From Adineta ricciae (lineage: Eukaryota > Rotifera > Eurotatoria > Adinetida > Adinetidae), in NCBI GenBank assembly GCA_905250025.1, contig CAJNOJ010000073.1, positions 46,174 through 110,173 of the forward strand: a stretch of 64,000 nucleotides of DNA, in the 5' to 3' direction. Shown here in pieces: positions 1-64,000 of the stretch. Each line of letters opens with the position of its first letter. Position 1 is the stretch's first letter. The position numbers were made by a program, and so were the translations under genes. The notes beneath the pieces were generated by a model. It was not told where the DNA came from, searched no databases, and saw nothing but the letters and a program-made list of their open reading frames with translations.

Positions 1-720
1 CTTGTGAATACGTTCGAATGTAAACTAGATCTAAAACGGCTTTCTTCATCTGAGTGACTATGATGACAGAAAACAATACAGTCGAATCAGTTATCATCTC
101 AGTAGATTCATCCGATGATCTAATAGCACAAGTAAGTCACATTGAATGTAGTTTCAGTTACTAACAGAATATTTTTTATAGAAAACATTCGTATAGCCAT
201 CAATCCTCAAAATGATTAACATAGCAAATAACACTGGACGTGAATTATTCAAGTTAGTTGTCTGACGATTTATTACAAAATGTTCGCGTCTTTCTTGAAC
301 CAGCAAGCAATTTGTCAACGTTAATTATTAATAATAGCTTCATGGAAACTGTAACATGTTCAAATACTCATGATACATATTCAATACTTCTACGTCAATT
401 CAAATGCTTAAAAATCAAAATCCATAACCTGAACCAAGTGAAAGAAATTTTAAAGCGTTGTAATATAACTTATTGAAAGTAAACTTCTGTATTGGAAGAA
501 TTAGAATTCATAAAATTACCAAATAGGTTAATGATAATAAGGTTATTTCATACTTCGAAGAACTACAGATCTTCATCAAACAAATTCCAACAAAACTCGT
601 TGATATATTTTAGTCTCCAAAGAGTTTTTCCAACTTTGACTCACGACAACGTACTTATGACTCATTCTTCAATTGTTTTTTTCCCTATCGGTTAAACACA
701 TCATCAACAAAAGTCTTTTC
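1..720 (+). pseudogene. F-box-like protein gene fragment (degenerate)
   Basis: No intact reading frame is present. Short coding-like stretches around 258-476 and 492-695 match, base for base with scattered changes, the 3' part of the F-box-like pseudogene at 15795-17300 (compare 1-120 with about 16715-16840, and 250-560 with about 17045-17320). The shared protein-like stretch contains DDLL-NVR-FLEPAS and LRQ-KCLK. Bdelloids carry many F-box/LRR-like genes of this kind, so this is most likely a decayed member or a duplicate of the other fragment. It lies just upstream of the ART-TPR gene on the same strand, so part of it may now serve as that gene's upstream region. Confidence 0.4.
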
Positions 721-751
721 TCATACAAAAATTTCTTTTCATGCAATCAAA

Positions 752-2974
752 ATGAAGTCAAAACATTCGAATTTTCTTGTTATTTTGTTACATTCAAATA
801 TCGATGAACAAGAAGAAAAGCTGGAATATTTAAGCAAACATCTTCAACGATATATTAATTCTATAAAAACATTCACTGATATTGATAATTGTATTGATTA
901 TGTTACTGATTTGATAGATACAAAAGTGTTTCTCATTCTTTCTGATCATGTGGTTGAACATTGTCTAACATTAATTGAGAATATTCCACAAATTTATTCA
1001 ATTTATCATCTTTCAAATCAAACCGACGAAACTCTATGTAACAATCTTATCAAAGATATGTATCAATTTCAAGAGAATTCAATTCCAATAACAATTATTC
1101 CAAATGAAAATCTTCACTCTTTAGATCCATCATTCATGTATATCGAATTACTAAAAGAAATTCTTCTTCAAATGAAATTTGATCAAAAATCGAAAGATGA
1201 ATTTGTTAATATGTGTTTAATAAAAGAAGTTGAATATGAAACAAGTCATCGGATAATTGATGAATTTGATCACAATTATAAACCTTCATTGGCTATTCAA
1301 TGGTATACTCGAGATTGTTTTATCTATCGAATGTTAAATGACTCACTCCGTTATCAAGATACAGATGTTATTTTAACAATGGGATTTTTTATTCGAGATT
1401 TACATCGACAGATTGAATTATTATATCAAGATTTCGCAAATGAAAAACCATCGATTGTTTATCGAGGTCAAGGCATGTTTAATAATCATTTTGAAAGATT
1501 ACGAGAGAATAAAGGTGGTCTTCTTTCTTTCAATCATTTTCTTTCAACAACATGTGACCAAGAGTTAGCATATGTACGTGCTTGTAGTGCACAAGATGAT
1601 TCAGAACTTACAGGTGTTTTCTTTGAAATGCATATTGATTTAAGTATACAAACAACTCCATTTGCATCATTAGATAAAGTAAGTTATTATGGAGATCGTG
1701 AAAAAGAAATTTTATTTTCAATCAATACGATATTTCGAATTCATCAAATCGAACAAATGGATGAACGATTATATAAAGTTAAATTATTCTTAACCAGTGA
1801 TAATGATCCCGAATTGAACAAACTTACTGATCATATACGTCACGAAATGATTTGCGATTCAAAATCTGGTCAATTAGCTTATTTATTAGTAAAGATGAAC
1901 AATTTAAATAAAGCTGAAGAAATTTGTCAGAAGAAAATTGAATTACCATCAGATTATACAACTATGTCTGATGATGCTCGTCTTCATAATATTATTGGAT
2001 ATATTAAAACACAGCAGAATGATTTGAACAGTGCATTAATACATTTATTTGAAGGATTAAAAAAACGGCAAGAAATTCTTCCGCCTGATCATATTGATTT
2101 AGCTGCTTCTTATAATAATATTGGTGAATTGTATCATACTATGGGGCAATTATCCAATGCACTTGATTATCATAGTAGAGCACGTTCCATATGGGAAAAA
2201 CACCTTGAATGGAACGATTCAAAATTAGCTAAATCATACAATAATCTTGGCGAAGTATACAGATCGATGGGTGAGAACGCGTCGGCATTTATGTATCATA
2301 AAAAAGCTCTTGTGATATATGAAAAAACTCTCCCGCCAACTCATCCAGATTTAGCAATGTCACATAATAATATTGGTTTAGTCTATAGAACATTGGGACA
2401 GAATTCATTAGCACTCCAACATCTTCAAAAAGCTTCCGAAATCTTGCAAAAATCTGTTCAAATCAATCATCCTTCTCTGGCTTTAATACTTAATAATATA
2501 GGTGAATTACACACGTCAATGGGTGAATATCAAAAGGCACTTACATATCATGAAAAAGCAAGAAAAATTCAAGAAAAATCTCTTGAACCTGATCATCCTG
2601 ATGTAGCTTCATCGCATAATTACATTGCTTTAGTGCATTTTGGTACAGGAAGATATTTAATTGCATTGATGCATTTCAGCAAAGCTATGAATATATATTA
2701 CAAATCTCTTCCATCGACTCATCCGGATTTCATTGAAATACACATGAGTATGGGTCTCTTGTATTACTTTATCAAACGACATTCGCTTTCGTTATTGCAT
2801 TTTCAAAAAGCGTTGCAAATATCGAGAATTTCTCTTCCCACGAACCATCAATATCGCGCTATTATTCCACAAGTTATTACAACGATTCAAAGAGATTTTA
2901 TTAAATTCTCATTGAGTAACAATTTTAGTTTTATAAATCGTAATTGTATCGTAATCGAAGATGAGTTAGACTAA
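752..2974 (+). CDS. ADP-ribosyltransferase with N-terminal Rossmann-like domain and kinesin-light-chain-type TPRs
   Basis: Intron-free ORF of 740 residues starting at an ATG. Residues about 6-90 form an alternating strand/helix domain (FLVILLHS, then KVFLILSD) that recurs in the other ARTs here. Residues about 125-350 are an R-S-E class ART domain: R238 in VYRGQ, S265 in FLSTT, and E317-x-E319 in REKEILFS. The E-x-E form is typical of arginine-specific mono-ADP-ribosyltransferases (family knowledge). From about residue 370 to 720 there are roughly eight TPRs with the 42-residue kinesin-light-chain spacing (repeated NNIGELY/YNNLGEVY plus ALxYHxKA). All key residues are present, so it is probably an active cytosolic NAD-dependent modifier whose TPRs bind a partner. 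The substrate is unknown. The closest relative in the window is the truncated gene at 11425-12679. Confidence 0.9.
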   Translation: MKSKHSNFLVILLHSNIDEQEEKLEYLSKHLQRYINSIKTFTDIDNCIDYVTDLIDTKVFLILSDHVVEHCLTLIENIPQIYSIYHLSNQTDETLCNNLIKDMYQFQENSIPITIIPNENLHSLDPSFMYIELLKEILLQMKFDQKSKDEFVNMCLIKEVEYETSHRIIDEFDHNYKPSLAIQWYTRDCFIYRMLNDSLRYQDTDVILTMGFFIRDLHRQIELLYQDFANEKPSIVYRGQGMFNNHFERLRENKGGLLSFNHFLSTTCDQELAYVRACSAQDDSELTGVFFEMHIDLSIQTTPFASLDKVSYYGDREKEILFSINTIFRIHQIEQMDERLYKVKLFLTSDNDPELNKLTDHIRHEMICDSKSGQLAYLLVKMNNLNKAEEICQKKIELPSDYTTMSDDARLHNIIGYIKTQQNDLNSALIHLFEGLKKRQEILPPDHIDLAASYNNIGELYHTMGQLSNALDYHSRARSIWEKHLEWNDSKLAKSYNNLGEVYRSMGENASAFMYHKKALVIYEKTLPPTHPDLAMSHNNIGLVYRTLGQNSLALQHLQKASEILQKSVQINHPSLALILNNIGELHTSMGEYQKALTYHEKARKIQEKSLEPDHPDVASSHNYIALVHFGTGRYLIALMHFSKAMNIYYKSLPSTHPDFIEIHMSMGLLYYFIKRHSLSLLHFQKALQISRISLPTNHQYRAIIPQVITTIQRDFIKFSLSNNFSFINRNCIVIEDELD

Positions 2975-3781
2975 ATTTTATTTTAGAAGAAAAAGAAAAT
3001 AATTATAGTGTTTTTATTTTGCTCGTCTGTCAACATAGGTGAGAGTAATTATGTATTTTCGTAATAAAAGAGATTGTCACGATCAAGCGAAAACATGTTG
3101 ATATATTTTCCGACAAGATGGGAAAATCCCACGACGGTATATTATCTATATCCATCAACATATTTTAATTCGAGTGTTAATTAAACCTTGAGCGATACAA
3201 CAAGAACACAAGATTACTGATAAGTACCTTAGTCGGGATCGATTTGATGTGTATTAGAAGGAACTGGAAATGATTCTTGTGGTTGTTCGTCTGGCAAGGT
3301 TGCATACGCACGCAGCTCTTGAAGGTGTGAAACATCAAATAGAACTTGAGGAAGAAAAACATGATCGAGAAGATCGTGAGAAAAGGTTTACGTCATATTT
3401 GTGCTGAATCTATGCTGCGAGAAGCTGTCTACAACGATAAAAAATGTGTTGCAATTTCAGTATCTGCAAAATTGTATGGTTTTGGATACTGATCAGAAGA
3501 AAATCTTATGAACAAAAACTAACGACATTAGTTTGTTTACAAGTCAATAACATCTTAGAAACGAAAAGAAAAATAAATATTCCTTCCTAATTTAATTAGC
3601 GAAATCTCTTATGGGAAATCTCCCACATATCAGAATAAACACTTTATCGTCTTAATTAACTAATCTTACGTTCGCAATATCCCTCGATATACTTTTCACT
3701 ATATAGATAATAAGCGAAAGATAGTATTTAAAACAGCAGAATATCCCTGAGTCTGCGTTAGAATCTTTATATTGAAAGATA
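2975..3781. other. intergenic, no convincing gene
   Basis: AT-rich spacer. The only open frames are short, lack convincing start contexts and have no recognisable motif. A stretch near 3270-3410 reads as a charged helical peptide in one plus frame but is closed by stops on both sides. The last 60 bases hold a TATTTAAAA-like box, probably the promoter of the next gene. Confidence 0.4.
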
Positions 3782-4246
3782 ATGTTCGTGTATCGGATAT
3801 TCTGTTGTTTTCTCATTGTCTTTCTATCGGCTTATTTGATAGGTCAGGTAGAAAGTGGCGATAATAGTCGAAGCAATATTCGTCCAATACAATCACTTAC
3901 ATTTCCTGGATCGGATCGACAACAACAATCAAGACCGGGAAATTCATTATATCCAGCACTTAGACCCATAATACCATGACCATCATATACGAAGACGATT
4001 TCGTCGTATCCACTCAACCAACCAGCACCATGGACACACGATTTAGTTCCTCCAAACCCATCATTTCAACGATCTCAATCACTTACACCCATACTACCAA
4101 AACCACCAACCGGTGACACAGGTTATACATCTTCATTCGGTCAACCGCTTCAATGGTCAGCATTCACCATCTTGAGGGTGGGTGTGGATGAAGCAGAGCT
4201 CGTCAGTCAGCGAGGAAGTGTATCAAAGCTGTACCTATACTCTTGA
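3782..4246 (+). pseudogene. small secreted Pro/Ser-rich protein with one in-frame TGA
   Basis: The ATG opens a clear signal peptide (about residues 1-25, hydrophobic IFCCFLIVFLSAYLIG), followed by a Pro/Gln/Ser-rich chain with an IQSLTFPG motif. The frame meets TGA at 3977-3979, then continues without another stop to TGA at 4244-4246. The continuation has the same composition and a matching SQSLTPILP motif, so the two halves belong to one 154-codon frame. A single nonsense change is the simplest explanation. No GT-AG intron that removes the stop is obvious. A TATTTAAAA-like box lies about 55 bases upstream of the ATG. The family is not recognised; extracellular export is likely. Confidence 0.45.
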
Positions 4247-5108
4247 ACTGTTCTCCCACACGATCTTATATTCCGTAATTTTTACTTTTCTATACGTTGA
4301 AATTCGATAATTACTGTTTTTGACATTGTGCTTCGATACCTACTATTTTCGATAATTCCAGATTCAAGGTTGATTTTTTATGGCAATTCTTCAGATACGA
4401 TTTCAATAGACGAGATCGTTCTTATTGATTTTGATCTCGTCAATCCTATATTTGAAGTGCGATGAGTATCGTTATTTTCTTTTTATGTCAAAATATTTCT
4501 TCTCCTTTTTAATTCATTCTTCCATACAATGTTTTTTCTGTAAAGATTCTTTTTTTAAGCAGCTATATGTTTCCTGTGGTGCTATTGGTTTCTTTTTCTT
4601 TCACGTAGAAAGTATTGGGCGATACAAAGAATTGCCCTTATCGATATAATTGCACATGATATAAAATTCAACTGAAAAAGTTATTTAGTTTTTGATTCTT
4701 CTTCTGTAACTGTACACATTCTTACAGAGATTATTAACTGAAAACAAATATATGGGTGAGCTTGGCCAATTGGCTTACAGTTGTTTCGTATGTCTCCATG
4801 CGGTCATGCACGGCATAAGAGTAACTTTAGAGAAAAGCGTTTTCTCATTGAATTGAATAGTTTTTTCTAGTCTATAGGTGATTGTATTCGGCGTATCTTT
4901 TCTGGAACGATTATAGTAGTTGGTTAGAAACTACTGAAAATAATGTCGATGGAAACAATTACACTAGCATAAGCAAATTTGTCATTGATTAATATAAAAA
5001 ATAAGTCCTTTCTTATATGAGCTCTTACGTGAAACTGTGGAAACAATTTCTGTGTTGTACTTCAAATATTTTACAGAAAAAAAAGGATACTTTTAACTTC
5101 AATGTAGT
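4247..5108. other. intergenic, no gene seen
   Basis: AT-rich sequence with many T-runs and no frame of convincing composition. It lies between the 3' ends of a plus-strand and a minus-strand gene. Confidence 0.4.
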
Positions 5109-6466
5109 CTATTGTTGAGAAAGATGTTTACCATAGCGATCATAATCGCGATCATCAAGTTTCAGATGAAGACCAGCATCATAATCATCGTATGCAAAAT
5201 CATCAAAATCAAGATGAGCTTGACGCTGATCATCGTCAGCAAGAAGACGATAAATAGGACGATGAATATCATTAAACATACCACAAAATTCACCAGAGCT
5301 TGCTTCAAGAGCCAGTTTAGTTTCTAAATGCTTCTTATCTTTGACTACAAACAAAGGAAAAGAATATTTCGTTTTCACATTTGTTCGAAAGATATTCACT
5401 CACTCGACCAACTCTGTTGGAGTTCCACATAAATCAAATGTTGATTCTTCTTGTAATCAAAGTCAACACGTACGACACGAAAACAAACGCCTGGCATAAT
5501 AAGTTCTTCTTCTTCTTCAGGATACTCAGATAAATCGCTCAAATCAGCGATAAAAGCGTACTTCACTTGTATGATAAACAATGTATTTCCAAATGCTTCT
5601 GCTTTTGCTCGATTTCGAGTGCAAGATGAAAATCCTTGAAATGAACCATATTTATCATTGCGTGCAGCCATTCCTTTATATATCTCGATCTGTTCACTTT
5701 CTAGATTAGCTCCTCGATACAATTCAATGTTCGCTTTCATCCTTTTATTGCACGGATCATCCCACAATAATAAAGAAAACGGACCTAGTGTTGGAATTTT
5801 GCTTCTCCAGATTTCTTCATCTTCTTGGCTTCCCACCAATCGCATAGCCGCATTCAAAGTCTTATAGAGAAAACTTTCCAATGAGTAAAGATATGCACAA
5901 CGCTTCCAAACTTCTACACGTCCACTGTTCTTCTTCTCGGAAAGTAAATTAACCAGTTTTTCAGCTTCTCTTTGTTTACCGATACGTTCACCTTCTGCAA
6001 TGATGCCATGGGCCGCTTTTTCGACTAACATAGGTATTGTTTGTGGTTTTCTCGAAGGAAGTTGATAATCCTCTAGATCCAAATCTTTTCTCACTTCAAT
6101 AATAAAAGGTGAGACGAATCCATATTGGCCGCCAAAGAAACCAGTCGAAGGAACTGGAAGATCCATAAATCGTGCTTCTCTCACGTGTTTATCTTTTCTG
6201 TTGCCCACTACTCGTTTCACAGGTCTTTGATCTTGATTGTCACTATTGGATACTTGAATTTCGTTATCAAAATCGATAAAGCAGCTATCTAAGATAGCTC
6301 GTTGTTGCTTATTGGAAAATGCCTCTTCGATAATTAGATTCTCGACATCTGAATAATGGTTCCATGTTGTTGGTTCATCTGTTGACGATGAATTTGGTTT
6401 CAATTGCCACATCCATTCCACAGTTTTCGATATATCTGTAGCTTCAGCCATTATACAGTTTACCAT
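5109..6466 (-). CDS. WWE-domain ADP-ribosyltransferase with acidic C-terminal tail (two exons)
   Basis: Exon 1 is 6466-5404 and exon 2 is 5344-5109, joined by a 59-base intron (donor GTGAGT, acceptor TTTGTTTGTAG); the splice keeps frame and gives 432 residues. Residues about 15-87 form a WWE domain: WMWQLK at the start, TTWNHYSD in the middle, RPVKRV at the end. WWE domains bind ADP-ribose-derived ligands in PARPs and some E3 ligases. Residues about 185-350 are an R-S-E ART domain: R251 in LYRGA, S280 in GFSSC, and an EEEEELIMPG turn giving E-x-E. The spliced tail (about 77 residues) is rich in Asp/Tyr (DFDDFAYDDYD). Without splicing, exon 1 would end three residues past the donor, so the tail is easily missed. 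A second Met (residue 6) is an alternative start. Likely an ADP-ribose-guided mono-ART; target unknown. Confidence 0.85.
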
Positions 6467-6646
6467 TTATCCCTAGTTTTGATATATAAAAGTAATCTAA
6501 CACGCACAGAATTTATATAAGAAGCTGAGTCGGATTTCTCCATACTGCTTGTGAAAGAAGGATAAATACCATATTGTTTCAAACATATCAAGATGTATTT
6601 TTCCCTTTCTTTCTCATTCGTGACGTAATTATTTTTTGTTCGAAAG

Positions 6647-9600
6647 CTTAATCTCTTCTCGCAATTGATAAGAGAGAAAACAAAACGTATATTATAGCGA
6701 GGAATTTTCCATACACATCATGTATTTGTTCGTTTACATGTGCAGCTATTTAGCTAGGAACAGAGATGAAAAAAATATCATCTTCTTTTCTCATTTAAAT
6801 AAAAGAATATGCAAACTCTAACAGAAAATATTCTTGATCGACTACTCTCGAGATATCAATTAAATGGTGCGTAAAACATTGTCTCATTGTAGAATAATTA
6901 GAAAAAACTCATTTCCACATTCAAGATAATATGCCAGGCGTTTGTTTATTTCTTTTGTTTCGGACACGTCGCTTACTGAGTAAAACAAATCAATCATACT
7001 TAGTAGAACAGTTTACTGGTTTTGTCAGCAAATAAATAATCAGAGTTTGTCTATACTAGACGCAAATGGTTATGATGATGGACAGACGAAACAAGAAATA
7101 TTCTACATGACGTGTCCATAATCTTGAACTGTAACTATTTCATCTTCAACAGAGAGATTTTTTTACAGAACTATATGTACGGTGAAATACTATCATGTCG
7201 ATGTTCAACAATTACGACTCCTTACAATATTTTCGTTATGAATCTTGTCTGCTTTCATCTAATATATAGAACGAGTATATTTATTGTAGGAGATTTTCGA
7301 AAGACAGTAAAATCTCAGTTTCATAATTATTCCTTACCATAGGTGTAAACACGATCCTGTTTTATTAGTTTGAACTCCTGTTAGCTCTATCTTCAGGATG
7401 TGGGGCCCACGCACAATTCTTTGACTCTATTATGACAAAGTTACATTCGTTGAGACAACTAAACGAATATATTGGTAAGCTTACAAAACACTTGAATTTA
7501 GAGAATGATACTGTTTAGGGAAAACTCTACTGACCATAATGTTGTATATAAATGAAGAAGATTGCTACCCTAGCTCAACGATATAACTTCAACTGAAGAT
7601 TTATTCTTTTTCTTCATAGACATCAAGGCATTTTGTGGGAATGAATAAATTGATCATACTATCTTTGAAGTCAACTTGAGCAATATGAGTAAATTTTTTA
7701 GCTAATATTTCGAAAAAAGGGAGAAGACCTAATTTATTCAACAATAAAAGATCGAAACGAATATCAAAATGAACACTATCGAAAACAAGAAAAGAATTTA
7801 AGCTCTATAATGGATACAAGTGAGCTCCCAGAGTCGTTCGACTCTACATCCGTGTTGGAGTTTGAAACTAGATTCAAATTGACGTTGTAGCCTTCATCTT
7901 TTGTGGTCGGTTAACCAATTATTTATAGATTTTTTTCTCTTATGCCACTCTGTTCATTCAGTTCTTGGGTAGTCAAATTTTATTTGAGTATGGTAATCGC
8001 TTTTTTATTGTTGGTTTGTTGATCTCAACTACTGGGAACTAGTAAAGGGCCGACCATGGGAAGAAAACAGTTTGATTTTCTCCCATAAGGTGGTGATGTC
8101 GAGCTTTGATTTTTGTCAGGATAGTATCGTGGTCGACGAATCTATGTCGATTGAGTTAAATGTAGAACTTTTGATGCTAGCGGACATAAATCAGGAACGG
8201 TGATAGTGATGCCAGTGGGGCGACACCACTTATTTTCAACAACATTGACGATATTTGACTGACTATCTCACGGAAGTCGATATCAACACTGGAGGTTCAA
8301 CCAACATGCTCTACAAATAAAACAAAATAATCATTATTTTTTCAAATGCTATTCACTCACTGTCACACCCCTCGTGCTTTATCAGTTCGTGTTCCTTGAG
8401 TACAAGTATTCATGCTAATGCTACGGTCGCTTCTTGTTGGATACATTTGTAGCTAGTTGGATTGTAAGAGATGATTGTATTTGTGTTAAGAGAGAAATAT
8501 GCTAAGTAGGAAAAGAATCATAGACGAAGGCCGTGACGTGCATACGCCTTATGTAGGATGTCGAACAATGCCACAACTTTCTTCCCAGAACCTTTGTGGG
8601 TCTTAATGATACTATGTTTAATGTTGCCACAGATTAAAATTCGACGATGCTTGCTACATGGATAAAAGTCAAAGATAGATAAAACAGAGCCTAGGGAATA
8701 TTGAGAACACTGGTGAAATACAAGGAAAATAAATACAATAAAACTATATGCGTATAAATCTAAGAATAGAAGATAAAATAGTCTGTCGTGTTGTTTTCTT
8801 GAAGCAGTGCTAACAAAACTCACTGGTGGTCTATTTGTTACGAAAAAATCCGTCATATGTATCGAGTGTGGGCTCAGAGACGAAATGACTGAAGAATGGA
8901 CGAATGATATTTACTGCCAAAAAATCATCACGGTTTCAAAAAGAAAGATGACAACACAAAATGATGATTACATGATGTCATGAGAAGATGCTGTGCAGAG
9001 AACAGAAAACATATGTGAGCACATGCGAAAAAAAATGTGAAGAATGCGAGAGAACGAGATGCCTGGTGCTAATAGAGGATGATTTATATACATCATCCTT
9101 TTACAGAGTGAATGAACAATAATACTCAATATACAAATGATGCATTGCATGTATAAACCGGAAGGACAGGAAATTGACTGACTGTATGCATGACGATGTA
9201 CTTAGCATCTAGAATTACATTCATTGTTTATTTATATGTATTTTCCATCCAACTGTTCATCGATTCATAGGAAGTCAAGTGAATGTAAGTGTTCACCTAA
9301 TACGACGTCGCCTGCATTGAACGCATTTTGAACGGTCTAGCTAGTGTTTACTATGCAGAGGTCTTACTTTATTCGACAAAATCTTCCAAAGCAGCCATGT
9401 CCTCAATGTTGACGACTATCTGTGTTATACTAAGGTAGAAACCGTTGAAGAAATCTTGAAAATGATGCACTACCGTTTCGAACATGCACAAAACTAGCTA
9501 AGAAGTCGAAACATCATCGTGGAGTAAAACTTTTAATTTGATATTTCTATAGCACATTAAATTGCTCATTGAAATTGAATGGCAGTACTCGGATGTATCT

Positions 9601-9706
9601 AGCATTCTTTAAAAAAAGTTTTTGAAACGATTACCTTCAATTTATTCACGGAAGAGAGAATAAAAGCACAATCTTTAAACTCCACTTTCTCTTTGATTTA
9701 TTTTTG
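6647..9706. other. duplicated region without a confident gene
   Basis: No intact gene seen. Some minus-strand stretches look like exon remains (for example about 7830-7605 and 8856-8518). Comparison with the second copy shows that a large share of the base changes alter the amino acid, and some shift the frame, which argues against present protein-coding function. Confidence 0.4.
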
Positions 9707-11210
9707 TTAATCGACACAAAAAATAAATAAGCAAGCACTGGTACCGATGCACAAAGCAATAGCGATCAGTGAGTATTGTGTTATGAGTAATCCGAATGCA
9801 AATTTGTAGAGATTTTCTTGACAGTAGTTCTCTGGGATTCGCTTATCATATTGAACACTTGGTCTCACGCCAAATACCCACACGCTTCCCTAGAGAAGAA
9901 AACATACATATTATTCAACTGATCGAAACGCTTTGGTTATTCTTCTTTCTGTACCGCGATTAACCACGAGAAGTAGAAGAATGCTAATAAACATACAAAA
10001 CAATTCGTAATACACCCTCCGATATGACTATCTTCGCCACAGCACTTGAATGAAATAAGCAACTATAAACAAGACATGAGTGTACGAAATATATGCTAAT
10101 TAACACCTACGATAGTGAATGCGGTACCAAAAACACCTATACCCACAGCTCCGAAAACAGTCATCCACTGTGGAATCCATGATTGAATAGGACAGTCAGA
10201 TTTATAAATTTGACCAACGACCAGAGCAGCTATAGGTAGGAGTGTTGCTACCAAAATCATGACCAGGACAGATACTTGTTTCGTTGACATTGCATCTCTT
10301 TCGATGGAATATTCGTCTGTCGAATCTATACTCATTGAAATAGGCGACACAGTGCCCGAAAGTTTTTTCAGTGGATCTCTTGGGATTGTATTTGATATAG
10401 TTGGTATGCCTATGTAAAACAGAGACTAAAAATAACTGCTATTGACTGACAAGAAAATAATTGTGTTGTGTTTTCGCAGTTACGCGTACTGTTATAATGA
10501 GTGGCTGACGATGATGATGGTAGCGACGTCAGATTACTAGTATCATTCTCGTCGCATTTCTTTATCTGTAACAGTAAGCCATAAATGACAACAGATGACC
10601 GATGTTGCGTTTTCCACTCTAATTCTTCATTCGGAATGTGCGTGCATATTCTTTGCATTCGCACTTGCGCACCAACTGTCTCCGGTTGTACGATAATTGA
10701 GTCGGGCTTTTGTCTACATTGCAATACTACTTTTATAGTATAGAGTCTTGAATCATGAGGCGATCTGAAATGATACGCACGAGCGTAAGCTTGATGTGCC
10801 GCATAAGTAATTGATGGCGTTGTAAAAATGTAATTCTCTTTCGGAATATGACCTTTTGGTATTTCTAACTTTTTGCCATACATGGTAATATCGTTGGGCA
10901 ACAGCAATTGTCGATGTTCGACGCAGGATCTAGCGCTTTCAATACTAGTTCCATGGTAACAAATCAACCACGTACTCCATACATTGTGAAGCTCGCAGAT
11001 GTCACTGTCCACCGAAACAGCAAAACGAGTCCATCCATGCGGAATAACATATTTGTAACCAGCGACGGTGAGAGCGTCGGGATGACTTGATGGATAGCAT
11101 TGATAACAATAACATCGATCGTGAGCCGGCTTACGCAATTGAGAAGGCCACGCAACACTCTCTAAAAACTCTCGTCCAATACGAAATTTTTCACACTCAC
11201 TCGTTGCCAT
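9707..11210 (-). CDS. PARP-like (H-Y-E) domain fused to TMEM272-like four-helix membrane domain
   Basis: Four exons: 11210-10484, 10409-10111, 10062-9955, 9889-9707, giving 438 residues. The true start is the ATG at 11210 (MATSEC); a longer frame upstream begins only with TTG and has no counterpart in the paralogs. Residues about 45-215 resemble a PARP-type catalytic fold: H86 in CYHGTS, Y136 in PSITYAA, E198 in ELEWKT, then IYGLLLQI. A Cys-rich HDRCYCYQCYP stretch precedes it and could hold a metal. After a low-complexity linker come four hydrophobic helices with DCPIQSWIPQW, FYFSWLIA, GSVWVFG and YCQENLYKFAFG, the layout of TMEM272-like proteins. The catalytic part is expected on the cytosolic side (inference). 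Five more copies lie in the window, all with the same exon plan. Confidence 0.8.
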
Positions 11211-11423
11211 TTGCACAACAGAGGAAAGAATGATTGCAATGGCAAGATCTATAGTCACGAAATCACACAAAAAGAAAAGAGAACACTATTCTTCCACTCC
11301 GGTCAAATTGTTTATATGAAGAGAGTAGTTTACAGAAATCAGCGTCGTAAAATGTGAGTTTTACGTATGTACGAAACTTCGAAAATCATAGATGAAAGAA
11401 AAATCGTCATGGCTTCTCTTCAA

Positions 11424-11424
11424 N
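11424..11424. other. single undetermined base (assembly join)
   Basis: A lone N where context changes abruptly. To the left is duplicated block A, whose second copy continues past the matching base (37589) with different sequence. To the right is the interior of an ART-TPR gene that is cut at its TPR region. Confidence 0.7.
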
Positions 11425-12679
11425 CATTGCAAACGTTTTCGGCATCATTATATTTACCCATACGAATGAGTAGATAAACGAGCGATTTGTCGATTGAACC
11501 AATGCGAATTTGTTCGCGCATGTAGTCAGTTACTTGTTTTAAAACTGGATCATTGTCATCAGTTAATGTCAGATTCACTTGCCAAGACTTTGCGGACTTC
11601 TGAATGATTTCATCAATATGAAAAATCGTATGCATGGAAAACAAAATTTCTTCTTCATCTTTATGTTGACTTAGATTGTGAATATCTGCAAATGGTATTG
11701 ACGATATCGCCGGATCGATTTCGATGTGAAAAGATATTCCAACTGAGTCATCCGGCAAATACGAACTATCTGCATATGGCAATAAAACCTCGTTGTTTTT
11801 ACTGGTTGACAAGAAATTATTGAAAGACAAGAGACCGCTCTTGTTTTTCTGCAACTTTTCGAAATCATCTACGCGCATAAGTTGACCACGATAGACCCTC
11901 AGCTTTCTCCCAAATTGTTGCTCCTTATGTAATTTACCGATTTCACGATGAAGTTCTTGAATGTAGACGCCCATATGAACAATAGTGTCGGTGTCTTGTG
12001 TTCGAAGAGCTTTATTAACTCGATCGTAGAAGAGCACCGCTTTTGTGTACCACCATATCGATGATAGAGGAGGTTCATTTCGTTCGTAGACATCTAAGTC
12101 TTTTAATCTTGAAGGTTGATTAGCATCTTGTTGTCGAAGGTAGTTTATAAAGTCTTTTTTCGCTCCGTCATCGTATTCCTTGCTTAATAGAATATCTTTC
12201 AATAGTTGCGAGTACATGAATGACGCATCGAGTATTCTCTGATGGTCGTTTGTTAACGAGTACGCAAAGTTGACCGAAGCGAAATCGTGTTCAGATTTTC
12301 GAAGGTTTGTTTTGAATTGGTTGCAAAAATCGGCTATATCAGTGAAAGATCCTTTGAATTTTGTCCATCGATTCATTTTCAATCCTTCATTACTTCCGTT
12401 TTCACTTTTAATAAATATCGATTGAATTTGAGGTATGTCATGAATCAATGGTAAAAGAGATTCCACATTGTGTGCACATAAAGCAAGACAAATTTGTTCT
12501 TCAGAGACGTCGGACACAAAGTCGATGCATTGATCAATACAATGGAATATTTTTATATCCTTGACCAAATCGAATAAGGAATTTAACGATATTTCCGTCG
12601 TTGTTTGCGATCCATTCGTGTTCGGGTTCCAGCATATTATAATACATTTTTTCAAAATGTTAGATCTTTCGAATTCCAT
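11425..12679 (-). CDS. ADP-ribosyltransferase (Rossmann-like/ART/TPR type), 3' end missing at N
   Basis: The ATG at 12679 opens 418 residues that run into the N at 11424. Domain order matches the gene at 752-2974: an N-terminal strand/helix domain (residues about 10-92, KKCIIICWN to IQSIFI), then an R-S-E ART domain (R264 in RVYRGQ, S291 in FLSTS, E342-x-E344 in DEEEILFS), then the linker LTDDNDPVLKQVTDYMREQ and the first TPR-like helix pair (SLVYLLIRMGKYNDAENVCN). The remaining TPRs would lie beyond the N and are absent. No stop or frameshift is seen, so truncation is probably by the assembly join rather than decay. Confidence 0.85.
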
Positions 12680-12998
12680 GTTCTTATTTTAGAACATCAA
12701 AACTGCGGCGCGCGCTGTATATGTCACTGGGAAAAAATGAAAGCTGAAGGCACATTTTTATAGTGTCAGAATAGACAAAAGAATATACACATGATGGAGA
12801 CTGATAAGACAGTCAATCTTGGTTTTAGAAAAAAAGAGAATAAATCGAATTACACATAACAGAGATATAAGACACGCCACTGTCCGTCGACGTGTATGGA
12901 AGAAAGTTACGAACAGCTGTCGACTTATTTATTTACACGAAGCAACGTGATGTATACTTTTATTACGATTGTAATGGTATAACAAAGATTATTTTACT
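12680..12998. other. short intergenic spacer
   Basis: 319 bases between the start of the truncated ART gene and the 3' end of the S9 peptidase, both on the minus strand. No coding frame is seen; it should contain the ART promoter. Confidence 0.4.
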
Positions 12999-14969
12999 TC
13001 AACTGGTAGTTTTTGCGTTGTTTTCTTCAAGTACTCTGTGAGTCCAGCATAGCATTTTTGCGATATGTAAAATCAGCTGTTCCGAAGCATTGAGTGCATG
13101 TCCACCACCAAACCATTCAATTTCTAACTTTTTATTGAGCTGACGCATCTTATCCTCGAAGCATTTCATTTGACGTGCAGGACATCGTGTATCATTAGCT
13201 CCTTGAATAATCAGTACAGGCGCACTGATCTGTTCGACGTACGTGATGGGAGATGCGGCTGCGTATAATTCCGGCTTTTCAGCTGGTGTACCGCCAAATA
13301 AGGATACTTCGTAAGTTTTCAGCGATTCAGCCGAATCTTCATAGAGCATGGTCCAATCGGCAATAGCAATACCTGCTAATCCACCCGCCCACAGACTCGG
13401 TTATTTATCTAAAGTCAACAAAGTCAGATACCCACCATACGACCAACCTGTTAGAAATATAGTGTTGGGTTGAGCAATACCCTGTTCAACAAGCCAAGTA
13501 CGTGCAGCGACAATATCTTCTACTTCCCAATGGCCAATGTCAGAATAAATCTTATGTTCAAATTCACGTCCAAAAGTTATCGAGCCACGATAATTAATTG
13601 ATAGATATGCAAAGCCGTGATCGACCCATGCTTCACTTACTGGATCGAACTTTTCACTTGTAACAGATGCAGGACCGCCGTGTACGTCAATAATTGTTGC
13701 AAATGGTCCATCAGCATGCATACTAGGCAAGGTAAGTCGACCTTGTATAAGTTGTTTATCCGACGATGAAAATGTCACTGAATGTTGTGAGCGAGTTATC
13801 AAGTTTTCAATTTTCGGTGGTCCGAGCATAACTTTCTCAAATGCTCCATTGTTAGCATTCAATGCAACTATTCGTCGAGGTGTATGTGCATTTTCCCACT
13901 GAACCAGAATCGTTCCATCAGGGCCGAATCGTGCATCATGAATCATGCCGGATGGCTGTTCTATCAGTGCATTTATAGTGTTGTCAACAATAGAATAACA
14001 GTACAGTCGAAAAACAGCATTATGAATTTGTAATAAAAGAATGAAATTCCCATCTTCCGACCAATCGAGTGGATCAATATCTCCTTCGATGCCGAACTCA
14101 TCAAGTATAAAATCGATTTGTTCGTTAGTCCGTACGTTCCAAATCAATGGTCGATTCGCTCCGGTACGGTTGCTTTTCGCTAAAAGACGTATATCGTTCG
14201 GTGATGGAGCGAATTGTTTTGGTACCACATTAACTCCGTGCCCGTAATCGAGCGTGCTAATCAAACGTCTATTATTACTAATGTCAAAGACGACCAGTAT
14301 ACTTCCTATACCCTTTTTAACATCGGTAGTTTCTATGACCACAAGATCTCCGTTATACGATAAAATCGGATTAATTGTCAAATTTGCCGTTTCGTAGATC
14401 AAATTCGGTTCACCAATAGAATCCATTGTTACACATTGTGTAAATAGTTGACAACCCTTTTCATGATCAGTAGTTAGATACGCTACTGTTTTGCCAATAC
14501 CATCCGTGTGAAATCCTAACGACGAGTAGGGTTCTCTTTCAGGTGTTAAGTCTACTTCTTTACCACTCTCCACATCGATGCGAGTATAGTGACCAGTTTC
14601 ATTACCTTTCGTGTCGTTCAGATAATAAACAAAACGACCGTCACAGGATATAAATCCGTCCCTTTTACCCTCCGAATGATTTGTTAACTGACGCAGTTGC
14701 CCATTCGATACAGTCCATGAATATAATTGATAAATACCCGATTGATTGCTTATCACTAAACCACGTTGATGATTACACTTTGCTAAGTATCCTCCATATT
14801 GATGCATACGGAATCTTTGTTTCCACATCGCATTGTCGTCGGTTAGAAGTGCACTATTCATATCTAAATAAAACGAACGTACGTATTGCACATGTGCATG
14901 TACCGCGAGTGATAAAGAAGGGAGCACTGGTATATAAAACGACTCGTGCGTATCGTATTTTATGCTCAT
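12999..14969 (-). pseudogene. S9 family serine peptidase (prolyl oligopeptidase/acylaminoacyl-peptidase-like) with one in-frame TAA
   Basis: One frame of 657 codons from the ATG at 14969, interrupted only by TAA at 13403-13401, between LLTLDK and PSLWAGG. The sequence on both sides is in the same frame and conserved in character, so a single C-to-T (CAA to TAA) change is the simplest cause. The N-terminal part (about residues 40-390) has beta-propeller-like repeats. The C-terminal part is an alpha/beta hydrolase with nucleophile S510 in GWSYGG, Asp593 in GANDTRCP and His624 in GGGHAL. The stop falls after the nucleophile but before Asp and His, so the short product cannot be active. There are no introns, unlike the animal genes nearby, and the arrangement resembles bacterial S9 enzymes, so horizontal origin is plausible. 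Stop readthrough or a sequencing error are alternatives. Confidence 0.8.
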
Positions 14970-15794
14970 ATGATACCTATATATTTAATTTTTTTGTACT
15001 GCAATGGTCATAAGGAGAAAAAAAGCAGTGTCATTTAGTTTCGTGTCCGATTGTCGTGTTTGCCATCCTCGTTATCTTCTTCGTTCTTCAGATTTGAAAC
15101 ACAAGCGAAGATCTTCTCTCTTATTTTCGTTCGAAGCATGAGGGTATAAAACATGGTGTGTCGATATTTGTTATGTACATTGCATTGATTATACGAAAGA
15201 AGATTATTGAACTCTCAATTGCTCGATCACTAAATATTAAAACCAAAAGTGAGGTGACATATGGTATCCAAACTGCAGATATTGACCACTTGCTTATTAA
15301 CGACGTATATAATCGTCCGAGCAATTTTTGTGAAAAAAAACAACTAATTATGATGCTTCATAATCAATTATTTTCCTCATTTTATATTTTCGGATAACAG
15401 TTTGATGAAAATAAATTTTATCCAGCCAGTGTCTTATTATGCACGAAACTAAATAGAAATTCATAACATAAAGAGATCCTAGTCGACCATTACAATCGAG
15501 AAATTCCACTAAAACTCCCTATAAACGATAGCTCTAATTCCCTCTGCATATTCGATCCGGAAAAAAACATGCTACTATGAAAATGTGACGATTAGGACAT
15601 GTATTGCTTATTCACATATACATTTTTGTAACTAACAGTGGCTTCTTCTTATATTGATGAAAGTTATTTTTCGAATTTCTTTGCTTTTATTCTCTCAAAC
15701 AGTGTTTATACTTATTCATCCATTTGTGTATTCATCTGTTGAAAATAAAAACTGTTTTCCAACTGATATTCATCTCTTTACATACTTTAACCAT
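14970..15794. other. intergenic, no gene seen
   Basis: AT-rich spacer between two divergent loci, holding the upstream region of the S9 gene. Short open frames on both strands overlap each other and show no motif. Confidence 0.35.
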
Positions 15795-17420
15795 ATGGAA
15801 GCGTTACCTGTCGAAGTAGTTCATCGCATTTTTGACGATCTTGATACGCAAACGATTGTATTCTCAATACGATGTCTATCTCGATCCTTTTGATTAATAG
15901 TTAATTCTTATGAACGATGGATTTTCAAGTTCAAGGGATTGTTTCAAAAAGATTTCCATCTTCTCTATCGGTTGATCAAAGAAGGAAATATTATTTCATT
16001 GACATTTTCAACTGAATTCAATAACTCGGAGGACATTGCTCCATTGTTTTTCCATATTTTCATGCTCAACAATTTACTCGACTTCGATCTTTAACTCTGG
16101 AGAATATTGATCAAATGAATTTGAAATTTTTTATAAAACATCTTAATCGTACTGTTTTACTCATCTCATTTTCCGCAATCGTCAGAGAATACGATGAATT
16201 AAGCCGATGGTTTCCGACATCAGGAGACTTGTGGGTACTTTCATGTTTACCCAATCAACACTTCGACATTTCAATATTCTTCTCATTTACACATGGCTGT
16301 TCTTAAAAATCGCTTTGATCTACCGAGTCAGTAAATATTTCCATTCTAATCCTCTGATATTCCTGCTTTTCATCAATTACAATTTCTGATTATTGAAAAG
16401 AATTCTCAGGACATCGATGTAATTGAATAGTTTCTTTCCTTAACACCTTCATTGAAGTATTTGAAAATTATTGCTCGACGAATAGATCGTCTGCCTGTGG
16501 CAATAGTTTATTAAATCAAAATGAACACAATTAAAGAAACTCAAATTCCATCTTGATTACGATTCGTTCTTTCAAAGGAAATCATTCGAAAAACTCGAAT
16601 TAATTAATTCTTCATTTCAAACAGCATTCCAGACGGAACATAAGCAATGGTTTGTCACTTGTGAATATAATACGAGAAAGCTGTACTCATCCTGTTATAT
16701 TCTCTGTACTTTATCAATATGTGTGAATACGTTCGAATGTAAATTAAATCTAAAACGGCTTTCTCCATCTGTGGTGACTATGATGACAGAAAACGATACA
16801 GTTGAATAGGTTATTATCTCTGTAGATTCATCTGATGATCTAAACGCATAAGTAAGTCATATGTAACGTAGTTTGAATTACAGACTATTTTTTATAAGAA
16901 ACATTCTTAAATTATCTTCGTTTTACCAAAGCCATTCATCTTAAAATACATTCACCGCAGTACTATAACTGCTTCGTGTGGTCATCAATTCTCAAGATGT
17001 TTAACATAGCAAATATCGTACAAATAACACTGCCCGTGAATTATTCAAATCAATTGTCTGATGATTTATTAGAAAATGTCCGCATCTTTCTTGAACCAGC
17101 AAGCACTCTGTTACTGTTAATTATTAATAATAGCTTTATGGAAAATGTAACATGTTCAAGTACTCATAATATATATTCAATACTTCTACGTCAATTAAAA
17201 TGCTTAAAAAATCAAAATTCATAGCTTAGACCAAGTGAAAGAAATTTTAAAGCGTTGTAATATAACTTAATTGACAAAATTACCAAATAGGTTAATGATA
17301 ATAAGGTTATTTCATACTTCAGAGAGCTACAGATCTTCATCAGAAAAATTCCGAGATCTATTGCAGAAAAGATTATGATTTTGTTTTCACAAAATAAATT
17401 CCAACAAAACTCGTTGATAT
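15795..17420 (+). pseudogene. F-box-like protein pseudogene
   Basis: An ATG at 15795 starts a recognisable F-box (MEALPVEVVHRIFDDLDTQT), but the frame stops at 15891. Further homologous-looking stretches follow in several frames with many stops (for example ERWIFKFKGLFQKDF just downstream, and 16976-17224 with DDLLENVRIFLEPAS). The 3' part from about 16715 to 17420 duplicates the beginning of the window (1 to about 620). Functional family members would recruit targets to SCF ubiquitin ligases; this copy cannot make a full protein. Confidence 0.55.
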
Positions 17421-17576
17421 ATGTGCCAGGCAGAGTTATACTTTAGGCAGAATTAAACTCGAATTCAAAGGAATGAAAATAAAAGAAGCCTAAATGTTTC
17501 AAATAATTGTGAGTTGTGGAGATTTATTTTTCAAGATAGTGTAGAGTTGGCAAGTTGTATCTTATAGAAATCGAAA

Positions 17577-17577
17577 N
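17577..17577. other. single undetermined base (assembly join)
   Basis: A lone N between F-box-type repeat sequence on the left and an intron of a radial-spoke gene on the right. The upstream exons of that gene are absent, so sequence is missing or misjoined here. Confidence 0.65.
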
Positions 17578-17613
17578 TTCGCCTATTTAAAATAATTGTG
17601 TGAATGTCATTAG

Positions 17614-18144
17614 GTTCATCATGCCCAATACATTCTCCCGCAAGGCCGAACAAAATGGTGGAATCCAAGTGAAAATGCTGAGAAAGAAGAGGAAGACGAG
17701 GACGAGGACGAAGAAGAAATGAAAGCCGAAACAGAAGAAATCGAACCCGAACAAGGTCCACCACTTCTAACACCCATTGGTGCTGATGCTGAAATTGAAA
17801 GCATAAAAGCATGGACGGCCAAAATCTCTTCAAGTCTTATTCCACAGTATGCATGTGCATTCCTTCGATCGAATCTTTGGCCCGGCGCGTATGCATTCTC
17901 TCGTGGAATGGCTTGGGAAAATATCTACGTTGGTTATGGACACAAATACGTAACAACCGACTATGGACCGGAATTGCCACCATTGCCAGCTAATGAATAT
18001 AATGATGGACCAGAAATTGTTGAAGCCGATGATCCATTGCCAGAAGATGAAGCGAAAGCAAAGGCAGCCGAAGAACAAAAAGCTGAAGAAGAAGAGGAGG
18101 AGGAAGAGGAAGAAGAAGGAAATGGTGATGACGAAGACGATTAA
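17614..18144 (+). CDS. RSPH4A/RSPH6A: radial spoke head protein 4/6 homolog, last exon only
   Basis: The last exon begins after a 3' splice site (GAATGTCATTAG) at 17614 and runs 177 codons to TAA at 18144. It reads through [13 protein letters not shown], an acidic stretch, and the family's diagnostic C-terminal block: [39 protein letters not shown] and [12 protein letters not shown], ending in a poly-Glu tail. RSPH4A/6A form the radial spoke head of motile cilia, expected in an animal with a ciliated corona. All earlier exons are missing to the left of the N at 17577, so this is an incomplete gene in this assembly rather than a proven pseudogene. Confidence 0.9.
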
Positions 18145-18482
18145 CTAATTTTTTAAAACATAGTTCATACTGTTCCCTTTCTTTTTCACTATATAAATAA
18201 GTTTATTATTGATGTATTCGAATGTTGTGTTTTCGAAAAATGAACTCTCACAGATTTATAAATGTATCTGAAATACGCTGTCAAACTCGATTTACCTGGA
18301 TCGAATACAGTTGGATAGATGGCGCTAGGCATATTATTCGAATTTGTTATTTGTTATTTATATATTCCAATCAATAGTATTTCTAAAAACTATTTATATT
18401 TTCTCGATCGTTTCGCAGCCATAAGATCACAAGGGGGATTTTTCAACATTCAAATGACCTAATTTAACTGATGCTCTTGTAG
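18145..18482. other. short intergenic spacer
   Basis: 338 bases between two plus-strand genes. No frame of interest is seen; it should hold the upstream gene's polyadenylation region and the ACAT promoter. Confidence 0.4.
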
Positions 18483-20261
<1,779 letters not shown>

Positions 20262-20372
20262 AACTTCGAACCCGATTTTTCTCTCATTTGTTTTGAATAA
20301 AGATTTTTTCCACAGAAACCGAATAAATCAATAGATTATATTTATATATTTCTTCTTTTCTTTTCTTGATTG

Positions 20373-20933
20373 ATGTCGACTGTTCGAGTTCGTTGTCTGT
20401 TACAACAATGTACCAAAGCAACGCTACGTTTGCAAGATGATTCTGTAGTTACGGTAAGTCAGTTGGAATGACATTGAAGTGCTATTCTCAACATTCATAT
20501 TGAAGATCAATCGTGGCATGGTTGTCTTTGTCGCTTTTATCAAAGACGCTCAACTAGACGACGTGGATAAACTAGGTAGGATGATCGTACGAAATACTTA
20601 AAACTCAATTTTAAAAATTTAGCGAAAGAAATTGCAACTGTGAAACTATGCGAAAGTGAGAATGGTGGACTGAAAACAATTGTCGATTTACCTGGGGATC
20701 TTTTGATTATTCCACAAGCAACATTAGGTGGTCGGCTCAATTCACACCGGTTTCAATATCATCATAATATAAACAAAGACACAGGACAGGAATTCTACGA
20801 TCGATTTGTATCAAATATGCGTGATTTGTGTAGTCAAAACAGCAATAACGTTGTTCATGCCGGATCATACGGAATCCGACAGATATACTCGAGCGAAACG
20901 AATGGACCCGCAATGCATATAATCGAATTCTAA
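20373..20933 (+). CDS. DTD2: D-aminoacyl-tRNA deacylase 2
   Basis: Three exons (20373-20453, 20506-20575, 20623-20933) give 153 residues. Motifs fit DTD2 (animal tRNA deacylase) better than DTD1: VDLPGDLLIIPQATLGG, a GSYGIRQ stretch near the C terminus, and the ending TNGPAMHIIEF, where the Gly-Pro pair belongs to the chirality-sensing site of the DTD fold. DTD2 removes mischarged amino acids from tRNA (L-Ala from tRNA-Thr in animals, by family knowledge). It follows ACAT1 by about 110 bases on the same strand and ends only 47 bases before the TOP3A start codon, so the genes are tightly packed. Confidence 0.88.
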
Positions 20934-20980
20934 TAATAATAAAGAAATCTTTTCTTCTCTCTTTATTTGTAGATGAGTGA

Positions 20981-23900
20981 ATGAGAATAACTTCGATTCT
21001 ATTGAAAGTAGTCATGCATCGAGTGCTCAATGTTGCTGAAAAGAATGATGCAGCTAAATCCTTAGCTCGTCTTCTTTCCAAAAATTCGGCATCAATGGTA
21101 AAGACCAGTCTACAATGCTACTGTGCTCACACTTCTATTGTTTTTTAGCGTGAGGGTTTTTCAAAATTTAATAAAATTTATGAATTTAATTATCAGCTAT
21201 TCAACCAGCCGGTGCAAATGACTTTTACATCTGTATCCGGTCATATCATGAATTGTGATTTTACTTCAGCCCATAACAGTTGGTAGGATACCTTTTCATC
21301 GTTTTAATTCACGATTTGAACAACTTGCTAGGGCACAAGTGGATCCCGTTGTACTATTCGATGCTCCTATTCAGAAGAAAGTTACCGACCGTGCTACAGA
21401 TATTGAAAAAACGTTGAAACGGGAAGTAGCTAGATGTCAAACTTTAATCATATGGACCGATTGTGATCGTGAAGGAGAAAATATTGGATATGAAATTATC
21501 GATCTATGTCAAGCAGTCAAACCTGGTATAAAAGTTTATCGAGCGCGCTTTTCAGAAATTACTTACAGCAGTGCAGCTCGAGCGCTATCGAATTTAATTC
21601 AACCGGATAGACGTATCAGTGCTGCTGTTGACGTTCGTCAAGAACTAGATTTACGTATTGGTGCAGCATTTACACGCTTTCAAACCTTACGTTTGCAACG
21701 TTTATTTGGCTTCGATTCTAAGCAAGTGATCAGTTATGGTTCATGTCAATTCCCAACCTTAGGTTTTATTGTTGAACGCTATCTCCAACGCGAGAATTTT
21801 ATTCGAGAACCATTTTGGAAAATTGCTGTCGAGCATCAAACAGAAAGTGGCGAATTTTGCGAATTTACATGGGAACGCGTTCGTTTATTCGAACATCAAC
21901 CGTGCTTAATGATCTATGATATGATTATGGATGAACCATTAGCCAAAGTAATGGATATTAAATCGAAGAATAAATCCAAGTGGCGACCTGCTGCACTTGA
22001 TACAGTGGTATGTACGATGCCAATGAAACAATAGGTTTCAGTTTCTATGCGCTTAGGAAATGGAAAAATTAGCAAGTCGAAAATTACGTATGACGGGTAA
22101 GAAGACAATGGAAGTGGCGGAGAAATTGTATATGAAGGGTTTAATCAGTTATCCACGTACGGAAACGAACATCTTTCCCAATGAGATTAATCTTAATCCA
22201 TTGATTCAAAATCAAGTCGGTGATCAACGTTGGGGCGCTTTTGCTCAACGTGTACTTAACGATGGACCGCATCCAAGAAATGGAAAGAACTCTGATAAAG
22301 CCCATCCACCGATCCATCCAACACGTTATCCTGATGGCCAATTAACGGTAAGTGCAGGCTTAGTTGAACTTGACTAACTTATTTTCGAATGATTTTGGAT
22401 TTTAGGAAGATGAGAATAAATTATACGAACTAGTTGTTCGACATTTTCTGGCTTGTGTTTCGAAAGATGCTCAAGGCGACGAAACAACGATCAAAATCGA
22501 AATTGCCAACGAGAAAGTAGGTTTCGATAACTGCTTGTCAAGAAAAACTAGCATTTATAATTTAGTTCAATGCATCTGGCTTGATTATTCGCGAGAAAAA
22601 CTATCTCGAGGTATATATTTATGACAAATGGTCTGAGAAAGTAAGACGACACAAATTCACACTTTGTTTGTTCGATATAGAGAAAATTCCTTTTCATTAG
22701 TCGTTGCCACTCTATGATTTAAATCAAACATTTTATCCGACGAAAATTGAAATGGTCCAAGGCGAAACAACACCGCCGCAATTGCTAACCGAGGCAGATT
22801 TAATTGCTTTGATGGAAAAACATGGCATAGGTAATTATTAGCTGCGATAATTGCCATTTGAATGTTCGAACAAATCCATATAGGTACTGATGCAACACAT
22901 GCAGAGCATATTGCTAAAATTCAAGAACGTGTGTATACAAAAATGAATTCCGAGCGAAGATTCGAACCGGAAAAGTTAGGGCTTGGCCTATGCGAAGGTT
23001 ACGACAAGATGGGTCATGCATTGTCAAAACCTTTTCTTCGTGCAGAACTTGAAAGTCAACTGAAAGCGTATGTTGTTTAGCATAGTTTTCCGGTGAAATT
23101 GCTCTTCTCTTTCTAGAATATGTGAGGGAACAGCGCAACCGGCAGGTAAAAGAGATTTTGTTTTGTTACAGTTGAATGAAAAAACATTTTCTTCGACTTT
23201 TGTAGCGGTACTTCGAGAACAGATCGATAAATATCGACAAGTCTTCATTGTCACTGCAGCACAAATTCAAAAACTTGATGATGCAATGACGAAATACTTT
23301 GGCGCACCAGGACAAAACCCTCCACCTCCTCCTCCGCCACCTCGTCCACCCTCCTCTGGTCCATTTGGTGATCGCACTAATCGAAACCAACCACCAAATG
23401 GAAGAGCCAATGCACCACAAAACCGGTAATCACCGAAAGTAGAATATCCATCGTTTTCTACTACTCTGCAATTACACTCTAGACAACCGCAAGCTTCACG
23501 TGTCCCTAACAATAATAACAATCCTCCATTCAGGTATGTTCTATCTTATTTGAATTTCTTCTCGGCATTGCGCGAAATCTAGACCACAACAGCAACAACA
23601 ACCTACCCGTCCTGCTAGGTAAACCATTGGATTGGAATATTCGTGTTTTTATTTTATTCATCCAGACCATTGCAACAAGAACAAATACGTCCGACGAATA
23701 GTAGTGGAATACCAAAATGTAATTGTAATACTGATGCTAAAGAATTGACCGTGAAGAAAGGTAGCTTTACTATCGCCAAATGACTTTTTTCTGCAATGAA
23801 GATTTTCTTTATTTTTAGATGGTCCCAACAGAGGCCGGTCTTTTTTCCGTTGTGGTAACAACGATAATTGTAATTTTTTTGCTTGGAAAGATGAGTAAGA

Positions 23901-24200
23901 CAATCCTGTGATTATGTTAGATAATATCTATGCCTATTTTTAATTTGAGATCAACAACAACAGCAACAACAACATTTCAAACCGGTGGTAATACTTATCG
24001 ACAAGGTGGAAATCACCAATCTACTTCATCTCGTAAACGGCGAAGTTCAGATAATGACGAAGATGGAAAACAACGAAAATGCGGTCTCTGCAAAGAGACA
24101 GGTAAAGACGCATATATTCGACAAGCTACTTAATCTTGCGTATTTTTATTTTAAAGGTCATACACGCCGGAATTGTCCATCACTGAATTCTTTTCTATAA
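20981..24200 (+). CDS. TOP3A: DNA topoisomerase III alpha (type IA)
   Basis: Sixteen exons sum to 806 residues: 20981-21097, 21149-21282, 21332-22007, 22057-22347, 22406-22516, 22566-22640, 22701-22830, 22884-23067, 23117-23145, 23206-23425, 23483-23533, 23583-23618, 23666-23760, 23819-23894, 23950-24101, 24157-24200. The TOPRIM part has [13 protein letters not shown] and DCDREGE; the active Tyr is in [28 protein letters not shown] follows. The C terminus has a poly-Pro segment, Gln/Asn-rich mini-exons, a GRF zinc finger (CNCN to RSFFRCG) and a CCHC knuckle ([15 protein letters not shown]). The enzyme unlinks DNA single strands and dissolves double Holliday junctions with BLM/RMI partners. 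Two in-frame Mets (20981 and 21014) could give mitochondrial and nuclear forms, as in human TOP3A. No damage seen. Confidence 0.94.
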
Positions 24201-24611
24201 AATCATTTCACCTATGTATTTTTTGCTCTGTATCAGATATTTAGTTTCCTATTGTTTATGTACACTTGCAGGAAGAATCGTCAGATAAACAGTATTGTTC
24301 TCATTCATTATTATATTAATAAAATTAATCGATAAAGTGTAGCTGAATTCATCATTTTCAAACTTGCACTTTGGTACAAGATCTCAGACGCTGGCGTGAT
24401 GTGTGCTTATTCGCTGATTCATCACTGTGTGGGAAATATCCAAGGTATACTTACGCCAAGGTTAGTCGAATGAGCAGCTTCATGACTTTCTATGAAAAAC
24501 ATCACTTGTGTGTATTAGACAGCATAGCGAAAGGAAACACTGTAAACACATGTATTATTATACAGTACGGCAAAGAACGTTCGCCACTCGCATTTTTACT
24601 TTTAGGTCACA
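24201..24611. other. intergenic, downstream of TOP3A
   Basis: About 410 bases with an AATAAAATTAATC stretch that may serve polyadenylation. The open frames here overlap one another and carry no motif. Confidence 0.35.
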
Positions 24612-25400
24612 ATGCCACTTCTGCTATATGTATTTTATTTTTTTCTCTGCATTTCACTCTCATTCACAGACACTGCTGCACTTAATATGAGTTTCTCTGT
24701 GGCTTCCGTCAAACCTAATCAACAAATTCATTCATGTAAGAATGCTTTTATTGAAGCTGTATGTACTGCGTACGCACGTCACTATCCACTTGAACTGAGT
24801 ATGAAAGATATTTGGGTAGTGATTGCTCAAGACGTCAGCATGTATATCAATACTAACACAAGAATGCTCCGCCATATCCCTGTGAATCATATAGGCAAAA
24901 AGAAGCTAGAAGTTTTTACAGATGACCTCGTTCTTCTTAAAGAACGACACGCAGAATTAGACGGATGTAGTACGGCGATTATGTGATACGGTCAAAAATG
25001 ACATGGAAGCAGATTTGTCCAGTACAATCACGAAAAGTTTCTCGAAGACAACACCCGTACAGCAAGTTGAGTTCGATGCTTGTCTTTTGGACAATGTGAA
25101 GCAATACTATTCGTATACGATAATGTTGATTTCTGGCATCACGCAAGTAACTCTACGTGGATCAGTGTACGACTTTCACGACATACTTGATCGACTAAAG
25201 CAACTAAAGATTTTATTCATTAGCTTAAATCGGTGAACCGATCGACTTATTTCTCATATAGAAAAACAATAAGGATAGTGCTCAGGAAAAAACTGATATT
25301 GAGTGGTGATGAAGAATAGTTGCCTCAAAACCTGCAGAGTGCCGCGGTAGTATACTCACCGGATGACTCGTTGATTTTATACCGCAAGTTAACATAGTTT
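24612..25400 (+). pseudogene. DUF4419-type gene remnant
   Basis: Two adjacent frames carry DUF4419 features: AFIEAVCTAYARHYPLELS, MKDIWVVIAQDVSMYIN and KKKLEVF in the first (to 24986), then FSKTTPVQQVEFDACLLDNV and YYSYTIMLISGITQVTLRG in the second (25003-25236). They are separated by a stop and frame shift. A third piece (about 25300-25380) reads like the family's later motif (RGSILTG-LVDFIP) but has TGA codons where Trp is expected. DUF4419 genes of unknown function are common in bdelloids and fungi. This copy is broken in at least three places. Confidence 0.6.
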
Positions 25401-26772
25401 TGCCCATTATAATATTTGTAGTCTAGCGAAACGAATGCATGTGGTTTGATCAGTTCTCTTAAAGTTGATCATACTGAATGAAGCTGATGTGAATATATAT
25501 TCTACCAGTCCCTTGTCTCTATTTTTCAGATATACATGAGCTGGAAATACATACCAACCGGTGAGACAGAAAAATTCTGGCTCATCGCCAGAGATTGTGA
25601 TGCTAAAGTTTGCAAATCTATCTATCCATTGATAAATGCTTAGATGTCAGGCAGATTAGAATACTGGTACTAAAATGGCTCGGGATAAGAAACCAAACCT
25701 TGAGAAATTGATGCTGGATCAGCTCTTTCATGGATGAGGCAATGGCAAAAACTATGGAAAATGCATTCATGATTCAATAAAAACGAGTTCCTGCTGTACA
25801 TGAACACATAAAAAGGGAAAAAATTGTTTTCGAACGGACAGACACGAAGATGATTACATAATCCGATACACATTTCTCATTTTTATGATTGGTCAGATGT
25901 TTTAATTTTGACTTATTCTTTTGTTTTTTCTCTCATTGGTTTATTTTTTAATCAGTTTTGTTTTATAGGCACGACTAAACGTAGTGAAATTATGTTAAAT
26001 TTCTTATTCAATCTCTTTCCAGGTATGCAATTATCCTTACACGAAAAGCTCCAAACAAATCATCTTTATAATGAAAAAAACTCTCCTCTATTTATCCTTC
26101 GATTTTGTAGCACGTCCTTCAAAAACTTTTTATTATATCCACACCTATGCTTGCTGCTATACTATATCAATAAATTGATTCAGTACGTAAATGAATGACT
26201 TGCTTGGAAATCTGTTTTAGTGGACATTCATATGAAAACTCATTATTGATTGTGAAATACGTGTATATTTCATACGAAAACCGAACTGAGCGCTCGATGA
26301 AGTGTAACAAAAGTTTTGTTTCTTGACGAGTTTGGTCGTGAAATATGCTTTACTGCATTCTTTTCATCGAAAAGTGTTAAAATAGTGTTAAAAACAGAAA
26401 ATTTATATTCTTAGAGTGCGCTTTATATAGTATTATGCCGCTTTAATATAGCTCAAAAGCAGTGTCATTGTCAAATCATGGAGTACCTGTTGACTGTAAA
26501 AACTTTTGCGTTTATAATGAATGTTCATACGTTTTAAATATTGTGAGGTCGTAGTATTCACGTGAGCATTCTTCTGAAACGTATGAAAAAGCATCTTAAT
26601 ATTAACAAAGTACTTCGCTATTCTCACTTATATACTTTTCATTTCCAGGTGATCAATAACATTACTTGTTTTTCTCTATCGAGCTCCACAATGTACGATA
26701 TTTAACATTTTGCAGACATCAAACTTTTCCTTTCAAATAAATTTGTCTCGTCTACTAGAAACATCGCTAGAA
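25401..26772. other. intergenic, no confident gene
   Basis: AT-rich. It may contain the decayed tail of the DUF4419 pseudogene up to about 25640. The frames at 25670-25873, 25908-26198 and 26433-26627 have no motif and unlikely composition. The last 150 bases should hold the promoter of the next secreted-protein gene. Confidence 0.35.
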
Positions 26773-27715
26773 ATGAGCACAACTAATACTATTCTATTGC
26801 TTTTGGTTGTTGTTGTACAGCAATTGTTTTCACAAACCTCACGTTCGTTTATTATGTCGATACAGGCCGATTGGCAATTTCAATGTGAAAATACTACTTG
26901 TGTACCATTGGCAACGATTGCAGCTTCGTATATTCAATATTGTCGAATAAACTGCTTAGCTCGTAGTAATTGTCAAGCAGCGACATTCCAGAATTCGACA
27001 GGCACTTGTAAATTGTTTACAGGTATAGAAAGCCAATACAATAACCTGATCACAAATGTGGATGCTGTGACAATGATTGTCATGGCTAATACACGCATAC
27101 CTACGGGTTAGTACAAAATATATTTTATCGACAATAAACAATAAGAAGATGAAAGCATACTCTTGCAGATAGATATATCAGTGGTTCTCAGTACTAGACC
27201 TGCTAGGTAGTAAATACGAGTTCGAATAAGAGTAGCTTATGAGATAATCATCGCACTCTTTCATATTCGAAGTAGTACCATACCGATCAGATATTTCTCT
27301 TGTATGACTGAGTATCCAACCCAAAATGCTGGTTACATGCTTTTGTAAAAAATTACTCTGTATCTGCTATTCTTATTCTATGGATCGTTCTCACATATTT
27401 GTTTCTAAATTAGAATCAACAACCACACTCACAAGTAGTTCAACTACCACTAGTACTACAACCACATCAACAAGGACGACGTCGACAAGTACTACTAGTA
27501 CTACAACCATTCCCTACAGTCCGTGCTCTCGAAGTTTTTGTTGTACAACTGGATATTCCCAGCCATGTGCTCTCAACGGTTATGCCTGCAATTGTACTGC
27601 TCTTTCTGGTCAAGAAGCCAGTATTATTTGTCCTAGATGTGTCGGTCAAGGCCCTTCTGATTATATGGGCAGTGGTTCCTGCTATTATAATGCTTATTAT
27701 TATTCTACCTGTTGA
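26773..27715 (+). CDS. secreted PAN/apple-like protein with Thr-rich mucin stretch and Cys-rich tail
   Basis: Two exons, 26773-27106 and 27414-27715, give 211 residues; the splice (GTTAGT donor, CTAAATTAG acceptor) keeps frame. The first 25 residues are a signal peptide (ILLLLVVVVQQLF). Exon 1 then has a Cys pattern like PAN/apple modules (CENTTCVPL, YCRINCLARSNCQAATF, GTCKLF). Exon 2 begins with a Ser/Thr run of about 30 residues, probably O-glycosylated, followed by a Cys-rich end (RSFCCTTGYSQPC, CNCTALSG, ICPRC). An upstream in-frame ATG at 26710 would add 21 residues ahead of the signal peptide and is less likely. The 307-base intron is long for this window. Likely an extracellular or mucus protein; ligand unknown. 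Confidence 0.65.
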
Positions 27716-28700
27716 AATCTACACGTTACTGCCCTATTGGCTTTCCTTCTATTTTTCTATTGCAATTTGACATACAATGCGTATTTCGAGGACACACAGA
27801 GTTTGAAAAAATATTTTATCACTGATTTGTTATGTAGATTCACCACGTGTAGTAAAAGATATTCTCTCTATTTTGATTTTTGTTCTACTAAAACGTCAGG
27901 CGACCGAAATTTGTTATTACGAACAATAAAATACTCAATTCTTTTTCTACATAATATTACTAATATGTATGATTGAAAGAGAGTCTTATCAATTACCTCC
28001 CCAGGGCTTACTATTCGATATGGGACAGAAAGTTATGATTACAATCGCATGATGACGTCAATGCATCTAAAAACGAAGCATGACAAAAAAAAGAAAGAGA
28101 AAAGAGCACGACTAGATTTAAAAAAAGATTGCATAGCGTCACACACATTAAGCTACAAAGTATTATCGTTTATTAGTCTTACGCTAATTTCTTGTAACAA
28201 GTGTTATATGTCAAATATTTAGTGGACAAAAAGTGAGTTGCTCTTTATTTGTTTGATGGAATATTAATGCACACCATGGTTACATGTATAAGTCGGCGAA
28301 ATATTATAATAGTCATCCTATATTTCGACAAAAAATGACTTTTATGTTTATCTTGTAAATTTTTAAGCGAGGATAAAAGTCAACTAAACGAGGAAAGAGT
28401 TATCCATGTGAATGATAAGTTTTCGGTTTGATGGTCGAAGGTATTCGGCTACATCGCAAAAATTCTTTTCTACAGCAACATAAAAACATTTTTACCTGTT
28501 TTCTTTCTCTTTAATCTAAACAATTCAAAAAATACGACAGAACAGCAAGAGAAAATAAAAAAGAATATTTGTCAGGTTAGTATAAAAAATGAAGCATCAA
28601 TATCACACATTGGCAGAACACAACCACATCGACGTCCATATTAGCTCGAATGCAATCAATGTATTCTACATTCAAGACTAACAATACTGGATAGTACAAA
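27716..28700. other. intergenic, no gene seen
   Basis: About 1 kb of AT-rich sequence without a plausible frame on either strand. Confidence 0.4.
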
Positions 28701-28702
28701 TA

Positions 28703-28783
28703 CTAGGTTGTGGAAAAAGTTCGTGCGCCGTGTTATAATATTAATAATAGTAACGCGGTGCACAAACTTTTTCCTCAATCTGG
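28703..28783. mobile_element. 81-base foldback element, Tc1/mariner-type MITE
   Basis: Nearly the whole element is one inverted repeat. The left arm contains GTGGAAAAAGTTCGTGCGCC; the right arm, read in reverse, contains GAGGAAAAAGTTTGTGCACC. Both flanks are TA, the target duplication of the Tc1/mariner group. There is no coding capacity, so it would depend on a transposase elsewhere. It could also form a strong RNA hairpin if transcribed. Confidence 0.6.
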
Positions 28784-28905
28784 TATACCATGTTGTAGAG
28801 CTTTTTGAGGCGCATCGAACGGTATATGATAACTCTTGTTTTCATAAGACTTTGAAGGAGCTAGAGTCCATTTGCTAATAGGCGACTATACACCCACATC
28901 CACAC

Positions 28906-28921
28906 TAGTGGCGTAGCCAGG
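28906..28921 (+). repeat. hAT 5' terminal inverted repeat
   Basis: TAGTGGCGTAGCCAGG, the inverted match of 32674-32689. Two subterminal copies of CGCCAGGCCACC follow at 28941 and 28962, with a third near the other end at 32654; these may be transposase binding sites. Confidence 0.85.
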
Positions 28922-29198
28922 GCCTGGCATGTCCTGGCGTCGCCAGGCCACCGCCGCTGTTCGCCAGGCCACCGGGAATTTTTTTAAAATAAGCTATTTC
29001 TTTATTGTAAAATATTAATGATCACTCCTCATTGAAATTTCTGATAATGGGTGACATCTGAAAAATATTAGAGATAAAGTCAGTATAATTTCGATTGGAC
29101 TATTAGTACGTTAGATTTTAGTTCAGTTACTGTAGTAAGCAAAGGAAGAAAGCGCTGTTTACAGATAACATTCACAGATTTAAGTTCATATTTTACAG

Positions 29199-32100
29199 AT
29201 GGATCAATTTTCTAAATTACCAAAGCGTGGCACCATTCAATCGTTCTTCAATTCATATAGCACAAATAATCGAAAATCGAACTCTTCAGTTACAGATAAC
29301 ACGTCAGATTCTCACTCAGACGAGAGAATCAAAACTGTCTCGAGATCTGTTGATTCTGAACAACAACAGGATCAAATTTCTCTACATTCACCATCTTCAT
29401 CTTCTCGAATTTTATCACCCTTGCAAAGTAATTAATTAAAGCAAAAATTCTTTAACATCTATCACAATATTTCGTAGATTGCTCTACATCATCAAATAAA
29501 GAAGAAAATGTTTGTTTATTTTCATCAGAATCACCTGCATTATTATCACCATCAAATAAACGTCGACAAGATCAAACTTCTTTATCTTCACCTAAATCTC
29601 CTCGACTAGTCTCACCATCATCAAGTAAATAAGACGATGATATTTTACTATTTAATGCAATCAAACTTATAAGATTTTTTTGTCATACAAATAGCAATAT
29701 GAATAGTTTCTTTGATCTTTATTAGGATCTTCTCAGTTTGTATCAGCATCACCATCAAGTAAACAACAACAACTAACTTCATCTGCAGCAGGACCTGATG
29801 TGCTATTAATATCACCCATCCAACGACAACAAGAACAAACTGATTTATCTTTATCAAAATGTTCTTCATCTTTACTTTCATCATCAAATAAATCACAGTT
29901 ATATCCTTTTGATCTTAGTAATTCGTTGAATGAACCTCCTGCACAACCAAAACTTGCTACTTATCCCTTTGATAAAGATAAAAGATGTTTTCATAGTCAA
30001 TGGTTCTTACAATTCAGTTGGTTAGAATATTCAGTACAAACCGATTTTGCTTATTGTTATTATTGTAGACATTTTAACTCTAGTGCAAGGCTTAATACTC
30101 GAGTAAGAAATTTTAATTCCTTACTGATTGCTTTTCTAATACTCGTTTCTGCTTAGAATCAAAGTGATGCTTTCGTAAATGGTTTCCATAGTTGGAAAAA
30201 TGCATTTAGTAAAAAACAAGGCTTTTCAAAACATGAACTAAGTCAATCTCATAAACAAGCTGTAGTTAATTTTGAAGAATATGTTTTACGAAAAAAATCT
30301 TCGTCGAATGTTATACAAGTTCTGGATAGATCACGAAATCAAGTAATAGAACAAAATCGGACCAAATTGAAGAAAATCATTTCACTTTTACATCTGTGTG
30401 CAAGACAAATGATTGCACTTCGTGGTCATGTAGAAGATGCATCGTAAGTGCAATTTATTTGCAATGATACATTATTTACTTTTGCTTTTACATTATGACA
30501 GATCAACCAATAGAGGAAATTTCATCGAATTGTTGAAGTGGAGCAGTAGTACTGATCCTGTTGTTTCATCAATTTTAAATGACAGTGCAAAGAATTCAAC
30601 ATATCTTAGTCCACAAATACAAAACGAGATGATTTCATTGGTGGCTTCTAATATTCGTCAACAAATAACAACAAAGGTGAATATGGTCCGCTTTCATGGA
30701 AAATTTTATTTTATTTCTATTTTCTAGATAAAAGAATGCATGTTTTCATTGATGGTTGATGAATCACGAGATATATCAGGCAATGAACAACTTAGTGTAG
30801 TCGTACGTGTTATTGATCTCGAAGTTACAGCAAATAAAGATAATCTTTATCGTTCAACTTTATTCAAGGAATATTTCCTTGGTTTCATTAAACTTGTTGA
30901 ATTTGATGCTCAGTCATTAACAGATGAAATCGTTAAGTTTTTGTCATCAATAAATGTTGATCTGCAAAACTGTATAGCTATGTGTTTTGATGGGTAAGAT
31001 CAATAAATGGTCAATATTTTATGAATACACATCATACATGAAATTTAATAATTCTTGCTCTTCTCTTTAGTGCATCTGTTTTATCGGGTATACACAGTGG
31101 TGTTCAAGCATTGTTACGCCAACAATTTATTCCACGTGCAATATATGTACACTGTTACGCACATAAATTGAACTTAGTCATCTGTGATGTTACGAAAGCT
31201 ATTCCCTATTTATCTGAATTCTATTCAATTGTGAACAAGATCTATACTTATTTTCATAAATCTAGTGTAACAAATGAGACTTTTAAGAAAGTTCAACAAC
31301 AACTGAAGATAGGTAAACTCATCCAGTTTTAGTTGGAAATAATGTATGAAATTTTTTATTCAGACTGTTCGATTTTATCCAATAGTACTACGATTAAAAA
31401 CTGGGCTGAAACAAGATGGGATAGTCGTTGGACATCAATTCAATCAATCATTGATAATTACAGAGTTTTAAAACAAAGTTTAGAAGAACTTGAAAATGAA
31501 GGTTCCGATCGTTCAATTGATGCACGAGGTTTATTGTTGGGAATAAGGGAACCGTTATTTATTGTGACTCTTTTCATTATACAACAATTATTTGGTAAAA
31601 TAAAAATATTATCAGATCAATTAAAATGTAAGATTTCTCATTCAACCACATGTAATTCATTGTACTCTCTTCTTTGTTAATAAAACTGTTTTATGGATAT
31701 TCTAGCTAAATCACTTGATTTTGGTAAGGCTCATAGCCTGATTAGTGATATAATCAATCAAATCAATGAATTGCGAAGCAAAGAAGAATTTTCAAGATTG
31801 TTTGAACAAATAGCTGAATTTTGTGATGTAAATGATGTTGATTTCAATGTTCCAGCTAAGCATAGAAGAACAAAAACTTTGTCAACAAGATTCAAAGATT
31901 GTGTAGTTATGAGTACAATAGGACAACGAGAAAATATTAGTAGTGTGGATGAATTTAGAGATCGTGTTTTTTATCCAGTAATTGATGCTATTCTTATCGA
32001 AATGAATGACCGCTTTTCAAATAGCAACTTAGAAATTATTCGTGGTATTTCATCTTTATCACCTGATAGTTCACAATTTTTGGAAATCGAAGAATTAACA

Positions 32101-32475
32101 CATCTCTGCAATATGCTACAATGTGATGGTCAATTATTGAAGAATGAAATTCAAGTATTAAAGCCTATGTTGAAAGAGCCAAAATTAAAGGATATTGTGG
32201 ATTTGTACTTCGAAGTTTTACCATATAAACAAGCATTTCCTACAGTCATATCTCTTCTTGTTGGAGCATTGACAATTCCTGTATCGTCAGCAACTACAGA
32301 ACGAACTTTTAGTAAAATGAAATTTATTAAAACTGCTGCACGTAATAGTATGACTGACACTAGATTAAGTGATTTGTCTATAATAGCTATTGAAAGAGAT
32401 TTCGATGTCGATTATGAACAAATAGTTGATACTTTTGCTATTGAACATAAAAACAGTCGGATATTGTTGAAATAA
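29199..32475 (+). CDS. hAT transposase (TTF zinc finger, RNase-H-like core, hAT dimerisation domain)
   Basis: Nine exons join in frame into 918 residues: 29199-29427, 29478-29624, 29726-30102, 30157-30443, 30502-30676, 30728-30993, 31071-31312, 31364-31627, 31706-32475. The first 200 residues are Ser/Gln-rich. A TTF-type finger follows (WFLQFSWLEYSVQTDFAYC), then DUF4371-like and catalytic core stretches (MVDESRDISGNEQ; CAMCFDG in the form CIAMCFDG; YVHCYAHKLNLVI; WAETRWDSRW), and the C-terminal dimerisation block (SSATTERTFSKMKF). It resembles ZMYM-like/hAT-5-type transposases. No internal stop or frameshift remains after splicing, so it may encode an active enzyme that cuts and pastes this element. 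Confidence 0.85.
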
Positions 32476-32673
32476 TTTTTATTTATCTTTTCTTAATTAA
32501 CTTCCACTTTTTGTATATGATCTAATTCAATAAACTTGTTAATAGGTTAAATTACTACGACTCATAAGGAAGTAAAATAGTCGAATATACATTTTAACTT
32601 ATTGAAAAACTATTGAAATCCAGTGAATAGGTTTTATAATAGATATAAGGCGTCGCCAGGCCACCCACCAAAT

Positions 32674-32689
32674 CCTGGCTACGCCACTA
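32674..32689 (-). repeat. hAT 3' terminal inverted repeat
   Basis: CCTGGCTACGCCACTA, the exact reverse complement of the 5' terminal repeat at 28906-28921. Confidence 0.85.
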
Positions 32690-35600
32690 CTTAATCTCTT
32701 CTCGCAATTGATAAGAGAGAAAGCAAAACGCATAGGGAGGAATTTTCCATACACATCATGTGTTTCTTCGTTTACATTTGCAACTATTTAGTTAGGAACA
32801 GAGATGAAAAAATATCACCTTCTTTTCTCATTTAAATAAAAGAATATGCGAAATCTAACAGAAAATATTCTTGATCGACTACTCTCGAGATATCAATTAA
32901 ATGGTGTGTAAAACATTGTTTCATTGTAGACTACTTAGAAAAAAACTCATTTCCACATTCAAGATAATATGCTAGGCATTTGTTTATTTCTTTTGTTTCG
33001 GACACGTCGCTTACTGAGTAAAACAAATCAATCATACTTAGTAGAATAGTTTACTGGTTTTGTCAGCAAATAAATAATCATAATTCGTCTATACTAGATA
33101 CAAATGGTTATGATGATGGACAGACGAAATAAGAAATATTCTACATGACGTGTCCATAATCTTGAACTGTAACTATTTCATCTCCAACAGAGAGATTTTT
33201 TTTACAGAACTCTATGTACGGTGAAATACTATCATGTCGATGTTCAACAATTACGACTCCTTACAATATTTTCGTTATGAATCTTGTCTGCTTTCATCTA
33301 ATATTTCGAACGAGTATATTTATTGTAGAAGATTTTCGAAAGACAGTAAAATCTCAGCTTCATAATTATTCCTTACCATAGGTGTAAACGCGATCCTGTT
33401 TTATTAGTTTGAACTCCTCTTAGCTCTATCTTCAGGATGTGGGGCCCACGCACAACTCTTTGACTCTATTATGACAAAGTTACTTTCATTGAGACAACTA
33501 AACGAATATATTGGTAAGCTTAGAAAACATTTCAATTTAGAAAGTGATATTGTTTAGGGAAAACTCCATTGATCATAATGTCTTATATAAATGAAGAAGA
33601 TTGTTACCCTCGCTCAACGATATAACTTCAACTGAAGATTTATCCTTTTTCTTCATAGACATCAAGGCATTTTGTGGGAATGAATAAATTGTTCATACTA
33701 TCTTTGAAGTCAACTTGAGCAATATGAGTAAATTTTTGAGCTAATCTTTCGAAAAAAGGGAGAAAACCTAATTTATTCAACAATAAAAGATCGAAACGAA
33801 TATCAAAATTAACACTATCGAAAACACGAAAAGAGTTTAAGCTCTATAATGGATACAAGTGAGCTGTCAGAATCGTTCGACTCTACGTCCGTGTTGGAGT
33901 TTGAAATTAGATTCAAATTGACGTTGTAGCCTTCATCTTTTGTGGTCGGTTAACTATTTATACATTTTTTTCTCTTATGCCACTCTGATCATTCAGTTCT
34001 TGGGTAGTTGAAGCTTATTTGAGTATGGTAGTCGCTTTTTTATTGTTGGTTTGCTGATCTCAACCACTGGGAACTAGTAAGGGGCCGACCATAGTAAGAA
34101 AACCGTTTGATTTTCTCCTACAAGGTAGTGATGTCGGGCTTCGATTTTTGTCAGGATAGTATCGTGGTCGACGAATCTATGTCGATTGGGTTAAATGTCG
34201 AACTTTTGATGCTAGCGGAGAATAAATTAGGAACAGTGATAATGATGCCAGTGGGGCGACACCACCTATTTTGAACAACGTTGACGATATTTGACTGACT
34301 ATCACACGGAAGTCGATATCAACACTGTGGAGGTTCAACCAACATGCTCTACAAAGAAAACAAAATAATCATTATTTTTCCAAATGCTATTCACTCACTA
34401 TCATGCCCCTCGTGCTTTATCAGTTCGTGTTCCTTGAGTACAAGTATTCGTGCTAATGCTGCGGTCGCTTCTTGTTGAATACATTTGTAGCTAGTTGGAT
34501 TGTAAGAGATGATTGTATTTGTGTTAAGAGAGAAATATGTTAAGTAGAAAAAGAATCATAGACGAAGGCCGTGACGTGCATACGCCTTATGTAAGATGTC
34601 GAACAATGCCACAACTTTCTTCCCAGAACCTTTGTGGGTCTTAATGATACTATGTCTAATGTTGCCACAGATCAAAGTTCGACGATGCTTGCTACATGGA
34701 TAAAAGTTAAAGATAGATAAAACAGAGCCTAAGGAATATTGAGAACACTGGTGAAATACAAGGAAAATAAATACAATAAAACTATAGGCGTATAAATCTA
34801 AGAATAGAAGATAAAATAGTCTGCCGTGTTGTTTCCTTGAACCAGTGCTAACAAAACTCACTGGTAGCCTATTAGTTACGAAAAAATCCGTCACATGTAT
34901 CGAGTGTCGGCTCAGAGACGAAATGACGGAAAAATGACTGAAGAATGGACGAATGATATTTACTGCCAAAAAATCATCACGGTTTAAAAAAGAAAGATGA
35001 CAACACAAAATGATGATTACATGATGTCATGAGAAGATGCTGTGCAGAGAACAGAAAACATGTGAGCATATGCGAAAAAAAAATGTGAAAAACGTGAGAG
35101 AACGAGATGCATGTTGCTAATAGAGAATGATTTATATACATCATCCTTTAAAAGAGTGAATGAACAATAATACTCAATATACAAATGATACATTGCATGT
35201 ATAAACCGCAAGGACAAGAAATTGACTGGCTGTATGTATGACGATGTACTTAGCATCTAGAATTACACTCATTGTTTATTTATATATATTTTCCATCCAA
35301 CTGCTCATCGATTCATAGGAAGTCAAGTGAATGTAAGCGTTCACCTAATACGACATCGCCTGCAGTGAACGCATTTTGAACGGTCTCGCTAGTGTTTACT
35401 ATGGAGAGGTTTTACTGTATTCGACAAAATATTCCAAAGCAGCCATGTCGTCAATGTTGACGACTATCTATATTACAAGTATAGTGGTTATATCTGTGCT
35501 ATACTAAGGTAGAAACCGTTGAAGAAATCTTGGAAATGATGCGCTACCGTTTCGAACATGCTCAAAACTAGCTAAGAAGTCGAAACATCATCGTGGAGTA

Positions 35601-37589
35601 AAACTGTTAGTTCTATATTTCTATCTGACAGCACATTAAATTTCGTGTGTTAGGATGAAAAAAACATATTCGAGATACAGAGAATGCAATTAAGGCAAAG
35701 TACATGAAAATCGACTCGCGATGATAATATGCTCATGAAATTGAATGACAGTACTCGGATGTATCTAGCATTCTTTAAAATAAGTTTTTGAACTGATTAC
35801 CTTCAGTTTATTCACGGAAGAGAGAATAAAAGCACAATCTTTGAACTTCACTTTCTCTTTGATTTATTTTTGTTAATCGACACAAAAAATAAATAAGCAA
35901 GCACTGGTACCGATGCACAAAGCAACAGCCATCAGTGAGTACTGTGTTATGAGTAATCCGAATGCAAATTTGTAGAGATTTTCTTGACAGTAGTTCTCTG
36001 GGATTCGCTTATCATATTGAACACTTGGTCTCACGCCAAATACCCACACGCTTCCCTAGAGAAGAAAACATACATATTATTCAACTGATCGAAACTCTTT
36101 GGTTATTTTTCTTTCTGTACCGCGATTAACCACGAGAAGTAGAAGAATGCTAATAAACATACAAAACAATTCGTAGTACATCTTCCGATATGACTATCTT
36201 CACCACAGCATTTGAATGAAATAAGCAACTATAAACAAGGCGTGAGTGTATGAAATATATGCTAATTAACACCTACGATAGTGAATGTAGTACCGAAAAC
36301 ACCTATACCCACAGCTCCGAAAACAGTCATCCATTGTGGAATCCATGGTTGAATAGGACAGTCAGATTTATAAATTTGACCAACGACCAGAGCAGCTACA
36401 GGTAGAAACGTTGCTATCAAAATCATGATCAAGACAGATACTTGTTTCGATGACATTGCATCTCTTTCGACAGAGTATTCGTCTGTCGAATCTATACTCA
36501 TTGAAATAGGAGACACTGTGCCCGAAAGTTTGTTCAATGGATCTCTTGGGATTGTATTTGATATAGTTGGTATACCTATGTAAAACAGAGATTAAGAATA
36601 ACTGCTATTGGCTGACAAGAAAATAATTGTGTTGTGTTTTCACAGTTACGCGTACTGTTATAATGAGTTGTTGACGATGATGATGGTAGCGACGTCAGAT
36701 TACTAGTATCATTCTCGTCGCATTTCTTTATCTGTAACAGTAAGCCATAAATGACAACAGATGACCGATGTTGCGTTTTCCACTCTAATTCTTCATTCGG
36801 AATGTGCGTGCATATTCTTTGCATTCGCACTTGCGCACCAACTGTCTCTGGCTGCACGATAATTGAGTCGGGCTTTTGTCTACATTGCAATACTACTTTT
36901 ATAGTATAGAGTCTTGAATCATGAGGCGATCTGAAATGATACGCACGAGCGTAAGCTTGATGTGCCGCGTAAGTAATTGACGGCGTTGTGAAAATGTAAT
37001 GCTCTTTCGGAATATGACCTTTTGGTATTTCTAACTTTTTGCCATACATGGTAATATCGTTGGGCAACAGCAATTGTCGATGTTCGACACAGGATCTAGC
37101 GCTTTCAATACTAGTTCCATGGTAACAAACCAACCACGTACTCCATACATTGTGAAGCTCGCAGATGTCACTGTCAACCGAAACAGCAAAACGAGTCCAA
37201 CCATGTGGAATAACATATTTGTAACCAGCGACGGTGAGAGCGTCGGGATGACTTGATGGATAGCATTGATAACAATAACATCGATCGTGAACCGGCTTAC
37301 GCAATTGAGAAGGCCATGCAACACTCTCTAAAAACTCTCGTCCAATACGAAAATTTTCACACTCACCTGTTGCCATTTGCACAACAGAGGAAAGAATGAT
37401 TGCAATGGCAAGATCTATAGTCACGAAATCACACAAAAAGAAAAGAGAACACTATTCTTCCACTCCGGTCAAATTGTTTATATGAAGAGAGTAGTTTACA
37501 GAAATCAGCGTCGTAAAATGTGAGTTTTACGTATGTACGAAACTTCGAAAATCATAGATGAAAGAAAAATCGTCATGGCTTCTCTTCAA
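32690..37589. repeat. segmental duplication A, copy 2
   Basis: Collinear with 6647-11423. It starts at the base after the hAT 3' terminus. At 37589 copy 1 is cut by an N while this copy continues into the upstream region of the 4TM-PARP gene. Its first 3.2 kb (32690-35872) holds no confident gene; the longest minus-strand frame, 34556-35008, is a diverged form of the frame at 8518-8856 with mostly amino-acid-changing differences. Confidence 0.85.
35873..37376 (-). CDS. PARP-like/TMEM272-like membrane protein, block A copy 2
   Basis: Exons 37376-36650, 36575-36277, 36228-36121, 36055-35873 give 438 residues, with the same exon lengths as the copy at 9707-11210. The start is MATGEC. The catalytic-like residues are kept (CYHGTS, PSITYAA, ELEWKT), as are the Cys-rich CYCYQCYP stretch and all four membrane helices (IYKSDCPIQPWIPQW, FYFSWLIA, GSVWVFG, YKFAFG). 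Differences from copy 1 are few and mostly conservative (for example N for K in residue 8, H for N in KEHYIF), which fits a gene still under selection or a very recent duplicate/allele. Confidence 0.8.
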
Positions 37590-38297
37590 TGATACTCTGA
37601 AAAAAAACATAAGCAACTTGCCAGGTCTCAATTGGTTGAATAAGTAGTGATATATCGAAATATACACTAATAGTGTTTATATGTAAGATTCTGTTATTGT
37701 TGATACTATTTGGCGTCAGAATACCTAGTCAGATGTAAATCTCAACGACATAGTCAAGATTTCATCACTAAGAAAAATATCTTTATTCGTGGTGTATTGT
37801 CACACACATTACGGTGTAGTGAGATATTTTGTTTGCTTGATCAATTGCATCTTTGACTTAACTGGAAAGACTCTTAAGTATGTTTCTTTTGTATCTGACG
37901 AGAATGTACAGTAAGTGTTTGGAACACTAGCATGAATTTTGTTTAGCATGAACGCACAAAACTTAGCAAATTGCTGGTAGTCTTCAAGAAGAGAATAACC
38001 GTTATCTTCCTTTGATGTACATTTACTTTCTTTTGTAAAACCATTTCTCTTGACGACAACTTCTTACTGTGTTCTATAATATCAATTAAGACCAAACAAA
38101 GGACAAAGTTGGTAAATTCCAACTAAAATTTTATTGCTCTTTTTCGTAGAAAACGAACATTCTTTCTACGTCAAACAATAGATATCTTTTTGCACTACTA
38201 ATAAAACAATATACGTATTTGTTGATAGCCCATAAAACAAAACTTTGAGATTAGAAACACAGCAACAGAAGCTACCGGTGATTCGCGAGGAAAACGG
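37590..38297. other. upstream region between two divergent ART genes
   Basis: Together with 37377-37589 this separates the minus-strand PARP-4TM gene from the plus-strand 4TM-PARP gene, so it should contain both promoters. No coding frame is seen. The equivalent piece of the other haplotype/copy is missing from the window (between N11424 and N48468). Confidence 0.45.
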
Positions 38298-39542
38298 ATG
38301 TGTTCTCATTCTTGCTTTTATCGTTCATTAGTTTACCTTCATGCACTAATTACAATTTTTGAAGCAGCAGTAACGATTACACTATTCATGCTTATCACTA
38401 CAAGCCACCAGGAGCTATTTTTCCAGATCAAGAACCCAAGCGATCATCAATCGCAAATAACTGATGTCACAAGTAATATCATCACGGTTTCACTATTTTT
38501 CATTGGTACTCTTCGAACAATAATCTTATTAATTGTCGTACTTCTTCTATTCGTTATACCCTTTGGATTATGTCCTTGTTTATTGTGCTGTCCACTATAC
38601 CGTAAATTTCTCAAAGCAAAATCGTTACATCGATTTCTTTCATTCAGTTGCAATTGCCCGTGTTATCGTGCACGTCCCAAACAACGTTTCCAATTACAAT
38701 TCGTGTTTGTCGTATTGATGTCATGTGTCCGTATTGCCACGATAGTGTTTTGCTTAGCTGTTCACAAAAATATAACAATGCAAAGTCTGGCTGTTATCGT
38801 TGCTATATCATTCTTCTTTTTGATTTTAACTACCATGTTGGATTTCTATCACTATCGCGTGTGGTGGCATTACAGACCAAATTTAATCCTGAGGGACTTC
38901 AACATGCCATCGACACCGCTATCGCCTAAACATAAACGATTTATTCCTTATACTCTATTGGGTGATAATCGTACTATGCGTTTTGGCGATAAAGCTTGTT
39001 CGAAAGGTGCTCAATGCAAAAACCGCGATTTGGAACATATTTTCATATTTCATTTCAAAAGTTACAATCCGCAGCCACGTTATTTTGATATCGAACAAAC
39101 AACGGCAGGAAAAAATCTTTATATTGGATTTCATCAAACTGACCCAAAATCAGCTATGCTCATTGCTCACTCTGACTTTCTCATTAGTACTGCATATAAG
39201 AGTACAATGATAGGTCATGGTGTTTACTTTGCTCGGTCAAGAGATGGAACAGAAAATAAAGCGAATCGTAAGGGTGCTTTCATATGTGCTGAAGTTGAGA
39301 TGGGAAGAGTGCTAAGATTAAATCCAGACGAGAGAAATTTGTATCGTGGCAAAAATGATTGGTGGTCTACACACGATACAAGTTATTTCTGCAATGCTGA
39401 TCCACGCTTAGACGAATTTTGTGTTAAAAGTCCATCTCAGATCTTAAGATGGGTCATGGTCATTGAAAATGGGTTTGATTCGAAAGTTTTCTCCTATGGA
39501 CTAGATAGAGAATTCGATGATACAAAATGTTTATGTATTTGA
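38298..39542 (+). CDS. four-helix membrane protein with C-terminal PARP-like (H-Y-E) domain
   Basis: Intron-free, 414 residues from an ATG. The N-terminal half has at least four hydrophobic segments (about residues 11-34, 56-97, 132-153 and 161-182) with a Cys-rich loop (CPCLLCCP, CNCPCYR). The C-terminal half (about 215-395) has a PARP-type triad: H279 in YIGFHQT, Y310 in GHGVYFARS and E373 in DEFCVKSPSQI. A CSKGAQCKNRD segment at 234-243 with a downstream FHF could bind zinc. Domain order is the reverse of the neighbouring PARP-4TM genes, and the two are convergent with their stop codons about 215 bases apart. NAD-dependent ADP-ribosylation at a membrane is likely; substrate and compartment are unknown. 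A second, 5'-truncated copy lies at 48469-49211. Confidence 0.8.
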   Translation: MCSHSCFYRSLVYLHALITIFEAAVTITLFMLITTSHQELFFQIKNPSDHQSQITDVTSNIITVSLFFIGTLRTIILLIVVLLLFVIPFGLCPCLLCCPLYRKFLKAKSLHRFLSFSCNCPCYRARPKQRFQLQFVFVVLMSCVRIATIVFCLAVHKNITMQSLAVIVAISFFFLILTTMLDFYHYRVWWHYRPNLILRDFNMPSTPLSPKHKRFIPYTLLGDNRTMRFGDKACSKGAQCKNRDLEHIFIFHFKSYNPQPRYFDIEQTTAGKNLYIGFHQTDPKSAMLIAHSDFLISTAYKSTMIGHGVYFARSRDGTENKANRKGAFICAEVEMGRVLRLNPDERNLYRGKNDWWSTHDTSYFCNADPRLDEFCVKSPSQILRWVMVIENGFDSKVFSYGLDREFDDTKCLCI

Positions 39543-39756
39543 AAACTGATAATCTTTCATGCCAACTTTTAAACAATTCTACTCGTAATCTACATGTATC
39601 TTATTGTTAACTTCAAATTACTATAATAGAAAAAAAGTTATATAGGATTAATATCAAGGGCGTCAATAATGGTTATACTTGTAGTAGAGATAGATACGCA
39701 TTCAAGTTCTTTCAGTAGTATAACGTATAATTTGTTGGTTATGCATATCACTATGG

Positions 39757-41231
39757 CTAAAACACGTTGCCCAGACAGCAGCATACCAAAACACCAATGA
39801 GTGAATATTGTACAAGCGATAATCCGAATGCAAACTTGTACAGAGTTTTATGACAGTAGGTTTTCTTATTGGTTTCATTGAATTGAACTTCCAGATTAGC
39901 TGGAAATATCCATACACTTCCCTATCAAAATCAAAAGAACATTTAGAGAAATGACGTTATACTGAACATATATTTTACCGCTATTAGCCATGCGAGAAAG
40001 AAGAGTATTAGCAAACAGAACATGTACGAACCAATATCATTTCCAACTTCTGTGTCTTTAGAACAACGTTGAAACGTTATAGACATCTACAAATACAATG
40101 TACGTCTTCGAAATTAAAGAATTGGGAGTTTTACTGTGATGAAAATCAAACTAAAACCAGCTAAGCCCATAGCTCCAAAAATAATCAACCATCGAGGAAT
40201 CCATGGTTGCATTGGACAATCATTTTTATATACTTGACCAATAATAAGAGCAGCTATTGGTAGAAAGGTGGATACGACCAGTATAATTAAGAGTGCCGCT
40301 CGCTTTCTTGACATTGACGCCCATTTAGATCTGTATGTAGATGCAATTGAGCGCGTTGGCTTTGAATTATTATTAATGGCTTCGTTCGACGGCGATGATT
40401 TTGGATTATTATCAACATTTTCGTTCGATGAAGCTGATTGTGGTGGAATTATGATTGATTCATGAGGTTGATCTATACAAAAAATACAACATTTTATATC
40501 ATATCAAAAGAATTTTATCGTATACTTTCAGTGATGTTTATTGATTGACATAGAGATAAATTCGAATCATCTTCTGCATCCTCTCCCTTTACTTGAAGTA
40601 ATAGTCCATAGATCATAACGCTCGAACGATGTTTTGTTTTCCATTCTAACACTTCATTTGGGAAATGAGGACATATTTTAATTTCTCTTTCTCTTGCACC
40701 AACTGTTTCTGGTTGAACTATGATTGAATCAGGCTTCTGTTTACATTGTAATACTACTTTTATAGTATACAATTTTGAATCATGAGGTGATCGGAAGTCA
40801 TATGTGTGACCATAACAACCCAACGCAGCATATTTGATGGATGGTGTTGTAAAAACATATTGTTCTCCCGGGATGTGATCTTCTCGTATTTCCAGTTTCT
40901 TTCCGTACATAGTTATATCATTGGGTAACAATAGTTGCCTATGTTCGACACAAGATCTAGCATTGTCAATACTTGTTCCATGATAACAATTTAGCCATGT
41001 TTTCCATACGTTATGATGATTGAAGAAATCTTCATCAACTGAAACAGCAAAGCGACTCCATCCACGTGGAATGACATATGTATAACCGGCCACGGTAAGA
41101 GTATCTGGAAGATCTGATGAATAACATTGATGGCAATAACATTGATCATGAGCTGGTCTACGCAATAGAATAGGCCAAGAAACACTGTCTAAAAATTCTC
41201 TACCAACTCGTGAGTGCTCGCATTCTGTCAT
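39757..41231 (-). CDS. PARP-like/TMEM272-like membrane protein, unit 1 type a
   Basis: Exons 41231-40526, 40472-40135, 40086-39979, 39921-39757 give 438 residues. The start MTECEHSRVGREFL matches paralogs. Catalytic-like motifs: CYHGTS, PSIKYAA, VLEWKT. The Cys-rich CYCHQCY stretch precedes them. The linker is Asn/Ser/Pro-rich. The membrane part has four helices with YKNDCPMQPWIPRW, FFLAWLIA, GSVWIF and TLYKFAFG, and an N-glycosylation sequon (NET) in the last external loop. Splice phases (1, 0, 0) are the same as in block A copies, so all six genes descend from one fused ancestor. Its 3' end faces that of the 4TM-PARP gene. Confidence 0.8.
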
Positions 41232-42105
41232 CGTTCTATGTGTATGAATTTGAAAAGTACGGTAAAGAGAGCAAATACTCTACTTATGTGAAGTAATCTT
41301 GCATTTTACAATCGCTTTAATCTTTTACTTTTAAACATGCAGTAAAAATGTCTTTTTATTGATGTTTCAACACAATGAAATCCGTTACTCGTAAGAATCT
41401 TTTTTTTTCAGCGAAAGAAGTCTTTCGGTTTTTATAAATATTCTGATCTCTTTTGATGCAAACAACGCATCATAACTCTCAAATAGCATCTATCGAGAAT
41501 GTTTCACTCATCTGTACTACGTCGTGTTCGCTCTAAGATGATAAATTATTAGTAAATAAACAAAGATAAGCACCCTAGTAGTTTCGATCTTTTGCAGCGA
41601 GAAGTTACTATTACGGGCACGTTTCCATATGGATTTTCTGAAAATCTCGAAATACTTTCGTGAAACAGAATGGATACGACTAAAACATAATCCGACAGTG
41701 CGCGAATACACGTATTCGAGGGTGATGAGAATGAAGAGTATAGACTCTGAATTTAGTATGATAAAGCTAACTGTTATTTTGTGTGATCGTAGTGTTGTCT
41801 TTGAGACCTTTCAAAATACATTCTATTCCACAATATAGAACGTCAGTAAATCAATTTCATCTAATTCTGAGAATATCTTCATGCAGTCATACTCTCACAT
41901 TCTGCCCATAGCAACCAATAGAAGAAAAAAAGCGTACAATAATAGTATCTTACATATCTCATCAAGCGTTCCCATTCATATGAAAAGTAGACTTTATTGA
42001 ATCGCAAGCTATTCGATATTTTATTTATATGAAAATTATTGAAGTACAAAAAGAATAATATGTTACCGATATGATTATGATGGATTTTTCATTGATACAA
42101 GTTTA
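41232..42105. other. intergenic spacer in unit 1
   Basis: Upstream region of the PARP-4TM gene and downstream region of the double-ART gene. Short frames on both strands are not conserved in unit 2. The 41751-41880 stretch is missing from unit 2. Confidence 0.4.
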
Positions 42106-44221
42106 TTACCAAAATGGATCTACTTCCTTTAGGCTGATAATATGCATTTTATCCGCAGGTTTCATTACACTGGTGACTTCATAACAAAATCCTGGCATGA
42201 GTATCACTTCATTGTCGTAACCATAGCTACTGAACTTGCTGATATATTTCCCATTTTTACATTCGATTGAAAATAGAACACGTGCCGACGAATGAGATAT
42301 GAAATTCTCTAGGATTGACCCATCTTTCGTCGCACTTGTTATTCCCCACCAAACACCTCTTGTGCCTTTCTGATAAGCATCTGAAATGTCCATCTGTATT
42401 CCACGCCAAACTAATCCTTGGTATGATGGTAATTTATTCAATGCCGTTATGAATAATTTCAAATACGGAAACCATGGTTTGGTATGATCTCTGTTTTCTG
42501 ACCGTAGTGCTTTGTTCAAAACTCGATAGAGAGAATTTCCGTCCATCTCCATTGTATACATCGTTATAGAGGCTGCTTCGTCATGTGTCAATTCATGGCT
42601 AAAACTTTTACTGTGGTGTTTGCTAATATATATATATTTATCAAGATGTTCAATAAGGCTTTCAACTGGCTGTAAAGCAACTTCCAAAGGTTGCAGGGGA
42701 ACTAATTCATAACCACTGATCGGCGTAGATATCGTCGGAGTTGATTCATCTTGATTGATAATTAACAGCCTGTAAAGATCTCTATTAATTACGAGATGTT
42801 TAGACAAAGTCAACTTACTCTTGTTGTAGCTTCCATTGCTCGACTTCATTGATGAGTTCCTTTGGCTGCGTAATGACTCGTTTGATCTATAATGCAAAAC
42901 ATTCTCGAAACGGTAGAACCATAAATAACGAGTTCAATGTGTACATTATCGTATAATGTACAACACAAAAAGGATAATAGGGTATAGTACATTCATCAGC
43001 TTTACTAAAAGCATGTTTATGTAAAACTCATGTCTTAGGCGAACCATCAAGGTTAGGATATTGTATCTTTGCTTCAGGCTACAATCAGACTACCTCCTTG
43101 TGACTCAACGAAAAATGCAACGAGCTGTTTTAAGTATCTAGGACTACAACATTACTGACCTTTGTAAAATTTTTTGCCCATTTTTCATGCCCTTCTTTAT
43201 CCATACAGTACACTAAGATACTGACCACTTGATCTAGACTATGGATAATGGGTACAAAGTGTTGTCCAACTTGTCCGCCAACAATGAAGATTATTCGATC
43301 ATTTGTCTTTTGTTTTATAAACAATTCACATTCTTCGGATGATTGAAATGTTTGAAAACCATCTGGAAACAATGGTCTTAGTTTCTCTTGAATTTTGATA
43401 TTATCTTTCGACTTTCCTATACTCGGGTGAAACCAAACCAGAAGCCGCTTGGGTGCTACACCTGGCATGCTGCCTGGCAAAGCGGCAGTAATACCTTTTT
43501 CTGCGAGAGCATTCATTTCTTCGGGTGTAAGAGTTGTTTCTTCACAGATCACAATGAATAGGTTTTCTGCTGGATTGGATCGTCCCTTAACTCGTATGAA
43601 TGTGCCTGGTGGGAGAATTGTTTCGCTTTCTTTCGGGAAGCATGAATGATTCTTTATAGATTTTCCGTTGCAACATTTGATACTAAACAACGTACGATGT
43701 TTTGTTTTATCAAGAAAAGTATCGGTCACGTGAATTTGATCCGTGCATGAGCTAGCTGCATGCCAAACATGAATACTTCCCGGAGAGTATTGATCACTGA
43801 GATCGGCGGTCACGCCTCGCCATATTGTGTCTTGGATAGATGGAAGTTTCTTTAGCGCTAACATAAATAGTTTATAATAATTTTGAAATGGCAGTGATTT
43901 AGTACGATCTTCATTTCGTAGTGCGGCGTTAAATGTTGTGTAAAATGCACCCGGGAGCGAATAGAGATATAAAGCAGCAGACTCGTCTGGTGTTAGACCA
44001 TCCTTCGGATGTTGACAACTGTTCAGTGATCGGGTCACTTCATTTAACAAGTTAGGAATTACACCTAATTTTTCGATGGGTTTTACGCAATCGATTAGGC
44101 GAAGTTGTCCAGCGTCGCTTTCAGTAACTGGAATATACAATGGGAGCGCTAATTTGTTCGGCTCTTGATTAACGTCAAGGAATCGCTGTCGGTCGCTGAA
44201 GAGTCGAGTTTCACTAGCCAT
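42106..44221 (-). CDS. double ADP-ribosyltransferase: ART - Rossmann-like - ART
   Basis: Three exons: 44221-43160, 42886-42819, 42769-42106; spliced length 597 residues. The 273-base first intron starts at GTCAGT and the small middle exon restores the end of the Rossmann-like domain (NFTK joined to IKRVITQPKELINEV). ART1 (about 75-215): R135 in IWRGV, S157 in HAASSC, E198-x-E200 in KESETILPPG. The Rossmann-like domain (about 238-370: RLLVWFHP, IIFIVGGQ, VSILVYC) is the domain found at the N terminus of the ART-TPR proteins. ART2 (about 435-590): R499 in VWRGI, S522 in GITSAT, and D562-x-E564 in YDNEVILMPG, so its first acidic residue is Asp rather than Glu. Read without splicing this looks like two separate ART genes, the second lacking an ATG. 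Confidence 0.75.
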
Positions 44222-45387
44222 TGCTATCGATTAATTGAAAGGATCTGAAGAGCAAAAAATAATAAAAACAATGTTTGTACTGCGCGATGTATTCAGAGGC
44301 TTTTGTTGACGACCTCAAAGATTAAGAATATACATGCAGTTCGTGATTACTAGAAGAAATTATTCGGAGCCCACATATCGAATATCAGAAGCCATGTTGA
44401 TCCACAACACATTTGATTAGGTAAACGTCTAAACTTCTGTGAAATTAGATACAAGTATGACTTGACAAAATATTATTCACTATGATTTCGTCGTTTGTTG
44501 GAGACGGATGTCAACAATAATCTTTACCGATCCGAATAATAATATTTTCACTGACTGCCATTTTTCTGTCTACTAGCATACTTACCTTTTCTGAAAATAA
44601 GAATTTCGATAAAAATATAAACATGCGCTATAGTATTTACACCTGACAACGACAAAAAAAAACAAGAAAATTCTGTATATAGTCAGCCAATAGAATGATG
44701 AGAATAGTTACTCATTCTGACATGCAAAGAGTATTGTACAAAAGTCCATAAATTCACTAGTTGTCAGTGTAGGTGTCTCTGTTTTTGTCGTATTTACATT
44801 CTCAGAATAAAATTTATTCAGTTTCAATGGCGACAAAAAGTATTCTTTATCGATTAAGATTCGAAATGATTTTAATAAAGAGAAAGTAGTATGTAACTTT
44901 CTATGTTCTATCACTGCGCGTTACACTAATGCAATGCATATGTCAATCCTAATAAGAGAGGATCTTGAAAAATATTCCACATCACTAGCTGAAAGCAGAC
45001 CCCTTTACACAACAACAATGAAATTGTAAATAGAATGAAGTGAAAGAAAAATTTTTTGAACTATATCTCACTCATACCTTTTTTGTTAGATTTAAATGTC
45101 TATGGTTGACTGAACGAGCTCGTTCACTGTATACATGTATATTACTTGTTCTTCGCTACATATTCACTCTTTAATCATCGATCTTATACACTGATAAAAA
45201 AGAGATATCTGTGAAAAACGTTGTACATCAACAAAATTTAATTACGGATGATACTTTCTTGTTCACTATGTGTATTCAGATATGTGATCAACGCATGTCA
45301 CCTTCTGATTTTTTAGCAGTGTCTACTGATATGACAAAAAATTAGTTTAATTGTGTTTTGATCTGGTCTATATAATGCATAGTTTCA
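44222..45387. other. intergenic spacer in unit 1
   Basis: Upstream region of the double-ART gene. A minus-strand frame at 44708-44914 is broken by small length changes in unit 2, so it is not a gene. It contains the palindrome at 45111. Confidence 0.45.
45111..45126. other. 16-base perfect palindrome
   Basis: TGAACGAGCTCGTTCA, kept unchanged in unit 2 (54823-54838) although the bases just upstream differ by a deletion. It may be a dimeric transcription-factor site in the region upstream of the double-ART gene; function unknown. Confidence 0.3.
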
Positions 45388-46940
45388 TTAACATAAGCAA
45401 CCAATTAAGGCAACAATACCACCACAGCACATTAGAACGCCAATCAACGAATACTGTGCAAGCGTTAGTCCAAATGCGAACTTGTACAGAGTTTCTTGAC
45501 AGTAATTCGTTGCGTTTGTCTGAACAAATTGTATTTTTGGCTTGACAGAAAATATCCATACACTTCCCTATCGAAAAATGAGAACACCCGTTCACAGCAA
45601 TGAAATATTCTGAATGGCTTACCGCTATTAACCATGCCAGGAAAAAGAACAATAATAAACACAAGATACAACCACTCACATATTTTCCGATTTCTTTTTC
45701 CGGATGCCATTTAAAATTTATAAACAACTACAAAACAGTGAACAAAGCCTCGAAATACATAGATGCATCCTTACTATGACAAACATTAAACAAGAAGCGC
45801 TCAGTCCCACAGATCCAAAAACTGTCACCCACCGTGGAATCCATGGTTGAATTGGACATTCAGACTTGTAGATTTGACCAATGGTCAGAGCGGCCATTGG
45901 CAGAAAAGTAGATATGATTAGCACAACCAGTAATGCTATTCTCGTTTTCGACATTGGTTTCCGATAAGAGCTGGGTAAGGGTAAGGATTCTGATTTGGGA
46001 ATAGTATTAGTAATTTCTTCCGTTATTGATGGTTCCGGTGCAACGACGTTGGATGCAGGTGGTACACCTGTTTGGAAAAAAATGTACAGTTTTAGCTCAT
46101 GTCAGGAGGAGTGTGTGTGATCTTATGAGTTAAGTCGAGCCAAAAACTATCAGAAACAAAAGGCTTTGCATAAAGACTTCGTAATAGATTTGGCGTGCTT
46201 TCAAAGTCATAAAGAAAACGACATTTGTGCGTGCACTTACTGATGTTCAGTTTTTGATATTGAGGTGAATTCGAGTCATCGCTCGCATGATTTTGCTTTA
46301 TTTCAAGTAGTAGTCCATAGATCATAACGCTCGAACGATGTTTTGTTTTCCATTCTAATTCTTCGTTTGGGATATGAGGACATAATCGTCTTCCTTGTTT
46401 TGTTGCACAAACTGTTTCTGGTTGTACAATGATTGAATCAGCCTTCTGTTTACATTGCAATACTACTTTTATACTATATAATTTTAAGTCGTAAGGTGAT
46501 CTAAAACTATGCGTATAAGCGTAGCAGTCTAGCGCGGCATAACTAATGGAAGGTGTTGTAAAAACAAATCGTTCTTCGGGGATGTGATCTTCTCGTATCC
46601 CTATTTTCTTTCCATGCATAGTCACATCATCAGGTAAGAGCAGCTGTCGATGTTCAACACAAGATTTTGCACTATCAATACTTGTTCCATGATAACAATT
46701 CAGCCAGGTATCCCATACATTATGATGATTGAAGAAACTTTCATCAACTGCAACAGCAAAACGAGTCCATCCACGTGGAATCACATATGTATAGCCAGCT
46801 ACAGTGAGGGTATCTGCAAGATTAGCTGGATAACATCGATGACAGTAACATCGATCATGATCTTTCCGGCGAAAAGAAGACGGCCATGAAACGCTGGCTA
46901 AGAATTCTTTACCAATTCGTAAGTGTGCGCATTCAGACAT
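45388..46940 (-). CDS. PARP-like/TMEM272-like membrane protein, unit 1 type b
   Basis: Exons 46940-46241, 46067-45775, 45727-45623, 45567-45388 give 425 residues. The start chosen is MSECAH, aligned with the paralogs; an in-frame ATG at 46976 would add a hydrophobic MFFFIKLLIII leader. The exon 1 donor is a strong GTAAGT; the frame otherwise runs on into intron 1 to 46092. Motifs: CYCHRCYP, CYHGTS, PSISYAA, ELEWKT; membrane part YKSECPIQPWIPRW, FFLAWLIA, GSVWIF, TLYKFAFG, with an NAT glycosylation sequon. The linker is Pro/Glu-rich. The difference between types a and b is much larger than between the two units, so they are older paralogs. Confidence 0.78.
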
Positions 46941-47651
46941 CAGTATAATGATAAGAAGTTTTATGAAGAAAAACATAGTTTACTAACGGCATATATTTGG
47001 ATATAAAAGGTAAAGCATATTGAGATGAAGAGCAAATGATGGAGAATAATGTTTCTTACTTCACACGAATCTCACATTTTATTACCGACTTGCAACTACT
47101 TATTTAGGGAATAAGTGCATGAATACGTACGTATGTTAATAAAAAAAATATAACTATTCAAAACAATGTCGTCCTTTCGAATAATAGATATGATGACTAT
47201 GATGCACTGCATTTAAATAAAGTATTCATTTCTTCCGAATTGTACCGCCCACAAAATTTATATCTACGCTTGAAATAAAGCTGGAAACTTCCGAAATATC
47301 ATTACAAATCTTCACATGTAAGTGACTGATGAAAAAAAAAGGTGAATAATAAACTACTCAATAGTAGCGGAAGTGTATGAGACTAGGAGTTCTATATTCG
47401 CACCCTTCAATTACAAATACTCATCAATTCGATGGATATAGAATATTGAGGGTGTAATTTATGTTTCAAACAATAGCTGCTGGAATATTTCATGATTCAT
47501 GATGCGAGAATAGAAGAAGAAACCTTGCACATTGCAATTCGTTAATGGATTGATCAGCGAAATCCATTAGCTGTCAGTAAGTTTTTTTTCTTCTTTCCAT
47601 CAGAGAGAGAAAAACAGTTTGCATTCAAAACAAATTCAGTGACAAATAATC
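46941..47651. other. divergent upstream region in unit 1
   Basis: Between the minus-strand PARP-4TM gene and the plus-strand prolyl hydroxylase; should contain both promoters. No coding frame seen. Confidence 0.45.
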
Positions 47652-48467
47652 ATGCCTCGCTACATGTATTCAGGTATGATTATTTTATACAAGACACAGT
47701 ATTATTTCTTTATTTATTCACTATGACCAGTAATCATCTGCGTAATATTAAGTTATTGTCTATTCAATATCGATCGAGTTTCCATTGGTGTAAATTCTTT
47801 TATAAAATGTTTGATCGATCCGCAAGAGAAAATCATTTCAACCGACAAAAATGCAGATGTATGTGCTGATCATCAATATAAAATCCGATTAATTACCCGA
47901 AATCCAACAATTATTTATATCGAAAATTTCCTAACTGAAAATGAAATAAAGCATTTAATTGAATTAGCGTAAGACAGTGTCAAAACACAACAACCTTTCA
48001 AACGAATTTGTTTTCAGACGCCCGTTATTTCTACAGTCAAAAGTCCATGATCCACATGGAGTTCGTGTGCAGAATAACTATCGAACGTCATCGACCGCGG
48101 ACCTTGAACGTGCTGAAACACCTGTTGTTAAGTGTATCGAACAACGATACGCTCAATTTCAAGGGAATATCAATGTGGAATACATTGAACCATTACAAGT
48201 TGTTCAATATACATCGGACCAAGAGGTTCTCCTTCTGTTTTCTATCTACTGACGAACTATCGAGCTTTGTTTTAGTTTAAGCCACATTTCGATTGGTTTT
48301 CTTCTCCGGAGGTATTGAAAGATCACGGACAACGCGTCACAACCTTTTTTACTTATCTCTATTCGAATTGTACACATGGCGAAACTGAGTTCGTTCATGT
48401 CCGCTTTGACAAAGCTTTACACAAGAAATTCTGTGATATTCTGACTTGTGATAAGAAATCTTCTCAA
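47652..48467 (+). CDS. prolyl 4-hydroxylase-like 2OG-Fe(II) dioxygenase, cut off at N
   Basis: Exons 47652-47673, 47731-47968, 48018-48225 and the start of exon 4 at 48276, which runs into the N at 48468. The protein begins with a short N-terminal hydrophobic anchor (VIICVILSYCLF), then the catalytic domain (ENFLTENEIKHLIELA, YRTSSTADLERAET, and HFDWFS with the first His and Asp iron ligands). The last roughly 60 residues with the second iron His and the 2OG-binding Lys are missing here but present in the unit 2 copy (57361-58356). Frame and splice sites are otherwise intact, so the truncation looks like an assembly effect. Confidence 0.8.
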
Positions 48468-48468
48468 N
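48468..48468. other. single undetermined base (assembly join)
   Basis: A lone N that fuses the interior of a prolyl hydroxylase exon (left) to the interior of the 4TM-PARP gene (right) in one open frame, 48315-49211. Each half has an uninterrupted counterpart elsewhere in the window, so the fused frame is not a real gene. Confidence 0.85.
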
Positions 48469-49211
48469 TTGCTATATCATTCTTCTTTTTGATTTTAACT
48501 ACCATGTTGGATTTCTATCACTATCGCGTATGGTGGCACTACAGACCAAATTTAATCCTGAGGGACTTCAACATGCCATTGACACCGCTATCGCCTAAAC
48601 ATAAACGATTTATTCCTTATACTCTATTGGGTGATAATCGTACTATGCGTTTTGGGGATAAAGCTTGTTCGAAAGGTGCTCAATGCAAAAACCGCGATTT
48701 GGAACATATATTCATATTTCATTTCAAAAGTTACAATCCACAGCCACGTTATTTTGATATCGAACAAACAACGGCAGGAAAAAATCTTTATATTGGATTT
48801 CATCAAACTGACCCGAAATCAGCTATGCTCATTGCTCACTCTGACTTTCTCATCAGTACTGCATATGAGAGTACAATGATAGGTCATGGTGTTTACTTTG
48901 CTCGATCAAGAGATGGAACAGAAAATAAAGCGAATCGTAAGGGTGCTTTCATATGTGCTGAAGTTGAGATGGGAAGAGTGCTAAGATTAAATCCAAACGA
49001 GAGAAATTTGTATCGTGGCAAAAATGATTGGTGGTCTACACACGATACAAGTTATTTCTGCAATGCTGATCCACGCTTAGACGAATTTTGTGTTAAAAGT
49101 CCATCACAGATCTTAAGATGGATCATGGTCATTGAAAATGGATTTGATTCGAAAGTTTTCTCCTATGGACTAGATAGAGAATTTGATGATACAAAATGTT
49201 TATGTATTTGA
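48469..49211 (+). CDS. 4TM-PARP-like gene, 5'-truncated copy
   Basis: Matches codons from about residue 169 of the gene at 38298-39542 to its stop. It keeps the last membrane helix and the full PARP-like domain with the H, Y and E residues (YIGFHQT, GHGVYFARS, DEFCVKSPSQI). Only about four amino-acid differences are seen (for example Leu for Ser at residue 205, Glu for Lys at 301, Asn for Asp at 344). The N-terminal membrane helices are absent because the sequence begins at the N. Confidence 0.8.
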
Positions 49212-49425
49212 AAACTGATAATCTTTCATGTCAACTTTTAAACAATTCTACTCGTAATCTAAATGTATCTTATTGTTAACTTCAAATCACTAGAATTGAA
49301 AAACGTTATATAGGATTAATATCGAGGGCGTCAATGATGGTTATACTTGTAGTAGAGATAGATACGCATTCAAGTTTTTTTCAGTAGTATAACGTATAAT
49401 TAGTTGGTTATGCATATCACTATGG

Positions 49426-50900
49426 CTAAAACACGTTGCCCAGACAACAGCATATCAAAACACCAATGAGTGAATATTGTACAAGCGATAATCCGAATGC
49501 AAACTTGTACAGAGTTTTATGACAGTAGGTTTTCTTATTCGTTTCATTGAATTGAACTTCCAGATTAGCTGGAAATATCCATACACTTCCCTATCAAAAT
49601 CAAAACAACATTTAGAGAAATGACGTTATACTGAACATATATTTTACCGCTATTAGCCATGCGAGAAAGAAGAGTATTAACAAACAGAACATATACGAAC
49701 TAATATCATTTCCAACTTCTGTGTCTTTAGAACAACGTTGAAACGTTATAGACATCTACAAATACAATGTAGGTCTTCGAAATTAAAGAATTGGGAGTTT
49801 TACTGTGATGAAAATCAAACCAAAACCAGCTAAGCCCATAGCTCCAAAAATAATCAACCATCGAGGAATCCATGGTTGCATTGGACAATCATTTTTATAT
49901 ATTTGACCAATAATAAGAGCAGCTATTGGTAGAAAGGTGGATACGACCAGTATAATTAAGAGTGCCGCTCGCTTTCTTGACATTGACGCCCATTTAGATC
50001 TATATGTAGATGCAATTGAACGTGTTGGCTTTGAATTATTGTCAATGGCTTGGTTCGATGGCGGTGATTTCGGATTATTATCAACATTTTCGTTCGATGG
50101 AGCTGATTGTGGTGGAATTATGATTGATTCGTGAGGTTGATCTATGCAAAAAATACAACATTTTATATCATATCAAAAGAATTTTATCGTATACTTTCAG
50201 TGATGCTTATTGATTGACATAGAGATAAATTCGAATCATCTTCTGCATCCTCTCCTTTTACTTGAAGTAATAGTCCATAGATCATAACGCTCGAACGATG
50301 TTTTGTTTTCCATTCTAACACTTCATTTGGGAAATGAGGACATATTTTAATTTCTCTTTCTCTTGCACCAACTGTTTCTGGTTGAGCAATGATTGAGTCA
50401 GGCTTCTGTTTACATTGTAATACTACTTTTATAGTATACAATTTTGAATCACGAGGGGATCGGAAGTCATATGTATGACCATAACAACCCAACGCAGCAT
50501 ATTTGATGGAAGGTGTTGTAAAAACATATTGTTCTCCCGGGATGTGATCTTCTCGTATTTCCAGTTTCTTTCCGTACATAGTTATATCATTGGGTAACAA
50601 TAATTGCCGATGTTCGACACAAGATCTAGCATTGTCAATACTTGTTCCATGATAACAATTTAGCCATGTTTTCCATACATTATGATGATTGAAGAAATCT
50701 TCATCAACTGAAACAGCAAAACGACTCCATCCACGTGGAATGACATATGTATAACCGGCTACGGTAAGAGTATCTGGAAGATCTGATGAATAACATTGAT
50801 GGCAATAACATTGATCATGAGCTGGTCTACGCAATAGAGTAGGCCAAGAAACACTGTCTAAAAATTCTCTACCAACTCGTGATTGCTCGCATTCTGTCAT
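49426..50900 (-). CDS. PARP-like/TMEM272-like membrane protein, unit 2 type a
   Basis: Exons 50900-50195, 50141-49804, 49755-49648, 49590-49426 give 438 residues, with exactly the same exon lengths as the unit 1 copy at 39757-41231. All key motifs are kept (CYHGTS, PSIKYAA, VLEWKT, YKNDCPMQPWIPRW, GSVWIF). The few changes seen are scattered substitutions (for example MTECEQ for MTECEH, SIIAQPET for SIIVQPET). No stop or frameshift. Confidence 0.8.
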
Positions 50901-51645
50901 CGTTCTATGTGTACGAATTTGAAAAGTACGGTAAAGAGAACAAATACTCTACTTATGTGAAATAATCTTGAATTTTACAATCGCTTTAATCTTTTACTTT
51001 TAAACATGCAGTAAATATGTCTTTTTATTGATGTTTCAATACAATGAAATCCGTTACTCGTATGAATCTTTTTTTCAGCGAAGAAGTTTTTCAGTTTTTA
51101 TAAATATCCTGATCTCTTTGCATGCAAACAACGTATCATAACTCTCAAATAGCATCTATCGAGAATGTTTCACACATCTGTGCTACGTCGTGTTCGCTCT
51201 AAGATGATAAATTATTAGTAAATAAACAAAGATAGGCACTCTAGTAGTTTCGATCTTTTGCAGTGAGAAATTACTATTACGGGCACGTTTCCATATGGAT
51301 TTTCTGAAAATCTCGAAATACTTTCGTGAAACAAAATGAATATGACTAAAACATAATCCGACAGTGCGCGAATACACGTATTCGAGGGTGATGAGAGTGA
51401 AAAGTATAGACTCTGAGTTCATGCAGTCATACTCTTACATTCTGCCCATAACAACCAATAGAAGAAAAAAAGCGTACAATAATAGTATCTTACATATCTC
51501 ATGAAGCGTTCCCATTCATATCAAAAGTATAGTTTATTGAATCGCAAGCTATTCGATATTTTATTTATATGAAAATTATTGAAGTACGAAAAGAATAATG
51601 TGTTACCGATATGATTATGATGGATTTTTCATTGATACAAGTTTA
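50901..51645. other. intergenic spacer in unit 2
   Basis: Counterpart of 41232-42105, shorter by the roughly 130-base segment. No gene seen. Confidence 0.4.
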
Positions 51646-53914
51646 TTACCAAAATGGATCTACTTCCTTTAGGCTGATAATGTGCATTTTATCCGCAGGC
51701 TTCATTACACCGGTGACTTCAAAACGAAATCCTGGCATGAGTATTACTTCATTGTCTTCACCATAGCTACTGAACTCTCTGATATATTTCCCATTTTTAC
51801 ATTCGATTGAAAATAGAACACGTGCCGAGGAATGAGACATGAAATTCTCTAGGATTGACCCATCTTTCGTCGCACTTGTTACTCCCCACCAAACACCTCT
51901 TGTGCCTCTCTGATAAGCATTTGAAATGTCCATCTGTATTCCACGCCAAACTACTCCTTGGTATGATGGTAATTTATTCAATGCCGTCATGAATAATTTC
52001 AAATACGGAAGCCATGGTTTGATATGATCTCTGTTTTCTGACCGTAGTGCTTTGTTCAAAACTCGATAGAGAGAATTTCCGTCCATCTCCATTGTATATA
52101 TCGTTATAGAGGCTGCTTCATCATGCGTCAATCCATGGCTGGAACTTTTACTGTGCTGTTTGCTAATCCATATATTTCTATCAAGATCTTCAATAAGGTT
52201 TCCAACCGGCTGTAAAGCAACTTCCAAAGGTTGCAGGGGAACTAATTCATAACCACTGATCGGCGTAGATATCGTCGGAGTTGATTCATCTTGATTGGTA
52301 ATTAACAGCCTATAAAGATCTCTATTAATTACGAGAGGCTTAGACAAAGTCAACTTACTCTTGTTGTAGCTTCAATTGCTCGACTTCATTGATGAGTTCC
52401 TTTGGCTGCGTAAAGACTCCTTTGATCTACAATGCAAAACATTCTCGAAACGGCAGAACCATAAATAACGAGTTCAATGTGTATGTCGCAGGACAAATTA
52501 AAATCCAGGAAAATTTAAAATATTCCTGAAAAGCCCAGGAAAAATTAAAATTTTAACACGCACATTTTAATTTTTCCTAGCTGTTTTTAGGAATATTTTA
52601 AATTTTCCTGAATTTTAATTTGCCCTGCAACATGTACATTATCATACAATGTACAACATAAAAAAGATAATAGGATATAGTACATACATCGGTTTTACTA
52701 AAAGTATGTTTATGTAAAACTCATGTCTTAGGCGAACCGTCAAGGTTAGGATATTGTATCTTTGCCTCAGGCTACAATCAGACAACCTCCTTGCGACTCA
52801 AGAAAAAATGCAACGGACTGTTGTAAGTATCTAGGATTACAACATTACTGACCTTTGTAAAATTTTTTGCCCATTTTTCATGCCCTTCTTTATCCATACA
52901 GTAGACTAAGATACTGACCAATTGAGCTAGATTATGGATAATGGGTACAAAATTTTGTCCGAATTGTCCGCCAACAATGAAGATTATTCGATCATTTGTC
53001 TTTTGTTTTATAAACAATTCACATTCTTCGGGTGATTGAAATGTTTGAAAACCATCTGGAAACAATGGTCTTAGTTTCTCTTGAATTTTGATATTATCTT
53101 TCGATTTTCCTATATTCGGGTGAAACCAAACCAGAAGCAACTTGGGTGCTACACCTGGCATGCTGCCTGGCAAAGCGGCAGTAATACCTTTTTCTGCGAG
53201 AGCATTCATTTCTTCGGATGTAAGAGTTGTTTCTTCACAGATCACAATGAATAGGTTTTCTGCTGGATTGGATCGTCCCTTAACTCGTATGAATGTGCCT
53301 GGTGGAAGAATTGTTTCGCTTTCTTTCGGGAAGTGTGAATGATTCTTTATAGATTTTCCGTTGGAACATTTGATACTAAACAACGTACGATGTTTTGTTT
53401 TATCAAGAAAAGTATCGGTCACGTGAATTTGATCCGTGCATGAGCTAGCTGCATGCCAAATATGAATACTTCCCGGAGAGTACTGATCACTGAGATCGGC
53501 GGTCACACCTCGCCATATGGTGTCTTGGATAGATGGAAGTTTCTTTAGCGCTAACATAAATAGTTTATAATAATCGTGAAATGGCAGTGATTTAGTACGG
53601 TCTTCATTTCGTAATGCGCCGTTAAATGTTGTGTAAAATGCACCCGGGAGCGAATAGAGATACAAAGCAGCAGACTCGTCTGGTGTTAGGCCATCCTTCG
53701 GATGTTGACAACTGTTCAGTGATCGGATCACTTCATTTAACAAGTTAGGAATTACACCTAATTTTTCTATGGGTTTTACACAATCGATTAAGCGAAGTTG
53801 TCCAGCATTGCTTTCAGTCACTGGAATATACAATGGGAGCGCTAGTTTGTCCGGCTCTTGATTGACGTCAAGGAATCGCTGTCGATCGCTGGGAAGTCGA
53901 GTTCCACTAGCCAT
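51646..53914 (-). CDS. double ADP-ribosyltransferase: ART - Rossmann-like - ART, unit 2 copy
   Basis: Exons 53914-52853, 52426-52359, 52309-51646; 597 residues, the same exon lengths as in unit 1. ART1 keeps IWRGV, HAASSC and KESETILPPG; the Rossmann-like domain keeps LLLVWFHP and IIFIVGGQ; ART2 has VWRGI, GVTSAT and EDNEVILMPG, so again D-x-E. The middle exon reads IKGVFTQPKELINEVEQLKL, continuing NFTK. The alternative unspliced reading of the ART2 exon upstream has a TGA here (in place of the unit 1 GGA), which supports the spliced model. Intron 1 is 426 bases, exactly 153 longer than in unit 1, equal to the foldback element plus its 4-base target duplication. Confidence 0.78.
52484..52632. 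mobile_element. 149-base foldback MITE inside an intron
   Basis: Near-palindromic insertion present only in unit 2. Ends are TGTCGCAGG and CCTGCAACA, with long inverted arms of the AAATTTAAAATATTCCT type. It is flanked by TGTA direct repeats (52480-52483 and 52633-52636), while unit 1 has a single TGTA at the empty site. Family not recognised; no coding capacity. Confidence 0.8.
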
Positions 53915-55097
53915 TGTTATCTATGAATTGAAAGGATCTGAAGAGCAAAAAATAATAAAAACAATGTTTGTACTGCGCGATGTATTCAGAGGCTCGTTGA
54001 CGACCTCAATGATTGAGGTTTTGCTATGCGATTAATAATTGAGAATATACCTGCAGTTCGTGGTTACTAGAAGAAATTGACCGGAGCGCACATATCGAAT
54101 ATCAGAAGTCATGTTGATGCACAACACATTTTTTTAGGTAAACGTCTAAACTTCTGTGATAATAATTAGATACGAGTATGATTTGACGTCTGAAAATATG
54201 GTTCAGTGGTGTCTTATTTACTATGATTTCGTCGTTTGTTGGGGACGGATGTCAACAATAATCTTCATCGGTTCGAATAATAATACTTTCACTGACTGTC
54301 ATTTTTCTATCTACTAGCATACTTACCTTTTCTCAAAATAAGAATTTCGATAAAAATGTGAGCATGCTCTATTTCACTTACACCTGACAACGACAAATAA
54401 ACAAGAGAATTCTGTATATAGTCAGCCAATAGAATGATGAAAATAGTCACTCATTCTGACATGCAAAGAGTATTGTGAAAAAGTCCATAAATCCACTAGT
54501 TGACAGTGTAGGTGTCTCTGTTGTTTGTCGTATTTACATTCTCAGAATAAAATTTGTTCAGTTTTAATGGCGGAAAAAGTATCCTTTATCGATTAAGATT
54601 TGAAATGATTTTAATAAAGAGAAAGTAGTATGTAACTTTCTATGTTCTATCACTGCGCGTTACACTAATGCAATGCATATACCAATCCTAATAAGAAACG
54701 ATCTTGAAAAATATTCCGCATCACTAGCTGAAAATAGACCCCTTTACACAAAAACAATGAAATTGTAAATAGAATGAAGGGAAACAAAAATATTTTGAAC
54801 TATATATCACTCTATGATTGACTGAACGAGCTCGTTCACTATATACATGTATATTACTTGTTTTTCTCTACATATTTACTCTTTAATCATCGATCTTATA
54901 CACTGATAAAAGAGATATACGTGAAAAATGTGGAACATCAACAAAATTTAATTACGGATGATACTTTCTTGTTCACTACGTGTATTCAGATATGTGATCA
55001 ACGCATATCACCTTTTGATTTTTTAGCAATGTCTACTGATGTGACAAAAAATTAGTTTAATTGTGTTTTGATCTGGTCTATATAATGCATATTTTCA
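53915..55097. other. intergenic spacer in unit 2
   Basis: Counterpart of 44222-45387 with several small insertions and deletions. No gene seen. The palindrome TGAACGAGCTCGTTCA recurs at 54823-54838. Confidence 0.4.
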
Positions 55098-56650
55098 TTA
55101 ACATAAGCAACCAAATAAGGCAACAATACCACCACAGCATATTAGAATGCCAATCAATGAATACTGTGCAAGCGTTAGTCCAAATGCGAACTTGTACAGA
55201 GTTTCTTGACAGTAAGTCGTTACGTTTGTCTGAACAAATTGTACTTTTGGCTTGACAGAAAATATCCATACACTTCCCTATCGAAAAATGAGAATAACTT
55301 TCACAGAAATGAAATATTCTGAATGGCTTACCGCTATTAACCATGCCAGGAAAAAGAACAATAATAAACACAAGATACAACCACTCACATATTTTCCGAT
55401 TTCTTCTTCCGGATGCCATTTAAAATTTATAAACAACTACAAAACAGTGAACAAAATCTCGAAATACATAGATGAATTCTTACTATGACAAACATTAAAC
55501 AAGAAGCGCTCAGTCCCACAGATCCAAAAACCGTCATCCACCGTGGAATCCATGGTTGGATTGGGCATTCAGACTTGTAGATTTGACCAATGATTAGAGC
55601 GGCCATTGGCAGAAAAGTGGATATGATTAGCACAACCAGTAATGCTATTCTCGTTTTCGACATTGGTTCCCGATAAGAGCTGGGTAAGGGTAAGGGTTCT
55701 GATTTGGGAATAGTATTAGTAATTTCTTCCGATGTTGATGGTTCCGGTGCAACGACGTTTGATGCAGGTGGTACGCCTGTTTGAAGAAAAAATGTACAGT
55801 TTTAGCTCATGTCAGGAGGAGTGTGTGTGATCTTATGAGTTAAGTCGAGCCGAGAACTATCAGAAACAAAAGGTTTTGCATAAAGACTTCGTAATAGATT
55901 TGGCGTGCTTTCAAAGTCATTAAGAAAACGACATTTGTGCGTGCACTTACTGATGTTTAGTTTTTGGTATTGAGGTGAATTCGAGTCATCACTCGCATGA
56001 TTTTGCTTTATTTCAAGTAGTAGTCCATAGATCATAACGCTCGAACGATGTTTTGTTTTCCATTCTAATTCTTCGTTTGGTATATGAGGACATAATCGTC
56101 TTCCTTGTGCTCTTGCACCAACTGTTTCTGGTTGTACAATAATTGAATCAGCCTTCTGTTTACATTGCAATACTACTTTTATACTATATAATTTTAAGTC
56201 ATAAGGTGACCTAAAGCTATGTGTATAAGCGTAGTAGTCTAGCGCAGCATAACTAATGGAAGGTGTTGTAAAAACAAATCGTTCTTCGGGGATGTGATTT
56301 TCTCGTATCCCTATTTTCTTTCCATGCATAGTCATATCATCAGGTAAAAGCATCTGTCGATGTTCGACACAAGATTTTGCACTATCAATACTTGTTCCAT
56401 GATAACAATTCAGCCAGGTATCCCATACATTATGATGATTGAAGAAACTTTCATCAACTGCAACAGCAAAACGAGTCCATCCGCGTGGAATGACATATGT
56501 ATAACCAGCTACAGTGAGGGTATCTGCAAGATCAGCTGGATAACATCGATGACAGTAACATCGATCATGATCTTTCCGACGAAAAGAAGACGGCCATGAA
56601 ATGCTGGCTAAGAATTCTCTACCAATTCGTAATTGTGCGCACTCAGACAT
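55098..56650 (-). CDS. PARP-like/TMEM272-like membrane protein, unit 2 type b
   Basis: Exons 56650-55951, 55776-55484, 55436-55332, 55277-55098 give 425 residues with the exon lengths of the unit 1 copy. Start MSECAQ. Motifs CYCHRCYP, CYHGTS, PSISYAA, ELEWKT, YKSECPIQPWIPRW, FFLAWLIA, GSVWIF and TLYKFAFG are all present. One visible change restores the common VGAR in place of unit 1's VCAT before the last catalytic-like motif, so the unit 1 copy is the more derived one at that spot. Confidence 0.78.
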
Positions 56651-57360
56651 CAGTATAATGATAAGAAGTTTTATGAGGAAAAACATAGTTTACTAACGGC
56701 ATATATTTGGATACAAAAGGTAAAGCATATTGAGATGAAGAGCAAATAATGGAGAATAATGTTTCTTACTTCATAAGAATCTCATATTTTATTGCCAACT
56801 TGCAACTATTTATTTAGAGAATAAGTGTATAAATACGTACGTATGTTAATAAAGAAAATAGAACTATTCTAAATAATGTCGTCCTCTCGAATAATAGATA
56901 TGTGACTATGATACACCGTATTTAAATAAAGTATTCATTTCTTCCGACTTGTACCGCACGCAAAATTTATATCTACGCTTGAAATAAAGCTGGAAACTTC
57001 CGAAATACCATTACAAATCTTCACATATAAATGACTGATGAAGAAAAAGGTAAATAGTAAACTACTCAATAGTAGCGGAAGTGTATGAGACTACGAATTC
57101 TATATTCGCACCCTTCAATTACAACTACTCATCAATTCGATGGATATAGAATATTGAGGGTGTAATTTATGTTTCAAACAATAACTGCTGGAATATTTCA
57201 TGATTCATGATGTGAGAATAGAAAAAGAAACCTTGCACATTTCAATTCGTTAATGGATTGATCAACGAAATCCATTAGCTGTCAGTAAGCTTTTTTTTCT
57301 TCTTTCCATCAGAGAGAGAAAAACAATTTGTATTCAAAACAAATTCAGTGACAAATAATC
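56651..57360. other. divergent upstream region in unit 2
   Basis: Counterpart of 46941-47651; contains the promoters of the PARP-4TM gene (minus) and the hydroxylase gene (plus). No coding frame seen. Confidence 0.45.
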
Positions 57361-58356
57361 ATGCCTCGCTACACGTATTCAGGTATAATTATTTTATACA
57401 AGACACAGTATTATTTCTTTATTTATTCACTATGACCAGTAATCATCTGCGTAATATTAAGTTACGGTCTATTCAATATCGATCGAGTTTCCATTGGTTT
57501 AAATTCTTTGATAAAATGTTTCATCGATCCGCAAGAGAAAATCATTTCAACCGATAAAAATGCAGATGTATGTGCTGATCATCGATATAAAGTGCGATTG
57601 ATTACGCGAAATCCAACAATTATTTATATCGAAAATTTCCTAACTGAAAATGAGATAAAGCATTTAATTGAATTAGCGTAAGTCAATGTCAAACCGGAAC
57701 AACCTTTCAAACGAATTTCTTTTCAGAGAACCGTTATTTCTACAGTCAAAAGTCCATGATCCACATGGAGTTCGTGTGCAGAATAACTATCGAACGTCAT
57801 CGACCGCGGATCTTGAACGTGCTGAAACATCTGTTGTTAAGTGTATCGAACAACGATACGCTCAATTTCAAGGGAATATCAATGTGGAATACATTGAACC
57901 ATTACAAGTTGTTCAATATACATCTGACCAAGAGGTTCTCCTTCTGTTTTCTATCTACTGACGAACTATTGAGCTTTGTTTTAGTTTAAGCCACATTTCG
58001 ATTGGTTTTCTTCTCCGGAGGTATTGAAAGATCACGGACAACGCGTCACAACCTTTTTTACTTATCTCTATTCGAATTGTACACATGGCGAAACTGAGTT
58101 CGTTCATGTCCGTTTTGACAAAGCTTTACACAAGAAATTCTGTGATATTCTGACTTGTGATAAGAAATCTTCTCAACTGGGCCTTCGATTTCGTCCGATC
58201 CCGGGCAACAGCATCTTTTGGTATAATGTTAACGAGCATGGTAAAGGAGATCCTCTAACATTTCACGCTGGCCGACCACCGAAAGACGATGGATTCAAAA
58301 TAGGATTGAATACTTGGACACATGATCGTACAGTTTTTGTTAAAAAACGAGAATAA
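57361..58356 (+). CDS. prolyl 4-hydroxylase-like 2OG-Fe(II) dioxygenase, complete
   Basis: Four exons (57361-57382, 57440-57677, 57727-57934, 57985-58356) give 279 residues. A short N-terminal hydrophobic anchor points to the secretory pathway. The dioxygenase fold has iron ligands His and Asp in FKPHFDWFS, the distal His in LTFHAGRPPKDD, and the 2OG-binding Lys in GFKIGLNTW, the order of P4H alpha-type enzymes. Length fits the short single-domain P4Hs rather than collagen P4H alpha subunits, which have an extra N-terminal peptide-binding domain. The donor after exon 3 is GTTCTC, a weak site in both units. It hydroxylates Pro in an unknown protein using 2-oxoglutarate and oxygen. Confidence 0.85.
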
Positions 58357-58899
58357 AAACCTATTTTGTCCTTAATTTGTTTAGTGTGATCACTCATCAT
58401 GACACCTCTCGAAAATCATCTTGAGATAGACAATAGGATGGAAATGGCAATATTTAGCATGTTTTAAACTGCAGTCGAACATAGTTTTGTGAAGTTTATT
58501 CACTTAGTTTGTAACAAAACAAGGCTATAGTAATCGTTCTGTTCTCTTGGAAAATTCCGGACGCCTCTTGTTTTAACGAAACACCGACATGTTGAACAGA
58601 AGCACTCAGACAGAGTATTCATTGTGATGAAGCTTATTGTATTTCCACAAGTAGTAGGAAACCAAAGATAGTTTTGGCAAGCTCCTTTTTCTTCAGGGTA
58701 CGAATGCGCAAATAGTTCTGTACAAATGCAAGCAAAAACCGACACATTTTGTGCTTGAGTCAAGATGTTGACAGTGATAAAGACCGGTATACGGTACTTT
58801 TAATTTTAAACTCTCACTCTCAAAACTCGTCAAAGGCAGGAAACCAGTACGCAGAAAAGGATACTGACAGGTGGAAGCGTTCAATCTCTTTTCTGAATC
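58357..58899. other. intergenic, no gene seen
   Basis: Spacer after the hydroxylase gene. Frames at 58500-58763 and 58749-58961 overlap on opposite strands and have no motif. Confidence 0.35.
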
Positions 58900-60330
58900 T
58901 CATCCAACATGAACGTCAGTATTATCATTGCTACCTGAACCGTTTTTTAGCCAGAAGGTAACATTATATGTCGTACCAATTGCTGCTGTAAATGGTTGTC
59001 CTAAATAGGTAAGACTATTGCTACATCCATTATGAAATGAGTAGTTGCCTGAATGAACTGGTGATGAATCAATCGTGAAGTCACCACTGCTACAGAATGA
59101 ACCAGATTTTGTCCAATTTGGAGTATAACTATTACTTTCAAAATCACCATTTGTAACTAAATTTTATTTCAACCATTGTCCGCTACACTAACGTCATCCA
59201 AGTTAAATTGATCTAGTGGAGTACAAAAACCAAAACGGAGTAAATTATATGTTGGATACGCGTGACTGCGAAGCTGTTTGTGTACCGTTTCGTTTCAAGC
59301 CGAAGAAGGAAATTGAACCGCTCATGATCGACAGAAGAGCAGCAGTGCCTGTGCAAGCAGGAGGTGTGGTAGCTGGCGAAACAAGACGATACATGAAAAT
59401 TAGCTCAGTTGAAGCTATCTTTTCCGTTTTCATACGAAATTTCAGTTAGCATATTTTGTAAAAATTCTCAAAAGAAATGAAATACAAGATGTGTTCAGTT
59501 TTAATTTTCTTCGCTATAATCATAGTGTTGATCATTTGGACTCTAACCGTACTTGTAGTAATTCTTGTACTTGTTACCGTTGGGGTAGTAGCTAAAAAAG
59601 CGAGGAAACTTGATCCTGTTGTCGTGATCGTAGCTGTCGTACTCGCGGAAGCTACAGTAGATATTTGAAAATAGATCTAATCACCTATATGTAAATTTTT
59701 TTTTGTGGATTGAAATACAGCTCAAAGTCAGAGGTAAAGCGAGTACTTTCAAAAAAGATCTTACTTGTAAAACTGGTCGATGTTGATGCTGAAGTGTCTA
59801 AAGCAAAATAGATGAACATGTTAATAGAAGAAAGAGACTGTAACATGATGATACACTTACTTGTTACTGTCTAACTTGTTGTGGCTTGAAAAGAAGAAAT
59901 AAAAATATGGTCATAGAATAATATTGACCGACTCACAAGTTGATGAGCTGCTAATGCTAGTCGTTACTGAAGTTGATGTTGTTTCGGTTGTCATGGTTAC
60001 TGCTAACAAAACAATGAAAATTTCTACGTTTTTTCAATCTTATATTTATTGTTTCGGAAACATACAAGTACTCGTGGTAGTTGTCGAAGTTGTAGGCACA
60101 GCGTGATGCGTCGTAGCTAGACTAGCAAACAAGGTATTATTAAAAGACAACAATATCTTGAACATATTCGACGAGGCCTCCGACGACGGCCAGGATGCGC
60201 GTTCGCTTTTCTCTGACCCGTTTTGATCGTTTTTGTTTGTTCCGGATCTGCAGCTAATCGATTTCAATAATCTTTTTTAGTTGCTGTGATCGTTGTATTT
60301 TTGTTGACATTCGTTTCGCGGAAAAAGAAG
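58900..60330 (-). pseudogene. degenerate secreted protein: Thr-rich segments plus NGDFE-type carbohydrate-binding-like module
   Basis: On the minus strand 59156-58900 reads as a jelly-roll-like extracellular module (TNGDFESNSYTPNW, VHSGNYSFHNGC, LGQPFTAAIGTTYNVTFW) that ends in TGA. Just before it (about 59220-59170) is the typical end of such a module (DQFNLDDVSVADNG). Further upstream are short Thr-rich stretches (about 60105-60060, 59995-59940, 59800-59760, 59665-59620), looking like separate mucin-like exons. The pieces cannot be joined into one clean frame, so the gene is broken or misassembled. Two plus-strand stretches (59216-59449, and a hydrophobic VAVIVVFLLTFVSRKKKAK tail after an acceptor at about 60280) also look coding-like and could belong to another gene; I cannot resolve this. 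Confidence 0.35.
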
Positions 60331-61030
60331 GCCAAATAAAAAAGGCAAGAAGCTAGAGAGAAATGATCATATCTATAGTACTGTAAAATTCATCTTAGAT
60401 AAGTTATGTATGCCTCTACCATTGGTTAGTTTTAATTCTCTTGGAGCCGAAGTAGACCCTCCATTGTGTCGTAATGACTGATGTATGAGTGACATGTTTC
60501 TCTCGATTGGTGATTTCCTCAGAAGATAAAAACATCCGACTTCGATTCTTGAGAGGCTGAAGAGTTCTATGTAAGCAGAATTCAGAATTTTTTTCAGTTA
60601 CTTACATAGCAAAAATTCACAAAAACAGCATAGACTCGGACAGAACTGAAACTATAACCATGTTGTATGCTTCATGAAGTATAACGTGCACGTCTAGCAG
60701 AATTCTGTGTATGCCACATGCATTTGAAACAAAATATATGGATTTAACGGAGAGCTAAACAAAATCCGAATTATTCTCGCAGAATTTTGAGCAGAATGTT
60801 AGTAACTTTGTTTGATTTCCCTTACTGTAAAGAAAAATTCTAAAAAATTGTATTCGATGCATGCTCATTCAGCAACAACGCGGCTGTTATCTTCACCCGT
60901 ATTCTATTTTCTCGTGAACAATACAGAAAAATTTCACAGAAAGAAAACTGAAAAGGAGGAAAGCTTTAAGACATGATTTTTGCACTTGCTGATGTTGCTC
61001 GTACTAGTGCGTCTTACTTATGTTGAAAAA
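60331..61030. other. intergenic, no gene seen
   Basis: AT-rich, no plausible frame on either strand. Confidence 0.4.
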
Positions 61031-61270
61031 TTATTTGCCAACAATAAAACAATCGCCAGGAGCATAACCGGCATTACATGGATAGGTACACCGAGTACCA
61101 TAGCAAGCACATTTACAACAAGGACCGCAGCCGATTGCAGCTTTCGAGCCAAGATATTGAACAATGTCACTGTCAACCGCCTCTTGAATCACTGCTGCTT
61201 GTACGACAGATATCGTTGCAAGAAAAGCCATCAGAACAACCAAATAAACATTTCGATCGATCTTATACAT
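61031..61270 (-). CDS. small secreted Cys-rich protein
   Basis: 79 residues from the ATG at 61270. Residues about 1-25 are a signal peptide (VYLVVLMAFLATISVVQA). The mature part ends in a compact Cys cluster (CGPCCKCACYGTRCTYPC, then C in GDCF), eight Cys in about 27 residues, which would form a small disulfide-bonded knot. A TATA box lies about 70 bases upstream. No family recognised; an extracellular structural or defence peptide is possible. The same stretch has open frames on the plus strand without motifs. Confidence 0.55.
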   Translation of the reverse strand: MYKIDRNVYLVVLMAFLATISVVQAAVIQEAVDSDIVQYLGSKAAIGCGPCCKCACYGTRCTYPCNAGYAPGDCFIVGK

Positions 61271-62245
61271 TTTAGTTGCTTATTGTGTAATGCTTGAAAA
61301 GTGAGTTGTTGTTTTCAATGAATAAGCATGTTGATTTCTTATATACTTTTTCACTGCGAGAAGAAATGACAGCTGGATATGTATTTTCTCGCAGATAAGA
61401 CTAAAAATAGCCAGAATATTTTCCGCGAAAATATAAGCGTGGGTGAGCTCAGTGTGTATATCGATCAAATATTTGCACATACATCATATCAATATCTGCT
61501 AGTTTGCAATACCATTCACGACCGATTTTCAAGTAAAACTTATTAAAAATATTTATGACACATTTTATTGCTACGAAATAAATATTAGGAGCACTGTTTT
61601 GATTAAAAACTTAGATTCAAATTGATCATGATATCATAAGGCATTCAGCAATGAAATCAGTTTTTTCTTATCACTTTTATGATGGTAATAATCAAAGTAT
61701 CGTACGCAATTCTTTTGCTTTATGCTATATCAAATATGAATGAAAATGAATGGGCCAAATTCAACTATTCAATGGAATGAAAGCTTTTCCCGAAGAATCA
61801 CCTGTTCCTGTTGCTGATTGTTTATTTCCATTTAGAATAGTTATGCACATGATTTTTAATTCATCACAACCTATTTCTTCGAAACAGTTCGAATAAGTTT
61901 CATTTCATCATATAATCTCATGCGCCTTTATGACCATATATTTAAACTAAATCTCGGTAGCACATTGATTCTCAAATTCTCAGATGGTTATCACAGCATA
62001 TCTTTGTCAAACTATAGCGATGAATTCTAATTGCTCTCACGTGGTTATGTTTAATGTTACTGATGGTACCTATATACTAAGTTTAGTTATTGATACAATC
62101 GATTTATGCCTATGCAATCATGCACTTTGCCGATTCTTTAAGAAAAATTCACTAAATAATTCTGGAGAACTCGACACCATACTCTGTCGCCCTCTACCTC
62201 CACTAGATCACGTCTCCTCATTTTACCAAAAATTGTATACATACA
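61271..62245. other. intergenic between divergent genes
   Basis: Contains the TATA box of the Cys-rich gene and, at its right end, the upstream region of the SDR gene. A plus-strand frame at 61984-62496 overlaps the SDR start in another frame and has no motif. Confidence 0.4.
61338..61346 (-). promoter_or_regulatory. probable TATA box of the Cys-rich protein gene
   Basis: GTATATAAG on the minus strand, about 70 bases upstream of the ATG at 61270, a plausible distance for a short 5' leader. Confidence 0.4.
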
Positions 62246-63445
62246 ATGACGGTGCAAAATGTCCGGTTATTCCAGTACTCTGGAAACAATCATACGTATA
62301 TCCTCACAATAAGTATGGTCAATTTAGTTTTAAGTTTTCTATGTCAACCAGAAGTGGAAGCTTCGCTCACGCTTCTCATCTCGATTATTATCTTTGGTAT
62401 TATGCGATATATTCGATCGTCGTATTTATTCATCGGAGTCTATCTTCTTGCTGTTTACGTTCTTATACGATGGATTGCTCGTGGCGGTCAATATAACGCT
62501 CTTAAAACAAAGGATCTCAGCGGAAAAACTTATTTAATTACGGGCGCTGCTGGTGGTATTGGAAAGCAAACAGCTCTGGAGTTGGCAAAGCGGGGTGCGA
62601 AAGTTGTACTTTTCGCACGACCTAGCAACTTACAGGAAGCCATCAATGATGTTAAAAAAGTCGCTCGAGATTCTAAGCTCGTTAGCGGTTATCCAATTGA
62701 CTTAGGTGACTTACGTGCAATTCGAACAGGCGTCGAGCAGTATAAGAAAAGTGAAGGTCAGTAAGTATTGCAATAATGATATTCAATGACGAATGTATGC
62801 ATGATTTTAATTTTTAGGAATGCTCCAATTACTGCTTTGATTAACAATGCTGGAGTTATGGCCTGTCCATACGCACTTACTAAGGATGGTTTCGAAATGC
62901 AAATGGGTACTAACCACTTTGGTCATTTCTATTTAACTCAGTTACTTCTTTCTCAATTACTTCAATCGAAATCACGTGTTGTGAACGTTTCGTCATTAGT
63001 TCATGCTAAATGGAAAGTACCGTGCACATCTGATACATATGCCCAGCAGTTAAACAAAGAAACATACAATCCTTGGAACGCATATTCTCTAAGCAAAACA
63101 GCGAACATTGTCTTTACTCATGAATTACATCGTCGTTTTCATTCGCAAGGTCTCAATGCATACGTCCTTCATCCTGGTGGAGTCGATACAGGCCTGCAAC
63201 GACATATATCCATGTCACAACTAGCATTTGCTCCGTTTCGACTGCTTCTTCTTAAAACACAACTCCAAGGCGCTCAAACAACTTTGTACTGTGCTGCGTC
63301 GGATGACGTTGTATCAGGAACATACTATTCCGATTGTCGCGAAGCAGAAGTAGGTAACCCGCATGCGAACGATTCAGAACGAGCTCGCGAGTGGTGGGAC
63401 TTTTCCGAAAAGATTATCACCGAGAAGATCAAAGAATTGAATTAA
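62246..63445 (+). CDS. short-chain dehydrogenase, retinol-dehydrogenase-like (RDH11-14 type)
   Basis: Two exons, 62246-62760 and 62818-63445 (donor GTAAGT). The longest frame is 380 residues; starting at Met53 (62402) would give 328, closer to RDH11-14, with one N-terminal membrane anchor ([19 protein letters not shown]). The Rossmann NAD(P) site is TGAAGGIG, followed by NNAG (exon 2 start), the catalytic Ser in VVNVSSLVH and YxxxK in AYSLSKTAN, then [12 protein letters not shown] in VVLFARPS, instead of an acidic residue, suggests NADP(H) use. It probably acts on retinoid or lipid carbonyls at the ER membrane. No damage is seen. Confidence 0.88.
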
Positions 63446-63698
63446 TTGCATCACATAAAACAACAGCTCTTCTTTCGGCATTACTTGTTTGTATGTGTAG
63501 ATGAATCCCAAAATAAAATAGACTCCCATTTTTTTCTCCGTAAATTGAAAGTAAGTTGGAAGAAAATAGCAGTCGATTTAACTGCATTAAAATAATGAGA
63601 GAGAAAAAAACAAATACTTCAACAAACTGTTACATTTCGTGTCAATAACGCACAATTCTTGCATCATTCATTTTTGCAAATTTCACTTGAGAACAATC

Positions 63699-64000
63699 AT
63701 GGTTGTTTGGCAGTGCCGGACAGATGATAATCCTTGGGATTTAGATGCACAGCATGAAGAATGGACCTCATACTCTTCAGAAGAGAATGTTTCGATAGAA
63801 CAAGCCTATATGTCCCGTACAGCACAGAAAATTTTTATTCGGAACGGACATTACTGTATTGACATTGCGAAATGTATTCAGTATGTGGAACAGTATCCTG
63901 ATGTACAACGTCCAATTCGTCGTTTATATGGTGAACACAATTTAATGCAAATCCATCAACGTCGTCTTTTTGATTCTAACGATACATATTTTCACCCGTT
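63699..64000 (+). CDS. WWE-domain protein, 5' part (runs off the window)
   Basis: An ATG at 63699 opens 100 codons with no stop to the window end. Residues about 2-85 fit a WWE domain: VVWQCRTDDNPWDLD, EEWTSYSSEEN, IEQAYM, HYCIDIAKCIQY and RPIRRLYG. The WWE domain of the ART gene at 5109-6466 has the same plan, so this may be another WWE-ART or a WWE ubiquitin ligase; the part that would decide is outside the window. Confidence 0.75.
   Translation, partial: MVVWQCRTDDNPWDLDAQHEEWTSYSSEENVSIEQAYMSRTAQKIFIRNGHYCIDIAKCIQYVEQYPDVQRPIRRLYGEHNLMQIHQRRLFDSNDTYFHP

Follow-up and report, generated by a model that had tools for sequence, protein, structure and literature searches.

A gene joining a putative ADP-ribosyltransferase domain to four hydrophobic segments in the bdelloid rotifer Adineta ricciae

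Six gene copies in one region of the Adineta ricciae genome encode proteins in which a soluble domain with the residues H, Y and E is followed by a linker and four hydrophobic segments. We propose, with a probability of about 0.45, that the product is a divergent NEURL4-type ADP-ribosyltransferase (ART) that faces the cytosol, is joined through a flexible linker to a TMEM272-like four-helix anchor and mono-ADP-ribosylates proteins at or near the membrane, on a plan like that of PARP16.

Results

Gene model and splicing

In the window, that is, the whole stretch of 64,000 nucleotides that was analysed, the first copy of the gene lies at 9707-11210 on the minus strand, comprises four exons and encodes a protein of 436 aa that ends in a TAA stop codon, with three GT-AG introns of 80, 48 and 65 nt in phases 1-0-0. 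Exon 1 (10490-11210) encodes the soluble domain with the motifs HGT (H86), Y136 and ELEW (E198), in addition to an H-x2-C-x-C-x2-C motif (H30, C33, C35, C38). Exon 2 (10111-10409) encodes the linker and the hydrophobic segments 1 and 2 with a DCP-Q-WIP loop between them, exon 3 (9955-10062) a loop and hydrophobic segment 3, and exon 4 (9707-9889) the GSVW-F signature, a loop with an invariant YC, hydrophobic segment 4 and the stop. The layout of the protein thus runs from the soluble domain through the linker to the four hydrophobic segments.

The same four-exon model with phases 1-0-0 fits all six copies, which encode 425-438 aa and have introns of 47-174 nt. Copies 2 to 6 are likewise on the minus strand, at 35873-37376, 39757-41231, 45388-46940, 49426-50900 and 55098-56650, respectively, the first number of each being the 3' end of the gene. 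The first-pass annotation had linked the domain to four membrane helices by splice reconstruction and had given all copies the phases 1-0-0, and both statements hold: exon coordinates could be set exactly, the frame is open and four hydrophobic clusters are found in every copy.

A polyadenylation-type AATAAA starts 4 nt past the stop in copies 1 and 2, while neither AATAAA nor ATTAAA occurs within 400 nt in copies 3 and 5. A transcript consisting of exon 1 only was considered but seems unlikely, as both hexamers are absent from intron 1 in all six copies. Intron 1 of copies 4 and 6 (46068-46240 and 55777-55950, minus strand) measures 173 and 174 nt, against 53-80 nt in the others, and contains no stop in the frame of exon 1 for roughly 50 codons; because the frame stays open, retention of this intron would yield a soluble form with an extra tail. 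A candidate seventh, decayed copy of the membrane half at 7465-7692 (tblastn E 0.029) was rejected, having in-frame stops, 27% identity and many gaps.

Paired blocks and the number of genes

The six copies form three pairs (copies 1 and 2, 3 and 5, 4 and 6) that lie in DNA blocks 93-97% identical to each other. The block at 6647-11423, which holds copy 1, matches 32690-37589, which holds copy 2, in two pieces of 93.0% and 96.5% identity, and copies 3 and 4 lie in a block (38800-48467) whose counterpart, 48469-58176 with copies 5 and 6, aligns to it in three pieces (96.9%, 95.2% and 93.6%). The exon 1 proteins of copies 1 and 2 are 98% identical. Partner copies align without a gap in all 12 exon pairs, and in only two of the nine partner intron pairs, both between copies 4 and 6, does intron length differ, by a single base.

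The window contains three N, each of them single, at 11424, 17577 and 48468. Two of these apparent scaffold joins coincide with block edges: the N at 11424 ends the block holding copy 1, the sequence to its left being that found at 37589, where the other copy runs on differently, and to the right of the N at 48468 the block 48469-58176 begins with sequence that opens as at 38800. Copies 2, 3 and 4 are held by the stretch 17578-48467 between two N, and their partners are placed with copy 1 closing one stretch and copies 5 and 6 opening another. Because the block edges fall on single-N joins and copies 1, 5 and 6 partner copies 2, 3 and 4 in order, the simplest reading is that the six copies may represent three tandem genes on two haplotypes, assembled separately and then strung into one scaffold. 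Divergence within pairs is 3-7%, close to the median of 4.55% given for the top non-self hits of Adineta ricciae in the accessible part of a comparison that also lists 1.42% for A. vaga and about 22% for two Rotaria (PMC5916493). True duplication may instead have produced the six copies: against the haplotype reading stand the matches stopping at 6647 and 32690, inside contigs, the lack of any detected match between 1-6646 and 17578-32689, and the approximately 1.2 kb (37590-38799) without a partner. As the copies form three pairs, perhaps haplotypes, they count as three independent witnesses rather than six. The six copies reported earlier do share one gene model, but their independence was overstated.

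Two further features were noted along these stretches. A repeat of 80-85% identity links 3-588, near the left end of the window, with 16722-17352, near the N at 17577, and remains of a hAT transposase occupy 29716-32475 on the plus strand (PF05699 in 31684-32475), just ahead of the duplicated block that starts at 32690.

Selection on the two halves

Purifying selection acts on both halves of the protein in all three lineages, as would be expected if they form one fused protein. In 12 between-lineage comparisons among the three lineages by NG86, dN/dS ratios, which are rough because dS is often above 1, in the saturated range, ranged from 0.035 to 0.270 for residues 1-215 (11 comparisons, one undefined), from 0.191 to 0.322 for the helices (all 12) and from 0.158 to 0.704 for the linker (11, one undefined); the linker ratios 0.158 and 0.304, two of 11, overlap the helix range. 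Since both domains show ratios below 0.33 between lineages, the fused protein looks maintained. Of the earlier annotation, the fusion and the phases common to all six copies are borne out by the gene models, and the maintenance of the fusion by these low ratios. Trees of the two halves give the same three pairs, which is no strong test with three lineages. Within the pairs, whose members differ by few changes, ratios for the linker (0.117, 0.162 and 0.222) are no higher than for the helices (0.301, 0.285 and 0.432), and we counted this against the preferred explanation.

Motifs and searches with the first domain

The residues H, Y and E, after which the H-Y-E clade is named according to the available text of PMC3482391, occur in order in all six copies with constant spacing (H-Y 50, Y-E 62). 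The first motif is HGT throughout, and the third is ELE in four copies and VLE in the other two (copies 3 and 5). Over half of the columns in the exon 1 alignment are invariant across the copies, and for this reason the invariance of the three residues carries little weight. Also invariant in the six copies is the H-x2-C-x-C-x2-C motif at residues 30-38 of copy 1 (about 11097-11123), which could bind a metal.

Profile and structure searches gave no family for this domain. Exon 1 matched no Pfam family, PF00644 included, whether copy 1 was scanned at E<=1 or copies 2, 3 and 4 at E<=10, sequence searches of the PDB gave chance matches of which none was credible, and neither PADLOC nor NCBIfam matched the first domain of copies 1, 3 and 4. 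PHROG matches of copies 3 and 4 were weak, at best E 0.043, and their families have no known function. AlphaFold models from exon 1 with all six copies (mean pLDDT 35.2) and from a trimmed core (28.9) were both unusable, and a PDB fold search with the former listed mainly kinases, with a best E of 0.30 and none at E<=0.001, and was given no weight. Comparison by hhalign with the neighbouring PARP-like and ART proteins, based on very shallow profiles, gave probabilities of 1.4% and 0.07%, the alignment at 1.4% having an E of 0.038 over 36 columns at the C-terminal end. Relatives of the first domain were absent from bacterial and archaeal genomes, viral contigs, phages and plasmids, and those of the helices from viral contigs; the only plasmid match (E 5, 12% of the query) lay in a transporter. 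These collections are not animal genomes, and their negatives therefore tell nothing about animals.

The first-pass annotation described the domain as PARP-like. Of the evidence behind this label, the residues H, Y and E stand in six of six copies, whereas PF00644 has no match in exon 1 of copies 1-4; the label rests on motifs, from which we infer an enzyme. Among the literature searched, the closest documented motif set, and the one that best fits, appears to be that of the divergent NEURL4 ART, for which the accessible part of PMC7955679 gives HGS, LLS and ELE in the human protein and which goes undetected by Pfam. Judged by these motifs, the first domain is probably a NEURL4-type ART, if only by a modest lean; that it catalyses is the less likely of the two statements. 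Pfam detected no Neuralized repeats in exon 1 of copies 1-4, nor in the membrane half of copy 1 or copy 4. A very similar domain presumably occurs in a wide family of invertebrate proteins. A probe sequence set down after the window had been seen shares 37% identity with the first domain, the HGT, Y and ELEW of the two falling in register, which is a lead only; the same probe found no real relative in viral contigs or in bacterial and archaeal genomes.

Membrane half and topology

All six copies have four hydrophobic clusters (Kyte-Doolittle, 19 residues, cut-off 1.6, overlapping windows grouped by eye), with one Cys in the loop after segment 1 (DCP or ECP) and one after segment 3 (YC). The four helices, the DCP-Q-WIP-type loop, the W-IAG-VW segment and the YC are features that we take to resemble TMEM272. 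For the membrane half, Pfam gave nothing above cut-off in copies 1 and 4, and the PDB no match for copy 1.

An N-glycosylation sequon is present in the loop between segments 3 and 4 in four of six copies, and none precedes residue 222 in any copy. Given these positions and one Cys per presumed outer loop, a protein with its N-terminus inside would fit. The charges of the loops depart from the usual positive-inside pattern and argue against this topology: K/R number 3-4 in the loop presumed to be outside, after segment 3, and 1-3 in the one presumed to be inside, between segments 2 and 3, and the 20 residues that lead into segment 1 hold 2 K/R against 5 D/E in copies 1 and 2. As judged by eye, no hydrophobic stretch follows the annotated start in copies 1, 2, 3 and 5. 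In copies 4 and 6, an in-frame ATG lies upstream, and the short hydrophobic stretch behind it might serve as a signal peptide; in copies 1 and 2 an in-frame hydrophobic stretch is present upstream but has no ATG, and the region upstream of copies 3 and 5 is without such a stretch. With the loop charges and the upstream ATG of copies 4 and 6 opposed to it, a cytosolic domain with both ends inside is a preference and not a result.

Neighbouring genes

The gene copies are located in a cluster of ADP-ribosyltransferase and WWE genes (PF01129, PF03496 and PF02825). Four ADP-ribosyltransferase ORFs are above Pfam cut-offs, all on the minus strand: 5396-6466, with a WWE domain, 11420-12688, 42106-42933 (partner 51646-52371) and 43130-44230 (partner 52778-53920). 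A further WWE domain is found at 63591-63998 on the plus strand. This setting lends modest circumstantial support to reading the fusion gene as an ART gene.

An ORF at 38229-39542 on the plus strand, adjoining copy 3, has segments that look hydrophobic by eye and, behind them, a PARP-like domain that stays below the Pfam cut-off (PF00644, E=0.015), and its partner frame at 48276-49211 (+), joined across the N at 48468, adjoins copy 5. It is like the fusion gene in having hydrophobic segments and a PARP-like domain in one protein but differs in the reverse domain order, the opposite strand and a different ART subtype; we presume a likeness to Gig2 proteins. Elsewhere in the window, a prolyl-oligopeptidase frame at 12999-14984 on the minus strand (PF00326) contains a single in-frame stop, at 13401-13403, after which the same frame resumes.

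Discussion

Under the reading that we prefer, the N-terminal NEURL4-type ART domain would face the cytosol. A flexible linker, some 45-75 residues long, would connect it to a TMEM272-like four-helix anchor, which would hold the protein in the membrane and have its two ends on the inner side. The ART domain would bind NAD+ from the cytosol and mono-ADP-ribosylate proteins located at this membrane or close to it, a plan that PARP16 shows to be workable in animals. Within this scheme, the ART fold, the catalysis and the topology are what we infer.

Other explanations differ mainly in what they make of the first domain. It may have no ART fold and represent a lineage-specific cysteine-containing domain in which HGT, Y and E match by chance, as the missing profile and structure matches, the shortness of the motifs and the high proportion of invariant columns in exon 1 would allow; the order of the motifs and the ELE nevertheless agree with the NEURL4 row in the part of PMC7955679 at hand, and the in-register alignment of the probe, as a lead, points the same way, so that we consider such a domain unlikely. 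If the fold is that of an ART, the domain could still be a pseudoenzyme, binding NAD+ or ADP-ribose and regulating the membrane part, for instance in the role of a sensor. The NEURL4 row lists activity as 'not determined' (PMC7955679, in part), LRRC9 and TASOR possibly lack activity according to the accessible text of PMC10450202, and the purifying selection on the helices suggests that the anchor may do more than anchor. Three diverged lineages have nevertheless all retained H, Y and E, and NEURL4 itself may be active, because its loss nearly abolishes mitochondrial PAR synthesis in the account excerpted from PMC9149570; an inactive domain thus seems improbable to us.

The remaining explanation retains the enzyme but turns it around, with the domain translocated so as to act extracellularly or in the lumen, in the manner of the vertebrate ARTCs. 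It would make use of the upstream ATG and hydrophobic stretch of copies 4 and 6, which are one of the three genes, and would agree with the in-frame hydrophobic sequence upstream of copies 1 and 2, despite its lack of an ATG, and with loop charges that do not favour an inside N-terminus. As copies 3 and 5 have no upstream hydrophobic stretch, and no sequon precedes residue 222 in any of the six copies while four copies carry one in the loop after segment 3, an ecto-enzyme appears very improbable.

Physiological context is offered by PARP responses in a bdelloid. In Adineta vaga, 17 PARP genes are over-expressed 2.5 h after radiation and nine after rehydration (PMC10809525), and in spaceflight ADP-ribosylation is enriched among under-expressed genes (PMC12220480); the accessible portions of the two papers make no mention of the fusion gene. 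If active, the protein would represent a further membrane-anchored design besides PARP16 in intracellular ADP-ribosylation and a compact object for the study of the poorly understood NEURL4-type domain.

Beyond the single gene, the copies might define an unrecorded class of membrane-embedded NEURL4-type ARTs, with an ART and a TMEM272-like tetraspan working as a unit that predates the split into three tandem paralogues and has been kept inside a cluster of other ART genes, a proposal that we make tentatively and with the odds somewhat against it. No description of a fusion between an ART and four helices was found among the matches listed in the open-access literature, as far as their accessible text goes, although unannotated database entries may exist, and titles and abstract openings of the listed TMEM272 literature contain no such fusion. 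The earlier statement that no described enzyme has this layout is accordingly not contradicted in the open-access literature seen in part, but the general plan of an ART with a C-terminal anchor was already known from PARP16.

Comparison with known systems

TMEM272 itself is a stand-alone protein, whereas here the helices follow an enzyme-like domain. The ART of NEURL4, which is PARP-related but arguably outside the PARP family in the excerpted PMC10450202, is compared here by its published motifs, as far as the accessible text gives them: the two have in common an HG[S/T] first motif, an E in an ELE-type third motif and the lack of detection by Pfam, and they differ in the middle position, which is L in NEURL4 and Y in all six copies, and in the membrane anchoring of the protein described here. 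The closest parallel in overall plan is PARP16/ARTD15, which has a cytosolic N-terminal catalytic domain and a C-terminal membrane anchor and was in 2012 the sole known ARTD with a C-terminal transmembrane domain, according to the available part of PMC3372510. The order of an N-terminal ART-like domain and a C-terminal membrane anchor is repeated in all six copies. PARP16 is tail-anchored and has a PF00644 domain (PMC7955679, accessible part), whereas the rotifer protein has four hydrophobic segments and a domain unmatched by PF00644. Relative to PARP16, both the ART subtype and the anchoring by four helices would be new.
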